Below, piece by piece: positions 1 through 64,000 of a DNA stretch of 64,000 nucleotides. Location: NCBI GenBank assembly GCA_001038565.1, contig LFJO01000010.1, positions 154,759 to 218,758 on the forward strand, written 5' to 3'. The translations under genes were made by a program, and so were the position numbers. Under the pieces are notes generated by a model. The model was not told the origin of the DNA and searched no databases. It saw only the letters and a list, made by a program, of their open reading frames with translations. Every line of letters starts with the position of its first letter. Position 1 is the stretch's first letter. This DNA is from Alkalihalobacillus pseudalcaliphilus (GTDB lineage: Bacteria > Bacillota > Bacilli > Bacillales > Bacillaceae_D).

Positions 1-558
1 GTCGTATTTGAATGGGTAGAGGGTGAAGGTCTTCATCCGCATTGGTCATTTCCACCACCGCATAAATTTACCGATCCATGCTCACCATTTTACCAGTTTC
101 GAATGCTTTCAGTGGAAAAAAGAGTGAGCGTGATGACTAAAATTATCGAATTTCATACATATGTCGAATCAAAAAGCTATGTGGCGGTTGATTTCTATGA
201 TGGTAGTTTACTCTATGATTTTGCAAGAGATGAAGTGAGGATTTGTGATATCGACTATTATCAAAAGAGACCATTTACGAACCAGATGGGAAGACTGTAC
301 GGTTCCTCGCGTTTTATGTCACCAGAGGAATTTATGTTACATGCTCCGATTGATGAGGTTACCAATGTCTTCAATATGGGAGCTACGGCTTTTGTTTTAT
401 TAGGACGAGGACGAGATTTCTCCAATAAAAAATGGGAAGCAGGCTCTGCGTTATATGAAGTAGCTAAAAAAGCGGTAGCCATGGAGAGGGGGCTTCGTTA
501 TCAAAGTGTTGCTTTGCTTTTTGAGGCGTGGAGAAGAGCGGAAGAGCTGCCAAAGTAG
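1..558 (+). CDS. Protein-kinase-like protein, C-terminal part (5' end outside window)
   Basis: The reading frame is open from the first base to the stop at 556-558, so the gene starts upstream and about 185 residues are visible. A hinge-like FEWVEGEGL opens the fragment. AVDFYDGSLLYD lies where a kinase catalytic loop is expected, CDIDYY sits where the Mg-binding DFG would be, and GSSRFMSPEEF looks like an activation segment ending in an APE-type motif (SPE). A helical C-lobe follows. The HRD motif is not canonical, so it may be a divergent Ser/Thr kinase or an atypical small-molecule phosphotransferase. The ATP-binding N-lobe is not in the window. The internal ATG at 103 is not needed as a start. 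The stop codon is inside the stem-loop at 541-568. Confidence 0.6.
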   Translation, partial: VVFEWVEGEGLHPHWSFPPPHKFTDPCSPFYQFRMLSVEKRVSVMTKIIEFHTYVESKSYVAVDFYDGSLLYDFARDEVRICDIDYYQKRPFTNQMGRLYGSSRFMSPEEFMLHAPIDEVTNVFNMGATAFVLLGRGRDFSNKKWEAGSALYEVAKKAVAMERGLRYQSVALLFEAWRRAEELPK

Positions 559-568
559 GCAGCTCTTC
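541..568. terminator. Bidirectional stem-loop terminator overlapping a stop codon
   Basis: GAAGAGCTGCC and GGCAGCTCTTC form a perfect 11-bp stem around the loop AAAGTA. The left arm is the end of the kinase-like coding sequence and the loop holds most of its stop codon. The convergent gene on the minus strand ends at 578, so the hairpin may serve both. Confidence 0.7.
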
Positions 569-577
569 TTAGATGTG

Positions 578-1420
578 TTATTGGTTTAGAAACCATTGCT
601 CCACATGTGAAAAGTAGTCTTGCTCACGCCAATAGATGATCGCTTCCTGCTCACCATTAGTGAATACGAGATCTTCGAAAAAGAATAAAGCAATCACATA
701 GCCGAAACGTGCATACCCAAAACGAGTGCCCCCATTAATAGAAAACCATTCTTTGAACATTTCGAGTGGAGTAAGCCTTTGATAATCCTCGTAAAAGGCA
801 TGGATAAGCGCCTTCTTATGGTCAAGAGCAAACTGATACCAATGCTCATCCTCTTGATTTACTGCTAGATACATATAGTCAGCATGGTGAGGCTCGATTT
901 TTTTGGATAAATACGTAGCAACTCCTTCTTGATTAAGCGTTGTAAACGGATGGAACCAATCCTTCTGATACCAGTCAATCCCAGATAAATCAGTAAGCTT
1001 CATATGGGTGTGATGACCAAATTCATGAGCAATCAAAATCCGAAGCTCATCCTGAGTAGTTGGTAGACGCTCAAGACAAAAGGTAATATCAGGGATGATT
1101 TGTTTATGAGTGTAAGCATTAGAACCAAAGCCACCAACGATCAGGTTAATGTTAATAGGGAAATCGAATTCATATTCCTTTTGGTAGCTAGTCGCCACCT
1201 CCTCTATGAGTGGTGGCAATATACGTGAAAGCTTGTCAATGTCAGTAAAATGCTCCTCATAACGCTCAATTGCCTGTAAAAAACGCTCATCCGTGTTCGC
1301 ACAATGACCTGTGAAATACTCCTTGAAGATGTCTGGATATTCTTCGTGATACTGGCGGATGAAGGTCAAGGACGGTTGGTAGTTATTTTGGAAGTATGGA
1401 ATGGTGTTGGTGATGATCAT
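578..1420 (-). CDS. Zinc metalloprotease-like protein, HEFGH motif (DUF2268-like)
   Basis: A 280-residue cytoplasmic-looking protein without signal peptide or membrane segment. HEFGH at residues 132-136 matches the HExxH zinc site, and Glu165 in NQEGVATY is well placed as the third zinc ligand of a gluzincin. Overall form (an N-terminal helical part, a motif about halfway, and a Trp/Phe-rich C-terminus) resembles the predicted Zn-dependent proteases of the DUF2268 type. The substrate is unknown. The gene points toward the kinase-like gene and shares its terminator. It follows the minus-strand prepilin genes with a gap of 26 bases, so it may be the last gene of that transcript. Confidence 0.65.
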   Translation of the reverse strand: MIITNTIPYFQNNYQPSLTFIRQYHEEYPDIFKEYFTGHCANTDERFLQAIERYEEHFTDIDKLSRILPPLIEEVATSYQKEYEFDFPININLIVGGFGSNAYTHKQIIPDITFCLERLPTTQDELRILIAHEFGHHTHMKLTDLSGIDWYQKDWFHPFTTLNQEGVATYLSKKIEPHHADYMYLAVNQEDEHWYQFALDHKKALIHAFYEDYQRLTPLEMFKEWFSINGGTRFGYARFGYVIALFFFEDLVFTNGEQEAIIYWREQDYFSHVEQWFLNQ

Positions 1421-1446
1421 AGAAATCCCCTCCGATTAAGTGAGTT

Positions 1447-2742
1447 TTATTGTGCCCATTCTTTCCCATTAACGATAATTCTTGATGTGCCAGTTAAAGT
1501 AACCTTATTTGCTTTAAATTCTTGGTTTATAATAGCTCTGCTACTACCCGTTAACTTAATTGTATCTGTAGACAGGATTTTTGTGTTTAGAAAAGCTCCA
1601 CCATTAATCTCTATCTTATTTTCTATATCGACTAGATTTGCAATTTCGCTACTATTAACCCCGCTACTCCCATTGATTAACAAATTTTGACCTGATAAGT
1701 TATGAGTGTTAAGTTTAGCATTACCGGTAATTGAAATTCCATTATTTAATGATGTGTTACCTATGATGTTTACAATGCTCCCATTTGTAAGTGTTAAATA
1801 GTCCCCAGTAATATTTTCAGCAGATAAACTGACATTGCCTTTAACATGAATTTCATAATTAATCTTAATATCATTCTTAATATCTAATATTGGATCACTA
1901 GATAGAAATAAGTTATCAGCAATAATTTCATTTGTTTTAAAACGGTTAGTCCCACCTGTAGAATCAAAGTCACCCAATAAATAAATACCTCCGTTGTTGA
2001 TTTCAACATTGCGACTAGTTCTTGTAATAAGAGATCCTGTAGTAATAAGGGAACCTTTGGAAATTCTAAGATTATGAGATACATTGAAGTTCTCCGTATC
2101 TATCTTGTATGTGCCATCTGAAAAATGGAATTGCTCGTGCCACTTAGTTGAAAGTGTAGAGTTCTCCTTATCACAATCCATCTGATTTTTGAATTTAGCA
2201 AAGTCACTCTCCTCTGGGTAGGTAAAAGGCTGTCCCTTTCGGCAAATAATTAAGAAATCATGTTTAGGAATACTAGGCTCGTTGGTTTCTTCCTCCCCCC
2301 TAGCCATCACAACGACCATCTTTCTCTGGCTCATCTGTATCGGCTTTTCTTCACCTTGTAATTTCAAGTCTACTATACTACCATTCGTTTCTAATAACTC
2401 TGCGTTATGGAGTAACTCTCTCTTCCCATCTAATTCTCTATTTTCTATTAAAGTCCCATCTGTAATTTCGTAGGTGATTATATCTCCTTCTGCGGTTGTG
2501 AGTTCGATTTTGTTGTTGCCTTTTTCTTTTAGTTCCTTGGCATTTTCTATATGGCGTTTCATTTCTGCCACGGTAGCTTGTAGGATTGTGCGGTCTATGG
2601 ATGCTTGTTGGAATGTTTGCTGGGCTTGATTTTGTTGAATGGCGACGTAAGTAATGCCGCCAAACACGAGTGAAATCAATGTGAGAGCAGCAAGTAATTC
2701 AATTAACGTCACGCCTCGCTGATTGTTGATTAATCGTTTCAT
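1447..2742 (-). CDS. Large prepilin-like protein with type IV cleavage site and beta-solenoid-like repeat tail
   Basis: A 431-residue protein. The N-terminus QRGVTLIELLAALTLISL is a class III signal: cleavage after Gly by the prepilin peptidase leaves a hydrophobic helix with Glu at mature position 5. Residues about 40-165 are PilW/ComGF-like. From about residue 200 to the end there are short irregular repeats rich in Asn, Gly, Ser, Thr and beta-branched residues (for example ISITGNAKLNTHNLSG and IKLTGSSRAIINQEF), the look of a beta-solenoid such as bactofilin-type polymer-forming domains. Minor pilins are usually 130-250 residues, so the tail is an addition. The gene overlaps the stop of the PilX-like gene by one base. 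It probably acts at the pilus tip or as an initiator; the tail's role is inferred only from shape. Confidence 0.7.
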   Translation of the reverse strand: MKRLINNQRGVTLIELLAALTLISLVFGGITYVAIQQNQAQQTFQQASIDRTILQATVAEMKRHIENAKELKEKGNNKIELTTAEGDIITYEITDGTLIENRELDGKRELLHNAELLETNGSIVDLKLQGEEKPIQMSQRKMVVVMARGEEETNEPSIPKHDFLIICRKGQPFTYPEESDFAKFKNQMDCDKENSTLSTKWHEQFHFSDGTYKIDTENFNVSHNLRISKGSLITTGSLITRTSRNVEINNGGIYLLGDFDSTGGTNRFKTNEIIADNLFLSSDPILDIKNDIKINYEIHVKGNVSLSAENITGDYLTLTNGSIVNIIGNTSLNNGISITGNAKLNTHNLSGQNLLINGSSGVNSSEIANLVDIENKIEINGGAFLNTKILSTDTIKLTGSSRAIINQEFKANKVTLTGTSRIIVNGKEWAQ

Positions 2743-3209
2743 TACAGACCTCCGTCGCTAGGCATGGATTCCCAGTTAATTAGTGTTAATTCTTTGATTT
2801 GATTTCCTTCAGGTACGATTAAAAAGGTAGCCGTCGTTTGCATTGTGTTTTTGCCAGAATCATTTCTATCTGTTGCTTGACTGGTTAACTTCAAGTGATC
2901 GCCTGTTATCGTACAAGCATAGGTTAAATCAAACCCATTTAACACTTGAGTTAAGTCATCTGGTAGCTGACATGTATGCGCACTTAGATTTAGAATGATG
3001 GTCGATTCCTTTTGTTGTAATAAGCTGACCATTTCTTCAATCCCACCTTCACTTGCTGCGGTGGCAATGATTTGTTCCGTTCGAATTGAATTCCCTTTAT
3101 ACTCACTCGTTAGAAACTGCATCACTACAAGCAATCCGAGCATGGCAACCACTGTAAAAATTAACGCGAGCGGTAATGCCAAGCCCTGTTGGCTTTTCAG
3201 AATGGTCAT
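2742..3209 (-). CDS. PilX-type minor pilin-like protein
   Basis: A 155-residue protein with the N-terminus SQQGLALPLALIFTVVAML, a short basic leader, Gly at the cleavage point and a hydrophobic helix. Unlike the major pilin it has no Glu at position 5 of the predicted mature chain, as in PilX/GspK-like minor pilins that cap the fibre. Two cysteines, in HTCQLP and TYACTIT, could form a disulfide. It overlaps the PilV-like gene by four bases (ATGA type) and the following large prepilin gene by one base, so the three minor pilin genes are translationally coupled. Confidence 0.7.
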   Translation of the reverse strand: MTILKSQQGLALPLALIFTVVAMLGLLVVMQFLTSEYKGNSIRTEQIIATAASEGGIEEMVSLLQQKESTIILNLSAHTCQLPDDLTQVLNGFDLTYACTITGDHLKLTSQATDRNDSGKNTMQTTATFLIVPEGNQIKELTLINWESMPSDGGL

Positions 3210-3643
3210 CCCTCGCTCTCCTCCTCTCCAATATATAACTGCGAAGTGAGCACGACCGGCTTTAATGGACTTGATGACTGAAGAGGTGCAACAGTAATTG
3301 TTACTTCTATTAATGTAGGAGACTTTTCTTTTTTATCAACGTGAATGGAGAAGTGTGGAAGTTGCTCTCCTAACGTTCCTAATTGATACTGTTTATTGTC
3401 ACTTAAAGCTAAATCACGCTCGGCTCGAATTGCTTCTAGTTGACTTTGGGCTAGTAATGTTGCCTCTACTTTCTCTGCATTGAAGTCATTCGTTTTAAGA
3501 CTGTTTCCTAAAATAAATAAAAAAGAAAATCCGAAAATGATAATCAGAGTAAAGGAAACGAGAACCTCTATTAACGTAAAACCAAAGGAGTAGGTGGTAT
3601 GGCTAGGTACATTTTTTCGTAGGAAATCTTTCAAAGCGTTCAT
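3206..3643 (-). CDS. PilV/PulG-like minor prepilin
   Basis: A 145-residue protein whose leader ends in FG and is followed by FTLIEVLVSFTLIIIFGF, a type IV prepilin cleavage motif with Glu at mature position 5. The rest is a short globular domain without cysteines. It is first in the leftward minor-pilin operon, which diverges from pilB. A TATAAT -10 candidate for this operon lies on the minus strand at 3696-3701. Its role is probably assembly priming with the two genes after it. Confidence 0.75.
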   Translation of the reverse strand: MNALKDFLRKNVPSHTTYSFGFTLIEVLVSFTLIIIFGFSFLFILGNSLKTNDFNAEKVEATLLAQSQLEAIRAERDLALSDNKQYQLGTLGEQLPHFSIHVDKKEKSPTLIEVTITVAPLQSSSPLKPVVLTSQLYIGEEESEG

Positions 3644-3831
3644 CTCCTAATCATAAAAACTTTTTAGAGTTAATACTTTCCAATAAATTGACTTTATTAT
3701 ACAATAAATAAAAAGAACTAGATATAAAGTATTGGTAATTAGATAAAATTTTACTTTTAATAGGATGATTTTGATGGTGTTGATCGTGGTGGTTAGTTAT
3801 TTAGATTTAGTTTTTGGTGGAGGAGAAGTAG
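3644..3831. promoter_or_regulatory. Divergent promoter region of the two pilus operons
   Basis: This AT-rich 188-base gap separates the leftward minor-pilin operon from the rightward pilB operon and must hold both promoters. A good -10 (TATAAT, minus strand, 3696-3701) is visible; the -35 elements are weak by eye. The string TAAAAAGAACTAGA-like at about 3707-3720 recurs at about 7770-7784, just after pilC, and might be a shared regulatory site, though this could be chance. Confidence 0.4.
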
Positions 3832-5499
3832 ATGGCTCTTAAGCAACGTAAAAGATTAGGAGATTTATTAGTAGATGCAAAGCTTATTTCCGAAAAGCAG
3901 CTCCAAAAAGCATTAGTAGCTAAAAAGACGAATGAGAAGCTCGGACATTATTTAGTTGAGCAGCAATTAATTACAGAAGAGCAGCTTGCTGATACCTTAG
4001 AAATCCAACTCGGTATACAGCGTGTGCAGCTCAATCGGTACCCGATTGAAGCTCATCTGATTCGGTTTGTCCCGAAAGATTTTGCGACAAAAAATGAACT
4101 AATGCCGTTAAAACAAGAGGCGAATAAGCTCGTTGTAGCAATGGCCGACCCGATGGACTTTTTTGCAATTGAAGATTTACGGATGATGACTTCCTTTCAA
4201 ATTGAGCCGGTCCTAGCTTTGCGTGACGAAATCACCCGTGCGATTGAGCGGACCTATCAGTTAGATAGTTCGGTCGTGAAAGAAATCTCGATGCAGGCTG
4301 AGTCAGCACCTAAAGAGGTTGATGACGGTATGAATGAAGAGATGGCACCGATGATTCAGCTCGTGAATCAAGTGCTCTTTTCTGCCTTAAAACAAAGGGC
4401 GAGTGATATTCATATTGAACCGTTTGAAAATCGCGTCTTTATTCGTTATCGAATTGATGGACTTTTAAAAACAGTACGGACTTTTCCAAAAGGGATACAT
4501 TCAGCCTTAATTGCTCGTGTGAAAATTATGGCACAGTTGAATATAACCGAACACCGACTCCCACAAGATGGACGAACGAAGTTTTCGTTAGAAGGTGATG
4601 TACTAGATTTGCGGATTTCAACGTTACCGACCATTTTTGGGGAAAAGATTGTTATTCGTCTTTTGAATGCAAAGCAACTTGTCTTAGATTTAGAGAAGCT
4701 TGATTTTAATGCTTATAACTTACAAAATTTTCGGAAGTTAATTGAGCAGCCTTCAGGACTTATTTTGTTGACGGGACCAACAGGGTCAGGGAAAACTTCC
4801 ACCTTGTATACCGCTTTAATGCATCTTAATAAAGAAGAAAGTAATATTGTCACGATTGAAGACCCAGTGGAGTACCAGCTTGAAGGTGTTAACCAAGTTC
4901 AAGTTCATAACCAATCTGGCTTGAGCTTTGCGACGGGTTTACGTTCGATTTTGAGACAAGATCCAAACATTGTCATGATCGGTGAAATTCGTGATAAAGA
5001 AACGGCAGAAATTGCGGTGCGTGCATCTTTAACGGGTCATCTCGTATTTAGTACGCTTCATACTAATGATGCGATTGCCTCAATCCCAAGATTAATTGAT
5101 ATGGGCATTGAACCATACTTAGTAATTTCGGCTTTATCTGGTGTTGTCACACAACGTCTTGTTCGGAAAATATGTAAGGAATGCAAGGAAGCTTATGAGC
5201 CGACAAAAATGGAAATGGAGCTTTTTGAAAAGTACAACATGAACGTCGAAAAGCTATATAAAGGTAATGGCTGTCCGGCTTGTGATGAGCGGGGATATCA
5301 AGGACGCATGTCGATTCACGAACTTTTTCGCTTAGACCAGCCTTTAAAAGAGATGCTGATGAATCAAACTTCCTTACATTTGGTTAGAACGAAGGCGTCT
5401 CAAAATGGAATGATCCAATTAGTAGAGGATGGATTAGAAAAAGCGGCTCTTAGTTTAACGACTGTGGAAGAAGTGCTTAAGGTTGCGTTTGACCATTAA
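3832..5499 (+). CDS. pilB: Type IV pilus extension ATPase PilB (GspE/PulE family)
   Basis: A 555-residue hexameric ATPase that powers pilin polymerisation at the inner face of the membrane. The first 150 residues are an MshEN-type domain that begins KRLGDLLVDAKLI. Then come the GspE N2 and ATPase domains, with Walker A GPTGSGKTS near residue 316, the Asp box around DIHIEP, Walker B-like IVMIGEIRD near 378 and the His box FSTLHTNDA. A C-terminal zinc motif is formed by CKEC and CPAC. The start is set by GGAGGAG seven bases upstream of the ATG. It is the first gene of the rightward pilus operon. Its full length and MshEN domain fit PilB better than the shorter ComGA. Confidence 0.93.
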   Translation: MALKQRKRLGDLLVDAKLISEKQLQKALVAKKTNEKLGHYLVEQQLITEEQLADTLEIQLGIQRVQLNRYPIEAHLIRFVPKDFATKNELMPLKQEANKLVVAMADPMDFFAIEDLRMMTSFQIEPVLALRDEITRAIERTYQLDSSVVKEISMQAESAPKEVDDGMNEEMAPMIQLVNQVLFSALKQRASDIHIEPFENRVFIRYRIDGLLKTVRTFPKGIHSALIARVKIMAQLNITEHRLPQDGRTKFSLEGDVLDLRISTLPTIFGEKIVIRLLNAKQLVLDLEKLDFNAYNLQNFRKLIEQPSGLILLTGPTGSGKTSTLYTALMHLNKEESNIVTIEDPVEYQLEGVNQVQVHNQSGLSFATGLRSILRQDPNIVMIGEIRDKETAEIAVRASLTGHLVFSTLHTNDAIASIPRLIDMGIEPYLVISALSGVVTQRLVRKICKECKEAYEPTKMEMELFEKYNMNVEKLYKGNGCPACDERGYQGRMSIHELFRLDQPLKEMLMNQTSLHLVRTKASQNGMIQLVEDGLEKAALSLTTVEEVLKVAFDH

Positions 5500-5521
5500 G
5501 AAGTAAGAAGGAGGTGTGAGG

Positions 5522-6562
5522 ATGAAAAGAAAGGTAGATAAGTTGTTAACAGAAGCTTTTCAAAGCGGAGCATCTGATATTCATATAACGGTTGGGATTC
5601 CCGTGATGTTTCGTGTAAATGGAGAGTTACAAAAAGCAAATGAAGTGATCATAAAGCCGGATGATACGAAGGAGATCGCCAAGGTACTTGTGCCGCCTAA
5701 TTTATGGGATGTACTAAAAAAAACAAGAGATTTAGATTTTTCTTACGGTATTCCAAATGTATCGCGTTATCGAGTCAATGCTTACTATCAACGAGGTTGT
5801 ATTTGCCTAGCAATTCGGGTCATCCCAACCTCGATTCCTAGCTTAGAGGAATTAAATATGCCCGAGGTTCTAAAGGGATTAGCTCAAAAACCTCACGGGC
5901 TTGTGTTAGTAACGGGACCAACAGGAAGTGGGAAATCAACAACATTAGCGGCAATGATTGACTATGTGAATCGTCATTTTAATCGTCATATTATTACGCT
6001 GGAAGACCCGATTGAATATTTACATAAACATCAGAAATGTGTCATAAATCAGCGGGAGGTTGGCTCAGATACGAATAATTTTGCCAATGGTTTGAAGAGC
6101 TGCTTACGCCAAGATCCCGATGTGATTTTGGTTGGAGAGCTACGTGATAACGAAACGATCGCCACAGCGTTAACGGCCGCAGAAACGGGACATTTAGTTT
6201 TAGGTACCTTGCATACAACCGATGCGGCATCAACGATTGACCGAATTATTGATGTTTTCCCCCATACACAGCAAGCCCAAATTCGGATCCAGCTTGCTTC
6301 TGTGTTGAGTGGTGTTATTACACAAAGGCTTTTTAAGCAAAAAAACTTTCCGGGTAGAATCGCAGCCACCGAGGTTTTAATTAACAACGGAGCGATCAGG
6401 AATCTAATCCGTAATGAAAAGATATATCAGATTCATAGTGTCATGCAAACGAATCGTGCACTGGGTATGCACACGTTAGAGATGTCTATCAACCAATTAA
6501 TTCAACAAAACCAAGTGAACAAAGAAGATGTCCTCTCTTATTTAACGGAAGGTGCTGTCTAA
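5522..6562 (+). CDS. pilT: Type IV pilus retraction ATPase PilT
   Basis: A 346-residue ATPase that depolymerises pili and allows twitching. Walker A GPTGSGKST is near residue 132, Walker B VILVGELRD near 204, and the His box is LGTLHTTDA. There is no zinc motif, which fits PilT rather than PilB. I place the start at the ATG at 5522, seven bases after AAGGAGG; an in-frame GTG at 5516 is too close to that site. PilB and PilT together imply retractile pili, unlike the com pseudopilus of B. subtilis, which has only one ATPase. Confidence 0.93.
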   Translation: MKRKVDKLLTEAFQSGASDIHITVGIPVMFRVNGELQKANEVIIKPDDTKEIAKVLVPPNLWDVLKKTRDLDFSYGIPNVSRYRVNAYYQRGCICLAIRVIPTSIPSLEELNMPEVLKGLAQKPHGLVLVTGPTGSGKSTTLAAMIDYVNRHFNRHIITLEDPIEYLHKHQKCVINQREVGSDTNNFANGLKSCLRQDPDVILVGELRDNETIATALTAAETGHLVLGTLHTTDAASTIDRIIDVFPHTQQAQIRIQLASVLSGVITQRLFKQKNFPGRIAATEVLINNGAIRNLIRNEKIYQIHSVMQTNRALGMHTLEMSINQLIQQNQVNKEDVLSYLTEGAV

Positions 6563-7771
6563 ATGGGGATGTTTGCGTACCAAGGTCAAAGGCTGAGTGG
6601 TGAGAAGGTGATCGGGAAGCTTGAAGCTACATCTGTGCAAGAAGTGAGAGTTCAACTGAAAGAACAGGGGATTGTCGCTTTTCAAGTAGAACCAATCAAC
6701 GCGTTATTAAATAAAGAGCTTGATCTTGGCTTTCAGAAAGTAAAAACACAGGATTTTGTTTTATTCCTGCGTCAATATTCAACCTTATTAAAAGCTGGAA
6801 TTCCTATTGTTCAGGCAACAACGATTTCAGCTGAACAGACAACAAGTAAACCATTAAGAGTAGCGTTAAAAGAAGTCGCTGAGCAGGTTAATAGTGGTAT
6901 TGCTTTATCGGGGGCAGCGAAAGGACATCCGGCTATTTTCCCTGAGCTTTTTACGAATATGGTGTATGCAGGTGAAATGGGCGGTAATTTGGATGAAATT
7001 TTAGAAAGGCTTGCTGATGACTATGAAAAACAACATCGAACGAAACAAAAAATAACCGCAGCGATGACATATCCGCTCGTTGTTAGTGTATTTGCTTTCG
7101 GTGTCGTTGTCTTTTTATTAATGGTTGTTGTGCCGATGTTTGCGAATATGTTTGCCAATATGGATCAAGACTTACCAATCATAACGGTAATTGTTATGGA
7201 GGCAGGTCAATTAATCGGCCGTTTTTGGTGGTTACTATTAGGAATGTTTGTGATTTTATTTGCGATGTTTGCGATCGTCAAAAATGACCCGAAAGTTCGC
7301 TTTTATAGTGATCGTTTCCTTTTAAAAATCCCTGTTATCGGAAAGCTCGTACAAAAAGCGTTATTAGCTCGGATGACTCGAATTTTAAGCTCTCTGTTCT
7401 CCAGCTCTGTGCCTGTCCTTCAGGCATTAGAAATTGTGGAACGAATCGTCAAAAATGAAGTCGTAAATCAAGTGCTAAAAGATTCACGGCTGTATCTAGA
7501 AAAAGGGGAATCGTTAACGGCACCAATGAAGGGGCATTGGGTTTTCCCGCCGCTTGTCACGCAATTAATGACGGTAGGGGAGAAAACAGGGACTTTAGAT
7601 GTGATGTTAGGTAAAATTGCTGATTATTATGAGGCAGAAGTTGAGACAGGCACCGATCAGTTAAAAGCTTTTATAGAACCAGTGATGATTGTTGCCCTTG
7701 CCGTTATTGTCGGGACAATCGTAATGGCGATTATGGTGCCGATGTTTTCACTTTTTCAAAACTTTAATTAA
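6563..7771 (+). CDS. pilC: Type IV pilus inner-membrane platform protein PilC
   Basis: A 402-residue polytopic membrane protein of the GspF/PilC family, the platform on which PilB and PilT act. It has two T2SF repeats (about residues 65-190 and 268-392), each with the GExxG-type signature (YAGEMGGNLDEIL; TVGEKTGTLDVML), and hydrophobic segments near 168-190, 215-238 and 370-395. Its ATG follows the pilT stop with no gap. About 256 non-coding bases separate it from the pilin. Confidence 0.93.
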   Translation: MGMFAYQGQRLSGEKVIGKLEATSVQEVRVQLKEQGIVAFQVEPINALLNKELDLGFQKVKTQDFVLFLRQYSTLLKAGIPIVQATTISAEQTTSKPLRVALKEVAEQVNSGIALSGAAKGHPAIFPELFTNMVYAGEMGGNLDEILERLADDYEKQHRTKQKITAAMTYPLVVSVFAFGVVVFLLMVVVPMFANMFANMDQDLPIITVIVMEAGQLIGRFWWLLLGMFVILFAMFAIVKNDPKVRFYSDRFLLKIPVIGKLVQKALLARMTRILSSLFSSSVPVLQALEIVERIVKNEVVNQVLKDSRLYLEKGESLTAPMKGHWVFPPLVTQLMTVGEKTGTLDVMLGKIADYYEAEVETGTDQLKAFIEPVMIVALAVIVGTIVMAIMVPMFSLFQNFN

Positions 7772-8027
7772 AAAGAACTAGACAAAAAGACTTATTTCGA
7801 TTATGATTTTTGTAGTGATAATTTTCAATATATTGTAATTTTTGTTTATCGTATGAAAAGAATTCCTGCTTATCTATAAAATTGGACGTGAAGACGGATT
7901 ATCTGTATGTGGGCACTTGGGTAATCAAGAGCGAGTAGTGCAACCGGCCAAGTTTGTAAATAAATATTGTCCTTACTTAAAAGGACAAGAAAAACTTTGC
8001 TTAACCAATTCAAAGGAGGAGAAACAA
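7772..8027 (+). promoter_or_regulatory. Leader region of the major pilin gene with a stem-loop
   Basis: A 256-base gap inside the pilus operon, unusual given the tight packing around it. A hairpin (TTGTCCTT 7967-7974, AAGGACAA 7981-7988, six-base loop) lies 25-45 bases before the AAAGGAGG ribosome site. Such a leader would suit separate high expression of the pilin or post-transcriptional control. I looked for a c-di-GMP riboswitch and did not find a convincing match to either class. No clear sigma-A promoter was assigned. Confidence 0.4.
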
Positions 8028-8441
8028 ATGAGAATTATGTTAAAAAGATTAAAAAATGAACGAGGCCTCACGCTTATCGAATTACTAGCAGTCGTAGTTA
8101 TCTTAGGAATTATCGCCGCGATTGCGATTCCGAGTATAGGCGGAATTATGGAAAACAGTAAAAAGGACGCCGCGGTAGCGAATGCCCAGCAGATATTGAG
8201 TGCAGCAACGCTTTATAAGGCTGGTGGTGGTGAGTTTAGTGGAGATTATAAAGATAGATTAGTAGAGTTTATTGATGGTGAAGAAATTATTGATCCATGG
8301 ACGAATGAACCAACAACAAATGATTGGTCAGTAAAAGATGATGGTGTACTTTCTATAAGTATTAAATTTGATAATTGTGATTTAACTGGAAATTATACTT
8401 CAAATGAACTATCCAAGGATGGAAGATCTTTATGTAAATAA
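8028..8441 (+). CDS. pilA: Major type IV pilin
   Basis: A 137-residue prepilin. The leader is short and basic, ending ERG; mature LTLIELLAVVVILGIIAAIAIP has Glu at position 5 and the usual alpha-1 helix. The globular domain is small, with two cysteines near the C-terminus (DNCDLT and SLCK) that could close a disulfide-bonded loop. The start is the ATG at 8028, seven bases after AAAGGAGGA. The frame is open about 110 bases further upstream, but that extension would spoil the leader and has no ribosome site. Its best-conserved prepilin sequence, strong ribosome site and own stem-loops mark it as the major subunit. Confidence 0.88.
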   Translation: MRIMLKRLKNERGLTLIELLAVVVILGIIAAIAIPSIGGIMENSKKDAAVANAQQILSAATLYKAGGGEFSGDYKDRLVEFIDGEEIIDPWTNEPTTNDWSVKDDGVLSISIKFDNCDLTGNYTSNELSKDGRSLCK

Positions 8442-8446
8442 TTGAT

Positions 8447-8479
8447 AAAAGGATTGCCCCACACCGGGACAATCCTTTT
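8447..8479 (+). terminator. Stem-loop after the pilin gene
   Basis: AAAAGGATTG pairs with CAATCCTTTT, with an inner CCC/GGG pair and a short U-run in the right arm. It lies between the pilin and pilD. It probably terminates most transcripts or protects the pilin mRNA 3' end, so that the pilin is made in excess. Confidence 0.65.
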
Positions 8480-8519
8480 CCACCATTATACGTGATGAGT
8501 AGGTGAAAGGAGGAATGGG

Positions 8520-9281
8520 ATGGAGGTTTTGCTTTATCTGTATATTGGGCTAATTGGTCTTTGTTTAGGCTCTTTTTTTAATGTGGTTGGGTTACGACTT
8601 CCAAAAGGGAATTTGTGGACACGGTCGCGTTCTTATTGTCCAAGCTGTGAGCGGACGCTTAAAGCTCGAGACTTGTATCCTGTTTTCTCCTACATATTTT
8701 TAAGAGGAGCTTGTCGAACTTGTCGTGCTCCAATATCTCCACTTTATCCAAGTGTTGAACTGATGACAGCGACTTTGTTTGTGTTCGCGTATTGGCAATT
8801 TGGTTTGACTGGTGAATGGGTGGTCAGTCTTATTCTCATCTCCTTATTGATGATTGTGGTCGTGACAGACCTTCGATATATGCTCATTCCTGATAAGCTA
8901 CTGCTCTTTTTCGCCCCATTTTTACTCGTTTTTCGCTTGTTTATTGCTCCTTTTGAGTTTTGGTGGCAGCCGTTACTTGGGTCAGCAGTTGGATTTTCAT
9001 TGCTTCTATTGATCGCCATCATCAGTAAAGGAGGTATGGGGGGCGGCGATATTAAACTATTTGCAGTATTAGGGCTGACGCTTGGATGGGAAAAGGTGCT
9101 TCTCACGTTTATGTTTGCTTGTTTGATCGGAGCTCTCATGGGAGGAATTTTATTGCTGCTCAAAAAAGTGAAGCGTAAGCAGCCAATTCCATTTGGTCCA
9201 TTTATTGTCGCCGGAGCTTTAATTAGTTATTTTTACGGAATGGATTTGATTCATTGGTATCGAGCCATCAGTGGCTTTTAA
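8520..9281 (+). CDS. pilD: Prepilin peptidase / N-methyltransferase PilD (ComC-like)
   Basis: A 253-residue membrane aspartic protease that cleaves the leader peptides of the pilins here and methylates the new N-terminus. The N-terminal DiS-P-type domain has paired cysteines (CPSCERT and CRTCRAP). The two catalytic aspartates are in VVTDLRYMLIPD and GGGDIKL, and there are about six to seven membrane helices. AAAGGAGG lies before the ATG. In B. subtilis its homologue comC stands directly upstream of spoIIB, so this gene is the positional as well as functional ComC equivalent, here inside a full pilus operon. Confidence 0.93.
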   Translation: MEVLLYLYIGLIGLCLGSFFNVVGLRLPKGNLWTRSRSYCPSCERTLKARDLYPVFSYIFLRGACRTCRAPISPLYPSVELMTATLFVFAYWQFGLTGEWVVSLILISLLMIVVVTDLRYMLIPDKLLLFFAPFLLVFRLFIAPFEFWWQPLLGSAVGFSLLLLIAIISKGGMGGGDIKLFAVLGLTLGWEKVLLTFMFACLIGALMGGILLLLKKVKRKQPIPFGPFIVAGALISYFYGMDLIHWYRAISGF

Positions 9282-9302
9282 TAGAAAAATGGAGTGAGCA
9301 AA

Positions 9303-10253
9303 ATGAAAGTAAGTTCATTATGGAATCAAAAGAGGCACGCCCTTATTTTAAAAGATGAGGTTATTCGGTTTGTTACAAGTAAGAAGCCGGATTTAAGAAC
9401 GATTACATACAAGGAAGAGCTAACGGTTCCGGTAGGTTATATTGAAAATGGGGTTATTCGTAAAGAAGAGGAGCTTATTGAATTTATTACACCATATATA
9501 GAGAAGTGGGGATTAAAAAAAACAAAGATTCAATTATGCTTACCTGATAGCCAGCTTGTGATTCGTAGGCATTTTGTGCCGAGAAGTACATCAAACACAG
9601 AAGTAAAAGCTAAGCTTTATTTTGAGCTCGGAGAAAGTCTCATCCTTCCATGGGATGATCCGTTGCTAGATATTGCTTTTATCAATAAGGGTGAGAAAGA
9701 GGATGAGGTTCTCATTTTTGCTTGTCAACAAACGATTATTCAGCAGCTACAGCAGTTTTTTGAAAAATTAAGTGTGGAAATAAATGCAATTGATGTGAGC
9801 CCACTAATGAATTACCGCTTACTTCACTCCATGGCTCCACAGACAAATGGCCAAGAAGTGATTATCGCTCAAGTCGATAAGAGCTCGATCTGTTTTACGA
9901 TTTTTGAAGAAGAAAAACCACTCTTTTTCCGTCATCTTTACCAGGAAGGCGAAGAAATGCTCATACAAGAGGTGGCCGCAGCAACAGAAGCAAAAGAAAG
10001 TAGTTTGGTTAGCTTTGACCTATTATCACAAGAGCTAGAGCGAATCATTCATTTTTATCGCTACAATGTTAGAGCTGGAAAAGGACAATACGAACGGCTT
10101 TTGTTATGTGGTGACCATCCAGCATTACCTGGAATAGAAGCATTTTTAGCGGAGCAATTTGAATTTCCGGTGTCCAGATATCAAGTAGATAGTCATTCCG
10201 ACCGGTTTTATGATGCTTATGGGTTGCTCTTGAAAAAAGAGGTGCAAGTATGA
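9303..10253 (+). CDS. pilM: Type IV pilus assembly protein PilM (actin-like)
   Basis: A 316-residue soluble protein of the actin/FtsA-like PilM family, which binds the cytoplasmic tail of PilN and links the ATPases to the membrane ring. The sequence has the alternating beta/alpha pattern of the family, a conserved start LWNQKRHALILKDEVIRFV and a C-terminal LLCGDHPALPGIEAFL segment that resembles the second phosphate-binding region. The ATG at 9303 lies eight bases after GGAG; the in-frame GTG at 9294 overlaps the ribosome site. It overlaps pilN by four bases. Confidence 0.85.
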   Translation: MKVSSLWNQKRHALILKDEVIRFVTSKKPDLRTITYKEELTVPVGYIENGVIRKEEELIEFITPYIEKWGLKKTKIQLCLPDSQLVIRRHFVPRSTSNTEVKAKLYFELGESLILPWDDPLLDIAFINKGEKEDEVLIFACQQTIIQQLQQFFEKLSVEINAIDVSPLMNYRLLHSMAPQTNGQEVIIAQVDKSSICFTIFEEEKPLFFRHLYQEGEEMLIQEVAAATEAKESSLVSFDLLSQELERIIHFYRYNVRAGKGQYERLLLCGDHPALPGIEAFLAEQFEFPVSRYQVDSHSDRFYDAYGLLLKKEVQV

Positions 10254-10792
10254 TTGAAATTAATCTATTGCCTGAAAAATATAAAAGAGATATGACGATC
10301 GTATTTATCTTATTTTTACTGGCGGTTTATGTGTTATTTATTTTCTGGTTTACTTCGTTTCAACAGAAATTAGTAGAAGCGAAAGTAACGGATTTTGAAA
10401 TACAGATTCAGCAAACAAAGATAGAGGTTGAGATGCTCTCCGCTGAACTTAGCTCAAGTCATGTGTCGGCTGAGGAAAAATGGGCGACTGCAGTTGGGAG
10501 GTTAGAACAGGAAATTCCATATATTCCATCAGCATTGCAAGAGATCGTTAAGCAGCTTCCAAGAGATGTCACATTGACGAATTTAACATGGAATACGGCA
10601 GACTCGGTTATCCTGACTATTGAGGTGGCAACAATGGAAGAGGCAGCGAGTTTTTTACATCATTTGCTTGAAGTATCGTTTGTTGAGAGCGCGTGGTTAA
10701 CACAGATGGATGAGCAGGAAGAGGTTCTTTCGGCCCAGCTTTTTATTGAATTACAGTCTTCTAGTCTAGAAAAAATAGGTGAGGGCTCATGA
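10250..10792 (+). CDS. pilN: Type IV pilus assembly protein PilN
   Basis: A 180-residue protein that starts MIEINLLPEKY, the PilN signature bound by PilM. One membrane helix follows at about residues 16-36, then a coiled coil (about 38-70) and a small alpha/beta domain outside the membrane. ATGA overlaps on both sides (pilM and the pilO-like gene) give tight coupling. Confidence 0.88.
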   Translation: MIEINLLPEKYKRDMTIVFILFLLAVYVLFIFWFTSFQQKLVEAKVTDFEIQIQQTKIEVEMLSAELSSSHVSAEEKWATAVGRLEQEIPYIPSALQEIVKQLPRDVTLTNLTWNTADSVILTIEVATMEEAASFLHHLLEVSFVESAWLTQMDEQEEVLSAQLFIELQSSSLEKIGEGS

Positions 10793-11493
10793 GGTTATTT
10801 TGGTCTAAAAAAAGGATCATGTTAGCATTACTAGGATTAGCATTACTTATGTTTGTGCATCTATATGTATATTTTTCAATGGTAAGACCTTCATCAGCCA
10901 ATATGAACGTCTTAGAAAAACAGCTTCAGACTGAACAAGAGGTCTTACAGCTTTTACAAGAAAAGCAAGATGTCTCAGTAGAGCATTCAAGTTCAGAGCA
11001 ATTTGCTGGGTTAGCTGAGAAGATACCTACCTCTGCTTGGCAAGATTATTTATTTGCTGAATTAGAAACAATATTACTAGGCAATGAGGCCATCATTCAT
11101 TCGGTTTCAGCGGAGGATGATACGAGCTTTGTCTTTTCCGAACAAGTAACAGAGGATTTAATAGTAGATGAAAATGAAGGCGAAGTGCAAGGTACTGACA
11201 GTGAAATGGGACAGAGTATGGATGTGGAAGGGTTAAAAACTTTTCGTTTATTCTTTCATTTTACGGTTTCGAGTTATGAAGATTTTATTGAGAGTGTACG
11301 GCAAATTCAAGAAATGAACCGAATCATTCAAATAGAGCAGGTGCAAGTTCAAGAGTTAGTTGAAGGTGGTCTTCAAATTAATTTGGGCTTAAATGCGTTT
11401 TATTTACCGGAGTTATTTGAGGAGTTCCCTGAGTTTGTACAATCTGATTATCCGTTTCTTCCAGCAGCTGAAAAATCAAATCCATTTCAATAA
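10789..11493 (+). CDS. pilO: PilO-like type IV pilus assembly protein
   Basis: A 234-residue bitopic protein: basic N-terminus, one membrane helix at about residues 10-30, a coiled coil to about 65, and a C-terminal ferredoxin-like domain (FRLFFHFTVSSYEDFIESV) of the PilO/GspM type. An acidic insert occupies about residues 105-145. Position after pilN and the layout support PilO; sequence identity within this family is low, so the name rests on context. It is the last gene of the operon and is followed by a strong terminator. Confidence 0.75.
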   Translation: MRLFWSKKRIMLALLGLALLMFVHLYVYFSMVRPSSANMNVLEKQLQTEQEVLQLLQEKQDVSVEHSSSEQFAGLAEKIPTSAWQDYLFAELETILLGNEAIIHSVSAEDDTSFVFSEQVTEDLIVDENEGEVQGTDSEMGQSMDVEGLKTFRLFFHFTVSSYEDFIESVRQIQEMNRIIQIEQVQVQELVEGGLQINLGLNAFYLPELFEEFPEFVQSDYPFLPAAEKSNPFQ

Positions 11494-11518
11494 AAACGAT
11501 GGGATGCCATCGTTTTTT
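11492..11518 (+). terminator. Rho-independent terminator of the pilus operon
   Basis: AAAAACGATGG and CCATCGTTTTT form an 11-bp stem with the loop GATG, and T-rich sequence follows. It overlaps the pilO stop codon and closes the operon. Confidence 0.85.
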
Positions 11519-11525
11519 GTTTTGG

Positions 11526-11665
11526 TTTGAAAGTAAACTTAGGGAGAGGAGTTTTTTGCCTTGAAGTTAGCTGGGCATTCATCTTGTGATTAATGACTTA
11601 ATGGGACGCTGCTCGTCCTGCTCCACATGGTGACGCAGTTGTAAACGGGCCAGCAGGTTACTAGT
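11526..11665 (-). repeat. Degenerate copy of dispersed repeat A
   Basis: On the plus strand this copy begins with the edge-like TTTGAAAGTAAACTTAGGG. It shares CCTTGAAGTTAGCTGG and GTTGTAAACG(G/T)GCCA with the repeat at 47265-47487, in the same order. The hairpin unit at the far end is missing and the middle has diverged. It fills part of the 431-base gap between pilO and spoIIB; the rest of the gap (11666-11924) is AT-rich and probably holds the spoIIB promoter, which I could not fix. Confidence 0.6.
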
Positions 11666-11924
11666 AGTAATAACCCGGTTTAAAGAGAACAATAGTATGT
11701 CTCTCAATTATCATATTTGGCCATAGCCGAACCCGTTCTTCAATAATGAGCAAAAAACAAATACAGGGCAACATATCGGAAGCAACCACTTGATTCTGAA
11801 ACTATTAGAACTCACTTTTCTCGAAAATAAGAAGATTATTAAAAAAATTCTTAAATCTAGTTCTATCAAATGAATAAGTTTAATAGAATAGAGTAAGAAG
11901 ATGAAGTGAAAGGGGTTCTGTTCC

Positions 11925-13412
11925 ATGGGTAGCGGACAGGAAAAGCGGACGATATCAATTAAACTGAATCAAATTAATTCGAAACCAACAGCTTCGGTCG
12001 AGAAAGATAGTCAAAATCGTATGGAAGATAGACAAGAAGTTCAACCGGTCCATGTTGATAAACGAAAAGGAAAAAGCTCACAACCAAAGAATGTATCAAA
12101 AAATTCGAATGAACGAGCGAAAAAGGAAAGTCACAATCCAATAAAGGTATCAAAGAGTGAAGGATCCGGATCTACAAAATCTACAAAAAAAGTCGAGCCA
12201 CTTCATCCCTTTTCAAACGATAAACAAACGAAAAGAATGCAGCCCGATTCACATAAACAAAGTGCCAAAATAGGTAATCAAGAAAACAACAGCCCAATGA
12301 ATCAAACAACAGTTAAAAATAATGTACACCCATTTCCCCATATTTTTCCTGACCCACCTAAGACAAAGCCATCTACTGAAGCAGGAGTGGGGAAGTCCGA
12401 TTACTCAATTGAAATCAACGACCCTTGGCAACAAATAAATGATACTTCTGAAGAGTCAACAGACACTAGTGAAAAAGAAATCATTCCTGAAATCCCGATT
12501 CCAAAGAAGGTGATTTCCTTTGAAGAAGTGCAAGAAGAAAGGAAACGTTTATCTCAGCCGTTTTGGGATGATGGTAATCGACAACAAAGTCCGAGTTTGC
12601 CTTATAAGAGAAAGAAGAAAAAGAAAGGGCAATTTTCATTTCGAGATTTTCCAACGATTACAGTGATGGCGATACTTTCGGCGATTATTATTGGATTGAG
12701 TTTCGGGTTTGTCATTAAAACGATTTTTACAGGTGATGAAGCGGGTGTAGTTCAAGGTGATTCGGTACCAGCAAATTCACAGCCAACGGGGGTTGAAGCA
12801 GGAGCAGCGAATAATCAAATGCAGTGGCCTCAATTAACAACTGAAATTGTCCAAGCTGGTGCCTACTCTAGCGTGGAGAAGGGTGGAGAAGTTCAATCAG
12901 AAATGACATCAGCGGGTCATCCGACGAGCTTAATCCCGAGTAATGATAAGTTCTTTTTATTTATTGGCTTAGGCCCAGATCGTGCGACTGCTCAAAGTGT
13001 CGGTGAATATTATAAAGAAGCCGGTGTCGAAACTTATGTAAAAACGTATCAAGTAACAGGGACGACCGTACCACCTACTGCCGAGACGAAAGCATGGTTT
13101 GAGGAAGCAATTCCACTTTATCAACAGCTGACTTCTTTATCTGTTGCGGCTCTTTCATTTGAAGAAGCGCTACCAGCAAGTCAATTACAAGGAACAGAGC
13201 AAGCTTTGAATCAATTATATGAACAAAGGGATGCCGCCTTTTCAGAGTTACCTGAAGAAGCGAGGACATCAGCCCTACATGTAGCAGATGGATTAAAGGG
13301 TGCCTTGGCAGCGTTAAATACATTTAATGAATCGAAGGAGCCAGAGGCAGCTAAAGCAGCACAGCAGGCTTTGTTAACAACGCTGGAACACTATACAAAT
13401 TTAATTCGATGA
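11925..13412 (+). CDS. spoIIB: SpoIIB-like SPOR-domain protein
   Basis: A 495-residue bitopic protein. Residues 1-240 are a Lys/Ser/Asn/Gln-rich, low-complexity cytoplasmic tail. One membrane helix lies at about 243-265, and the outer part has a SPOR-like domain (about 295-380; FFLFIGLGPDRATAQSV and EAGVETYVKTYQV) followed by a helical tail. SPOR domains bind denuded septal peptidoglycan, and SpoIIB in B. subtilis aids septal wall thinning and engulfment. The order pilD(comC)-spoIIB-maf-radC is that of B. subtilis, which supports the name. The ATG at 11925 follows AAAGGGG. It is longer than the B. subtilis protein, mostly in the tail. Confidence 0.8.
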   Translation: MGSGQEKRTISIKLNQINSKPTASVEKDSQNRMEDRQEVQPVHVDKRKGKSSQPKNVSKNSNERAKKESHNPIKVSKSEGSGSTKSTKKVEPLHPFSNDKQTKRMQPDSHKQSAKIGNQENNSPMNQTTVKNNVHPFPHIFPDPPKTKPSTEAGVGKSDYSIEINDPWQQINDTSEESTDTSEKEIIPEIPIPKKVISFEEVQEERKRLSQPFWDDGNRQQSPSLPYKRKKKKKGQFSFRDFPTITVMAILSAIIIGLSFGFVIKTIFTGDEAGVVQGDSVPANSQPTGVEAGAANNQMQWPQLTTEIVQAGAYSSVEKGGEVQSEMTSAGHPTSLIPSNDKFFLFIGLGPDRATAQSVGEYYKEAGVETYVKTYQVTGTTVPPTAETKAWFEEAIPLYQQLTSLSVAALSFEEALPASQLQGTEQALNQLYEQRDAAFSELPEEARTSALHVADGLKGALAALNTFNESKEPEAAKAAQQALLTTLEHYTNLIR

Positions 13413-13437
13413 AGAATGAAAATTCAGTTAATAATTA

Positions 13438-13466
13438 TTGTTCATAACATGTCAATTTGGTATTAT
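13438..13466 (+). promoter_or_regulatory. Sigma-A-like promoter before maf
   Basis: TTGTTC (13438-13443) and TATTAT (13461-13466) are separated by 17 bases, in the 102-base gap between spoIIB and maf. It would drive maf-radC apart from the sporulation gene. Confidence 0.5.
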
Positions 13467-13514
13467 GAAGATAACCTTGTACAATAGAGAAAAACTATTG
13501 GTGAGGTGCCCTTC

Positions 13515-14111
13515 ATGATACCTTTCATTTTGGCCTCAAGTTCCCCGAGGCGTCAGGATTTATTACAACAAGTAGATTTCTCATTCGAAGTAATTAGTAA
13601 AGATACAACTGAAGAAGTAACCGAAAACCTACAACCAAGTGAACTCGTCATTCATTTAGCGGAGCGCAAAGCTAAGGCTGTTTTTGCTGAGCATCAGCAC
13701 CGTGTTGTATTAGGTGCGGATACGATTGTGGCCTTAGATAATACAATTCTTGGCAAACCAAAAAGTCGAGCCGATGCCTTTAAAATGCTGCGTATGTTAT
13801 CAGGGCAAAGTCATTTTGTATATACAGGTGTGGCGATTTTGTCAGCTGAACGTACAGCTATTTTTTATGAAAAAACAGAGGTACAGATGTATGCATTAAG
13901 TGAAGCCGATATAGAGACCTATTTGGAAAGCGGTGAGTCGATCGGTAAGGCTGGGGCTTATGCGATTCAAGGTTATGGTGCTTATTTGGTCAAAGGAATT
14001 CATGGTGATTATCAAAATGTTGTAGGTTTACCTGTAGCTGCTGTTACACGATCCTTAGAATCATTCGCTATTTATCCACAGTGGAAAAAAATAAATCATT
14101 GGAAGGAGTAA
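13515..14111 (+). CDS. maf: Maf-type nucleotide pyrophosphatase
   Basis: A 198-residue soluble enzyme of the Maf/ITPase-fold family, which hydrolyses dTTP/UTP and modified nucleotides to monophosphates. The family signature LASSSPRRQ opens the protein, and VLGADTIVALDN and GKAGAYAIQGYGAYLV follow. I choose the ATG at 13515, eight bases after GGTGAGG; an in-frame GTG at 13506 abuts that site. It lies between spoIIB and radC as in B. subtilis and is four bases from the radC start. Confidence 0.92.
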   Translation: MIPFILASSSPRRQDLLQQVDFSFEVISKDTTEEVTENLQPSELVIHLAERKAKAVFAEHQHRVVLGADTIVALDNTILGKPKSRADAFKMLRMLSGQSHFVYTGVAILSAERTAIFYEKTEVQMYALSEADIETYLESGESIGKAGAYAIQGYGAYLVKGIHGDYQNVVGLPVAAVTRSLESFAIYPQWKKINHWKE

Positions 14112-14115
14112 GCAC

Positions 14116-14808
14116 TTGAAAGAACAGCCTCTTCTCATTCGAGATGTCCCCGTTTCAGAACGCCCCCGAGAACGTATGTTAAAAGATGGAATACATGTCC
14201 TATCAAACCAAGAGCTATTAGCAATATTATTAAGGACTGGAACAAAAAACGAATCCGTCTTACAAGTTGCTCAACATGTATTACAAGCATTTGATGGAAT
14301 TACGATGTTAAAAGATGCAACGATAGAAGAGATGTGCAAATTAAAAGGGATCGGTGTCGCTAAAGCGATAGAACTTAGTGCAGCAATAGAGCTTGGAAGG
14401 CGTATCCATAATTATATGCCGGAAGAACGTTATGTCATCCGTTCACCTGAAGATGTATCTAATTATGTGATGGAGGATTTACGCTTTCTCAAGCAAGAAC
14501 ATTTTATTGCCTTATATTTAAATACAAAAAATCAAGTTCTTCATCGGCAAACTCTTTTTATTGGAAGTCTTAATGCCTCGATTGTCCATCCACGCGAGGT
14601 ATTTAAAGAAGCTTTAAAACGATCGGCCGCTTCCTTAATCTGCTTGCATAATCATCCTTCTGGAGATCCGACGCCAAGTAAAGAAGATATTGAGGTGACA
14701 AGGCGTTTGCAGCAAGCGGGTCAAGTATTAGGTATTGAGATGCTTGATCATGTCATAATTGGAGATAGAAAATACATGAGCTTAAAAGAACAAGGGTATG
14801 TTAAATAA
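14116..14808 (+). CDS. radC: RadC/JAB-domain protein
   Basis: A 230-residue protein of the RadC family. An N-terminal HhH-like region (LKGIGVAKAIELSAAIELG) precedes an MPN+/JAMM domain with the metal motif HNHPSGDPTPSKED. The molecular role is unsettled; a function in DNA repair proposed for E. coli RadC has been withdrawn. The start is TTG at 14116, seven bases after AAGGAG. It stands between maf and mreB as in B. subtilis (ysxA). Confidence 0.92.
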   Translation: MKEQPLLIRDVPVSERPRERMLKDGIHVLSNQELLAILLRTGTKNESVLQVAQHVLQAFDGITMLKDATIEEMCKLKGIGVAKAIELSAAIELGRRIHNYMPEERYVIRSPEDVSNYVMEDLRFLKQEHFIALYLNTKNQVLHRQTLFIGSLNASIVHPREVFKEALKRSAASLICLHNHPSGDPTPSKEDIEVTRRLQQAGQVLGIEMLDHVIIGDRKYMSLKEQGYVK

Positions 14809-14962
14809 GGGAGTTTTATTACTAAGATTTTGTTAAAATCATGTTACAACTGATGCAAATCATGTAAAATTACAAATGGGGAACTTAAGGCTATTTTTTT
14901 AAACAATTATTAGATATAATAAAGGGTATGATTTCGGATCATCTGAAGGGAGATACATATAG

Positions 14963-16003
14963 ATGTTTGGTGGTTTTTCAAAAGATATTGGTATTGATTT
15001 AGGAACGGCGAATACGCTCGTTTATGTTAAAGGAAAAGGAATTGTTGTGCGTGAGCCTTCGGTTGTCGCACTTCGTACAGATACAGGCTCAATTGAAGCA
15101 GTTGGAAATGATGCGAAAAATATGATCGGGCGTACGCCGGGAAATATTGTGGCTGTCCGTCCAATGAAAGATGGGGTCATAGCTGATTTTGATACAACGG
15201 CTACGATGTTAAAATATTTTATTCGTCAGGCTGCGAAAAATCGCTCCTTCTTTACACGTCGTCCTAATGTGATGGTTTGTGTACCGTCAGGGATTACAGC
15301 TGTTGAAAAAAGAGCAGTTGAGGATGCGACCAAACAAGCTGGTGCAAAAGAAGCTTACACATTAGAAGAACCTTTTGCTGCTGCAATCGGTGCAGATTTA
15401 CCTGTTTGGGAGCCAACTGGAAGTATGGTTGTTGATATTGGTGGCGGAACAACAGAAGTTGCGATCATCTCACTAGGAGGAATTGTAACGAGTCAATCGA
15501 TTCGTGTAGCTGGTGATGAAATGGATGAAGCGATCATTCAATATGTGAAACGAAAATATAACTTAATGATTGGTGAAAGAACTTCTGAAACATTAAAGTT
15601 GGAAATCGGCTCCGCTGGTGCTCCTGAAGGTGTCGATGACATGGACATTCGTGGTCGAGATTTATTAACAGGACTTCCGAAGACCATTTCAGTTACGGCT
15701 GATGAAATCGCAGGTGCTTTAGCGGATACTGTTACAACGATTATTGAAGCGGTTAAGAATACGTTAGAGCAATCGCCTCCAGAGCTTGCTGCCGATATTA
15801 TGGATCGAGGAATTGTCTTAACTGGCGGTGGAGCCTATTTACGTAATCTAGACCAAGTATTAAGTGATGAGACCAATATGCCGGTCATTGTCGCTGAGAA
15901 TCCATTAGACTGTGTAGCCATTGGTACAGGTCGAGCGTTAGAAAATTTACACCTCTTCCGTTCCAAGGCTGGAATTACATCACGATCTGATAGAAAATCA
16001 TAA
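14963..16003 (+). CDS. mreB: Rod-shape determining actin homologue MreB
   Basis: A 346-residue actin-like ATPase that forms membrane filaments guiding lateral wall synthesis. The phosphate-1 motif [14 protein letters not shown], phosphate-2 [14 protein letters not shown] and adenosine motif [13 protein letters not shown] are intact. A -10-like TATAAT at 14915-14920, just upstream, may belong to its own promoter. mreC and mreD follow within 16 bases and with a one-base overlap. Confidence 0.97.
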
Positions 16004-16019
16004 GTAGGTGTCTTAGGTT

Positions 16020-16892
16020 ATGCCATCTTTTTTTTCAAACAAAAAATTAATCGTTCTCTTAGTAAGTATTATCATTCTGGTGGCTTTAATAGGATTTTCA
16101 TTAGGTGACAGAGAACGAATCACCGGACCTGAAAAGGTTATGCGTGATACTGTTGGATGGGTCCAATCGATTTTCTCAAAACCCGCTCATGCTGTAGCGG
16201 GTTTCTTTGAAAATGTCGGGGACATTAAAAACACCTATGATGAAAATAAAGTATTAAAAGCTAGGTTAGAAGAATACGCTAAAATTACGGTTGAACGTAA
16301 CCTTTTAGAAAATGAAAACAAAACGTTACGGGAAATGCTCGAATTAGAAGAATCTTTACATGATTATTTATTAAGACCAGCAGTAGTCATACATCGTTAT
16401 CCTGATAGATGGCAGGAGCATATTGGTTTAAATCGCGGTGAACAGCATGGTGTTGAGCGTAACATGGCGGTCATAGATTCAAAAGGTGGCTTAATTGGAA
16501 AGGTTCAAAGTGTTAGTGAATTTAGTTCTTATATACAGTTATTAACGGATCAAGACCGTACAAATCGTGTTTCTGCTCAAATTCAATCTGAGGAACCTCA
16601 AATTGGTTTTGTCGAGGATTATGATGAAGAACAAGGATTTTTGATTATGCGTAAAATTGATATTGATGCGGAGATAGAACTCGAAACGATGGTGGCGACA
16701 TCAGGGTTAGGAGATGTCTACCCTGCCGGTCTTGAAATTGGACAAGTTGTCCATGTTGAACCAGATGAATATGGATTAAGTCAAAATGTCTATATTCAAC
16801 CGACGGCAGACTTTTCTGCTCTTGACTATGTCTACATCGTAGAGCGTACATCCGTTACTCTCGATCCTTCCTTACTTGAGGGGGAGGAGTAA
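16020..16892 (+). CDS. mreC: Rod-shape determining protein MreC
   Basis: A 290-residue bitopic protein: membrane helix at about residues 9-27, coiled coil (about 70-110) and an outer beta-barrel domain that links MreB to the elongation enzymes. The sequence QEHIGLNRGEQHGV with LIGKVQSV is typical of the family. It overlaps mreD by one base. Confidence 0.95.
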   Translation: MPSFFSNKKLIVLLVSIIILVALIGFSLGDRERITGPEKVMRDTVGWVQSIFSKPAHAVAGFFENVGDIKNTYDENKVLKARLEEYAKITVERNLLENENKTLREMLELEESLHDYLLRPAVVIHRYPDRWQEHIGLNRGEQHGVERNMAVIDSKGGLIGKVQSVSEFSSYIQLLTDQDRTNRVSAQIQSEEPQIGFVEDYDEEQGFLIMRKIDIDAEIELETMVATSGLGDVYPAGLEIGQVVHVEPDEYGLSQNVYIQPTADFSALDYVYIVERTSVTLDPSLLEGEE

Positions 16893-17413
16893 TGAGCCGA
16901 TATTACTTAAGTATCCTTCTCTTTTTTGTTTTTATTTTTGAAGGAACTATTTTTCAATATGTAACTTATTCAGCAGAAGGGCTTTACATCGTAGTTGGCC
17001 GTTTTGTTTTAGTTACACTTGTTTTGTTAGGGATTTATTTAGGGCGCTCATCGAGTATGTTTTATGCGTTGATTTTTGGATTGCTGTATGATGTCATTTA
17101 TACAAATATGCTTGGTGTTTATTTATTTGGATTTGGTTTAACTTGTTACTTATTTTCACTAGCTTATAAACGTATTCAAGACAGTGTAGTCATACCATTA
17201 ATGTTGGTTGCAAGTGCAGTCCTATTTTTTGAGTTTTATCAATTTGGACTGTTTAAATTATTGGATGTCACGCAAATGTCACTTGGTGAGTTTTTAGAGG
17301 TTAGATTATGGGCAACAGTTGTCGCTAACCTTTGCTTTGCGATCTTGTTATATTATCCACTAAAAAAATTAATCGCCTATATCGTAGCACAATCCAAACT
17401 GCGCGAAAGGTAA
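16892..17413 (+). CDS. mreD: Rod-shape determining protein MreD
   Basis: A 173-residue very hydrophobic protein with about five membrane helices, the normal size for MreD. It has the family's Phe-Glu-Gly start (FIFEGTIFQY) and GLLYDVIYTNMLG loop. It closes the mre transcript; a 452-base repeat-bearing gap separates it from minC, whereas in B. subtilis minC follows closely. Confidence 0.93.
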   Translation: MSRYYLSILLFFVFIFEGTIFQYVTYSAEGLYIVVGRFVLVTLVLLGIYLGRSSSMFYALIFGLLYDVIYTNMLGVYLFGFGLTCYLFSLAYKRIQDSVVIPLMLVASAVLFFEFYQFGLFKLLDVTQMSLGEFLEVRLWATVVANLCFAILLYYPLKKLIAYIVAQSKLRER

Positions 17414-17510
17414 TCAAACAAGCACCGCAGTAAAAGGGTAACTTCAATAGTTGATGGGTAGCATTTAATTTAAATTACTCTTCTTTCTTTATTTGGTAGG
17501 TCTTTATTCA

Positions 17511-17730
17511 TTTTCATATAGGACCCCATGGCGAAGCCCCAGTCACTTCGCTACCAATAAAGATGAAAGTAGTGGCGACTTTTTAAACATTTGGCCCGTT
17601 TACAACTCGATCACGATTAGGGGTCGGCTGAACAAAAAGGGTGCACTGTCCTGCTAAGGTCATTTATCGTAAGATGGATGACGAGCTAACTTCAAGGAAC
17701 AACCCATCGCCCTAAGGTTACTTTCATATA
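17511..17730 (+). repeat. Dispersed repeat A, complete copy
   Basis: A 220-base element bounded on both sides by TTTCATATA. It starts with a palindromic unit (17511-17570) whose core stem is GGCGAAG/CTTCGC and which ends ATGAAAGT, followed by a module of about 160 bases. It shares long runs such as TCCTGCTAAGGTCAT and GGATGACGAGCTAACTTCA with 33882-34107. It occupies the mreD-minC gap; the flanks (17414-17510, 17731-17865) show no other gene. Confidence 0.8.
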
Positions 17731-17865
17731 AAATATAAGTATTATTTGCTAAATAGCAGGTTTTTTGTAAGTGAGTGTTGAATTAAGGTAAGTAATGTAG
17801 ACAAACATGGCTATTCGCAGAAGTGATGGCAGGTGGAAGGGACGTGTGGGTCTGAGGTGAACGTT

Positions 17866-18552
17866 ATGACGCAAAAAAAACAGCATGTCACAATCAAAGG
17901 AACAAAAGACGGACTCATGTTCCTGCTTGATGACCATTGTGGATTTTATCAATTAATTGAGGAATTAGCCGAAAAGCTTTCATCCAAGCACTATCAAAAT
18001 GAGGATGGACATGAAGTTAAAGTCAAGGTTCATGTAGGCTATCGATATGTAACAGACGAACAAATGCATGAGTTACGCAAAGTGATTACAAAAGATTCTC
18101 ATTTTGCCATAGAAGAGATTAAATCAAATGTACTATCGATCGAAGAAGCAGACGAAATGAAAAAGCAGTCAGAAATCATGACGTTAACGAGAGTCATTCG
18201 ATCCGGTCAAGTTCTTAAAGTAACGGGAGATATTTTATTACTTGGTGATGTGAATCCTGGCGGAATGCTTATGGCCACGGGCAACATTTACATAATGGGT
18301 GCGCTTAAGGGCATAGCACATGCAGGGTTTGAGGGTAATACAAAAGCAGTCATTAGTGCTGCACATATGGCACCATCCCAATTACGAATTGCTGACCAAA
18401 TCTATCAATATGAAAAAGAAGAGCAAATAGATTCAGAGATGGATGTAGCTTTTATTGATGAGAACGAAGAAAGTATTGTGTTAGATAAAGTTCAAAAGCT
18501 TTTCCGTTTTCGACCTCAATTACAAAGAAATGAGCACCAAATTATAGAATAG
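17866..18552 (+). CDS. minC: Septum site-determining protein MinC
   Basis: A 228-residue inhibitor of FtsZ assembly. The N-terminal domain begins VTIKGTKDGLMFLLDD; the C-terminal beta-helix domain carries VLKVTGDILLLGDVNPGG and the MinD-contact region GALKGIAHAG. I choose the ATG at 17866 after GAGGTGA; the frame opens upstream at 17833, but that would add 11 residues foreign to the family. It is paired with minD. Confidence 0.95.
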   Translation: MTQKKQHVTIKGTKDGLMFLLDDHCGFYQLIEELAEKLSSKHYQNEDGHEVKVKVHVGYRYVTDEQMHELRKVITKDSHFAIEEIKSNVLSIEEADEMKKQSEIMTLTRVIRSGQVLKVTGDILLLGDVNPGGMLMATGNIYIMGALKGIAHAGFEGNTKAVISAAHMAPSQLRIADQIYQYEKEEQIDSEMDVAFIDENEESIVLDKVQKLFRFRPQLQRNEHQIIE

Positions 18553-18626
18553 GTCACCTTGTAAAAATAGGTAACTTAAGTTCCGTTAAATCTTAGATGA
18601 TTCTTGGATAGAAAGGGGTAATGAGC

Positions 18627-19424
18627 GTGGGAGAGGCAATAGTTGTAACTAGCGGAAAAGGTGGGGTAGGTAAGACGACTACTTCTGCTAACATCGGTAC
18701 GGCTCTTTCGCTTGCTGGTAAAAAGGTTTGTTTAATTGATACTGATATTGGCTTAAGAAATCTTGACGTGGTTATGGGTCTTGAAAATCGAATTATTTAT
18801 GATTTAGTCGATGTTGTTGAGGGCATTTGTAAAGTGAATCAAGCCTTGATAAAAGACAAGCGTTTTGATCATTTGTTTCTTTTGCCAGCAGCACAAACGA
18901 AAGATAAATCGGCGGTAGAACCTGAGCAAATGAAAGTATTAATTGAAGAATTAAAACAAGATTTTGATTATATCGTAATCGATTGTCCTGCCGGAATTGA
19001 GCAAGGTTTTAAAAATGCGATTGCCGGTGCTGATCAAGCAATTGTTGTCACAACACCGGAAGTATCTGCTGTGCGTGATGCCGATCGAATTATCGGGTTA
19101 TTAGAGAAGCAGGAGCATATTTCGCCACCTCGATTAATTGTTAACCGAATTCGTGGTCATATGATGAAGAATGGTGAAATGTTAGATGTTGATGAAATTG
19201 TTTCGATTTTAGGCATTGATTTATTAGGAATTGTTGTTGATGATGATGAGGTTATCAAATGTGCAAATGTTGGTGAACCAATTGCCTTACATAGTACGAG
19301 TAAAGCATCGATTGCTTACCGGAATATTTCTAGAAGAATTTTAGGTGAAAGTGTACCGCTTATGTCTCTAAATGAAAAAGCAGGTATGTTCACAAAAATT
19401 AAAGAGTTTTTTAAGGTGCGATAA
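18627..19424 (+). CDS. minD: Septum site-determining ATPase MinD
   Basis: A 265-residue ParA/MinD ATPase that carries MinC to the membrane and, with DivIVA/MinJ in bacilli, to the poles. The deviant Walker A SGKGGVGKTTT is at residues 9-19, and the C-terminal amphipathic membrane helix is KIKEFFKVR. Start at GTG 18627 gives MGEAIVVTSGKGG, as in B. subtilis MinD, eight bases after AAAGGGG; an ATG at 18621 is too near the ribosome site. In B. subtilis spoIVFA-spoIVFB follow; here a terminator and an unrelated gene do. Confidence 0.95.
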   Translation: MGEAIVVTSGKGGVGKTTTSANIGTALSLAGKKVCLIDTDIGLRNLDVVMGLENRIIYDLVDVVEGICKVNQALIKDKRFDHLFLLPAAQTKDKSAVEPEQMKVLIEELKQDFDYIVIDCPAGIEQGFKNAIAGADQAIVVTTPEVSAVRDADRIIGLLEKQEHISPPRLIVNRIRGHMMKNGEMLDVDEIVSILGIDLLGIVVDDDEVIKCANVGEPIALHSTSKASIAYRNISRRILGESVPLMSLNEKAGMFTKIKEFFKVR

Positions 19425-19432
19425 TAATAGAT

Positions 19433-19474
19433 AAAAGACAGGCAATCACATGAGGTGATGTCTGTCTTTTTTTT
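19433..19474 (+). terminator. Rho-independent terminator after minD
   Basis: AAAAGACAG pairs with CTGTCTTTT, with inner ATCAC/GTGAT, followed by eight T. It ends the minCD transcript. Confidence 0.85.
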
Positions 19475-19572
19475 GTATATGTTAAAAAATGCTTCTTTTC
19501 CTGGTTTTTATGTTTAATCGTAAAAATGTAAGGGAAGAGTACAAATAAGTTCAGTTAAAGGAGTGTTTTGAA

Positions 19573-20085
19573 ATGGCAAAAGTAGCAGTCGTTGTAACCA
19601 ATTTATTTGAGGACTCAGAATATACGGAGCCTGTCAATGCTTTTAAAGAGGCTGGGCATGAGATTGTGAATATAGAAAAAGAAGCAGGTACAGTTGTTGA
19701 AGGAAAAAGTGAAGGAGAAAAGGTGACTATTGATAAAGGAATTGATGAAATTGCGTCAAAAGACTTTGATGCTTTACTCATTCCGGGAGGATTTTCACCA
19801 GATATCTTGCGAGGAGACGAGCGGTTTGTCGCATTTACGAAAGAATTTATGGATGATAAAAAACCAGTGATGGCGATTTGTCACGGACCACAGCTATTAA
19901 TTACAGCAGAAGTATTAAAGGATCGTGATGTTACGGGTTATAAATCGATTCATGTTGATATCAAAAACGCAGGTGCTAAATTGCATGATAAAGAAGTAGT
20001 TGTTTGCGGTGGACAACTTGTAACGAGTAGAACACCAGATGACATTCCAGCGTTCATTCGCGAGTCATTACAATTATTGAAATAA
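19573..20085 (+). CDS. DJ-1/PfpI family protein (YraA/YfkM-like)
   Basis: A 170-residue cytoplasmic protein of the class I glutamine amidotransferase-like PfpI group. The nucleophile elbow AICHGPQ holds the reactive Cys; Glu in TNLFEDSEYTEP and His in the elbow complete the usual set. Relatives in bacilli are general stress proteins with protease, chaperone or deglycase activity (the last is disputed). It is a single gene between minD and the convergent galT. Confidence 0.88.
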   Translation: MAKVAVVVTNLFEDSEYTEPVNAFKEAGHEIVNIEKEAGTVVEGKSEGEKVTIDKGIDEIASKDFDALLIPGGFSPDILRGDERFVAFTKEFMDDKKPVMAICHGPQLLITAEVLKDRDVTGYKSIHVDIKNAGAKLHDKEVVVCGGQLVTSRTPDDIPAFIRESLQLLK

Positions 20086-20091
20086 AGATAG

Positions 20092-20132
20092 AAAGCGGTC
20101 GAGGTTGGAATTTCCATCTTGACCGCTTTTTT
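20092..20132. terminator. Terminator between convergent pfpI-type gene and galT
   Basis: AAAGCGGTC pairs with GACCGCTTT, the inner part is imperfect, and T-run on the right and A-run on the left suit both directions. Confidence 0.8.
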
Positions 20133-20146
20133 AATTCGAGCGATAT

Positions 20147-21625
20147 TTACGCTTTTAATACAGTTAAAAACTTTTTGAAGCTAATTAAATCTTTAAAAAC
20201 ACCGGCATCCTCAAGAATTCTAACAAATCGACTGCCTAGCTCGGTTTGAAGGATCATACTTACTTGCTCTTTACTTGAAATCTCTCCGTATTTTGTCTTT
20301 AACTCATGGGCCCATTCGACATGGTGTGGATCTATGCTTGTCGTTTCGTCTAATAAATATAATCGAATTTTTTCTAATTCATCTTTTAAACGAGGGGGAA
20401 GAACGGCTAATCCCATAACTTCAATAAGCCCGATATTCTCTTTTTTTATATGATGGACGTCTTCATGCGGATGAAAAATCCCGTATGGAAATTCATCCGT
20501 TGTCCGGTTATTCCTTAAGACAAGGTCTAACTCATACTTGCCATCTCGGTATCGGCTAATCGGTGTAATCGTATTGTGAGGGATACCATTTGTTTTTGCG
20601 TAAATATGAATCGCCGGATCGCTATATGTTTTCCACTCGTTCAAAATAAACTCAGCGCAAGCGACTAGTTCGTCGATGTTCTCCGCTTTCATTCGAATGA
20701 CAGATAATGGCCAATGCAAGATAGCCGCATCAACATTTGGATAACTCGTGATGTTAAATGTATAGGTTGATTTTGCATCTGTCATCGCAAATTGATAATT
20801 ACCTGCTTGATAATGATCGTGACTTAAAATCGAACCACCTACAATCGGTAAATCGGCATTAGAACCGATAAAGTAATGTGGAAACTGTTCTACGAAACGA
20901 AGCAACCGTAAAAAGGTATTTCGATCAATCTTCATGTCACGATGTTCTCCTGAAAGGAGGATGCTGTGTTCTTGATAATAAAGATACGGTGAATATTGGA
21001 AAAACCACTGCTCATCCTTTAATGAAATCGGGATGATGCGATGATTCGAGCGGGCCGGGTGTCCGATTCGTCCTGCATACCCTTCATTTTCTTTACATAA
21101 TAAGCATTTTGGATAACCATTCTTGGTTTGTAATAATCGTTCACGCTTAATTTGCTCTGGGTCTTTTTCAGGTTTTGATAAATTAATGGTGATATCCATT
21201 TCACCATAAGGAGTGGCTGCTTTAAATTCAATATTTTGTTTGAGTCTTTGAGTCTGAATATAATTGCTATTTTTACTAAATTGATAAAAATAGTCCGTAG
21301 CTTGACGTGGCGATTGGGCATATTTTTGGACAAATGCTGCTCGGACGACAGAAGGTTTATCGGTAAATATATCCATCAATCGACCTGCAAAAACCTCTTT
21401 TTCATCCAGTACTTGTTCAATGACGCCACGATTCACTGCTTCTTCTGTAATAGACTCAACTAAATGAGGAATTGAATGATCGCTAGGTTGAATGTGCTCA
21501 TCTGGAAGCCTATCTAACTGAAGTAGAAATAAAGTTTGATTTAACGCATAAATACGGTCTGCCTCAGTTATTAATTGGAGCTGAATCGCTTTTTGAACTA
21601 ACCCTAAAATATCGTTATAAATCAT
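20147..21625 (-). CDS. galT: Galactose-1-phosphate uridylyltransferase, type 2 (Firmicutes)
   Basis: A 492-residue enzyme of the GalT type 2 family, which transfers UMP from UDP-glucose to galactose 1-phosphate in the Leloir pathway. Length and sequence (ARSNHRIIPISL, SHDHYQAGNYQFAM) fit the large Firmicutes form rather than the E. coli form of about 350 residues; the two His in SHDHYQ are in the active-site strand. It lies six bases after galK on the same strand. No galE is in the window. Confidence 0.93.
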   Translation of the reverse strand: MIYNDILGLVQKAIQLQLITEADRIYALNQTLFLLQLDRLPDEHIQPSDHSIPHLVESITEEAVNRGVIEQVLDEKEVFAGRLMDIFTDKPSVVRAAFVQKYAQSPRQATDYFYQFSKNSNYIQTQRLKQNIEFKAATPYGEMDITINLSKPEKDPEQIKRERLLQTKNGYPKCLLCKENEGYAGRIGHPARSNHRIIPISLKDEQWFFQYSPYLYYQEHSILLSGEHRDMKIDRNTFLRLLRFVEQFPHYFIGSNADLPIVGGSILSHDHYQAGNYQFAMTDAKSTYTFNITSYPNVDAAILHWPLSVIRMKAENIDELVACAEFILNEWKTYSDPAIHIYAKTNGIPHNTITPISRYRDGKYELDLVLRNNRTTDEFPYGIFHPHEDVHHIKKENIGLIEVMGLAVLPPRLKDELEKIRLYLLDETTSIDPHHVEWAHELKTKYGEISSKEQVSMILQTELGSRFVRILEDAGVFKDLISFKKFLTVLKA

Positions 21626-21631
21626 AAGTGG

Positions 21632-22834
21632 CTACAACCTTTCATTACTTGTTTGAGGAGTAACGTCATTGATTTCTTTAGCACCATCACCGATTGTAGG
21701 CGTATAAAAGGTAGGTTCATAGCCTATTTTTTCTGTATATGTGTGATGGATCTTTTGCTTAAAGTTGTTAACTTGCTCGTTTGCCACAAGAGCAAGAGCA
21801 CAGCCTCCAAAACCAGCACCAGTCATTCTGGCACCAATTACACCTTGGATGTTCCATGCCTCTTCTACAATCGTATCAAGCTCTAGGCAACTGACCTCAT
21901 AATCATCTCGTAAAGATTGATGAGATTCGTTCATTAATTGACCAAAACCAATTAAATCATACTGTTGTAGCTTTTCTAAAGCTATTTGTGTACGAGCGTT
22001 CTCATAGATAACGTGCTTGGCCCGTTTCTTATTAATTGAGTTCGTAATTAAGTGCTCGTATTTCTCAAAGAGCTGAGGTGATAATTCACATAAAAATTGA
22101 ATGGACATATCTTTTTGTAAATCTACAAGGGCTGACTCACATTCGTGTCGTCTTTCATTATATTTCGAACCAGCTAATGTTCTTTGTTTATTCGTATCAA
22201 TAATGATTAATGTATAATCCTGCAATTGGAAAGGGCTATAACTGAATTCAAGTGTTTCACAGTTTAGTAAGATTGCGTGGTTTTCCTTACCCATACCGAC
22301 TGCAAATTGGTCCATAATTCCACTGTTAACACCTATAAAATCATTCTCTACTTTTTGACCGATTTTGACTAATTCGAGCTTTTCAATGTCTAAATCGTAT
22401 AGAGCTTTGGCCATGACACCTGTAACGATTTCAATGGAGGCAGAAGAAGATAGTCCCGCTCCGTTAGGAATATTTCCATAGAATAAAAGGTCAATCCCAT
22501 GATTGATTGAATAGCCAGCTTTTTGTAAGAAGAGCAGGACACCTTTTGGATAATCCGTCCAATCGTGTGAGCGTTGACTAAGATCGCGGATATCAAATTC
22601 AATAAAAGCGTCTGTAGGAAAATTAACTGAATAGAGTCGTAGCTTTTTGTCTTCTCGCTTCCCTGCTAGAGCATAGGTTCCATAAGAGATCGAGGCGGGA
22701 AATACATGGCCGCCGTTATAGTCGGTGTGTTCACCGATCAGATTAATTCTACCTGGTGCAAAAAACAATTGCGGGTATGTATTCGTTTCGAAAACTGACT
22801 GAAATTGACTAACTAAATGTTCAAAGTTATTCAT
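21632..22834 (-). CDS. galK: Galactokinase
   Basis: A 400-residue GHMP kinase that makes galactose 1-phosphate. The galactokinase signature GRINLIGEHTDYNGG is at residues 28-42, the ATP loop is PNGAGLSSSAS and the C-terminal motif is MTGAGFGGCAL. It precedes galT and diverges from the galactan regulator. It probably consumes galactose released by the galactan locus. Confidence 0.96.
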   Translation of the reverse strand: MNNFEHLVSQFQSVFETNTYPQLFFAPGRINLIGEHTDYNGGHVFPASISYGTYALAGKREDKKLRLYSVNFPTDAFIEFDIRDLSQRSHDWTDYPKGVLLFLQKAGYSINHGIDLLFYGNIPNGAGLSSSASIEIVTGVMAKALYDLDIEKLELVKIGQKVENDFIGVNSGIMDQFAVGMGKENHAILLNCETLEFSYSPFQLQDYTLIIIDTNKQRTLAGSKYNERRHECESALVDLQKDMSIQFLCELSPQLFEKYEHLITNSINKKRAKHVIYENARTQIALEKLQQYDLIGFGQLMNESHQSLRDDYEVSCLELDTIVEEAWNIQGVIGARMTGAGFGGCALALVANEQVNNFKQKIHHTYTEKIGYEPTFYTPTIGDGAKEINDVTPQTSNERL

Positions 22835-22860
22835 AGGTATGCTCCAATCATTATTTTTAT

Positions 22861-23022
22861 ATGGAAGTTGGTGCGAACATAGTGCTCTACTCGTCGCTAC
22901 CGAAAATTATGCTCCGCGTCCTGCGGGTGGCGCTGAGCTAATCGGCTACGCCGCTGGATCTCAGCCTGCCACTATGCCCCGCGGGAGTCTCCGCATATTT
23001 TCGTCCGCTGGGAACTGCTAAT
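22861..23022 (+). repeat. Dispersed repeat B, copy 1
   Basis: It starts with ATGGAAGT, a variant of the ATGAAAGT edge, and shares with 33104-33282 and the inverted copy at 33732-33889 a GC-rich body with conserved pieces such as GAGCTAATCGGCTACGCCGC and GCGGGAGTCTCCGC. Several small stem-loops are possible. Confidence 0.75.
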
Positions 23023-23105
23023 TCTCAGGTTCAAAAAACATTCTTACAACATTCTAAAAAACAAAACTAAATTGAATGAAAAGTAGCAAGATAAAAGTAA
23101 ACTCT

Positions 23106-23172
23106 ACTTTCATCTTTGTTGGTGGCGAAGTGAATTGAATGGGGCTTCGCGTATGTGTTTTGTGTATAAGTT
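23106..23172 (-). repeat. Hairpin unit of repeat A type, solitary
   Basis: Reading on the plus strand it begins ACTTTCATCTTTGTTGGTGGCGAAG and reaches CTTCGC after a 16-base middle. This is the inverse of the palindromic unit seen at 33882-33943. The outer edge on the right is degenerate. Confidence 0.6.
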
Positions 23173-23780
23173 ACTTAAGAGCGAATTAGCTGGTCATTGC
23201 TTCTATGTGTGCGACTGTTCGTGGTGATTTTGAGCTAGCAAGCCCGCGAATTAGTGTTTGCCCGGGGAACCTGCCTCTTTTCCAGCTCGTAACCGCGTGA
23301 TTCCGTTTTTGATTTGATAATGTTTATGACGCCTCGTTGTAGGTTTGAACTGTGGTGAATTTAAATCTGGACCCACTATGGGTTAAACATAGATTCATAG
23401 CGAACTAGACTGACTTTATTAATTAATTAAATTAAGTTTAATCGAAGTGTACACCGGATACTTGATAAATGCAAGTATTAGGGAGAAAACTCCTTGAACT
23501 GCTATCTTGTTGTTATAGCAGGAATCATTAAAGTGAATAATAAATTTGTATACATTTCGAATCATTTATATTTATGGTATTCTTAGTTTGGATAGTTAAC
23601 TATACATATGTTGGTAGAGAATTAATCAGTACGGTATTTGTAAAGCTTATATCCGTCAGGGAATATCAAGCTCATGAAGACTCGGAATGTTAATAACATG
23701 AATAATGGAGTGAATGAGAAAGATTCTAGATGTTATTATCGACGCTATCCATGGAGCGAAGTGGGAGGTGAATGGCGCAA

Positions 23781-24773
23781 ATGGCAAAGATTAAAGACAT
23801 TGCCGAACAGTCGGGGTTTTCAATTTCGACAATATCACGTGTTCTTAATAATGATGCAAGCTTATCGGTCTCTGATGAAACACGTGAGACTATTTATGAG
23901 ATTGCCGACAAGTTAAATTATCGAAAGAAGATGGTAAGACCACGTGTTAAAAATATTGCCTTGTTGTATTGGTTATCGGATATTGAAGAATTAGAAGATG
24001 TCTATTTTAAAACGATGCGACTTGAAGTGGAAGAGTTGGCCAAACAGTTTAATGTGGAATTAAGTATTTATAAAAAAACAGGCGGTATCGAGCAAATTCC
24101 TTCAACGATTGAAGGGTTTATTGCCATTGGAACATTCTCTAATGATGAAGTTGAGGTTTTAAGAAGTATAACGTTAAAAGGCGTTTTTATTGACGCGATT
24201 GAAGAAGTGCGGGGATATGACTTTGTAAGAGCAGACCTTGAACAAATTACGATACAAGCCGTTGATTATTTTTTAGAACAAGGTCATCGCTCTATTGGAT
24301 TTATAGGGGGTACCTACTATAATCCGAATAATAAGAGGGATGAAATGGACATTCGTGAAAAGGCCTTTAGACGGTATTTGAAGGAAAAAGAGATTCTTGA
24401 TGAGAACATGATTTACCAAAATCGTGGCTTCTCCGTCTCGAATGGCTATCAGCTAATGCTAAATGCGATTGAGCAATTAGGGGAGCAATTACCAAGTGCC
24501 TTTTTTATTGCAGCTGACCCGATTGCGGTTGGATGTTTACAAGCCCTTAATGAAAAAGGCGTGCAAATTCCAAATAGAGTGAGCATTATCAGTGTCAATA
24601 ATATCAGTGTTTCAAAATATGTATCGCCACCATTATCGACATTTCATATTGACTTAAAAGAAATTTGTAGAAATGCATTAGAGATGCTTTTAGAGCAATT
24701 GCTAAACAAGCGTCAAATCACCAAAAAAGTATATATCGGTTCAGAATTAATTAAAAGAAGAAGTACTACGTAA
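23781..24773 (+). CDS. ganR: LacI-family regulator of the galactan locus
   Basis: A 330-residue repressor. The N-terminal HTH is IKDIAEQSGFSISTISRVLNN, the hinge follows at about 45-60, and a periplasmic-binding-type sensor domain ends in YIGSELIKRR. Sequence of the sensor (DFVRADLEQITIQAVDYFLEQGHRSIG is the usual dimer/effector region) suggests a sugar inducer, presumably galactobiose or another galacto-oligosaccharide. Its place directly before the galactan genes supports a GanR/MsmR-type role; the symbol is by context. Start at 23781 gives MAKIKDIA, the usual LacI beginning; an ATG at 23772 is nearly on the ribosome site. Confidence 0.8.
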   Translation: MAKIKDIAEQSGFSISTISRVLNNDASLSVSDETRETIYEIADKLNYRKKMVRPRVKNIALLYWLSDIEELEDVYFKTMRLEVEELAKQFNVELSIYKKTGGIEQIPSTIEGFIAIGTFSNDEVEVLRSITLKGVFIDAIEEVRGYDFVRADLEQITIQAVDYFLEQGHRSIGFIGGTYYNPNNKRDEMDIREKAFRRYLKEKEILDENMIYQNRGFSVSNGYQLMLNAIEQLGEQLPSAFFIAADPIAVGCLQALNEKGVQIPNRVSIISVNNISVSKYVSPPLSTFHIDLKEICRNALEMLLEQLLNKRQITKKVYIGSELIKRRSTT

Positions 24774-24783
24774 TTAAATCGGG

Positions 24784-24821
24784 AAAAAGACTTGGAAAGC
24801 GTCGCTTTTCAAGTCTTTTTT
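24784..24821 (+). terminator. Terminator after the galactan regulator
   Basis: AAAAAGACTTG pairs with CAAGTCTTTTT, with inner AAAGCG/CTTT pairs and six T. It separates the regulator from the structural operon. Confidence 0.85.
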
Positions 24822-24888
24822 AGTTTAATGAAGGTAAAAAAATAATATAATAAAGGAAAAAAATTTACTCTTTTAAGTAAAATTGTTG

Positions 24889-24939
24889 TTTACAATTGAA
24901 ATTATCATGCGCTATATTGGTTTTATTAAAACGCTTTCA
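24889..24939 (+). promoter_or_regulatory. Galactan operon promoter with overlapping cre-like site
   Basis: TTTACA (24889-24894), an 18-base spacer and TATATT (24913-24918) make a promoter. TTAAAACGCTTTCA at 24926-24939 fits the catabolite-responsive element well (one mismatch) and lies at about the transcription start, where CcpA blocks initiation. Carbon catabolite repression of the operon is expected. Confidence 0.65.
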
Positions 24940-24979
24940 GGTTTTGGAGGCATTTAAATAAAAGGGGGAGAGCAATATA

Positions 24980-26254
24980 ATGGAAAAATCAATCAAGTGG
25001 TTAAGTTTCGCTAGTAGTGCCATTTTAGCCTTTACACTGGTAGCTTGTGGACCTCAGGAAAGTAGTAATGATGGAACGGAAGGTTCAAACAGTGATAGTT
25101 CTAGAGAATTATTAATATGGGAGGACCAAGACAAGGCTGAAGGTATAGCAGCTGCCGTTTCTGAATTTGAAGAACTTCATGATGTAACGATTACGGTCGT
25201 CGAAAAAACATACGCACAGCAAATTGAAGACCTACGTCTCGATGGGCCTGCTGGTACTGGCCCTGACGTTTTTACGATGCCAGCTGATCAAATAGGAACG
25301 GCTGTAACCGAAGGATTGTTAAAAGATTTGGACGTTGCTGAAGATTTGCAAGCACAATACACAGATGCAGCCATGCTGTCTCAAATCGTTGATGGTAAAG
25401 TGTATGGTTTACCTAAAGCTGTTGAAACGACATTACTTTATTACAATAAAGATTTAATAAATGAAGAAGAGTTGCCGCAAACATTAGATGAGTGGTATGA
25501 GTATTCAAAAGAAGTGACGGGTGACGGTAACTTTGGGTTTTTAGCTCTATTTGATCAAATTTATTATGCTCAGAGCGTATTAGGTGGTCATGGTGCTTAC
25601 GTATTTGGGCAAGACGAAAATGGAAACTATGACGCGAGTGATATCGGCTTAGCGACAGATGAGGCATTTGAAGGTGCCAAGCAAATACAACGTTTTTATG
25701 AAGAAGGCTTATTTCCGTCAGGGATTATTGGAGAGCAAGGAATTAGTGTATTAGATTCTCTGTTTTCTGAAGGGAAAGCGGCAGCGGTTATCTCTGGGCC
25801 TTGGAATCTAGAGCCATTCTCAAGAGCAGGAATAGATTATGGTGTTAAGAAATTACCTGAACTCAATGATGGGGAAAATATGAGTGCTTTTATGGGGGTA
25901 AAAAGCTATAACGTCAGTTCTTATTCTAAAAATACAGAATTGGCTGAGGAGTTAGTGAAGTTCCTGGCGAATGAAGAAAATTCAAGGACAAGATATGAAG
26001 AAACACTTGAAGTTCCTGCTGTTCAGAGCTTAGCCTCAGACCCAGTAGTGACAGAAAGCGAAGCGGCAAAAGCAGTTGCAGAACAATCTCAATTTTCGGA
26101 ATTAACACCTAATATTCCAGAAATGAATGAAGTATGGGAACCTATTGATGCAGCTCTTCAAACAATTGCAACGGGAAGAGCTAGCCCAGAGGATGCATTA
26201 ACACAAGCGGTTGAGACGATTCAAAGACAAATCGAAGCAAATCATAGTCGCTAA
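24980..26254 (+). CDS. ganS: Galacto-oligosaccharide-binding lipoprotein (MalE family)
   Basis: A 424-residue binding protein. The lipobox LVAC puts the lipid-bearing Cys at residue 23 after a hydrophobic signal. A Ser/Asn linker and a MalE-type two-lobe fold follow (LLIWEDQDKAEGI; GPDVFTMPADQIG; SGPWNLEPF). First gene of the ganSPQAB-type operon, so the ligand is probably galactotetraose-sized galactan fragments. GGGGGAG precedes the ATG. Confidence 0.88.
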   Translation: MEKSIKWLSFASSAILAFTLVACGPQESSNDGTEGSNSDSSRELLIWEDQDKAEGIAAAVSEFEELHDVTITVVEKTYAQQIEDLRLDGPAGTGPDVFTMPADQIGTAVTEGLLKDLDVAEDLQAQYTDAAMLSQIVDGKVYGLPKAVETTLLYYNKDLINEEELPQTLDEWYEYSKEVTGDGNFGFLALFDQIYYAQSVLGGHGAYVFGQDENGNYDASDIGLATDEAFEGAKQIQRFYEEGLFPSGIIGEQGISVLDSLFSEGKAAAVISGPWNLEPFSRAGIDYGVKKLPELNDGENMSAFMGVKSYNVSSYSKNTELAEELVKFLANEENSRTRYEETLEVPAVQSLASDPVVTESEAAKAVAEQSQFSELTPNIPEMNEVWEPIDAALQTIATGRASPEDALTQAVETIQRQIEANHSR

Positions 26255-26342
26255 TAAAACATGATGGTGTTGAATGAACGTGTTCAGCACCATTCCTGTT
26301 TATTTTGAATATGGTTGTTTGGGAACTAAAGAGGTGAAAAGT

Positions 26343-27596
26343 GTGCAACATCGTAAAGTCGCATTATTGCTGTCTATCATTCCAGGAGTAGGTCAATTTT
26401 ATAATCAACAATGGGTAAAGGGTATCATTTACCTCGCTTTAGGGATTTCCTTTTTCTTCGTCTTTGGAGATTTATTAAATATGGGCTTTTGGGGCATTTT
26501 TACTTTAGGAACAGAAGTTCCAAGGGATCATTCTATCTTTTTGCTTGCAGAAGGTATTCTCGCCATCATTGTCACTTTTTTTGGGTTCATTATATATTAC
26601 CTAAATTTAAAAGATGCATATAAAACGGGACAATTACGTGATGAGAGTAAGAGAATGTACTCATTAAGGGACCAATATCGAAATTTAATAGAGCAGGGTT
26701 ATCCATATGTAGTGGCTGGGCCATCTTTATTTATCTTAATTTTTGCTGTGATTTTTCCGATTTTATTCAGTTTTGCGTTAGCTTTTACTAATTATAATTT
26801 ATATACTTCACCACCTGCTAATCTAGTAGATTGGGTGGGGTTAGATACTTTTAAATCTATTTTTACTGTAGATATATGGCGTTCAACGTTTTTTGATGTA
26901 TTATCATGGACGATAATTTGGACATTGTTGGCGTCCACTTTACAGGTTAGCTTAGGGATTTTTATGGCTGTACTAGTCAACCAGAAGGAAATTAAGTTTA
27001 AGCGGTTTTTTAGAACAATTTTAATATTACCATGGGCAGTACCAGGCTTTGTAACGATTTTAATTTTTGCCGGTTTGTTTAATGATAGCTTTGGGGCGAT
27101 AAATAATGATATTTTGGCATTCTTTGGTATTGATGCAGTTCCTTGGATGACAGACCCGACTTATACGAGAGTGGCGTTAATACTCATTCAAGGCTGGTTA
27201 GGTTTTCCTTATATTTTCCTAGTAACAACAGGAATTTTGCAGTCAATTCCAAATGATCTGTATGAAGCAGCTACCGTTGATGGGGCCTCGATTTTTGCTA
27301 AATTCAGACATATTACATTGCCAATGATATTAATTGCAATGGCTCCTATTATTATTACTCAATTTACATTTAACTTTAATAACTTTAATATTATCTATTT
27401 ATTTAATGGTGGAGGTCCTGCTGTTCCTGGTTCGAATGCAGGTGGTACGGATATTTTAGTTTCTTGGATTTATAAACTAACGATGCAATCAAGTCAATAT
27501 GCTTTAGCTGCTGCATTAACAATTCTACTATCTGTTTTTGTTATAGGCATTGCATTATGGCAATTTAGAAGAACGAAATCGTTTAAGGAGGAGTGA
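26343..27596 (+). CDS. ganP: Galacto-oligosaccharide ABC permease, MalF type
   Basis: A 417-residue CUT1 permease with two extra N-terminal helices (about residues 5-65), then the six-helix core and the EAA loop (YEAATVDGASIFAKFRHITLP). The start at GTG 26343 follows AGAGGTG by six bases and gives MQHRKVALLLSIIPG, almost the exact length known for B. subtilis GanP; the frame is open from 26274, but without a ribosome site. It overlaps the start of ganQ region by a few bases. Confidence 0.9.
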   Translation: MQHRKVALLLSIIPGVGQFYNQQWVKGIIYLALGISFFFVFGDLLNMGFWGIFTLGTEVPRDHSIFLLAEGILAIIVTFFGFIIYYLNLKDAYKTGQLRDESKRMYSLRDQYRNLIEQGYPYVVAGPSLFILIFAVIFPILFSFALAFTNYNLYTSPPANLVDWVGLDTFKSIFTVDIWRSTFFDVLSWTIIWTLLASTLQVSLGIFMAVLVNQKEIKFKRFFRTILILPWAVPGFVTILIFAGLFNDSFGAINNDILAFFGIDAVPWMTDPTYTRVALILIQGWLGFPYIFLVTTGILQSIPNDLYEAATVDGASIFAKFRHITLPMILIAMAPIIITQFTFNFNNFNIIYLFNGGGPAVPGSNAGGTDILVSWIYKLTMQSSQYALAAALTILLSVFVIGIALWQFRRTKSFKEE

Positions 27597-27601
27597 TCAA
27601 G

Positions 27602-28453
27602 ATGCAATCAAATATAAAGCAGGAAAAATGGATACGTTTGTTTGTATCTTATCTGATATTGGTGTCGATGGTCATTATAATCGTTTATCCTCTTCTTTGG
27701 ACAATTGGTGCTAGTTTTAATCCGGGTAATAGTTTAATAAGTACTTCGATTATTCCGCAAAACCCTACTTTGGATCATTATCGGAATCTATTTGCTGGAA
27801 GTTCAAGTTTGCATTACACGCAATGGTATGCGAATTCGATAAAAATTAGTATTTTAACGATGATCGGTACAGTTGTTTCGGTATCTTTTACCGCGTATGC
27901 TTTTTCTAGATTTCGTTTTAAAGGTAGGAAGCGTGGTTTAACTTTGTTTTTGCTATTGCAAATGATCCCACAATTCTCCGCGTTAATCGCCCTTTTTGTC
28001 TTAGCTCAAATGTTAGGAATGATGAATAGCCATGGTCTTTTAATCCTTCTTTATATTGGTGGATTAATTCCAATGAATACCTATTTAATGAAAGGTTATA
28101 TGGATTCTATTCCGAGAGAGCTCGATGAGAGTGCAAAGATTGATGGAGCGAGCAATACGCGTATATTTATACAAATTATTATGCCGCTGTCCAAGCCGAT
28201 GTTAGCTGTCGTAGCCATTAATGGCTTTGTGGGTCCTCTTGGCGATTTTATTTTAGCGTCGATGATTTTACGTAGCCCTGATGCCTATACGCTTCCAATC
28301 GGTTTATATAATCTTGTGAATGATGTGATGGGGGCTAGTTATACAACGTTTGCAGCTGGTGCGATTTTAATTAGTATTCCGGTTGCCCTTATATTTGTAT
28401 TTTTACAGAAGAATTTTGTTTCGGGTTTAACAGCTGGAGGAACAAAAGGATAA
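27602..28453 (+). CDS. ganQ: Galacto-oligosaccharide ABC permease, MalG type
   Basis: A 283-residue CUT1 permease with six membrane helices and the EAA-like loop RELDESAKIDGASNTRIFIQI. The ATG at 27602 follows AAGGAGG by ten bases; the in-frame GTG at 27593 overlaps it. It pairs with GanP. No ATPase gene is in the locus, so it probably uses a shared MsmX-like ATPase. Confidence 0.9.
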   Translation: MQSNIKQEKWIRLFVSYLILVSMVIIIVYPLLWTIGASFNPGNSLISTSIIPQNPTLDHYRNLFAGSSSLHYTQWYANSIKISILTMIGTVVSVSFTAYAFSRFRFKGRKRGLTLFLLLQMIPQFSALIALFVLAQMLGMMNSHGLLILLYIGGLIPMNTYLMKGYMDSIPRELDESAKIDGASNTRIFIQIIMPLSKPMLAVVAINGFVGPLGDFILASMILRSPDAYTLPIGLYNLVNDVMGASYTTFAAGAILISIPVALIFVFLQKNFVSGLTAGGTKG

Positions 28454-28527
28454 GTTTGAGTGAGCCTATAATAAGTAGGCTGAATCGATAACTCACAAAG
28501 GTTTAAAAGAGGAGAATGATTAGAGTA

Positions 28528-30582
28528 ATGAATAAAAAAACGCAAGTAACAAGTGCTAATTTTATGCTTCATGGTGGTGATTATAACCCTGATCAATGGT
28601 TAGATTATCCGGAGATTTTAGCTGATGATATCCGCTTAATGAAGGTAGCGAACACCAATACATTTTCAATTGGAATCTTTGCTTGGAGTGCTTTAGAACC
28701 GACAGAAGGTCATTATCAGTTCGAATGGTTGGATCAAATCTTTGAAAATATAACAAGTATTGGTGGCAGAGTTATTTTAGCAACCCCAAGTGGGGCACGA
28801 CCTGCTTGGATGTCAGAGAAATACCCGGAAGTGTTAAGGGTCGATGCTTATAGACGCAAGCAATTACATGGTGGACGACATAATCATTGTTTCAGTTCAG
28901 CCATCTACCGTGAAAAAACACAACAAATGAACCGACTGTTAGTAGAGCGTTATGGGAATCATCCGTCGCTATTGATGTGGCATATTTCCAATGAATATGG
29001 AGGGGAATGTCATTGTGACCATTGTCAAGAGGCATTTCGTGAATGGCTAAGAGTCAAATATCTAGATAATTTGAAAGCTTTAAATCATGCTTGGTGGGGC
29101 CCCTTTTGGAGTCATACGATTAGTGATTGGTCACAAATTGAATCTCCTTCACCAATTGGAGAAAGTATGGTGCATGGTCTTAACTTAGATTGGCGTCGTT
29201 TTGTGACGGATCAGACGATAGGTTTCTATGAAAATGAGATTGTTCCACTGAGGGAATTAACGCCAGATATTCCGATAACTACGAACTTTATGGCAGATAC
29301 CTTTGATTTAATTCCATTTCAAAGCTTAGACTATAGTAAATTTTCTAAACATCTAGATGTCATTAGCTGGGATGCTTATCCTGCCTGGCATAATGATTGG
29401 GAAAGTACAGCAAATCTTGCAATGAAAGTCGGTTTTATCAACGACTTATACCGTAGTTTGAAGCAACAACCGTTTTTATTAATGGAATCGACACCAAGTG
29501 GTGTGAATTGGCATCCTGTTAACAAAGCAAAACGTCCTGGTATGCATCTACTTTCTGCGATGCAAATGGTTGCACATGGTTCAGATAGTATTTTATATTT
29601 CCAGTGGAGAAAATCACGTGGTTCTTCGGAAAAGTTTCATGGTGCTGTTGTTGATCATGATAATAACTCTAATAATCGTGTATTCCAAGATGTGGCACGG
29701 GTTGGAGATACATTAGAAAATCTCTCAGAGGTTGTAGGGACAAACCGTCAAGCAGATGTTGCGATTTTATATGATTGGGAAAGTAACTGGGCGCTAAATG
29801 ATGCACAAGGGTTTGGCATGGAGACAAAGCAGTATCCGCAAACGCTTCAAGAGCATTATCGTTATTTTTGGGAGCAGGATATTCCTGTCGATGTGATTAC
29901 AAAGGAAGAAAAATTTGATTCATATCGATTGTTGATTGTGCCGATGCTTTATTTAATGAGTGAAGAAACGATAGAGCGCTTGAAGTCATATGTAGCAAAT
30001 GGCGGTCATTTGGTTATGAGTTATTTGAGTGGAATTGTTAATGAACATGATTTAACGTATTTAGGTGGTTGGCATCAATCATTACAAGATATTTTCGGAT
30101 TAGAGCCAAAGGAAACCGATACATACTATCCGACTGACGAAAATGTCGTGATATTTCAAGGACATGCTTATACAGTAAAAGACTATGCAACGGTTATTTC
30201 TGCAAAAGGCGCCAAGGTGGAAGCGATTTATCAAAAGGATTTTTATGCAGAAACAGCCGCAGTAACAAGTCACTCTTATCAAGAAGGAAAAGCTTATTAC
30301 ATTGGTGCTAGGATAGAGGCGTCGTTTCAACGTGACTTTTATAGCCAACTGGTGAGTGACCTTCAATTAGAGCCTGTATGGAAAGTGAAACATGAAGAAG
30401 GGGTCTCTGTTCAAGCGAGAGAAGATTTAACGAATTATTATATGTTTGTGATGAATTTCACCGAACAAAAGCAATCAATTGAGTTTGAAAGCACGGTCTA
30501 TGATATGAAGTCAAATGAAGAACTGAATCGTCAACAAGAATTGACACCATATGAAGTATTGATTGTCAGGCGGCCTAAATAA
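28528..30582 (+). CDS. ganA: Beta-galactosidase, GH42
   Basis: A 684-residue intracellular enzyme that removes galactose from imported galacto-oligosaccharides. The (beta/alpha)8 domain begins MLHGGDYNPDQW. The acid/base is Glu156 in HISNEYGG, the nucleophile Glu320 in LLMESTPSGVNW, and a zinc cluster is formed by the Cys in ECHCDHC. Trimerisation and C-terminal beta domains follow (VVMSYLSGIVNEHD-like region near 495). The start is uncertain: ATG at 28516 touches GAGGAG, while ATG at 28528 is 13 bases away. Confidence 0.93.
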   Translation: MNKKTQVTSANFMLHGGDYNPDQWLDYPEILADDIRLMKVANTNTFSIGIFAWSALEPTEGHYQFEWLDQIFENITSIGGRVILATPSGARPAWMSEKYPEVLRVDAYRRKQLHGGRHNHCFSSAIYREKTQQMNRLLVERYGNHPSLLMWHISNEYGGECHCDHCQEAFREWLRVKYLDNLKALNHAWWGPFWSHTISDWSQIESPSPIGESMVHGLNLDWRRFVTDQTIGFYENEIVPLRELTPDIPITTNFMADTFDLIPFQSLDYSKFSKHLDVISWDAYPAWHNDWESTANLAMKVGFINDLYRSLKQQPFLLMESTPSGVNWHPVNKAKRPGMHLLSAMQMVAHGSDSILYFQWRKSRGSSEKFHGAVVDHDNNSNNRVFQDVARVGDTLENLSEVVGTNRQADVAILYDWESNWALNDAQGFGMETKQYPQTLQEHYRYFWEQDIPVDVITKEEKFDSYRLLIVPMLYLMSEETIERLKSYVANGGHLVMSYLSGIVNEHDLTYLGGWHQSLQDIFGLEPKETDTYYPTDENVVIFQGHAYTVKDYATVISAKGAKVEAIYQKDFYAETAAVTSHSYQEGKAYYIGARIEASFQRDFYSQLVSDLQLEPVWKVKHEEGVSVQAREDLTNYYMFVMNFTEQKQSIEFESTVYDMKSNEELNRQQELTPYEVLIVRRPK

Positions 30583-30593
30583 AATAAGCGAAT

Positions 30594-30640
30594 GAGAAGA
30601 CACCCTAGAATGAAGAAGGAACCGAGGTGTCTTCTCTTTT
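30594..30640 (+). terminator. Stem-loop between ganA and ganB
   Basis: GAGAAGACACC and GGTGTCTTCTC make a perfect 11-bp stem with a 21-base loop, followed by TTTT. It should lower or separate expression of the surface galactanase from the intracellular enzymes. Confidence 0.75.
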
Positions 30641-30642
30641 AA

Positions 30643-32940
<2,298 letters not shown>

Positions 32941-33103
32941 AAGATAAAACTATAGTTTTCCGCCTCCACATAAACATATAATAAACTTGGTTATACGGTG
33001 GCTTTTCATTCAATTCGCTTTGCTCTTTGAATTGTGATATTTGTTTTTAATTGGATTTAGCTTGTTTATTAGACTGCTCTTGATTACTTTTTATTTATTT
33101 TAT

Positions 33104-33282
33104 ATGAAAGTTAGTGTGAACATAGAGCGTTCTCGTTGCTACAGAAATGCTCGCTCCGCGTCTTGCGGGGTGGCTCCGAACTAACCGGCTTCGCCGGTGG
33201 ATTTCGGCTCTGCCACTATTTCCCGCGAGAGTCTCCGCGGCATTTCTTCCGCTGGGTATTGGTGCGTCTTATACACTTTCAT
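33104..33282 (+). repeat. Dispersed repeat B, copy 2
   Basis: It runs from ATGAAAGT (33104) to ACTTTCAT (33275-33282), so its two edges are inverted copies of one octamer, and the right edge is shared with the palindromic unit that follows. The GC-rich body matches 22861-23022. Confidence 0.75.
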
Positions 33283-33332
33283 TCTTGTTTGTCGGAGCTA
33301 AAATCAGCTCCGACACTAACAAAAATGAAAGT
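33275..33332. repeat. Palindromic hairpin unit (GTCGGAGC stem)
   Basis: ACTTTCAT ... ATGAAAGT enclose a hairpin GTCGGAGC/GCTCCGAC with the loop TAAAATCA; TTGTT/AACAA also pair. It is a near-perfect 58-base palindrome. Confidence 0.8.
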
Positions 33333-33573
33333 CATCTATCGCCACCATAAGATATCAAGGATTTGTGCAGATACTGAGGCAAAACCTTGGAGTATAAATG
33401 AAAGTGAGGATTAGTCCTTTCCAACTCAGCTCTTGATTCAATTTGGTTTTGCTTCTTTATCTATTGGTAGTACATTATTGTTTAAATCATTTTTTTGTAT
33501 GAGAAGATCACTAACCAAGAAGCCTGCATCAACCGGAGCGATCTTCGAAGAAGAGCACATCGCTTCTAGGGTA

Positions 33574-33635
33574 ACTTTCATACAAAACGCCCATGTCGGA
33601 GCAAAAATGACTCCGACACCAACAAAGATGAAAGT
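33574..33635. repeat. Palindromic hairpin unit (GTCGGAG stem)
   Basis: The same design as 33275-33332: ACTTTCAT at 33574, stem GTCGGAG/CTCCGAC around CAAAAATGA, and ATGAAAGT at 33628-33635. Flank ACAAAACGCCCAT matches the unit at 33882. Confidence 0.8.
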
Positions 33636-33731
33636 GGTGTCTGGCTCTTTAACTGGTGGAACTTCATTTAATTTGATTTTGTCTTTTTCATTTAAAAGAA
33701 TGGTGTTAGATTTTTTTATTTGAGATTTAGC

Positions 33732-33889
33732 AGTAAACCAGCGGGCGAGTCATGCGGAGACTCCCGTGAGACGTAGTGGCAGAGCTGAGATCCAGCGGAG
33801 TAGCCGATTAGCTCCGCACCACTTGATTGTTCTCGGAGCATGATTTTCGGTAGCGATGAGCAACGCTTCGTGTTCGCACTAACTTCCAT
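33732..33889 (-). repeat. Dispersed repeat B, copy 3 (inverted)
   Basis: On the minus strand it begins ATGGAAGT and carries GTGCGAACACGAAGCG and GAGCTAATCGGCTACTCCGC, as in the copy at 22861. Its edge ACTTCCAT (33882-33889) is also the first edge of the repeat A copy that follows. Confidence 0.75.
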
Positions 33890-34107
33890 ACAAAACCCAC
33901 ATGGCGAAGCCCCAGTCACTTCGCCACCAACAAAGATGAAAGTAGTGGCGACTTTTTAAACATTTGGCACGTTTACAACTCGATCACCATCAGGAGTTAG
34001 CCGCACAAACAGGGAGCACTGTCCTGCTAAGGTCATCTATCGCGAGATGGATGACGAGCTAACTTCACGGCACAAACTATCGTCCCTAAGTGCACTTTCA
34101 TACAAAA
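33882..34107 (+). repeat. Dispersed repeat A, complete copy
   Basis: It begins with a palindromic unit (33882-33943; stem GGCGAAG/CTTCGCC) and continues with the long module to ACTTTCATACAAAA at 34094-34107. By eye it is very similar to 17511-17730. Confidence 0.8.
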
Positions 34108-34138
34108 AGCTGCCCCATCTATAAATGAGGCAGCTTTT
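34104..34138 (-). terminator. Terminator of the receiver-domain gene
   Basis: On the minus strand AAAAGCTGCC and GGCAGCTTTTT pair, with inner TCAT/ATGG-type pairing, and end in a T-run. It overlaps the right edge of repeat A. Confidence 0.75.
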
Positions 34139-34157
34139 CCAATAAAAACTCAGAAGT

Positions 34158-34538
34158 CTAATGTGCTGAGCTTAGAAGTAAACCCGATTCAAAAATCGGT
34201 TCCAAACAATCCCGAAATTCCTGAATCGTAAATGGCTTATGAATAAAAATAAGCTGATGAACATCCGAATGATAAGCAGGCTGATGTTCTGTCGTCATGA
34301 TGACAATCACTTTTCTCTCGTCTATTTTATCTATCTCTGTTAAGACGTCTGTGATAGGGATATCATCTAATTGGTCACTTATCATGTAAACATCACTTTC
34401 CAAAGAAGAAACTGTATGTAGAAAAGAATGACCACCGTCAAATGCATGAACATGAATCCCCATCTTATGTAAGTGGTACTCAATCAATGTTGCATGAGCT
34501 GGTTCACTTTCAAGTAAAGCTATAACATGATGACTCAT
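34158..34538 (-). CDS. Stand-alone receiver (CheY-like) protein, divergent
   Basis: A 126-residue single-domain protein with the receiver pattern. ALLESEP stands where the acidic pair (DD) lies in typical receivers, Asp in YMISDQLDD lies at the phosphoacceptor position, TTE is the Thr site and HKPF the Lys-Pro switch. The acidic pocket is altered (Glu-Ser for Asp-Asp), so it may be phosphorylated weakly or not at all. There is no output domain, and no kinase gene is adjacent. GGAGGAG precedes the ATG by four bases. Confidence 0.65.
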   Translation of the reverse strand: MSHHVIALLESEPAHATLIEYHLHKMGIHVHAFDGGHSFLHTVSSLESDVYMISDQLDDIPITDVLTEIDKIDERKVIVIMTTEHQPAYHSDVHQLIFIHKPFTIQEFRDCLEPIFESGLLLSSAH

Positions 34539-34648
34539 GAAGCTCCTCCACCCCTAATAATGATTTCTATACTTCTATCTTAAAAGCTATACTCGTACAA
34601 TTCAATGATTAATTTTATCCTTTAATTGGCTAAATATAATAGGACTTT

Positions 34649-35128
34649 TTACCGTTTATATTCCCCGCTTTTGCCCCCCGTTTTTCTGGATAAAAAGGTT
34701 TGTCCAATGATCATCCCTTTATCGATTGCTTTACACATATCATAAATCGTTAAGGCTGTTGCACTAGCTGCGGTTAAAGCTTCCATCTCTACACCTGTTT
34801 TGCCTTCGGTTTTAACCTCAACCGTTATATGAAGGATGGATTCTGATTGATGATTTTCCCATTCGAATTCAATATTAACCCCATTAAGCGAGAGGGGATG
34901 ACACATTGGTATCCACTGTGATGTATTTTTGGCGGCCATCACACCAGCAATTTGCGCTACCGCCAATACATCGCCTTTACCAATCTTTCCTTGTTCCATT
35001 TTTTCATAAATCTCGTTCGAAACTTGAATGCTTGATTTTGCAATGGCTGTTCGTACGGTTACATCTTTGCTCGAAATATCGACCATTTTTGCTCTACCTT
35101 GTTCATTAAAATGTGTAAGTTTATCCAT
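34649..35128 (-). CDS. moaC: Cyclic pyranopterin monophosphate synthase MoaC
   Basis: A 159-residue enzyme that turns the MoaA product into cyclic pyranopterin monophosphate in molybdenum-cofactor synthesis. [21 protein letters not shown] and [12 protein letters not shown] are family motifs. Of two adjacent ATG codons I take the second (7 bases from GGAGG); the first at 35131 is equally possible. It diverges from moaB; moaA is not in the window. Confidence 0.95.
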
Positions 35129-35318
35129 CATTTTTCCTCCAGATCTTATCGTCTTGGTTTAGTATAAGCTAAATGCTTAGATTTTGAAAATAAGAATGGA
35201 AGTTTCGAGCCCGCTCCGTGACAGGGTGAAATATCTGAATAATACTACTCTTTTTAAGAAAGTCTGAACTTGTGCTAAAATAAGCATACAATGAATCGTG
35301 AAGAAAGGGGTTTTGGCT

Positions 35319-35831
35319 ATGTCAGTTTCTGAGCATAAAGCAGCCGCAAAGCAAGCTATTCGCTGTACGGTCATAACCGTTTCAGATACAAGAACAGAAG
35401 AAACAGACTCAGGCGGTGCTCTATTAATGCAAATGTTAAAAGACGCTGGTCATATCGTTGAACATTATTTCATTATTCAAGATGAAACGTTGATGATTCA
35501 AGAAAAGATAAAAACCATTGCGTCATTAAAGAGTTCAGATGCCATTTTATTAACGGGTGGTACAGGTATAGCAAAAAGAGACCATACATATGAAGCGGTA
35601 CAAGTATTGTTAAATAAAGAAATGACGGGGTTTGGTGAGTTATTTCGTTATTTAAGTTTTGTGGAGGACATCGGTTCCGCCGCCATATTAAGCCGAGCTG
35701 TTGCCGGTGTTTATCAAGATACGGCAGTGTTTTCTATGCCTGGGTCTAGGGGAGCTATTAGGCTTGCGATGCAGCGTTTAATTTTACCAGAACTCGGACA
35801 TGTCGTTCGTGAAATAAAAAAAGATTTATAA
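35319..35831 (+). CDS. moaB: Molybdenum cofactor biosynthesis protein MoaB
   Basis: A 170-residue MoaB/Mog-type molybdopterin adenylyltransferase fold protein. TVITVSDTRTEETDSGG and LLTGGTGIAKRDHTYEAV are the substrate-binding motifs. The ATG at 35319 follows AAAGGGG by eight bases and gives a length normal for bacilli; the frame opens earlier at 35298. It starts the rightward group moaB-moeA-mobB-moaE-moaD. Confidence 0.93.
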   Translation: MSVSEHKAAAKQAIRCTVITVSDTRTEETDSGGALLMQMLKDAGHIVEHYFIIQDETLMIQEKIKTIASLKSSDAILLTGGTGIAKRDHTYEAVQVLLNKEMTGFGELFRYLSFVEDIGSAAILSRAVAGVYQDTAVFSMPGSRGAIRLAMQRLILPELGHVVREIKKDL

Positions 35832-35853
35832 TGGATGTAGGGAAGGTGATTGT

Positions 35854-37116
35854 ATGGTGGAAAAAAGAAAACCAATTCAAGTTGCAGAGGCTGTCTCAGC
35901 TGTTTTAGAATTTGCCAAAACGAGTGAAACAGAACTTGTCTCTATTGATGATTGCGATGGACGTTATTTAGCATCTGATTTGGTAGCTGATCATGATGTA
36001 CCGCCTTTTGACCGTTCACCACTTGATGGTTTTGCGATTAGAGCTACAGATACAGAAGGGGTATCAGAATCAGAACCGAAAAAGTTTAAAGTCATTGAGG
36101 AAATTGGAGCAGGGAGTGTGGCAACACAGATTCCGGGTGCAGGTGAAGCCATTCGTATTATGACAGGTGCTCAAATCCCTCAAGGAACAGATACGATTGT
36201 GATGTTTGAATTAGTTTCTGAATATAAAGAAGATGAACAAGCTTTCTTTACTCTAAAACAGAGCTTTCAACCGGGTGATAACATTTCTTTTCAAGGTGAG
36301 GATGTAAAAAAGGGGCAAAGCCTGACACCGAGAGGTACAAAAATAACACCGGGTATTAAAGCGTTACTTGCGACATTTGGTTATGCAAAGGTGGTTGTTT
36401 TTAAAAAGCCTCGAATAGGTATTATTGCAACAGGCAGTGAGCTGCTTGGTGTCGATGAACAGCTTCAGCCTGGGAAAATTCGAAATAGTAATGCCTACAT
36501 GGTCGCTTCTCAAATTAAGAAGGCAGGAGCTGTGCCGGTTTATCTTGGACAACTTGTTGATGATCTCGAAGAAAGCTTTTGTAAAATAGATACAGAACTA
36601 CAAAATGTTGATATGCTTATTACAACTGGTGGCGTATCAGTCGGGGATTTTGATTTATTACCAGCCATATATCAGCGTTTAGGTGCGAACGTATTATTTA
36701 ATAAAATTGCGATGAGACCAGGAAGTGTAACGACGGTGGCAGAAGTAGAGGGTAAGCTATTATTCGGGCTATCAGGAAATCCGTCCGCTTGTTTTGTCGG
36801 GTTTGAATTACTTGTCCGTCCGATTATCTTAACAAGTTTTCTTTCTACAAAACCGCATTTACAAAAAGTAAAAGCGACATTAACGGTCGGGCAATCAAAA
36901 GCAAATCCCTTCACTCGTTTTATACGAAGCTCTGCCGAGTTTAAAGAAGGTCAGTTAGAGGTAAAGCCTACAGGACTAGATAAATCAGGAGTAGTTGGCT
37001 CGTTAGCCAATGCCAATGCTTTGACAATGCTACCTGGAGGAACCGATCCTTTTCCACAGCACTCAACGGTGGATGTTTTATTATTAGAAGGAGAAGGAAG
37101 CGAATGGCCATGGTAG
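35854..37116 (+). CDS. moeA: Molybdopterin molybdenumtransferase MoeA
   Basis: A 420-residue enzyme that inserts molybdate into adenylylated molybdopterin. DVPPFDRSPLDGFAI, IMTGAQIPQGTDTIVM, TTGGVSVGDFDLLP and GLSGNPSACF are the family's marks across its domains. It overlaps mobB by 13 bases. Confidence 0.95.
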   Translation: MVEKRKPIQVAEAVSAVLEFAKTSETELVSIDDCDGRYLASDLVADHDVPPFDRSPLDGFAIRATDTEGVSESEPKKFKVIEEIGAGSVATQIPGAGEAIRIMTGAQIPQGTDTIVMFELVSEYKEDEQAFFTLKQSFQPGDNISFQGEDVKKGQSLTPRGTKITPGIKALLATFGYAKVVVFKKPRIGIIATGSELLGVDEQLQPGKIRNSNAYMVASQIKKAGAVPVYLGQLVDDLEESFCKIDTELQNVDMLITTGGVSVGDFDLLPAIYQRLGANVLFNKIAMRPGSVTTVAEVEGKLLFGLSGNPSACFVGFELLVRPIILTSFLSTKPHLQKVKATLTVGQSKANPFTRFIRSSAEFKEGQLEVKPTGLDKSGVVGSLANANALTMLPGGTDPFPQHSTVDVLLLEGEGSEWPW

Positions 37117-37631
37117 TTGAGCCAATCATTTGGCAAATAAGTGGTTATAGTAATCGAGGTAAAACAACTCTCGTAGAAGCACTTATAAAAAAAATAACAG
37201 CTCATTCATTAAAAGTAGCGACCATTAAACATCACGGACACGGGAAAAAATTGGCTGCTTTAGATACGGGTAAGGATTCGTGGAAGCACAGACAGGCTGG
37301 AGCAATGGGCAGCGCAGTTTTTGCAGCCGAAACTTTGCAAATTCAATTAATGAATGACGTTGAGTGGGAGCTTGAGGATTTACTACCTTTATACAAAAAA
37401 GCTCGATTAGATATTATCCTGATTGAAGGATTCAAAAATAAACATTATCCCAAGTTAGTGATTATTAAAGAGGAATCGGATTGGGTGTTATTGCAGGAAT
37501 TACATAACATTGAAGCCGTGCTTGTTTGGGATAAGCAGCTCATAAAAAATAGACAAGAAACGATACCATATTTTTTGATTGATGATATTGACCAAATCAG
37601 CAAATGGTTATTTGGAAAATGGGGAGTGTAA
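37104..37631 (+). CDS. mobB: Molybdopterin-guanine dinucleotide biosynthesis protein MobB
   Basis: A 175-residue P-loop protein thought to assist GTP binding in the guanylylation of the cofactor. Walker A is GYSNRGKTT, which is a variant (normally GxxxxGKT with Gly-Lys-Thr intact here); the motif KHHGHG and DIILIEGFK follow. mobA is not in the window. Confidence 0.9.
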   Translation: MAMVVEPIIWQISGYSNRGKTTLVEALIKKITAHSLKVATIKHHGHGKKLAALDTGKDSWKHRQAGAMGSAVFAAETLQIQLMNDVEWELEDLLPLYKKARLDIILIEGFKNKHYPKLVIIKEESDWVLLQELHNIEAVLVWDKQLIKNRQETIPYFLIDDIDQISKWLFGKWGV

Positions 37632-37632
37632 G

Positions 37633-38106
37633 ATGGAAACTAAACAGTTCTTACTAACAGATAGCGAGATTCATATCCAAGATGTTGTAGCGAAGGTCGA
37701 GGATCGCAATGCGGGTGCCATTAATTGTTTCATTGGTACGGTGCGTGAATTAACACACGGGAAGAAAACGTTGTATTTAGCTTATGAGGCGTATATCCCA
37801 ATGGCCGAGAAAAAGCTTGCTCAGATTGGTTCTGAAATTCAGGAGCGTTGGCAGAATACGAAGGTAGCGATTACTCATCGGATTGGTGAATTACAAATTA
37901 GTGATGTTGCCGTTGTTATCGCAGTTTCGACTCCTCACCGGAACGATTCATATGAAGCAAGTCGATATGCGATTGAACGAATTAAAGAGATTGTACCTAT
38001 TTGGAAAAAAGAGCACTGGGAAGATGGTCAAAAGTGGATTGGTGACCAATTAGAGAAAAAGGCATACCCGGAAGGGGCCCCAGGAACGGAGGATTTAAAT
38101 GATTAA
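37633..38106 (+). CDS. moaE: Molybdopterin synthase catalytic subunit MoaE
   Basis: A 157-residue large subunit of molybdopterin synthase. AGAINCFIGTVRELTHGK, HRIGELQISDVAVVIAVS and PIWKKEHWEDGQKWI carry the catalytic lysines. The ATG at 37633 follows GGGGAG one base after the mobB stop; the frame runs further up inside mobB but without a start signal. It overlaps moaD by eight bases. Confidence 0.95.
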   Translation: METKQFLLTDSEIHIQDVVAKVEDRNAGAINCFIGTVRELTHGKKTLYLAYEAYIPMAEKKLAQIGSEIQERWQNTKVAITHRIGELQISDVAVVIAVSTPHRNDSYEASRYAIERIKEIVPIWKKEHWEDGQKWIGDQLEKKAYPEGAPGTEDLND

Positions 38107-38335
38107 AGTATTATTATTTGCAGAACTTAGTGAGCAAGCAAATGCATCTGAGCTAGAGTTAGATGTTGTAGGTCAAACCATTGCTCAGCTCAAGGAGATT
38201 TTAGCTCATGATTTTCCAAACATGTCTATTTCAAATGGAACGATGATAGCTGTAAATGAAGAGTATGCTTTAGATGAGCAGGTAATTAATAAAGGTGATG
38301 TCATCGCATTAATTCCCCCTGTAAGTGGTGGTTAA
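38099..38335 (+). CDS. moaD: Molybdopterin synthase sulfur carrier MoaD
   Basis: A 78-residue ubiquitin-like protein that ends PPVSGG; the terminal Gly-Gly is the site of thiocarboxylation. It forms the synthase with MoaE and is last in the group. No activating MoeB is in the window. Confidence 0.95.
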   Translation: MIKVLLFAELSEQANASELELDVVGQTIAQLKEILAHDFPNMSISNGTMIAVNEEYALDEQVINKGDVIALIPPVSGG

Positions 38336-38401
38336 CGGTTGAACACACGTTGTATGTATTCTGAATAAGCTATCTATATAAGAAGTTATGGTGGTGAGGA
38401 C

Positions 38402-39087
38402 ATGGAGGGCAAATACGGTGATTAGCAGGAGCGTGGGTTCAAGCATTAGGAAACTTATATGCAGCACTGGGTTCATCTTTGCCTGAAAGTCAGGAAGTAC
38501 GATCACATCAATTGAATGTTTATGGAAATGAACTTCAAGCTTTTGGTGGAGGGGTTCAATATGTTAGTGCCTTACAAGTTCAGAGAGAAGATGAGATAAG
38601 TGGTAAGACAGAAGACGAGCAGCAGGGCCATCGCTCAGCTGCTTTAACTTTGTTTTTTGGCCCTTTTGGATTTCCTGATGTCGGGCGGGTGGATGGATGG
38701 GAAGATGCTGGAGGTATCATTGGTGTTTCAGGGAATATATTCTCGTTATTTGGTTTAACGGATATTGTCACATCGGTTAAAGCAGAGCAAGAGATATTGG
38801 GGGTTGGTGGTAATTTCCTACAATCTTTAGGAGCGTTTATTTCTACCCTCGCTTCAAGTGACGAGCCTTATACTTTAGCTTATCTTGGTGGAGTGTGGCA
38901 GTTTGTAGGAGCTGGCTTACAAGGAATTGCCGGATTAATAAAAGGGGTAGATTGGTTGAATATATTTGGGTCATGGGTCCAGTTTCTTGGTGCTCTTTTT
39001 GTCGCTATTGCTATCATGGTAGAATTAGAAATAGAAGTCACTCAAAGTAGGGGAGCTTATGAAGGATTTTTTAATCAAATATGTTGA
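38402..39087 (+). pseudogene. Repetitive hydrophobic protein gene, apparent frameshift near the 5' end
   Basis: The body (frame of TTG 38479) encodes repeated units of the type GAWVQALGN, GNELQAFGGG, GNFLQSLGAF and GSWVQFLGAL, and resembles proteins labelled DUF6944 repetitive family, as far as I recall. The natural start is ATG 38402 after GGTGGTGAGG, matching the start of the second copy at 39693, but that frame stops at 38423 after seven codons. One missing base near 38423 (GATTTAGCA expected) would restore it. Without it there is no ATG or GTG for the body. Either a recent mutation, a base-calling error or recoding explains this. The 3' end overlaps the next gene by 29 bases. Confidence 0.6.
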
Positions 39088-39544
39088 TAATGGTGGTTTT
39101 ATACTAGCGTTGTGGGTAGCTACTGGTATCGGGGCATCGGTTATACGTTGGAACACTTTAGGTTTAGATGGCTTTCATTTAGCTGTAATCGATCGGTTCC
39201 ATGATAATCAAATTCTTTTCTCACCGATTATTATGGCTTTGTTTATTTTAATGGGTGCTTTTTTTATTCATATTGCTAGTGAAGGTTTACATGCATTGAG
39301 GAACTATCGGGGGAGATGGAAGATACCTCTAGTTATTGTCACTTTTGTCACCTTGCTGATTGTTGTTTATTTACTCGTTTCTTCAATGGTGGGACAAGCA
39401 ATGGCAGGCTTTTACTTATCTGCTGGTCAAACCGTCATTTTACTTGTATATATAGGCTTTCAATATGGATTCCATCATCATAAAGTAGTTGCCAAATCAA
39501 TTCGTCCTTATGTATCTAGATTTTTAGAGAATAAGGAGAACTAA
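39059..39544 (+). CDS. Small polytopic membrane protein of unknown function
   Basis: A 161-residue protein with about four membrane helices (near residues 12-30, 55-75, 88-110, 118-140) and a basic, His-bearing C-terminus (GFHHHKVV). I do not recognise a family. The GGGGAGCTT ribosome site is inside the preceding gene, which it overlaps by 29 bases, so translation is probably coupled to it. It is flanked by two homologous repetitive proteins, which suggests a three-gene unit. Confidence 0.65.
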   Translation: MKDFLIKYVDNGGFILALWVATGIGASVIRWNTLGLDGFHLAVIDRFHDNQILFSPIIMALFILMGAFFIHIASEGLHALRNYRGRWKIPLVIVTFVTLLIVVYLLVSSMVGQAMAGFYLSAGQTVILLVYIGFQYGFHHHKVVAKSIRPYVSRFLENKEN

Positions 39545-39692
39545 TCGATAAAATGGCTTTAAAAAGACATGGTCCTTTGGGTTGTGTTTTTTTGTTGTTT
39601 TGTTAGTTTTCGCTAGTTGTGCAGTGAATTGAACCATTCCGTTTCATGATGAATAAGCTACTGTATGATTGATTCGTACGGTGGTGAAGAGT

Positions 39693-40307
39693 ATGTTCGA
39701 TGCAATAATGGCGGAGCGAATTGGAGCTTGGGTTCAGACTATTGGTGCTTTTTTTACTTCATTAGCAGTCAGTTTACCTGAGGATGGAAGCAAAGAAGCT
39801 ATAAGGAACACCAGTATGTATGGGAATCTTTTACAAGCTTTCGGTGTAGGTCTAGAAGCACTTGGTGTGGAAGAAGAGGAATTAGAGGCTAATGGTCAAT
39901 CACCATTGTTCCCCAATCAATTGTGGAACAATTCAACTATTAATAATGAGGTGGCTGAGGAGTTTATTGATGGCGGAATCATTGAGATGGCGGGGCTTGT
40001 ATTCATTGCATTTAGTCTAGATGAGACTTTGTCTGATGATGAGGACTTTAATAACTCTTTAGCTGTTGGAGGAGGTGTCCTTCAAGCGATTGGAGCCTAT
40101 TTAACCTTGATTGCGGCAGAAGAAGAGCCATATGAAATGATTATGATTGGACGATTTCTTCTTTTTATAGGAGCCTCAGCATCGGCTGTAGGCGGTTTAT
40201 TGGGTGACGTGAGGGCTTTAGACATATGGGGAGAATATCTTCAATTTATAGGAGCTTTACTTGTCGCAATTGCCCTCTCACCTCCATTTGATGAGAGGTT
40301 CGTGTAA
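39693..40307 (+). CDS. Repetitive hydrophobic protein, second copy
   Basis: A 204-residue protein whose repeats (GAWVQTIGAFF, GNLLQAFGVG, GGVLQAIGAYL, GRFLLFIGAS, GEYLQFIGALL) recur every 20-45 residues around a Gly-x-x-x-Gln-x-x-Gly core. Between them are acidic stretches (EEEELEANG; DETLSDDEDF). It parallels 38402-39087 from start to end, including upstream DNA (GAATAAGCTA and GGTGGTGA), so the two are duplicates. Each unit could form a hydrophobic hairpin, which suggests membrane association or assembly. Function is unknown. Confidence 0.7.
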   Translation: MFDAIMAERIGAWVQTIGAFFTSLAVSLPEDGSKEAIRNTSMYGNLLQAFGVGLEALGVEEEELEANGQSPLFPNQLWNNSTINNEVAEEFIDGGIIEMAGLVFIAFSLDETLSDDEDFNNSLAVGGGVLQAIGAYLTLIAAEEEPYEMIMIGRFLLFIGASASAVGGLLGDVRALDIWGEYLQFIGALLVAIALSPPFDERFV

Positions 40308-40615
40308 AGGTACAGGAGTGAGTTAAAGGCTGAGGTATTATTGGTGAATATTGATGTAAGGAAAGACTTATCTAAATCGTAGGTTATTTATTATAGCGTT
40401 AATAGATATATTTATGGTTCTTTAATACGATTTCATTCATTTTGGAAGAGTATAGGTTTATGGATATATCAAAAATATAAGCGAGGAAATAACAACACAA
40501 CAGCACTATAATCTCTGTTGTGTTGTGAGTCCCCCTCCAAAATGTAGACCGCTAGACTAGAGTAAACTTGTAAGTGGCTCCATTCCAAGGCGTCTCATTA
40601 TAAAAAATCATTCAG
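40308..40615. other. Intergenic region with one strong hairpin
   Basis: No gene is visible in this AT-rich 308-base gap between convergent genes. It holds the hairpin at 40492-40526. A sequence before it (GTGAGTTAAAGG...) has no plausible frame. Confidence 0.5.
40492..40526. terminator. Perfect 12-bp stem-loop, probable terminator
   Basis: ACAACACAACAG and CTGTTGTGTTGT pair perfectly around an 11-base loop. No T-run follows on either strand, so it is atypical; it lies between convergent transcripts. Confidence 0.5.
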
Positions 40616-40828
40616 TTATGAGACAGGGTAGAACTCTAAGTAGTCTAATAAAAAGACAATGCCACAAACGAATAAGGCGGCAAGGATGAACGTAAAGATA
40701 GTCGTTTTAAAGCTACGAGAACTTACCGCCACAAATGCTGTACATATTAGAACGAAGATGAGACCAAAAAATAATGAAGCTTCTGGACTAGTAGGTGTAA
40801 TAAAGTCATGCCAACTTAAAAAATCCAT
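40616..40828 (-). CDS. Small two-helix membrane protein
   Basis: A 70-residue protein with two hydrophobic segments (FFGLIFVLICTAFVAVS; FILAALFVCGIVFLLDYL) joined by a short basic loop. The ATG at 40826-40828 is six bases after AGAGGAG; the frame extends 9 codons further without better signals. It lies 60 bases after the M48 protease stop on the same strand, so it may be its partner. Family unknown. Confidence 0.55.
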   Translation of the reverse strand: MDFLSWHDFITPTSPEASLFFGLIFVLICTAFVAVSSRSFKTTIFTFILAALFVCGIVFLLDYLEFYPVS

Positions 40829-40888
40829 GTGCTTTTCTCCTCTCATGGTTATCAAATCAAAGTGCCTTGCTGCTTAAATGTCATTGAA

Positions 40889-42607
40889 TTATTTGAAACG
40901 AAATGATTCTTTCACTCGGTCGTGCCGCCATTCTTTTAAACTCGCAGATAAGGTCTTCTCTTCCTGTAACACTCGTATACGCCAATAAAGAGGTGGGTGT
41001 GGCATAAATTGAAATTCTAAAAATCGCCAGAGCCAGCCGGGGCGCTCTAAGGAAGGATAGGGAGTTGTCTCGGCTTCTTTTTTTCTTTTTTCATCAGCTT
41101 CCTCTAAATAGTCTAATGACTGCTCGATTGCTTCATCTTGAGCTTTACCTAAAGTTTCTAAACTAAGAGCCATTTGTATATGTTGATTTGGCATAATGTT
41201 ACTAGCTAGTCGATCAGCTCGTACTTCCATCCATTGAGAGTAAAACGACTGGTAGATAGGGAAGAGCCAAATAATCATGAAAATTCCAATGGTAATGGGG
41301 ATTGGGTACTCCTTTGCCCAATTTGTCCATTCAACGACGGGGTAAACAATGGCGATAATTAATAAAATATAAGGAATTCGTAACAATTGCCCCCAGAGCA
41401 CATCTCTTTTTTTGACATGTATCGCTTCATGAGCGAGGATGCCTATGATCACATCATAAGGAAGCTTAAGTGTTTCAGATGTCAACGTAATCATGGAACG
41501 ACCAATGCCCATACCAGAAGCAAAGCCATTATACGTTTTGGTGTCTGTGACATATAATTTTATAGAAGGTAAGTTCAATCGTTGGAATAATACATCAGCT
41601 TGGTCTAGAAGCTTTTGATCGTCCATTTCCTCAGCATCTGTCGCTACTTTTAAAATCAGGTCAGAGAAATATAGATTAAACACCCAAACGAGTAGAATAA
41701 CAGCAACGATGATAGCTGAATGAATCTCAAGGAAAAATAATCCTACAAATATAGCCATATAAACAGATATCCCTTTTATTGCACCAGCAAAATAGAGCTT
41801 ACCAATAAGTCGTTTCAGGTTACGAGGATGATAGAAAGGGAGAACTTCACTCTCGCTGATTCCATTTCCTTGTTCGAAAGGTGGGATATAAGCTCTCATT
41901 TTTTCAAGGGTAAACCTGTTGATATAAAGTGATTCCCCAGGGAAGTCTAAGCGAGCGACAGGCCCGCTAGCGGTGATAAAATCAGTTCCTTTCGTAAATA
42001 AAGTGAATAAAGGGTGGAGCTTTAATAAATCAACACCACTAAACGTCGAGATCGTTTCTATTTTGGAAAGTGGGTACTTACGTGCATCAAATGTAGCAAT
42101 CATATAAAGCTCCTGCTCATCAGTGATATAAAAACGAGAACTCATTGTGACACTTAGAGCTTTAATGGTTTCAACGATACTATGAATAATGAGTAGTAGT
42201 GCTAAGAAAGAAAGTGTTCCGATTTCTGGACCAAACCAATATAAGATAATCGCTCCACTCATGACAATGATCGTGAGAATCGTTTCATATGCGAATTTTC
42301 GGTAATTACGTTCGATGCTACATTCTTGATAGTTTTTACTTCTAAGCTCCTTGGTCCATTTGCGTGCTTTCCTTTGACCTTCAAAAATGGTTGAAAGGCT
42401 CGAATAAGAGACGGCGGCAACAGCAAAAGGAATAAAAACATCAGGGAAACCTAAGTCGATATACAAAACGACAATCAAAGCAAGGGCCGCCATTCCAAGA
42501 AAGATATTGGCCCCCTTGTTACTTTTTTCACGAATTAAAGCCTCTATTAAAGCGATAAGAATCGTTAGGCCAAGGTAAGTCAGAATAGTAGTAGTTGTAG
42601 GTAACAT
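40889..42607 (-). CDS. M48-family membrane metalloprotease
   Basis: A 572-residue polytopic protein. HEAIH at residues 393-397 is the zinc site of the M48/HtpX/Ste24 family, on the cytoplasmic face, after FASGMGIGRSMITLT, the usual preceding strand; Glu in MEVRADRLAS is the likely third ligand. Hydrophobic helices lie near the N-terminus (5-60, 110-150), at about 265-310 and at 400-445. It is longer than HtpX because of the N-terminal membrane and PH-like part. It follows the lipoprotein gene by seven bases; membrane protein quality control is likely. Confidence 0.82.
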   Translation of the reverse strand: MLPTTTTILTYLGLTILIALIEALIREKSNKGANIFLGMAALALIVVLYIDLGFPDVFIPFAVAAVSYSSLSTIFEGQRKARKWTKELRSKNYQECSIERNYRKFAYETILTIIVMSGAIILYWFGPEIGTLSFLALLLIIHSIVETIKALSVTMSSRFYITDEQELYMIATFDARKYPLSKIETISTFSGVDLLKLHPLFTLFTKGTDFITASGPVARLDFPGESLYINRFTLEKMRAYIPPFEQGNGISESEVLPFYHPRNLKRLIGKLYFAGAIKGISVYMAIFVGLFFLEIHSAIIVAVILLVWVFNLYFSDLILKVATDAEEMDDQKLLDQADVLFQRLNLPSIKLYVTDTKTYNGFASGMGIGRSMITLTSETLKLPYDVIIGILAHEAIHVKKRDVLWGQLLRIPYILLIIAIVYPVVEWTNWAKEYPIPITIGIFMIIWLFPIYQSFYSQWMEVRADRLASNIMPNQHIQMALSLETLGKAQDEAIEQSLDYLEEADEKRKKEAETTPYPSLERPGWLWRFLEFQFMPHPPLYWRIRVLQEEKTLSASLKEWRHDRVKESFRFK

Positions 42608-42614
42608 GTTGGGA

Positions 42615-43691
42615 TCACTCTTTCTGTAAATTGTTTAGAATAAAATCGTTTTCTAACTTGATTAAATCGTCCGTGCTAACGTAGGGGTTCATCGAAACTA
42701 AGGAATAACGTAAATCATTCTCATCCCAGGTTATACTTTGAAACTGCTCTGAGGAAAAATGAGCGGCCACTGTATGACGGAATTCAATCGTTTCTTCATG
42801 GAAAAATGAGCCTTCTAAGCTACTATCATCTGGTACTTCAAAAATAGTAAGAGTTACATATTCAATATCATCTCGTGTATAAATGAATGAAATTTCATTA
42901 TGATACACACTATCAAAGACCTCAATGTCAGCGATGGAGATTCCTTCTTTATCTAAAATAAGAAAGTCAGTGCCTAGTAAATGCTGGGCTTCTTCTAAAG
43001 AAATACTTCTTTGTGGTAGTAATTCTTCCATATCTTTTAATTCGATGTGTTCAGGGATGGATAAGATAAAATCCTGATCTTGGAATTGGACATTAAAATC
43101 AAGTTCCTCATAAGAAGAGGTAATCGTTGAGTCGCTTGTTTTTCCTTCATATTTCAAAATGAATTTCGATTCTTGGTCAATCCAGACGGTAATTTCCTCA
43201 AATAAATTTTGTGAGGATAAGTTTTTCGCTTGTAATTGGTCGGTCGTTCGATTGATCAACGTTTCCTCTCCCATTTTTGTGAAAAAGACTTCATCAGTTT
43301 GAAGAGAGTTAAGTAATTGTTGGAGCATGTCTAGCTGTGTTTGGACGTCCTGAATCGGTAAATCGGCTTCTAAAGGGATTTGGAAAGCAAATTCAGAAAT
43401 CTCATCATAAAAGGTCGTTAAGGAATCGATGTGAGATACATAACTTTTCTGACCTGTCTCTAAATCGGTTGATTCAATGTATGTTCGATTTCCTTCTCTT
43501 TTTTCCTCGACGATGATATTAGTGGTTTCATCATCGATGGTTTCGGTATATCGAACTTTGGCGTAGTAGTCTTGTTTCGTTTCAGCACTCACTAAATCAT
43601 GTAAAATCTCTTCGGGTGTTATCGCTGCTTGTGCTTGGCAACCTAGTAATGTCATCACAAATATAAGGAGTGGGAATAGTGTTTTTTTCAA
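42615..43691 (-). CDS. LolA/YdcC-like lipoprotein
   Basis: A 358-residue lipoprotein with the start MKKTLFPLLIFVMTLLGCQ, lipobox LLGC with Cys18. The fold pattern (EILHDLVSAETKQDYYAKVRYTE, then strands ending in FILSIPEHIEL) resembles the LolA/LppX superfamily in the form found in Gram-positives (YdcC/GerS-like). The TTG at 43691 after AAAGGA gives a proper signal; the longer frame would add 15 residues before it. It is two bases from the kinase gene, so it may report on or respond to envelope state with the two-component system. Confidence 0.7.
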   Translation of the reverse strand: MKKTLFPLLIFVMTLLGCQAQAAITPEEILHDLVSAETKQDYYAKVRYTETIDDETTNIIVEEKREGNRTYIESTDLETGQKSYVSHIDSLTTFYDEISEFAFQIPLEADLPIQDVQTQLDMLQQLLNSLQTDEVFFTKMGEETLINRTTDQLQAKNLSSQNLFEEITVWIDQESKFILKYEGKTSDSTITSSYEELDFNVQFQDQDFILSIPEHIELKDMEELLPQRSISLEEAQHLLGTDFLILDKEGISIADIEVFDSVYHNEISFIYTRDDIEYVTLTIFEVPDDSSLEGSFFHEETIEFRHTVAAHFSSEQFQSITWDENDLRYSLVSMNPYVSTDDLIKLENDFILNNLQKE

Positions 43692-43692
43692 A

Positions 43693-45153
43693 TTAATCTT
43701 TCCTTTCTGGGATGCGGCAGGCGATAAGCGTGCCAAAATTGTGCTCGGACCAAATCTTTAATTGACCTGCTTGTTTTTCAATTAGTAGTTTGGCAATACT
43801 TAAGCCAAGCCCTGAACTGCCTTTTGTTCTGGCTTGTTCGACCTGGTAGAAAGGTTTTTGAATAAGCTCTAAATGCTCAGAAGGGATATAGGAACCCTCG
43901 TTTTGAACGAGCAAGAGTGTATCAGCACCTCTAAATGCTTGTATGTCTGATTGAAAGGGTGGAAATACCGCTTTAGGTAATGGGCATGATGAGTCAATAA
44001 GTGTAAGATGAATCGTTTGTCCTCGTACGGTATGTCTGACGGCATTATCTACAAGGTTATCGACTATGCGACTCATTTGTTTTGGATCTAAATCATAATG
44101 TTGCTCCGTGTTGATTAACGTTTTAATATGTAGTTGTTTTTCAAGTCCTAATTCCTCATAACTTGTTAACAACATCTCGAAAAATTCTTCACCATCAACC
44201 TCAACTAAATTCGTTTGATAATGGCTTGATTGAATCGTTGAGTATGTAGACAAATCATTAATGAGTTGTTCTGTGTAATCAAGCTTATTAAGGACGATCT
44301 CTTTATACTCACTTGTTTCCCTTTTAGTTAAATATTGTTGTTTCCACAAAGCTTCCGAGTAAGTTCGAATGACGGTTAATGGTGTTTTTAGGTCATGCGA
44401 AAGCGAACGGACGATCCACTCTTTTTCCTTCTGCTCCTGCTGTAATTGCTTCTTTTGTTCGGTTAATGTCTTTTTCATCTCTTCAAAGTGTTGGTGCAAC
44501 TGTTTTATCTCTTTAACGGCATTGCGAGGCGGTTGATTGCTTGATTCACCGTTTGCGAACTTTGTCATTTGTGCTTCAAGTTGCTTAATGGGATGGTTCA
44601 GTTTTTTATGTAAGAAATAAAGAATCGTGAAATAAATGATTAAAAAGACGATTGAAAACAAACTGAAGTAGAGAAAGCTATATTTCTCGTAAGCTACACG
44701 CCATTCTGAGTGATTGGAGCTAATCTCATAAATACCAACAGGCTCGCCTTGACTTAGAACAATATTTTTATAAATAAAGCCGTGAGGTCGAGTTTGTATA
44801 GCACCTAATTGTTCATAAATGTCCGTTGTTTGTTTAAAGGTGTAGTAGTTCCTTCCGTGATTTTCATGTGATTGGAATAAAATTAAGCCGTCATATCGAT
44901 AAAGTTGAACCTGTAATGCCTCATTTGTTTTTTCTTGGAGGGGCTGATAATAATCAAGCTCATGAATTTGATACAACGTTGGGTCTTGTAACAAGGTTTC
45001 TAAATCATTAAAAGAAGCACGGGCACTGGCTTCTACCTGCTGACTCTCTTGGTGCCAATATTGTTGTAAGCCGGTATAGATGAGATAGAGCGCCAATAAT
45101 GGCAAAATCATTACAACTAAATAACTCAGCATTAAATAAGAACGCAATTTCAT
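43693..45153 (-). CDS. Sensor histidine kinase
   Basis: A 486-residue membrane kinase: helix at about 5-25, an extracellular sensor of about 130 residues, a second helix near 160-182, HAMP (about 183-235), a coiled stretch, HisKA with the phospho-His in RSLSHDLKTPLTVI and HATPase with DNLVDNAVRHT (N box) and GSSGLGLSIAKLL (G2 box). The ATG at 45153 overlaps the regulator stop (ATGA). Confidence 0.93.
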   Translation of the reverse strand: MKLRSYLMLSYLVVMILPLLALYLIYTGLQQYWHQESQQVEASARASFNDLETLLQDPTLYQIHELDYYQPLQEKTNEALQVQLYRYDGLILFQSHENHGRNYYTFKQTTDIYEQLGAIQTRPHGFIYKNIVLSQGEPVGIYEISSNHSEWRVAYEKYSFLYFSLFSIVFLIIYFTILYFLHKKLNHPIKQLEAQMTKFANGESSNQPPRNAVKEIKQLHQHFEEMKKTLTEQKKQLQQEQKEKEWIVRSLSHDLKTPLTVIRTYSEALWKQQYLTKRETSEYKEIVLNKLDYTEQLINDLSTYSTIQSSHYQTNLVEVDGEEFFEMLLTSYEELGLEKQLHIKTLINTEQHYDLDPKQMSRIVDNLVDNAVRHTVRGQTIHLTLIDSSCPLPKAVFPPFQSDIQAFRGADTLLLVQNEGSYIPSEHLELIQKPFYQVEQARTKGSSGLGLSIAKLLIEKQAGQLKIWSEHNFGTLIACRIPERKD

Positions 45154-45857
45154 TCCACTTCTACTCCTATAAATTGATAACCTATTCCCCAAACGGTTTG
45201 AATAAACAAGGGAGAACGTGATGACTCTTTTAGCTTAGCTCGCAAACTTTTCATATGGACAGTGACGGTTTTGCCATCATCGAGTTCTTCTTCAAACCAA
45301 ACCTGCTCATAGATTTTACTTTTTGAGAAGGTGCTGAGCGGGTTTTTAGCGAGAAGAAAAAAGATCCCTTTTTCCTTGGCGGTTAAAACGACTTTTCCTC
45401 CATGTAATAAAATATTCTCATGTTCGAAATCGACTTGTAAGCCACCTTCATAGTTAATGATAGTAGGTGTGTGGCTAGATTGCTGATAACGATTATATCT
45501 ACGTAAATGTGAATAAATACGTGCGGTCAACTCATCTAAACTAAAGGGCTTTGTTATATAATCGTCTGCACCGATATGAAAACCTTGTATTTTCTGATGA
45601 TCCTCTGAATGAGCACTGATCATAAGTAAAGGTATATCTGAATGATTTCGAATCGACTGGATGAGTGTATAACCGTCTAATCCGGGTAACATTAAATCAA
45701 TTAAAGCTAAGTTGAATTCGTGTTTATGAAAGTCCTCAAGACCTTCATGTCCAGTTGTCGACCAAGTAACATCAAAGCCATTTTTCCTTAAATGATCGCA
45801 AATGATTCGAGCAATTTCCTGGTCATCTTCTACTAATAGAATCGCATTGTTCTGCAT
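45150..45857 (-). CDS. OmpR-family response regulator
   Basis: A 235-residue regulator. The receiver has LVEDDQE, the acceptor Asp in LIDLMLPGLDG and the KPFSLDE switch; the C-terminal winged helix ends GYQFIGVEVE. Order is regulator, kinase, lipoprotein, M48 protease, small membrane protein, all leftward and nearly without gaps, so one operon. The immediate upstream region before the tandem repeat should carry the promoter. Confidence 0.93.
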   Translation of the reverse strand: MQNNAILLVEDDQEIARIICDHLRKNGFDVTWSTTGHEGLEDFHKHEFNLALIDLMLPGLDGYTLIQSIRNHSDIPLLMISAHSEDHQKIQGFHIGADDYITKPFSLDELTARIYSHLRRYNRYQQSSHTPTIINYEGGLQVDFEHENILLHGGKVVLTAKEKGIFFLLAKNPLSTFSKSKIYEQVWFEEELDDGKTVTVHMKSLRAKLKESSRSPLFIQTVWGIGYQFIGVEVE

Positions 45858-46028
45858 CCAAATTCCCTCCTAAAACTAACACCATTATACTAGTTTTCGA
45901 CAAAAGCGTTTTTAATTTTATAATTTCTTTAGAATTAAGGATGCATGGGGCTACGTGAAGTAGAAGAGGGTGCAACTTTGAGGGAATTAGAATCGCGGTA
46001 TTGGTCGGGCTGTAGAAGTGGAAAGCCC

Positions 46029-46262
46029 GAGCAAACGCCGAATCGTGGGGTTGCGAGCTGGAAAAGCGGGAGTAACCCCGAGCAAACGCGGAATCGCGGG
46101 GTTGGGGGAGGGAAAAGGTGGAGTAACCCCGAGCAAACGCGGAATCGCGTGGTTGCGAGCTGGAAAAGCGGGAGTAACCCCGAGCAAACGCGGAATCGCG
46201 GGGTTGCGAGCTGGAGAAGCGGGAGTAACCCCGAGCAAACGCAGAATCGCGTGGTTTCAAGC
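46029..46262. repeat. 51-bp tandem repeat array (about 4.6 units)
   Basis: Units begin GAGCAAACGC at 46029, 46080, 46131, 46182 and 46233, spaced exactly 51 bases; the last is partial. Each unit has AACCCCG ... CGGGGTT and GCG/CGC arms, so it can fold as a hairpin. It is far richer in GC than its surroundings. Because 51 is a multiple of 3, several frames stay open on both strands; I do not regard them as genes. The array lies between the response regulator and the aldo/keto reductase, both leftward; the 415-base gap holds nothing else. Confidence 0.85.
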
Positions 46263-46272
46263 CATACTTAGA

Positions 46273-47193
46273 TTAACGATGTGAGGTGTATACATCTCTT
46301 CGTGTGAGATCAATCAGTTCTTTAAAGAAAGATTCAGGTAGCAACTTTTGCGATGCCTCGATGTTATCAATTAGTTGTTGCATCGTGCTTGCTCCTGCAA
46401 CAACAGAGGCAACAACGGGATGGAACAAACAATATGTTAAAGCTAATTCATTTAACGTATGCTGTTCTTTTAGATTGTTTAGAGCAATGACTGTCTCTCT
46501 TAATTCTCGAGCAGGGTAGGAGAGGTAGCCTTCTTGTTTTACTTTTGTAGGCAGCTTATCAAAAGGTTTTTCTGTGAGTATGCCTTTTGCAACAGGACCT
46601 CTAGCTAACACACTAACTTGGTGTTCTTCTAGATAAGGAAATAACTCTTCAGGTCGACGGTCGAGTAAACTATATTGCATCATCACACTGACAATAGAAG
46701 ACCGTTCAACAAACTGTTTAATGACATTCGGACGTATAGATGAGATGCCATATTCACGAATGAGCCCCTCTTTTTTAAGTTCATCAAAGGCTTCAATGGT
46801 TTCATCAATGGGATCGTCCGTTGTTCCGCCATGTAATTGATAAAGGTCAATATAATCCGTTTGAAGTCGATGAAGACTGTCTTTCACTGCCTCTTTTATA
46901 TAGGCTTTAGATGGGTCCCAATGCCAGCCGTCTTCACCACGAGTAAAACGATTGCCGACTTTGGATGCGAGGATGACCTCTTCACGTCTCCCTTTGAGAG
47001 CTTTACCAACAAATTCTTCATTAAGACCTTGGTCGTAAAGGTCTGCTGTATCTAAATAATTTATACCGCGGTCAAGAGCTGCATCTAAAATCGCAATCGC
47101 CTCTTGCTCATTCGTACCAAGTGACATACAACCTAATCCAATTGTACTCACTTCAAGACTAGAATGACCGAGTTTCCTTTTTTGAATGTTCAT
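46273..47193 (-). CDS. Aldo/keto reductase
   Basis: A 306-residue NADPH-dependent oxidoreductase. The tetrad is visible: Asp in YLDTADLYD, Tyr in the same segment, Lys in ILASKVG and His in LYQLHGG. GLGCMSLGTNEQEA and the C-terminal ASTMQQLIDNIEA (cofactor loop) are typical of the YccK/IolS group. The substrate cannot be told. It stands alone. Confidence 0.9.
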   Translation of the reverse strand: MNIQKRKLGHSSLEVSTIGLGCMSLGTNEQEAIAILDAALDRGINYLDTADLYDQGLNEEFVGKALKGRREEVILASKVGNRFTRGEDGWHWDPSKAYIKEAVKDSLHRLQTDYIDLYQLHGGTTDDPIDETIEAFDELKKEGLIREYGISSIRPNVIKQFVERSSIVSVMMQYSLLDRRPEELFPYLEEHQVSVLARGPVAKGILTEKPFDKLPTKVKQEGYLSYPARELRETVIALNNLKEQHTLNELALTYCLFHPVVASVVAGASTMQQLIDNIEASQKLLPESFFKELIDLTRRDVYTSHR

Positions 47194-47264
47194 GTCACAT
47201 TAACTCCTTTTTATTAACGTTTGCCTATAAAAATTATACCTTTTTTCGAGTAGAACTAAACTAA

Positions 47265-47487
47265 TTTATATGAAAGTGTATTTAGGGGCGATAGGTTGTG
47301 CCTTGAAGTTAGCTGGTCATCCATCTTGCGATGGACGACCTTAGCAGGACAGTGCACCCTGTTTGTTCAGCTGACTCCTAATGAATATCGAGTTGTAAAC
47401 GTGCCAACTGTTTAAAAGGTCGCCACTACTTTATCATTGTTAAAGGCGAAGTGAATCAGGCTTCGCCACGAGCGTTTTATATGAAAG
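47265..47487 (-). repeat. Dispersed repeat A, complete inverted copy
   Basis: It is bounded by TATATGAAAG on both sides. On the minus strand it has the same order as 33882-34107: the GGCGAAG/CTTCGCC hairpin unit first, then the long module with GTCGTCCATCGCAAGATGGA-like arms. It fills most of the 398-base gap between the reductase and the amidase; the rest shows only a terminator. Confidence 0.8.
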
Positions 47488-47551
47488 AAGGAAGTAGAAC
47501 GAAAGTAAGTCGATGTGAATAAGCTTACTCTTTAGAGGTGACTGTAGTTCG

Positions 47552-47584
47552 AAAAAACGACCGCATGTAATGGGACCGTTCTTT
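47552..47584 (-). terminator. Probable terminator of the amidase gene
   Basis: On the minus strand AACGGTC and GGTCGTT pair (two G-U wobbles), followed by TTTTTT. Confidence 0.5.
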
Positions 47585-47591
47585 CAATGGT

Positions 47592-48677
47592 CTAATTAAT
47601 ATAATCCGCAATACCATCCGCTATTGATTTAGCGACTTGATCTTGGTATTGTTCGGTAACGATGATTTGGGCATCGTGTTGGTTGCTTACAAAACCTAAT
47701 TCTAATAGGATAGCAGGCGCCATACTCTCTCTGATTACTTTAAAAGGCACTTGTTTAATACCTCGATCGTGTAGTGGAAGTCCTGAGCGATTGGATGCAT
47801 GAATCGATTCTGCTAATGGTAATGAAGGAGTGGAGTAATAATAAGTAGTAAACCCATTAGCTGCAGGCTCTAATGAAGAGTCATAATGGATACTGATGAC
47901 AGCATCGGATTGCTGTTTATTTGCAATGGCAACTCTCTCATCTAATGTAACGGTCACATCACTGTTTCTTGTTGCGACAACATGGGCTCCACGTTGTTCA
48001 AGTTCAGCTACCACTTTATTCGCTGTTTGTAACACGATGGTTTTCTCGAAAATATGTTTGAATCCTATTGCTCCGGGGTCTCGACCGCCATGTCCAGGGT
48101 CAATCACGATCGTATAACCATTCAAGTTATTTGAATGACCTGTTTGTGTTCGATTTGGTTCCTGTGATGCTGGTTTTTCTGTTAACCAAGAGGCAATCCA
48201 GCCAGTTTCAGCATCATTTACTCGAATTTGTAGCCAATCATTTTCTTTATGTAACACTTGAAATTCGTTACCTATATTTGCTGAACCTATTACTTGGCTG
48301 TTAATGGAAGGCGCAGAACGAATGATGCTATTTTCACGCTGTATGGTCACAACGTCTTTATGAGTGTTATCGTTTAAGTCTAAACTTCCTTGTACGGGTG
48401 CTAAATAATAACTTGCAACCCAGGCAACCTCTCCCTGGTAATAGGTTTGTATCCAACCGAACTGTTCGTTAAAAGAAACTAGTTGATCCCCCTTTTTTAA
48501 TTGTCCAACTATGTCACTTGTCCCAGAAGGTTCACTGCGCAGATTGAGAGTTTGAGAGATTACTTCATATTTTTCTGAGGCGTTGGCTACTACCGATTCG
48601 TTTAAAGAAAAGACAAAGAATAAGAAAAGGGCTCCCGCACAAATCAAAAAATGAGACATAATGTGTCTATTAAACAT
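47592..48677 (-). CDS. N-acetylmuramoyl-L-alanine amidase with two SH3b domains
   Basis: A 361-residue exported wall hydrolase. After a signal peptide (cleavage near VVANA) there are two bacterial SH3 domains (about 35-95 and 108-170; SQTLNLRSEPSG, NSIIRSAPSIN) that bind the wall. An Amidase_3 domain spans about 185-360 with VIDPGHGGRDPGAIG, the zinc His and Glu of this fold, ISIHYDSS and LLELGFVSNQHDA. The ATG at 48677 is seven bases after AGGAGG; the frame also opens two codons earlier with TTG. Confidence 0.92.
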   Translation of the reverse strand: MFNRHIMSHFLICAGALFLFFVFSLNESVVANASEKYEVISQTLNLRSEPSGTSDIVGQLKKGDQLVSFNEQFGWIQTYYQGEVAWVASYYLAPVQGSLDLNDNTHKDVVTIQRENSIIRSAPSINSQVIGSANIGNEFQVLHKENDWLQIRVNDAETGWIASWLTEKPASQEPNRTQTGHSNNLNGYTIVIDPGHGGRDPGAIGFKHIFEKTIVLQTANKVVAELEQRGAHVVATRNSDVTVTLDERVAIANKQQSDAVISIHYDSSLEPAANGFTTYYYSTPSLPLAESIHASNRSGLPLHDRGIKQVPFKVIRESMAPAILLELGFVSNQHDAQIIVTEQYQDQVAKSIADGIADYIN

Positions 48678-48889
48678 GATCAATCCTCCTAGTCTATGAT
48701 TTATTAGGAGCTTACCCGTTCCAAACCTTCGTGTAACAGTTTAAGTAGAATAACCCCTTCATTACCTAGAAAGTTAAGTCTCACTCTAGGTCTTAAACAT
48801 GTAAAAGTGATAGAGTGAAAAAGTCATTCCTTTTGCCTAGTAAAAAGTCGATGTGCATACCCGAAGCTAAATTTGACACAATTTTTATA

Positions 48890-48918
48890 TTGAAAATTGG
48901 GCATTTACTAGGTATATT
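48890..48918 (+). promoter_or_regulatory. Promoter of the glucoamylase-family gene
   Basis: TTGAAA (48890-48895), 17 bases, TATATT (48913-48918). The operator at 48955-48970 would lie about 35 bases into the transcript. Confidence 0.6.
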
Positions 48919-48954
48919 TAATGTATGCGGTTACAAGTAACTCTTTGTCTATTA

Positions 48955-48970
48955 ATTTAAACGTTTCAAT
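48955..48970. promoter_or_regulatory. LacI-type operator 1
   Basis: ATTTAAACGTTTCAAT differs by two bases from the perfect ATTGAAACGTTTCAAT found at 50433 and 51511. The arms do not align with the cre arm TGWAARC, so it is more likely the site of the local LacI protein. Confidence 0.65.
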
Positions 48971-49011
48971 TATAAGGAGGCGATTTCAAAACAAATGATG
49001 GAGGGTGTCCG

Positions 49012-50379
49012 TTGAATAAAAAGCTAGTTGTTGTTTTAGTCGGTATGATCGGGATCGTAGGATTTTTGTTTTATTGGTTGTATCAGCAAGAGCAAAAAGA
49101 AGAGGCTAATCAAGTAGATTCTAGTATAAGTGGCTATGATGAGCTTATGGAGTTGGCTCGAGATACGTATGCTTTTTTTGTGGAATTTACAGATGAGCGG
49201 ACTGGATTAACAGCAGATCGTGTTGATTTATTTGATGGGGAAGATGTATATGAACAAACATCCCCGACGAATATAGCGATGTATGCTTTAAGTCTGGTTG
49301 GCGCTGTTGAGTTAGGTTTTGAAACGAAGGGCCAAGCAAGTGAGAAGATAGCGATTCTGCTGAACACATTGGATGAAATGAAAACGTGGAACGGCTTATA
49401 TTATAATTGGTACTATACACATAATGGAGAATTGATGAATGATTGGGGTCAGTTCATTTCAACGGTGGATAACGGGTGGTTAACGGCAGCCTTAATGGTG
49501 GTAAGTGAGTATTTTCCTGAGCATGATGGGCAAGCGGAACAGCTCGTCTCCAATATGGATTACTCGAAACTTTACAGCAAGTCAGTTGGACAATTTCATG
49601 GTGGTTATGATGTCGCTGAAGGCAAACTAACCGATCACCATTACGGCCTTCTTTATTCAGAAACGAGAATTACGAGCTATGTAGCGATAGGGAAAGAGGA
49701 TGTACCACAGGAACATTGGTGGAAGTTATATCGTACATTCTTACCTGAGGATACGTGGCAAGCACAAGTTCCTACAGGTGACTATGTGAAATACGATGGC
49801 CATTCTATTTATCAAGGTCATTACGAGTATGAAGGGATTCAGTATGTACCAAGTTGGGGAGGAAGTATGTTTGAGGCCTTAATGCCAGCCTTACTTATTG
49901 ATGAAAAATCACTTGCTCCTCAAGGGTTAGGGTACAATAATGAACAGCATGTAAAAGCTCAAATTAAATATGCTGAGCTTAATGACTGGGACATTTGGGG
50001 GTTTTCACCCGCAGCTATTGAAGGAAATTACTTAGAATTTGGTGTACCCGTTCTAGGTGCAGGTGAAGGTTATCCTGACAACGGAACCGTTACTTCACAC
50101 GCATCCTTGCTTGCGTTAGAATATGCATTCGAAGAAGTTTTAAGCAATGTAGCGACATTGAAAGAGTACGGTGCATATGGTGAATTTGGTTTATACGATA
50201 CGGTAAGTATCCAATCAGGCAAGGTTCACCAAACATACTTAGCACTTGATCAAGGGATGATCCTAGCATCAATTGTCAATTATTTAACGGATGGTAGGTT
50301 ACGTCACTACTTTCATCAACATGATGCTGGCGAAAAACCGATGCATTTATTAAAGGAAGAACAATTTATCCTCGAATAA
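49012..50379 (+). CDS. Membrane-anchored glucoamylase-family protein (PF10091/GH144- or GH189-like)
   Basis: A 455-residue protein with an N-terminal signal anchor (residues 5-23) and an outer (alpha/alpha)6-like domain. TSPTNIAMYALSLVGAVELG, YNWYYTHNG, FISTVDNGW, SWGGSMFEALMPALL, WGFSPAA and LALDQGMILASIVNYL follow, in order, the motifs I know from the glycoamylase domain of cyclic beta-1,2-glucan synthases and from GH144 beta-1,2-glucanases. It is therefore probably a hydrolase or transglycosylase of beta-1,2-glucan or a similar glycan; the substrate is inference. Acidic catalytic residues cannot be fixed by eye. Start is TTG 49012 after GGAGGGTG. It shares an operator with the LacI gene and transporter genes after it. 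Confidence 0.72.
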   Translation: MNKKLVVVLVGMIGIVGFLFYWLYQQEQKEEANQVDSSISGYDELMELARDTYAFFVEFTDERTGLTADRVDLFDGEDVYEQTSPTNIAMYALSLVGAVELGFETKGQASEKIAILLNTLDEMKTWNGLYYNWYYTHNGELMNDWGQFISTVDNGWLTAALMVVSEYFPEHDGQAEQLVSNMDYSKLYSKSVGQFHGGYDVAEGKLTDHHYGLLYSETRITSYVAIGKEDVPQEHWWKLYRTFLPEDTWQAQVPTGDYVKYDGHSIYQGHYEYEGIQYVPSWGGSMFEALMPALLIDEKSLAPQGLGYNNEQHVKAQIKYAELNDWDIWGFSPAAIEGNYLEFGVPVLGAGEGYPDNGTVTSHASLLALEYAFEEVLSNVATLKEYGAYGEFGLYDTVSIQSGKVHQTYLALDQGMILASIVNYLTDGRLRHYFHQHDAGEKPMHLLKEEQFILE

Positions 50380-50400
50380 AAGTAATTTTTGAAAACGCTA

Positions 50401-50429
50401 TTGTATTCGTTTTCACCATCGTATATAAT
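50401..50429 (+). promoter_or_regulatory. Promoter of the second LacI gene
   Basis: TTGTAT (50401-50406), 17 bases, TATAAT (50424-50429). The operator 50433-50448 covers the expected start of transcription, so the regulator probably represses itself. TGAAAACG ... CGTTTTCA (50391-50414 area) forms another spaced dyad around the -35. Confidence 0.65.
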
Positions 50430-50432
50430 TTA

Positions 50433-50448
50433 ATTGAAACGTTTCAAT
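50433..50448. promoter_or_regulatory. LacI-type operator 2
   Basis: ATTGAAACGTTTCAAT is a perfect 16-base palindrome just after the -10 box of the regulator promoter. Confidence 0.75.
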
Positions 50449-50488
50449 AGATTGAAATGGTTTAGATTATGACAAAGAGGTTAGAGCA

Positions 50489-51457
50489 TTGCCAACATTA
50501 AAAGATGTCGCAAAAAAAGCCAGTGTAAGTATCGCAACAGCTTCATATGCGATCAATGGAAGCAAGCTAATTACAGAAGAGACTAGAAAAAAAGTGTTAC
50601 AAGCTGCAAAGGAGATCGGTTATCGGCCTAATGGTGTTGCCAAAAATCTTAAGAAAAACCGCAGTGAGATAATTGGCCTCTTTCTTAGTGGCTTTACCGG
50701 ACCGTTCTTTAATGAGCTTCTAGAAGGAATTCAAGATGTTGTGATACAACGAGGATATGAAATGGTCGTTTGTGCAACAGTTGACAAACATCGCTTACTG
50801 ATTGAAAAGCATGTCGATGGTGCGATTATCTTAAACTATCATATTTCCGACCAATTGGTAGAGGATATTGCCCAAACGGGACTCCCTATGATCTTATTAG
50901 ATAGGGAAATTTCTTCTGAGAATACGCAAAATGTAATTTTACCGAATGAAGAAGGGATTACGTATTCAGTAGAACATCTTGTTCAAAAAGGGCATAAACG
51001 CATTGGTTTTATCGCGGGTGCGGATGATTCTTATGATGGTGAAACGCGTCTAAAAGGTTTTAGGAAAGCGATGAAAACCCATGGCCTCATATTTCATGAA
51101 GAGGATTTAATTCGTGCAGATTTTACCGAAATAAGTGGCTTATTAAGTATGAAGCACTATTTACACAGTTATCAAGATTATCCAACTGCTTTTATTTCAG
51201 CCAATGATGAAATGGCGATGGGAGCCATCAAGGCGGCCAAGGAACATGGCATGAGTATCCCTGATGATATGGCTTTTATTGGCTTTGATGATATTGCTTT
51301 GGCTTCATACTTTCAACCGCCTTTAACGACTGTTCGAGTGCAAAAGAAGCAGTGGGGTATGGAAGCAGCTAATCGCTTATTTGACATGTTGGAAGGTAAA
51401 AAGGCAAGTGTTAGCCATTCTGTTCCAATCGAGTTTATTGAGCGTCAAACTACTTAG
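50489..51457 (+). CDS. LacI-family regulator of the 49-64 kb locus
   Basis: A 322-residue repressor. HTH at LKDVAKKASVSIATASYAING with hinge-helix residues RPNGVAKNLK, then a sugar-binding sensor with RHGxxR-type GHKRIGFIAG, DGETRLKGF and FIGFDDIALASYFQPPLTTV. It starts at TTG 50489, eight bases after AAAGAGG. Two perfect operator copies flank it and a third lies before 49012, which suggests that it controls the whole locus. Confidence 0.9.
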   Translation: MPTLKDVAKKASVSIATASYAINGSKLITEETRKKVLQAAKEIGYRPNGVAKNLKKNRSEIIGLFLSGFTGPFFNELLEGIQDVVIQRGYEMVVCATVDKHRLLIEKHVDGAIILNYHISDQLVEDIAQTGLPMILLDREISSENTQNVILPNEEGITYSVEHLVQKGHKRIGFIAGADDSYDGETRLKGFRKAMKTHGLIFHEEDLIRADFTEISGLLSMKHYLHSYQDYPTAFISANDEMAMGAIKAAKEHGMSIPDDMAFIGFDDIALASYFQPPLTTVRVQKKQWGMEAANRLFDMLEGKKASVSHSVPIEFIERQTT

Positions 51458-51508
51458 TTCATAAAGAACAACTCATACAGAAAGATAAAATATCTTCTGT
51501 ATTGCCTT

Positions 51509-51558
51509 TAATTGAAACGTTTCAATTATTTGAACTTTTTTACATTTTTATGTTAAAT
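51509..51558 (+). promoter_or_regulatory. LacI-type operator 3 and promoter of the transporter operon
   Basis: AATTGAAACGTTTCAATT lies within a perfect 20-base palindrome at 51509-51528. It ends just before a promoter TTGAAC (51530-51535), 17 bases, TTAAAT (51553-51558). An untranslated leader of about 150 bases follows. Confidence 0.65.
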
Positions 51559-51721
51559 TTTCTGACATTAAACGCAAACAATAGAATGAAATGTCATTCA
51601 AACGACCATAACACAAACGTATGACTGTAAAGCATCATATATGGTAGGAGCGAGATTGATTGTATGTTCGCATCTCATCGCAGCAATTTCAATTAAAACG
51701 ATATGAAAAGGAGCAAAAACA

Positions 51722-53110
51722 ATGAAGAAAAAAGCACTTGCTTTATTAACAGCAACAGCAATGCTAGCATTAGCTGCTTGTGGTAACGACGATAGTAATG
51801 ATACAAACAATGACAGCACGTCCCCTGATGGAGGAGATGAGCAAGTAACACTTTCTGTTGCAAGCTGGACGTTCGGTACAGAACAAGATTACAACCTTGA
51901 AAGAGCGATGATTGACGCTTTTGAAGAAGAATATCCACATATCACGGTTGAAATTGATGAATCTATTGATGGTGCAGATTGGAATGGTTCATTATCAACT
52001 GCGGCAAGTGCAGGGAATATGCCAGATTTATTCATGCTTGCACAAGTACCAACAGGATTATCGAACGATTGGTTATTACCATTAAATGAAGTGACTGAAG
52101 GCGACGCGGATTTTGATAATATTCCAGAAGCGGTTAGACAAGCGGTAACGTATGATGAGCAAGCTTACGCAATTCCAGCAGCTCAACATTTCTTAGGATA
52201 TTTTGTAAACAAAGATTTATTTGAAGAAGCGAATTTAGACGCACCAAGTTTAGGTATGAGTCTTGATGATTTTACTGATGCCGTTCGTTCTATTACAAAC
52301 ATTAACAGTGGAACGGTAGGACTGAATCATCCACATACGATTTTAGACTGGTATCCAGCTGCGGCAAATGAAGATTTAAGTTGGTACACATACAGTGATG
52401 AATCAGGATTTAATATCAGTTCAAATGAGTTTATTGCGGGTGTGAATTTAGCCAATTCGTTTATGTCAAATGATTATAATTATGAGACTTTATCAGAAGA
52501 TCAGAAAGCAAGCTTTAATGGTGAAGATGAAAATGAAGTTTGGTTTAACGGTGGAATCGCCTTCAAATGGGATGGTTCTTATGCAGCAGGAATCTTTGGT
52601 GAAACAGCAACGTTTGATTGGGACTTCGTTGGTATTCCTGGTGACCGTGTCGTAATGACAAATGACTTCTTTGGTATCGCACAAAGCACTGATCACCCAG
52701 AAGAAGCTTATCTTTTAGCAAAATGGTTATCATTTGGTGAAGATGGATTCATGAAGCGTATGGAATTAGTAGATGGTGAAGAAGGTTATAGCTTAAGTTC
52801 ATTACCGATGACAACGAATCAAACGGTTTTAGATTCTTACTTTGAAAGAGTTCCTGTAGAAGGAATTAAACAAGCTTATGAAAATATAGACCAAGCTGTA
52901 GTGGAACCTGTTAAAACTGTGCCTGGTTATGTACAAGCTCGTTGGGAAGCACCAACTGGTATTTCAGTAGGTGAAGAAGCGAATGCAAGTATTGCAGCTT
53001 TATTAGATGCAGCTGTTCGTGGAGAAATCAATATTGAAGATTACGCAAGTCAAATTAATGAATTAGCAAATCAAAAGTATGAAGAAGGACTTCAAGCTAT
53101 TAGTGAATAG
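51722..53110 (+). CDS. Carbohydrate-binding lipoprotein of an ABC importer
   Basis: A 462-residue family 1 binding protein. Lipobox LAAC with Cys20, an Asp/Asn linker, then the two-lobe domain (VASWTFGTEQDYN; MPDLFMLAQVPTG; YAIPAAQHFLGYFVNKDLFEEA; FKWDGSYAAGIF). AAAGGAG precedes the ATG. Ligand unknown; it is the first gene of the operon under operator 3 and probably serves one of the permease pairs after it. Confidence 0.87.
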   Translation: MKKKALALLTATAMLALAACGNDDSNDTNNDSTSPDGGDEQVTLSVASWTFGTEQDYNLERAMIDAFEEEYPHITVEIDESIDGADWNGSLSTAASAGNMPDLFMLAQVPTGLSNDWLLPLNEVTEGDADFDNIPEAVRQAVTYDEQAYAIPAAQHFLGYFVNKDLFEEANLDAPSLGMSLDDFTDAVRSITNINSGTVGLNHPHTILDWYPAAANEDLSWYTYSDESGFNISSNEFIAGVNLANSFMSNDYNYETLSEDQKASFNGEDENEVWFNGGIAFKWDGSYAAGIFGETATFDWDFVGIPGDRVVMTNDFFGIAQSTDHPEEAYLLAKWLSFGEDGFMKRMELVDGEEGYSLSSLPMTTNQTVLDSYFERVPVEGIKQAYENIDQAVVEPVKTVPGYVQARWEAPTGISVGEEANASIAALLDAAVRGEINIEDYASQINELANQKYEEGLQAISE

Positions 53111-53123
53111 GTTATACGATACC

Positions 53124-53147
53124 CAGGGGCTAGAGCCCCTGAGTTTT
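53124..53147 (+). terminator. Stem-loop after the binding-lipoprotein gene
   Basis: CAGGGGC and GCCCCTG pair around TAGA, followed by AGTTTTATA. The short U-run suggests partial termination or mRNA protection, giving more binding protein than permease. Confidence 0.6.
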
Positions 53148-53259
53148 ATATATCTATTTAGGCCATAACGAGCATTCAAACGGTTGATGTTCGCTCGGAA
53201 AAATCTGAATACTCCTATAACCAACTAGGAGTAGCTTTTAGAAATTAGGAGGTATAACG

Positions 53260-56202
53260 ATGAAATCTAAGATATTGTTGTGGTCGTTCATCTTATTATT
53301 CTTTTCACCACATTTTGTGGCTGTTGCAGATGAGGCAGATGGGGCCGTTGAAACGACTGCACAAGTCATAGAACAAAACTACCACCTAACCCTTGAAGAA
53401 TGGAAGAATCAAGGGATTGATAGCACAGAACCATTTTTTCAGGCTATCAACCCTTCTTCTTTTATAATGGAAGATCGTCAGCAGTTAGTTGAGTCTTCGG
53501 ATAGTGAAGGCTATGGAGATCGTGTTTTCTATTGGCATAATCAAGAGTCCGTGGTTGTTGAAGTAGAAGTTGAGGAAGAAGGTTTATACGAGTTAAGTTT
53601 TGATTATTATCCTTTAGGAGATTTAATTGTGCCGATAGAAGGTGCGATCGAAGTGAACGGAGAGTACCCGTTTTTTGAGAGTAGGAGAATTGTCTTTCCG
53701 GTTAACTGGCAAAATGAAAGTAATGACTTTGATATAGACCGTTTTGGTAATGAAATTATCCCGAAACAAGTTCCACAGGAAGAATGGCATCACATTAAAG
53801 CATTAGATTCTAGCCATATGCAAAGCCGTCCTTTGAAGTTTCATTTAGAAGCAGGCAGCAATGAAATTCAACTTGAAAATTTACGTGGGGAACTATTGTT
53901 AGGGGATGTTTTTGTTACATCAGTAACAGATACTCCTACATATGAACAATATTTACAAGATGGAAAAGGATTAGCTTTTGAAGGCGATTATCTTACTTTT
54001 GAAGCAGAATATCCTTTTTATAAGAATAGCTCTTATGTTCGTCCAACATCTGTCCAAGATCCTTCTGTTGTCCCGTACGAAAGTGATCGTCAGTTATTAA
54101 ATACGTTTGGTGGCGATTCGTGGATGAAGCCGGGGCAAAAAGCAACGTGGGAAGTGGAAGTACCTGAAGCCGGCTATTATCAATTAACATTGAAGGTGAA
54201 ACAGAACATCGGAACGAGTGCGATTAGCTATCGTACATTATCAATCAATGGGGACATTCCATTTTTAGAGGTTGAGCAATACCCTTTTAGTAATCGAAGT
54301 GAGTGGTATAACGAAACATTTAGTCATGAAAACGGAGAACCATTTTATTTCTTTTTTGAAGAAGGAAAAAATGAAATTACGTTAGAGGCAGATGCAACTC
54401 CTAACGCCCGAGTATTACGAACGATAGACGAAGTAATGGCTGGTATTGAAGAATTATCACTCGATATACGTAAGCTAACGGGGAATCAGCAAGACCGTTC
54501 AAGAGATTGGGTTATCAGTGATTATATCCCTGGAATCGATGTAAGATTAACAGAATGGGCCAAAATGTTAGAGGTAGAAGTGAGCTATTTAGAAGAGATG
54601 AATGATGGAAATGAGACAACATCGATTACGTCGATGCGTATGGCGATTGATAAGCTCTTAACGTTAGCAAAAGAGCCGGATCGTATTCCTAGTCAAATGT
54701 CTCAACTTTCAGAAGGATCAAATTCATCGGCCCAGCTTTTAGGAAATATTATTCAAACGCTGCAAGCCCAGCCGTTAACAATTGACCGCTTTTACCTCCA
54801 TACGAGTGATGACTTACCAAAAGCGGAAGCAGGTTGGTGGACAAAATCGAAGGAGTCAGTTGTTCGTTTCATTAACTCATTTAGGCAGGATAATTTAGCG
54901 ATGGGTAATGTTTCGGATCAGACTGTTGAGATTTGGGTGAATCGACCTCGACAATATGTTGAGCTTTTACAAAATATGGCCGACCAAAACTTCACACCTG
55001 AAACAGGAATTGAAGTGAAATTTTCACTTATGCCAGATGAAGGAAAGTTAATCTTGGCTAGTGCTGCAGATACTCAACCTGACTTAGCAATCGGAATAAG
55101 TAATTGGTTACCGTATGAATTGGCTATTCGTGGGGCGGCGGTTGATTTAAGGCAATTTGAAGAGTTCAAAGAGCTTGGTCAGGAGTTTTCCCCTGGAGCA
55201 TTCTTGCCCTATATCGTAGAAGATGGCTTATACGCATTACCAGAAACACAAGATTTTAATGTTCAATTCTATCGTCGCGATATTATGGAAGCTCTCGATA
55301 TTCCTATACCCGATACATGGGATGATGTAACCTCTATTTTGCCTGAATTACAGAGGTATGGGTTTAATTATTACACACCTATTGCTGGTGCTGTTGCTTT
55401 TAAGCCATTCCAAACGACCGCTCCGTTTATTTATCAGCATGGTGGCGACTTATACGAGTCGGACGGAATCGGAACAACGATTGATAGTGAAGAATCGTTA
55501 CAAGGTATTCAATTTATGTCGGAATTAAATACGTTATATAGTACACCATTACAAGTTCCTAACTTTTATAACCATTTCCGTTATTCAACTTTGCCAATTG
55601 GTATCGCTAACTTTGAAACGTATGTGCAACTTACTGCAGCTGCACCTGAAATTTCAGGATGGTGGGAGCTATCACCTCATCCGGGTGTGGAGCAAGAAGA
55701 TGGCAATGTCGCGAGATGGGCGATGGGTTCTGGACAGTCAGCGATGATTTTTGAAGGTAGTGATTTGCAGGACGAAGCTTGGCAAGTTTTAAAATGGTGG
55801 ATGTCAAGTGAAGTTCAAACAGAGTTTGCAACTAGTTTACAGACATTATATGGCCCTGAATATATGTGGAATACAGCCAATATCGTTTCTTTTGGACAAT
55901 TACCATTACCACAGGAGCATAAAGATGTTGTGTTGGAACAATGGGAGTATTTAAAAGAGGTGCCAAAAACTCCTTATGCTTATATGGTTGAGCGTGAAAT
56001 TAGTAATGTGTGGAATACGATCGTTTTTGATGGTGAAACGACACGTTCAGCTGTTGATGATGCCGTCGTTAATATTGATAGAGAAATGCGTAGAAAGTTA
56101 GAGGAATTTGGATATATCGAAAATGGGCGTGTTGTAAAGCCATATCCAATCCCAACAATTGAACTGGTAGAAGGGTGGTTAGAAATAGATGAAGACAATT
56201 AG
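53260..56202 (+). CDS. 980-residue exported fusion: two carbohydrate-module-like domains and an ABC binding-protein domain
   Basis: A signal peptide (cleavage near FVAVA) without a lipobox Cys, so it is exported but not lipidated. Two related beta-rich domains lie at about residues 55-215 and 235-380; both have the pattern [20 protein letters not shown] / [15 protein letters not shown], as in galactose-binding-like CBMs. A helical linker (about 390-530) follows. A family 1 binding-protein domain spans about 560-900 ([59 protein letters not shown]). No membrane helix or anchor is seen at the C-terminus. It overlaps the next permease gene by 14 bases. The architecture is far larger than normal binding proteins (about 420). 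Confidence 0.78.
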
Positions 56203-57079
56203 AAATCATAGTAGTACAGCGATATTTCTAGCCCCTTACTTATTACTATTTCTTATTTTTATCGTTTTGCCGGTTGTAGCGGCGATTGGATTATCGTTCA
56301 CGTATTTTAATGCTATCGAGACGCCTAGCTGGGTAGGTTTGAGTAACTATGTCAACCTGATGACTCAAGATGGGGTGTTTATGGAATACATCATTCCTAA
56401 TACCCTCATCTTTGCTTTAATTGTTGGGCCTGGTGGATACGTGCTTTCCTTTATCTTAGCGTGGATGCTCGCACAAATTTCCAAAATACCTAGAATGATA
56501 TTAGCACTGATAATTTACTCTCCATCGATGACTGCCGGTGTTGCGATGGGTGTTGTGTGGAGAATTATCTTTAGTGGTGATGAGACGGGTTATTTAAATA
56601 GTATGTTAATATCCATCGGGGCTGTCTTAGAGCCTGTTCAGTGGCTTCAATCACCTGAGCATTTGATGATGATTATGATTATTGTCACGATTTGGGGCAG
56701 TATGGGTGTCGGGTTCTTAGCGATGTTATCAGGAGTTTTAAATATTAATAAAGAAATCTATGAAGCAGCTTATATTGATGGAATAAAAAATAGATTCCAA
56801 GAAATCATTTATATTACGATTCCTTCTATGAAACCACAAATGTTGTTCGGTGCTGTAATGGCCGTAGTTGGTACATTTTCTGCAGGGGCGATTGGTGTTG
56901 AGTTATCTGGTGCTAATCCGACACCACAATATGCCGGGCAATTAATGGTTAACCACCTAGAGGATTATGGATTTATCCGTTATGAGATGGGATATGCCGC
57001 AGCCATTTCTGTTTGTTTACTTATCTTTATCTACTTATTTTCCAAAGTGGCATGGCGTTTATTTGGAGAAAAGGATTAG
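56189..57079 (+). CDS. Sugar ABC permease (MalF-like), first pair
   Basis: A 296-residue CUT1 permease with six helices and the EAA loop [23 protein letters not shown]. It lacks the extra N-terminal helices of GanP. It overlaps the 980-residue protein gene, so the two are coupled. Confidence 0.9.
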
Positions 57080-57112
57080 AGTAGTGGAATTTACGTATTA
57101 GGGGTGTATACA

Positions 57113-57988
57113 ATGTCATCTTTTCAAGGTACAAAAATCAATCCTAGTAAGTTTCACCGTAGCCAAATTAAGTTCTATCTATTTTTATTACCATTAGCTG
57201 TGTTTATGGCGCTGCCAATCATTTATATCTTTATGCACGCATTTAAACCACTTGATGAGTTATTTGCTTATCCACCCAGGTTTTTTGTTGAAAAACCAAC
57301 GATGCAAAATTTTGTGGATTTGTTTAGCATAACAAGCGCTACAGGTGTTCCTGTTTCTAGGTATTTATTTAACAGTTTAATTATCACAACAGCCGTCGTT
57401 ATATTAACGGTCTTAATTAGTACAATGGCTGGTTATGCGTTATCAAAAAAACGTTTTAAACTCAAGAAAACCATTTTTGAAATTAATACGTTAGCGTTAA
57501 TGTTTGTACCAGCTGCTGTAACGATTCCAAGATATTTATTAATGGATGAGATTGGTCTATTAGATAATTTCTTTGCTCATATTTTTCCTCTTTTAGCGAT
57601 GCCGGTCGGGCTGTTTTTGGTAAAACAATTTATTGACCAAATTCCAAATGAGCTCATTGAGGCGGCACAAATGGATGGAGCAACGGATTATCGGATTTTT
57701 TGGCAAATCGTTATGCCACTTGTAAAACCAGCAGTAGCCACTATTGCTATTCTTTCCTTCCAACTTGTTTGGAATAGTGTAGAGACTTCCGTTTTATATG
57801 TGAATGATGAAAATTTAAAAACGTTCAGTTTCTTTATGACAACACTTGCTTCCGATACAGGTAATACGGTTGCGGGACAAGGAATGGCGGCAGCGGCGTC
57901 ACTAGTGATGTTTGTTCCAAACTTAGTCATCTTTATTATTTTACAGAGTCAAGTCATGAATACGATGGCTCACTCAGGTATCAAATAA
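57113..57988 (+). CDS. Sugar ABC permease (MalG-like), first pair
   Basis: A 291-residue CUT1 permease with six helices and the EAA loop [23 protein letters not shown]. The ATG at 57113 is six bases after AGGGGTG; GTG 57104 overlaps that site. It pairs with the preceding permease. Confidence 0.9.
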
Positions 57989-58007
57989 CCAATAGGAGGT
58001 AGGGGAC

Positions 58008-60029
58008 ATGAAACAGTTAATTGCATCCATTTTTAGCCTACTGCTTGTCTTATTGTTACCCATACAAACCTTTGCCTCTGATTCTGTTGCTTATAAAACA
58101 GAAACCTTATCAGGTGAAGGTGAAGTGATTGAGACACAGACGGCCTATATTCCTATTGGATTATTTGGACAAGGAATGGATTTAATGAATCCTGAGGATC
58201 TTTATATTACATCTAATAATGAGGTTTATATTGCTGATTCAGGGAATCAGGTCGTCTTTCGATTAGCAGATAATGGGGACCTTCTCCAATCGTATGGAGA
58301 AGGTATCCTACAGCAACCTTTAGGGGTATTTGTAGATAGTGAAAATCATGTGTATGTCGCCGATTATGGACATGAGACGGTGTTTAAATTTAGTGAGACG
58401 GGAGAGCTGTTGTTTGAATATACTCACCCGGAATCCCCGTTATTTGGGACTAACTCTCCTTATAAGCCACAGAAGCTTTCGGTCGATAATCGAGGCAATC
58501 TCTACATTATTGGAGAAGGGTCAACAAATGGAATCATTCAATTAAATCAAGACGGTGAGTTCCTTGGGTTTTTTGGTGTTAATACAACAAGGCCAACGAT
58601 TGGAACATTCCTGACCGATTTGTTAACGACTGAAAGACAAAGAGCTAGTATGTTTATGCGTGTGCCACCTGCTCCCAATAACATTACGATAGATGAACGT
58701 GGTTTATTATACACAATAACTTCAGGCACAGAGTGGGAAGCGATTCGTCAGCTCAATATAGCTGGATTAAATATGCTGCCAACGGATATCACTGACGCGA
58801 CCAATTTACGTGATATTGCGATTGGACCAATTGGGAATATTTATACCGTTGCAAATAATGGTGTCATTTATGAATATGATCGAGCTGGAGATTTGTTATT
58901 TCAATTTGGAGGCCGAGAAGATGGCAGTAATCGCTTAGGATTATCGATGGATCCTTCAAGTTTAGAAGTAGATGAGGTAGGTCGCCTTTATTTAGCAGAT
59001 AAAGAGCAAGGGATTATTCAAGTCTTTGAACCTACCAATTTCACAACAGTCCTTCATCAAGGGCTAGCCCTCTATGCAGAAGGGCATTATATTGAGAGTG
59101 AAGAGTATTGGCATGAAATCTTACGCTTGAATTCATCGTTTGGTCTTGCTCATAAGGCATTAGGTCAAGCTTTATACAAACAACAAGAATATGATGAGGC
59201 AGCTGCAGAATTTCAATTAGCACATGATAGAGAGAATTACTCCGATGCTTTTTGGGAAATTCGCTATGTATGGCTACAAGAAAATCTCAGCAAAGTCTTT
59301 ACAGTCCTCTTCATTTATTTAGGACTACGGACTGTTATAAGAGTGGTAGATAAACGCTCAAATAAATTAGAACCACTTAAAAAGAGAAAAGAAGCTTTTA
59401 AAGCAAAGAAATTAATTAGTGAGTTATTGTTTTTGTTTAGGTTCTTAAAGAAACCGATTGATAGCTTATATTATTTAAGAGTGAATGAACAGGCATCGAT
59501 ACTATCGGCTACGATTTTATATTTTGTATTAATCGTTGAATATATTTTAACGTTATATTGGACAGGTTTTTTATTTAGTACAAAGTCATCAGAGAATATT
59601 CATCTGTTTTTTGAACTAGGGACTATTCTAATTCCACTTACTTTATTTATCGTAACGAATTATTTGGTAAGTACGATAACGAGTGGAGAGGCAAGCTTCA
59701 AGCAAGTATATATCGGGACGATCTATGCGCTTGCACCGATTGTGATTTTTATTATCCCGATAACGTTAGTATCCAATGTATTAACGTATAATGAAGCATT
59801 TATATATTATTTCCCTTTACAAATCGTCATGGTTTGGTCACTCATTAATCTATTCTTAATGCTAAAAGAACTACATGATTTCTCAGGGATGGGAACAGTC
59901 AAAAATTTATTACTCACGATATTTGGAATGCTCATTCTCGTATTGATTTTCTTTGTTTTATATGTATTAATCGACCAACTCGTTCAATTTATTTGGTCAC
60001 TTGTTTCGGAGGTGATTCTTCGTGTTTAG
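58008..60029 (+). CDS. NHL-repeat / TPR / Yip1-like membrane protein
   Basis: A 673-residue protein. Signal peptide to TFA; an outer beta-propeller of NHL repeats at about 45-345 (DLYITSNNEVYIADSGNQVV; GVFVDSENHVYVADYGHETV; EVDEVGRLYLADKEQGIIQV); a TPR pair at about 347-405 (HQGLALYAEGHYIESEEYW; LGQALYKQQEYDEAAAEFQ); one helix near 425; then a Yip1-like membrane domain of about five helices (480-670). The topology would put the propeller and TPR outside. I know no characterised member of this fusion. AGGAGG precedes the ATG; the end overlaps the next gene by eight bases. Confidence 0.72.
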   Translation: MKQLIASIFSLLLVLLLPIQTFASDSVAYKTETLSGEGEVIETQTAYIPIGLFGQGMDLMNPEDLYITSNNEVYIADSGNQVVFRLADNGDLLQSYGEGILQQPLGVFVDSENHVYVADYGHETVFKFSETGELLFEYTHPESPLFGTNSPYKPQKLSVDNRGNLYIIGEGSTNGIIQLNQDGEFLGFFGVNTTRPTIGTFLTDLLTTERQRASMFMRVPPAPNNITIDERGLLYTITSGTEWEAIRQLNIAGLNMLPTDITDATNLRDIAIGPIGNIYTVANNGVIYEYDRAGDLLFQFGGREDGSNRLGLSMDPSSLEVDEVGRLYLADKEQGIIQVFEPTNFTTVLHQGLALYAEGHYIESEEYWHEILRLNSSFGLAHKALGQALYKQQEYDEAAAEFQLAHDRENYSDAFWEIRYVWLQENLSKVFTVLFIYLGLRTVIRVVDKRSNKLEPLKKRKEAFKAKKLISELLFLFRFLKKPIDSLYYLRVNEQASILSATILYFVLIVEYILTLYWTGFLFSTKSSENIHLFFELGTILIPLTLFIVTNYLVSTITSGEASFKQVYIGTIYALAPIVIFIIPITLVSNVLTYNEAFIYYFPLQIVMVWSLINLFLMLKELHDFSGMGTVKNLLLTIFGMLILVLIFFVLYVLIDQLVQFIWSLVSEVILRV

Positions 60030-62295
60030 AAAGTATAAATGGAGTGCTATCTTACTTGTTGTCTTGCTATTACCATTTCCTATTTTGGCAGCAATCTCTG
60101 ATGTGGATCCGGATACTGAGGTTTCAGAACTTCAAGAGGAGCTTCAAGATGAGGCATTACGTTACGCATCGAATCAGTTTACATTACCTGAGGATGACGT
60201 AGAGTGGGAGCAAGAGGAAGTTCAATTGGATGGTTACGAACAAATAGCAGAAAATGGAAACCTGATTTTATATGTGGAAGAAGAATCACTAGCAATGGTT
60301 GTAGAGGACAAGAGAAACGGTTACTACTGGACCTCTGGCGTTGCTGCTGAACATGATTATCAGTTAAATACAACGTGGACGAATTTAGCCCGGTCGGCTG
60401 CGACGATTCAATATTTAGATGCAGGTGGTAGCACCCAATCTGAAAGTATTTTAACCAATGAAATTGATGTGCAACTTACTGCAAATGAGCATGGTTTCCT
60501 GGCCCGTATTCCTTTTGATGCTGGAATTACGATTACATTAGAAGTGATGTTAACACCTGAGGGTTTAGACATAACGGTCCCTCATAGTGAAATCGTAGAA
60601 GATGAGACAAACCAGTTAATTTCATTAAGGCTATATCCATTTTTAGGAGCTGTTCATAAAGATGAAGTTGCTGGCTATATGTTCATTCCTGATGGAAGCG
60701 GAGCATTAATTCGTTTTGAAGATGGCAATGTGGGGGCCTTAAGTACTTATCAAGGGTTTGTGTATGGAAAAGACTTGGCATTTACACGTACAACACAAAA
60801 TAATGATGCACGTACGAATCCAGAACATACGATTACTATGCCTGTTTACGGAATGGTTCATGGAGCCAACGAGCAGGGCTTTGTAACCGTATTAAAGGAT
60901 GGACGTGAGTTTAGTGAAATTATCGCGTACCCATCTGGGGTCTCGACTGACTTTAATTGGGTGACTTCACAATATCATTATCGCTATGAATATTATCAAC
61001 CAACTAGTCAAAGTATGAGTGGATTTAACACGTATCAAATAGAAATGAATGAGTTTGATATCGTCCAATCAATTACGCTACTTGACAATGAGCAAGCCAA
61101 TTATGTGGGAATGGCCCACGTATATCAACAAGATTTACTTGAGTCTGGCACTTTAGAAGAAAAACAGGATGTTGTTGATATTCGCTTAGATGTTCTTGGT
61201 GGAGAAGTAAAGACGGGTTTATTATGGGACTCTATTCATCCTATGACTGAAATTAATCAACTAGCAAACTATGTTGAACGCCTGCAGCAACAAGGTATTG
61301 AAGATATGCATCTTGTTTATCATGGATGGACAAAGGGTGGTTTAACAGGAACGTTACCTAATAGATTCCCTGTAGATAATCGTTTAGGTGGGAAGTCAGA
61401 GATGCAAGATGTAACGTCCACTATGGCAGAAAAGGAAGTTCCCTTTTACTTAGGAACAGATTTTTCAACAGCACATGCCGACGGTAAAGGATATTCAGGT
61501 AGAACAGATGTGGCAAGAAGGTTTAACGCGGAGACAATGGTTGTCCAACAAGGAGAACAACAGTCCTTTTTATTAAACCCTAGCAAGTCATATGAACTAG
61601 CCATAGCAGACATCGAACCATTTCAAGAGCATGGAGTAGAGCGGTTAGCGATTAATAACAGTGGCCATCTTTTGTTTTCTAATTTTGCGGGACACACGCC
61701 GATGACAAGGATGGATACGAAATCAGTCTATGAGCAAATGTTTGTTGAACTCAGTGAGAATATCGGCCCATTAGCCTTATCTGAACCATTTGATTATTTA
61801 TGGAAATATGCGGATAAGTATTTAGATATTCCGATGTATTCTTCTGGATATCGCTATGCATCTGATACAGTACCGTTTTTGCAAATTGTGCTGAAGGGCT
61901 ATATTCCTTATTACGCTCCACATTCCAATTTCCACTTTAATGCGAATGAAGAGCTACTGAGAATGATTGAATTTGGGGCTTATCCGTCTTTCTATTTAAC
62001 CGAGCAGCCTTCACACTTACTGATGAATACACCATCAAGTTCTCTTTATACATCTCAGTTTGATGACTGGGAGGCAGATATTGTTCATCAATACGAACGA
62101 GTAAAGGATAGTCTTGGTGAAGTCGAAGGTGCTTCCATTACCTCTAGAATTGTTCATGATGTCGGTGTGGTTGAGATTGGGTATTCAAACGAAAAATCAA
62201 TTTTTGTTAATTATACGAATAAGCCTTTTCCTCTTGATGGTGGACAAGTAGAAGCTGGAGATTTTGTTGTCGTGGATCGGGGGGATGCATCATGA
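60022..62295 (+). CDS. DUF5696-like exported protein, possible glycoside-hydrolase fold
   Basis: A 757-residue protein with a signal peptide (to ILA) and no lipobox. Residues about 70-390 are beta-rich (LYVEEESLAMVVEDKRNGYYW; VAGYMFIPDGSGALIRFEDG). From about 400 there is an alternating alpha/beta region (DSIHPMTEINQLANYVERLQQQ; DMHLVYHGWTKGGL; VPFYLGTDFSTAHADGKGYSG) like a TIM barrel of a retaining hydrolase, and a C-terminal beta part. From memory it matches proteins labelled DUF5696. Its start is GTG 60022 with the near-perfect GGAGGTGATTC six bases before. It is translationally coupled on both sides. Confidence 0.68.
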   Translation: MFRKYKWSAILLVVLLLPFPILAAISDVDPDTEVSELQEELQDEALRYASNQFTLPEDDVEWEQEEVQLDGYEQIAENGNLILYVEEESLAMVVEDKRNGYYWTSGVAAEHDYQLNTTWTNLARSAATIQYLDAGGSTQSESILTNEIDVQLTANEHGFLARIPFDAGITITLEVMLTPEGLDITVPHSEIVEDETNQLISLRLYPFLGAVHKDEVAGYMFIPDGSGALIRFEDGNVGALSTYQGFVYGKDLAFTRTTQNNDARTNPEHTITMPVYGMVHGANEQGFVTVLKDGREFSEIIAYPSGVSTDFNWVTSQYHYRYEYYQPTSQSMSGFNTYQIEMNEFDIVQSITLLDNEQANYVGMAHVYQQDLLESGTLEEKQDVVDIRLDVLGGEVKTGLLWDSIHPMTEINQLANYVERLQQQGIEDMHLVYHGWTKGGLTGTLPNRFPVDNRLGGKSEMQDVTSTMAEKEVPFYLGTDFSTAHADGKGYSGRTDVARRFNAETMVVQQGEQQSFLLNPSKSYELAIADIEPFQEHGVERLAINNSGHLLFSNFAGHTPMTRMDTKSVYEQMFVELSENIGPLALSEPFDYLWKYADKYLDIPMYSSGYRYASDTVPFLQIVLKGYIPYYAPHSNFHFNANEELLRMIEFGAYPSFYLTEQPSHLLMNTPSSSLYTSQFDDWEADIVHQYERVKDSLGEVEGASITSRIVHDVGVVEIGYSNEKSIFVNYTNKPFPLDGGQVEAGDFVVVDRGDAS

Positions 62296-63158
62296 AGCAA
62301 CTATCATTAAAAACGAAAAAAAGCTTAATCGGGTATGCATTTATCCTACCTTGGATTATTGGCTTTCTCGTTTTTACATCGATTCCTTTATTCTATTCGT
62401 TGTTTTTAAGCTTTCAAGATGTCACGATTACGACGGCAGGAATTCAAACGAAATTTGTTCAATTTGAGAACTATGAATATGCTTTTGCGGTTGACGCTCA
62501 ATTTACACAGATATTTTTAGTTTTCTTACGTGAATTAGCTTTATCTGTACCAATCATTATCGTATTTTCATTAATTATTGCTTTGTTATTAAATCAACAA
62601 ATTCGTTTTAAAAACTTCTTTAGAACGGTGTTCTTTTTGCCTGTTATTATCTCTAGTGGACCTGTAATTAGCAAGTTAACGGAGCAAGGAGTTACTTCAA
62701 TCCCCTCTATTGAAGACTATGCGATTTTTGCAACCTTAATGGCAGGAACGGATGGTTTTATCAATACGGTAATCATCTATTTAATGGACAATTTAATTAT
62801 GATTTTATGGTATTCAGGAGTTCAGATTCTTATTTTCCTTGCTGCTTTGCAGAAGTTAGACAAGCAAATCTATGAGTCAGCTAAAATTGACGGTGCTTCG
62901 AATTGGGAAAGCTTTTGGTTAGTTACACTACCTAGTATTTTTCCGATGATTATTGTTAATACGATCTTTACCATCGTGATGTATTCAATTTTTGCTGTTA
63001 ATCCAGTCATTACCCACATTCAAAGTAATATGTTCAGAATCGACACAGGATTTGGTTATGCATCGGCTTTATCATGGATATATTTTCTCGTGATTACAGT
63101 TGTCATAGCAGTAAGTGTAGGAATTCTGTCAATTCGAACAAGAAAAAAGTACACATAA
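62292..63158 (+). CDS. Sugar ABC permease (MalF-like), second pair
   Basis: A 288-residue CUT1 permease: six helices and the EAA loop IYESAKIDGASNWESFWLVTLP. ATGA overlap with the DUF5696-like gene. An unusual insert (TEQGVTSIPSIEDYAIFATLMAGT-like, in the third outer loop) distinguishes it from the first pair. Confidence 0.9.
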   Translation: MKQLSLKTKKSLIGYAFILPWIIGFLVFTSIPLFYSLFLSFQDVTITTAGIQTKFVQFENYEYAFAVDAQFTQIFLVFLRELALSVPIIIVFSLIIALLLNQQIRFKNFFRTVFFLPVIISSGPVISKLTEQGVTSIPSIEDYAIFATLMAGTDGFINTVIIYLMDNLIMILWYSGVQILIFLAALQKLDKQIYESAKIDGASNWESFWLVTLPSIFPMIIVNTIFTIVMYSIFAVNPVITHIQSNMFRIDTGFGYASALSWIYFLVITVVIAVSVGILSIRTRKKYT

Positions 63159-63171
63159 AGGGTGGATTCAA

Positions 63172-64000
63172 ATGATTAAAAATGGAACCTCTCAAACAGA
63201 CAAAAAGAATACAAATAAATATGACTGGCTGAAGGTGAAACGCTTTTTTCTTGGTATGCAAGGAAAGGATGGATTCCTTTTAAAGTTTATTGTATATGGT
63301 TTATTAATTACGATCGGTTTTGTCTATTTATACCCACTTATCTACATGGGCTCTTATAGCTTAAAATCACTGGATGATTTGTTAAACCCACTTGTTAATT
63401 GGGTACCAACCGGATGGTATATTGAAAACTATACTCGTGCCATGCAAGTGCTCGATTTTTGGCCAACGCTGTTACAAACCTTGTATGTGACGGTTTTACC
63501 TGCACTTGTTCAAACAGCCGTTGCTGGAGTAATCGGTTATGGTTTTGCAAGATTCCAATTCCCATTAAAGAAGACATTATTTGTTTTAGTACTCGCGACC
63601 TTTATTATACCGCCTCAAGTGCTGATGATTCCTCGTTATGTATTTTTTAATGAATTAGGAATCCTAGGGAATATTCAATCATTCCTGTTACCAGCTTTAT
63701 TTGGGCAAGGGTTAAATAGTGCGATTTTTATCTTGATTTTCTATCAATTCTTTAAGATGATACCTCAATCATTAGAGGAGGCCGCACAACTTGATGGTGC
63801 TGGATACTTAAGAATTTTCGCTACGATTGCGATTCCTATGGCTGGTCCGGCCATCATCATTTCATTTCTCTTTTCATTTGTATGGTATTGGAATGAAACG
63901 TCACTTGCGGCCATTTATTTCGGTAACTCATTAACAACATTACCGTTAGAGCTCAATCGTTTCGTCGCCACATACGAGCAAATGTATGCTGGAAATTTAG
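63172..64000 (+). CDS. Sugar ABC permease (MalG-like), second pair, cut by window end
   Basis: At least 276 residues are visible, the frame stays open at the last base. It starts MIKNGTSQTDKKN after AAGGGTGG, has the first helix at about 36-58, and shows the EAA loop SLEEAAQLDGAGYLRIFATIAIP. It pairs with the preceding permease. More of the locus is expected beyond the window. Confidence 0.9.
   Translation, partial: MIKNGTSQTDKKNTNKYDWLKVKRFFLGMQGKDGFLLKFIVYGLLITIGFVYLYPLIYMGSYSLKSLDDLLNPLVNWVPTGWYIENYTRAMQVLDFWPTLLQTLYVTVLPALVQTAVAGVIGYGFARFQFPLKKTLFVLVLATFIIPPQVLMIPRYVFFNELGILGNIQSFLLPALFGQGLNSAIFILIFYQFFKMIPQSLEEAAQLDGAGYLRIFATIAIPMAGPAIIISFLFSFVWYWNETSLAAIYFGNSLTTLPLELNRFVATYEQMYAGNL

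Follow-up and report, generated by a model that had tools for sequence, protein, structure and literature searches.

A locus for β-1,2-glucan utilization, built on a portable and conserved unit of seven genes for two importers, probably occupies the end of the window (the whole 64,000-nucleotide stretch of Alkalihalobacillus pseudalcaliphilus DNA analysed here), and the steps proposed below for its action are likely to hold. Judged by its genes, the source bacterium carries a complete set for β-1,2-glucan utilization. The substrate predicted for the locus is well supported, because genes for a GH144 endo-β-1,2-glucanase, a Lin1840-like GH3 and a GH94 1,2-β-oligoglucan phosphorylase follow within ~8 kb downstream of the window. 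Novelty lies mainly in the import unit, which is undescribed. It was absent from the titles and opening abstract lines among the matches listed for YIP1 with ABC importer or sugar and for NHL repeat with Paenibacillus, and DUF5696, the family of one of its proteins, was not named in any of the 5.39 million papers searched, which include little of the subscription literature.

Organization of the Locus

All genes of the locus within the window lie on the + strand. An enzyme of the SGL clan (49012–50379), a LacI-family regulator (50489–51457; PF00356 and PF13377) and a small lipoprotein solute-binding protein (SBP; 51722–53110; SBP_bac_1, 67 bits) come first. The seven genes of the unit are those for a 980-residue SBP fusion, SBP980 (53260–56202), a first pair of MalF-type (56189–57079) and MalG-type (57104–57988) permeases, a protein with an NHL propeller, TPR, a membrane segment and a Yip1-like membrane domain (58008–60029), a DUF5696 protein with an N-terminal membrane anchor and a GH129-fold body (60022–62295), and a second pair of MalF-type (62292–63158) and MalG-type (63172–64000 and beyond, ending 140 bases past the window) permeases, all four permeases matching BPD_transp_1. 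Every gene of the original prediction was found where it had been placed, and the tight packing from 53260 on, described there as overlaps or gaps within 30 bases for nearly all genes, is borne out by neighbours that overlap or lie 13–24 bases apart. A Pfam search of the ten ORFs of the locus found neither an ATPase nor a phosphorylase, as had also been predicted for the window. The gap between the lipoprotein gene and the unit contains a terminator-like hairpin on the + strand (53124–53141; 7-bp stem with six G-C pairs, T-rich tail), which is a possible attenuator. A promoter and terminator scan of the region gave counts not above those of shuffled sequence, with 7 terminator-like sites observed and 8.9 in the shuffles. 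The gene arrangement is not due to chance, since the same order recurs across diverged genomes.

Enzymes and Substrate

The first enzyme belongs to the β-1,2-glucanase clan (PF10091, 74.5 bits; DUF3131, 35.5 bits) and has a hydrophobic N-terminal stretch at residues 1–25. Its closest solved relatives are GH189 domains (best PDB match 8wy1, 159 bits), with which it shares the general acid E217, D153 and F287 in the alignment; E217, in SETR opposite SEAR of 8wy1, corresponds to the acid/base glutamate E1356 of TiCGS. In contrast to GH189, the nucleophile glutamate (E1442 of TiCGS) falls in a gap, with GFSP facing ISES/ISEA of the synthases, and L-D (ALDQGM) replaces the H1536/H1537 pair, both by hand-counted numbering; the roles of these residues in GH189 are those given in PMC10834661. 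The helices that GH189 has inserted between helices 4 and 5 (PMC12102758) are also missing, leaving ~165 residues of 8wy1 (141–311) unmatched. The reading as a GH189 cyclase was rejected for the lack of both nucleophile and insertion. Since these are missing and the likeness to GH144 is weak, GH193 is probably the nearest of the described families; it adjoins GH189, is inverting and is mainly found in Gram-positive bacteria (PMC12102758). The enzyme is probably a GH193-like hydrolase, a comparison made with GH193 by description only. The kinship with cyclic β-1,2-glucan synthase domains and GH144 claimed in the original prediction thus stands for the clan and for GH189 as the closest relative, but it does not extend to the GH189 nucleophile and insertion and is faint for GH144.

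The suggested look past 64000 for a GH94 phosphorylase or a GH3 enzyme found both, together with the GH144, which supports β-1,2-glucan, the substrate initially proposed. The downstream GH144 (C15:219095-220306; PF10091, 242.9 bits) has XcSGL as its best PDB match (8xul, 204 bits), with only 28 bits for GH189 8wy1, keeps the general acid as a Glu at the E217 column of the alignment, and is by these matches a plain GH144. In the GH94, the SOGP_N, SOGP_2nd, GH94 catalytic and SOGP_4th domains all exceed their Pfam cut-offs, and 5h3z is matched at 1004 bits over 11–1108. The GH3 matches Lin1840 at 787 bits over 3–709 of 718, the next different protein scoring 666 bits. None of the three enzymes has a hydrophobic N-terminus, and the GH144 is taken to be cytosolic. 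The β-1,2-glucan cluster lin1838–lin1843 of Listeria innocua has in common with the locus a LacI regulator, an SOGP (Lin1839), a GH3 (Lin1840) and an ABC transporter; the accessible part of its description gives one ABC transporter, lin1841–1843, and differs in naming no SBP980, NHL/Yip1 protein, DUF5696 protein or endo-glucanase (PMC3960220).

Proteins of the Import Unit

The EAA-loop glycine is kept in every sequence of the first MalF-type (124/124) and MalG-type (125/125) and of the second MalF-type (132/132) and MalG-type (132/132) permeases. A UgpC-type ATPase (510 bits, over cut-off) is encoded on another contig of the genome, and in one Paenibacillus plasmid ugpC stands directly before the seven-gene unit. 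The predicted parts of a MalFGK-type ABC sugar importer are present: an SBP, two permeases with the EAA loop and an ATPase elsewhere in the genome. MalEFG/MsmX-type (CUT1) importers likewise combine SBP_bac_1 with two EAA-loop permeases of the BPD_transp_1 type and a separate UgpC/MsmX-type ATPase; the unit differs from them in its two permease pairs, the 980-residue fused SBP, two extra extracytoplasmic proteins and a fixed order.

The lipoprotein SBP starts with MKKKALALLTATAMLALAAC, where a lipobox is recognizable by eye. Its best PDB match is 22hh (297 bits); the literature matches listed for 22hh were unrelated and supplied no substrate name, and structures of β-1,2-gluco-oligosaccharide binding proteins (5ysb and others) were absent from its PDB matches at E 0.001. 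SBP980 has a hydrophobic signal at residues 4–24, no lipobox being seen, and matches SBP_bac_1 at residues 570–853. In its AlphaFold2 model (pLDDT 89.7, pTM 0.86, 67 sequences), whose secondary structure set the domain limits, the signal peptide is followed by two β-sandwich domains (~60–225 and 245–378), a helical part (380–545) and a MalE-class SBP domain (553–951). The fold search gave Z 34–37 to MalE-class SBPs, and the β-1,2-gluco-oligosaccharide binding protein, at Z 36.3, was tied or nearly tied with the MalE-type proteins, so the fold is uninformative on the sugar and an assignment of binding specificity from it was dropped. The β-sandwich domains and the helical part lie outside the span of the fold-search matches.

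The NHL/TPR/Yip1 protein exceeds the Pfam cut-offs for NHL and TPR_2, and its Yip1 match of 24.2 bits is under the cut-off of 28.6; hydrophobic segments cover residues 1–27, 429–448 and 495–671. Its gene appears as more than one reading frame in 29 of the 125 distinct loci that have it, and a Butyrivibrio counterpart is annotated as two genes, 'NHL repeat-containing protein' and 'YIP1 family protein'.

The DUF5696 protein matches PF18952 at 625 bits over profile positions 3–612 of 612. A fold search with its model (pTM 0.80, pLDDT 76) returned GH129 structures at Z 26–27, the next rows scoring 18; for 5opq the values are Z 26.9, rmsd 3.9 and 15% identity over 570 aligned residues. The fold, common to the GH129 enzymes NagBb and ZgGH129, spans residues 74–755, and NagBb is matched weakly in sequence (26.6 bits). 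Unlike in GH129, the nucleophile column is variable, with D 47, R 25, S 15, G 14 and E 13 among 133 sequences at an extrapolated position (N545 in the window); D or E occupies position 615 in 91% and position 650 in 98% of them. The Pfam GH129 profile (PF11308) was not matched, DUF5696 being the sole match at E up to 0.1; in 299 genomes this profile gave no match, nor did any control match it, so the count is no proof that GH129 is absent. The model describes a GH129 fold whose nucleophile does not appear to be conserved, probably a glycosidase fold that no longer cuts.

Conservation and Spread

The gene set, which the original prediction had proposed to look for in other genomes, recurs in the order SBP980, MalF, MalG, NHL/TPR/Yip1, DUF5696, MalF, MalG in 111 of the 126 distinct loci with DUF5696 (134 before loci sharing a DUF5696 sequence were removed). 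A single pattern scan yielded 532 stretches encoding DUF5696 relatives, and strains of Shouchella and Fictibacillus are among the relatives with a similar locus. Pairwise distances among the seven proteins correlate at 0.83–0.97 in the window and 105 loci, these being the ones with usable lengths among 115 complete loci. A small SBP lies ≤2.5 kb from the unit in 109/126 distinct loci. Among 398 genomes of the window's class, with at most three candidates scored per genome, SBP980 and strong DUF5696 matches occur in the same 31; all 52 SBP980 places have DUF5696 7.1–7.6 kb downstream, and a strong DUF5696 match lacks SBP980 at one place only, a fragment at a contig end (the pairing left out DUF5696 rows <30 bits and, for one split gene, its second half). 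Outside the class, five genomes of the phylum have 8–20 DUF5696 matches each, many without SBP980 nearby. With SBP980 rows <100 bits and genome G516, rich in contig-end fragments, left out and contig ends unchecked, DUF5696 has SBP980 within 12 kb in 3/10, 3/10, 3/8 and 5/11 cases in four other-class genomes (14/39), and 4 of their 18 SBP980 genes, one in each, have no DUF5696 within that distance. In some other-class genomes the second half stands without SBP980 nearby, as NHL/Yip1, DUF5696, the second permease pair and an ordinary SBP; the two halves are swapped in 4/126 loci, and 4 more have the second half but, within the stretch retrieved, not the first. Because so many other-class DUF5696 copies are without SBP980 nearby, the NHL/Yip1–DUF5696–permease half is a separable core.

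The enzymes near the unit vary among GH144, GH10/GH43, GH113, GH31 and GH26 or GH30, and in one plasmid flavin oxidoreductases, not glycosidases, stand beside it. A GH144 relative is found at at least 40 of the 126 distinct loci and SOGP at at least 7, counts that are lower bounds because overlapping antisense ORFs masked some genes, for example the GH144 of L100; the flank proteins scanned were 98/148, 82/122 (plus one L170 protein by hand) and 49/90. Judged by its neighbours, the unit is not specific to β-1,2-glucan and in many Bacillota works for other sugars as well. A hydrophobic N-terminus is lacking in 35 of 45 GH144s; two loci (L099 and L101) each have one copy with a lipobox-like start and one without a signal, and in a xylan parallel L024 has one exported and one cytosolic GH10.

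Proposed Mechanism and Alternatives

The exported SGL-clan enzyme (49012) would cut β-1,2-glucan outside the cell to longer oligosaccharides. The lipoprotein and SBP980 would then feed the two MalFG-type permease pairs, both presumably driven by one UgpC/MsmX-type ATPase that they share and whose gene lies elsewhere, while the NHL/TPR/Yip1 and membrane-anchored DUF5696 proteins may serve as scaffold and glycan-holding parts outside the membrane; by this route the unit would take up long chains. Inside, the endo-acting GH144 is expected to shorten the imported chains, the SOGP-type GH94 to release glucose 1-phosphate and the GH3 to finish the disaccharide. In other Bacillota the same unit with different enzymes nearby would import other glycans. 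Uptake of cycloisomaltooligosaccharides in Tepidibacillus and Paenibacillus 598K is comparable in that large or cyclic glucans are imported before a cytosolic endo-enzyme acts, and differs in its α-1,6 linkage and in that the accessible part of its description mentions nothing like the seven-gene unit (PMC13084667). A cytosolic endo-enzyme is no proof that long chains need the double unit, because the JDR-2 aldouronate cluster also has one beside ABC transporters, with extra parts unmentioned in the accessible part of its description (PMC4765114).

How the two halves work together allows several readings. How the importers would cooperate is inferred; conserved gene order is not proof of a physical complex. 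The original prediction of one assembly rather than two importers agrees with the order kept in 111/126 loci and with the pairing in the class sample, but not with the second half found without SBP980 in other classes. In its strongest form, a single membrane machine in which NHL/TPR/Yip1 and a glycosidase-fold glycan clamp join two ABC importers, so that long or cyclic glycans (with β-1,2-glucan, many glucose units joined in chains or rings) enter whole and are cut inside only, it is a tentative and rather doubtful idea. Such a machine would be a Gram-positive counterpart of the utilisome, a term used for a Bacteroides system. It is quite possible, if short of probable, that one operon encodes two independent importers, each for its own product of one polymer (short as against long or substituted oligosaccharides, for instance), with NHL/Yip1 and DUF5696 belonging only to the second and no joint complex. 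The swapped and solitary halves, the incomplete pairing in the four other-class genomes and the frequent small SBP near the unit point that way, against which stand the class sample, where the one unpaired gene is a contig-end fragment, and the in-step divergence of all seven proteins.

Two further readings concern the extra proteins. That DUF5696 is an active GH129-type surface glycosidase trimming side chains before uptake would fit its full-length GH129 fold, the weak NagBb match and the acidic residues at 615 and 650, but the variable column at the extrapolated nucleophile position and the missing Pfam GH129 match at E 0.1 argue against it, and a single glycosidase would need to fit into loci that handle widely differing glycans; we consider it improbable. 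Least credible is a sensing role, in which NHL/Yip1, DUF5696 and one permease pair report glycan to control expression or secretion. Yip1-like membrane domains are not known to act in transport, and at loci that have no GH144, 98 flank proteins include 5 His_kinase and 3 response-regulator matches; yet the coupling loop is intact in all four permeases, and a LacI regulator is encoded in the window locus itself.

The favoured reading, a β-1,2-glucan locus built on the double-importer unit, makes the window locus a genetically simple test case with a defined substrate for the DUF5696 family. It could reveal what part the NHL/Yip1 and DUF5696 proteins play when sugars are taken up, and by what means long glycans enter Gram-positive bacteria.

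Gene organization of the locus

All genes named in the original prediction were recovered by open reading frame and profile checks where it had placed them. They comprise a predicted exported enzyme (49012-50379), a LacI-family regulator (50489-51457), a lipoprotein solute-binding protein (small SBP, 51722-53110) and a seven-gene unit, D to J: the 980-residue SBP fusion D (53260-56202), permease pair E/F, the NHL/TPR/Yip1-like protein G (58008-60029), the DUF5696 protein H (60022-62295) and permease pair I/J. The operon extends beyond the window end. The window covers 154759-218758 of contig 15 (C15) in a genome of 22 contigs and 4.49 Mb. Permease J ends at C15:218898 and is followed by a 403-residue PF10091 protein (C15:219095-220306), a 718-residue GH3 protein (C15:220421-222577) and a 1112-residue protein with all domains of the GH94 1,2-beta-oligoglucan phosphorylases (SOGP; C15:223454-226792). 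The proposal of a beta-1,2-glucan-like locus had named a GH94 or GH3 gene past 64000 as its check, and both are present. The best solved relatives of the three enzymes are XcSGL of GH144 (204 bits), Lin1840 (787 bits) and 5h3z (1004 bits), the last labelled 'Uncharacterized protein' in the PDB, which we take to be a 1,2-beta-oligoglucan phosphorylase. All three lack a hydrophobic N-terminus. Searches of the whole genome found only two PF10091 genes, the 403-residue protein and the exported enzyme, and no DUF5696 copy other than H. Other genomes of the family share identical DUF5696 genes with named Shouchella and related strains, and the class is accordingly taken to be Bacilli.

A G-C-rich hairpin with a T-rich tail at 53124-53141, between the lipoprotein and D, is as expected for an attenuator; such a candidate would allow the binding protein to be overproduced. 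Upstream of the locus, sequence reading gives two-component system genes and an SH3/N-acetylmuramoyl-L-alanine amidase (43693-45857 and 47592-48683), and a tandem repeat (46026-46256; 51-base unit, 4.5 copies, 89% match) lies between response-regulator and aldo/keto-reductase-like reading frames.

The predicted exported enzyme

Pfam assigns the enzyme at 49012-50379 to PF10091 (74.5 bits) and DUF3131. In phmmer searches cyclic beta-1,2-glucan synthases give the highest scores, through their transglycosylase domain (8wy1, 159 bits; NdvB, 148 bits), followed by 8xuj (76 bits), with three 'putative glucoamylase' structures at 40-45 bits and CpSGL of GH144 at 34-35 bits; PMC12102758 gives 8xuj as EeSGL1 of GH192 and 8xul as XcSGL. 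Residue equivalences were counted along the printed alignment, with roles from PMC10834661. E217 is the counterpart of the acid/base E1356 of the synthase TiCGS, H1536-H1537 becomes L-D, the nucleophile E1442 falls in an alignment gap, and about 165 residues of TiCGS lack a counterpart. According to PMC12102758, only GH189 conserves additional helices between helices 4 and 5, which set it apart from the neighbouring Group 2 (GH193), whose members are inverting and occur mainly in Gram-positive bacteria. Free-standing homologues of Haladaptatus and Nonomuraea share the motifs of the window enzyme, unlike the Rhizobium synthase, which carries those of GH189. On these grounds the enzyme is probably an exported, inverting beta-1,2-glucanase that would be GH193-like. 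On a plasmid of the archaeon Haladaptatus (L188:1163-12987), a homologue with 42% identity lies near a gene for beta-glucosidase BglX and adjoins an ABC importer; this is likely a beta-1,2-glucan locus.

Conservation and modularity of the importer unit

Above-threshold DUF5696 matches occur in 11 of 41 family genomes, in 35 of 398 class genomes (four of them by 25-30-bit rows alone) and in 39 of 398 phylum genomes (some by weak rows alone). A pattern scan of one genome per species (84,980 species) gave 532 relatives, the best 80 of which were kept for neighbourhood work. Neighbourhoods of 134 loci (14 from the family, these 80, 20 from the class and 20 from the phylum), 126 of them distinct, were labelled with profiles. 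The 80, all from named records of Bacilli, Clostridia and Haloplasma type, are those nearest to the window's protein, which biases the sample towards relatives; diversity is greater among the class and phylum loci.

The gene set does recur in other genomes, D-E-F-G-H-I-J standing on one strand in 111 of the 126 distinct loci. One locus (L173) has this order with F as two reading frames, four have the swapped order G-H-I-J-D-E-F, four have G-H-I-J with no D-E-F in the fetched stretch and six are truncated at contig ends. The median intergenic distances are -4 (DE), 9 (EF), 14 (FG), -8 (GH), -4 (HI) and 9 (IJ) bases. In 29 of 125 distinct loci G is split into two or more reading frames, often one with NHL/TPR and another of Yip1 size, and it is annotated as two such genes in Butyrivibrio. 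A small SBP lies within 2.5 kb of the unit at 109 of 126 loci, and contig ends truncate several of the remaining 17.

The original prediction suggested one assembly rather than two independent importers, and the class sample partly supports this. The 398 class genomes used for DUF5696 were screened with the N-terminal, non-SBP part of D, at most three candidates per genome being scored in both searches. D was found at 52 places, and the 31 genomes with these places are exactly those with strong DUF5696; every place has H on the same strand 7.07-7.64 kb downstream, and the only unpaired H is a fragment at a contig end. Across 105 loci and the window, pairwise distances of the seven proteins, whose median identities range from 27% (H) to 56% (E), correlate at 0.83-0.97, and shared descent alone could be the source of part of this. 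Against an inseparable unit stand 13 genomes of other classes, with all candidates scored: five have 8-20 DUF5696 matches, and in the four that were counted D lies within 12 kb of 3 of 10, 3 of 10, 3 of 8 and 5 of 11 DUF5696 matches, each genome also having one D without H within 12 kb (both counted irrespective of contig ends). At two loci (L165 and L166) an ordinary SBP follows the G-H-I-J block after 101 and 131 bases. Therefore G-H-I-J and a small SBP make up a core that can stand apart, with D-E-F as a second block, nearly always joined to that core in the class sample.

The five match-rich genomes (G497, G568, G516, G475 and G597; 2.2-3.0 Mb, contig-end fragments counted) show a large expansion of the DUF5696-type transporter in other classes of the phylum.

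Proteins of the unit

The structure of H, predicted with moderate confidence (pTM 0.80, pLDDT 76, 13 sequences), gives a body that resembles GH129 enzymes from end to end (Z 26.9 and 26.4; next rows 18), and a profile search also found NagBb (26.6 bits). The nucleophile of ZgGH129, D486, known from the PDB title 'D486N' alone, was placed by extending the profile alignment, which ends near residue 426, via predicted strands. The extrapolated column, near N545 of the window protein, holds D 47, R 25, S 15, G 14 and E 13 in 133 sequences, and conserved D/E stand instead at positions 224 (98%), 615 (91%) and 650 (98%). We infer that H, with its predicted glycosidase fold, probably binds rather than cuts. 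For D, the high-confidence model shows two beta-sandwich domains and a helical part ahead of a MalE-class domain. The ATPase-coupling EAA loop is kept in relatives of all four permeases. No ATPase was found within the locus; contig 22 encodes one of UgpC/MsmX type (510 bits, cut-off 432), and on a Paenibacillus plasmid ugpC lies directly upstream of D.

Substrate range and proposed mechanism

A GH144 relative occurs at no fewer than 40 of the 126 loci and SOGP at 7. The 49 flank proteins of GH144-bearing loci include 25 GH35 and 4 GH94 matches; PMC8861115 records a GH35 protein active on beta-1,2-glucosidic linkages. Where GH144 is absent, matches to 25 SBPs, 6 GH10, 6 GH43, 6 GH35, 3 GH2, 2 GH26 and 2 GH30 stand among 98 flank proteins of Bacilli-type loci. 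For the remaining loci (Clostridia, Haloplasma-type, one Cohnella and genomes of other classes), 83 flank proteins gave 14 SBP, 9 GH31, 6 GH30, 6 GH3 and 3 GH26 matches, among others. Ten flank proteins were named individually, GH10, GH43, GH113, GH31 and GH2 among them. Given these varied families, the seven-gene unit is general and its companions set the sugar. On a Paenibacillus cellulosilyticus plasmid (L186) the unit stands with ugpC, three LLM-class flavin-dependent oxidoreductases, an NADPH-dependent oxidoreductase and two further SBPs, and the annotation of the fetched stretch lists no glycosidase; the substrate here is possibly a non-glycan or an unusual sugar.

An exported endo-enzyme, the importer and a cytosolic endo-enzyme form a recurring trio, as in the window (the 49012 enzyme and GH144), at L099 and L101 (two GH144s each) and at L024 (two GH10s), export being called by a crude hydrophobicity test. 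PMC12102758 argues that these glucanases require subsites -3 and +2 to be occupied by sugar, so chains of at least about 5 units would enter if the glucanase is cytosolic. Import followed by cytosolic endo-cleavage has a precedent in cyclic alpha-glucans of 7-17 units (PMC13084667). The aldouronate cluster of JDR-2 likewise combines a cytosolic GH10 with ABC transporters (PMC4765114), and the pattern alone therefore leaves the double unit unexplained.

Conclusions

The term DUF5696 was absent from the literature searched, a body in which subscription journals are mostly not covered, and a description of the seven-gene unit was absent among the matches listed in related searches. Every enzyme at the locus is of a known kind, and in its importer unit the MalFGK-type importer takes a conserved but uncharacterised form.
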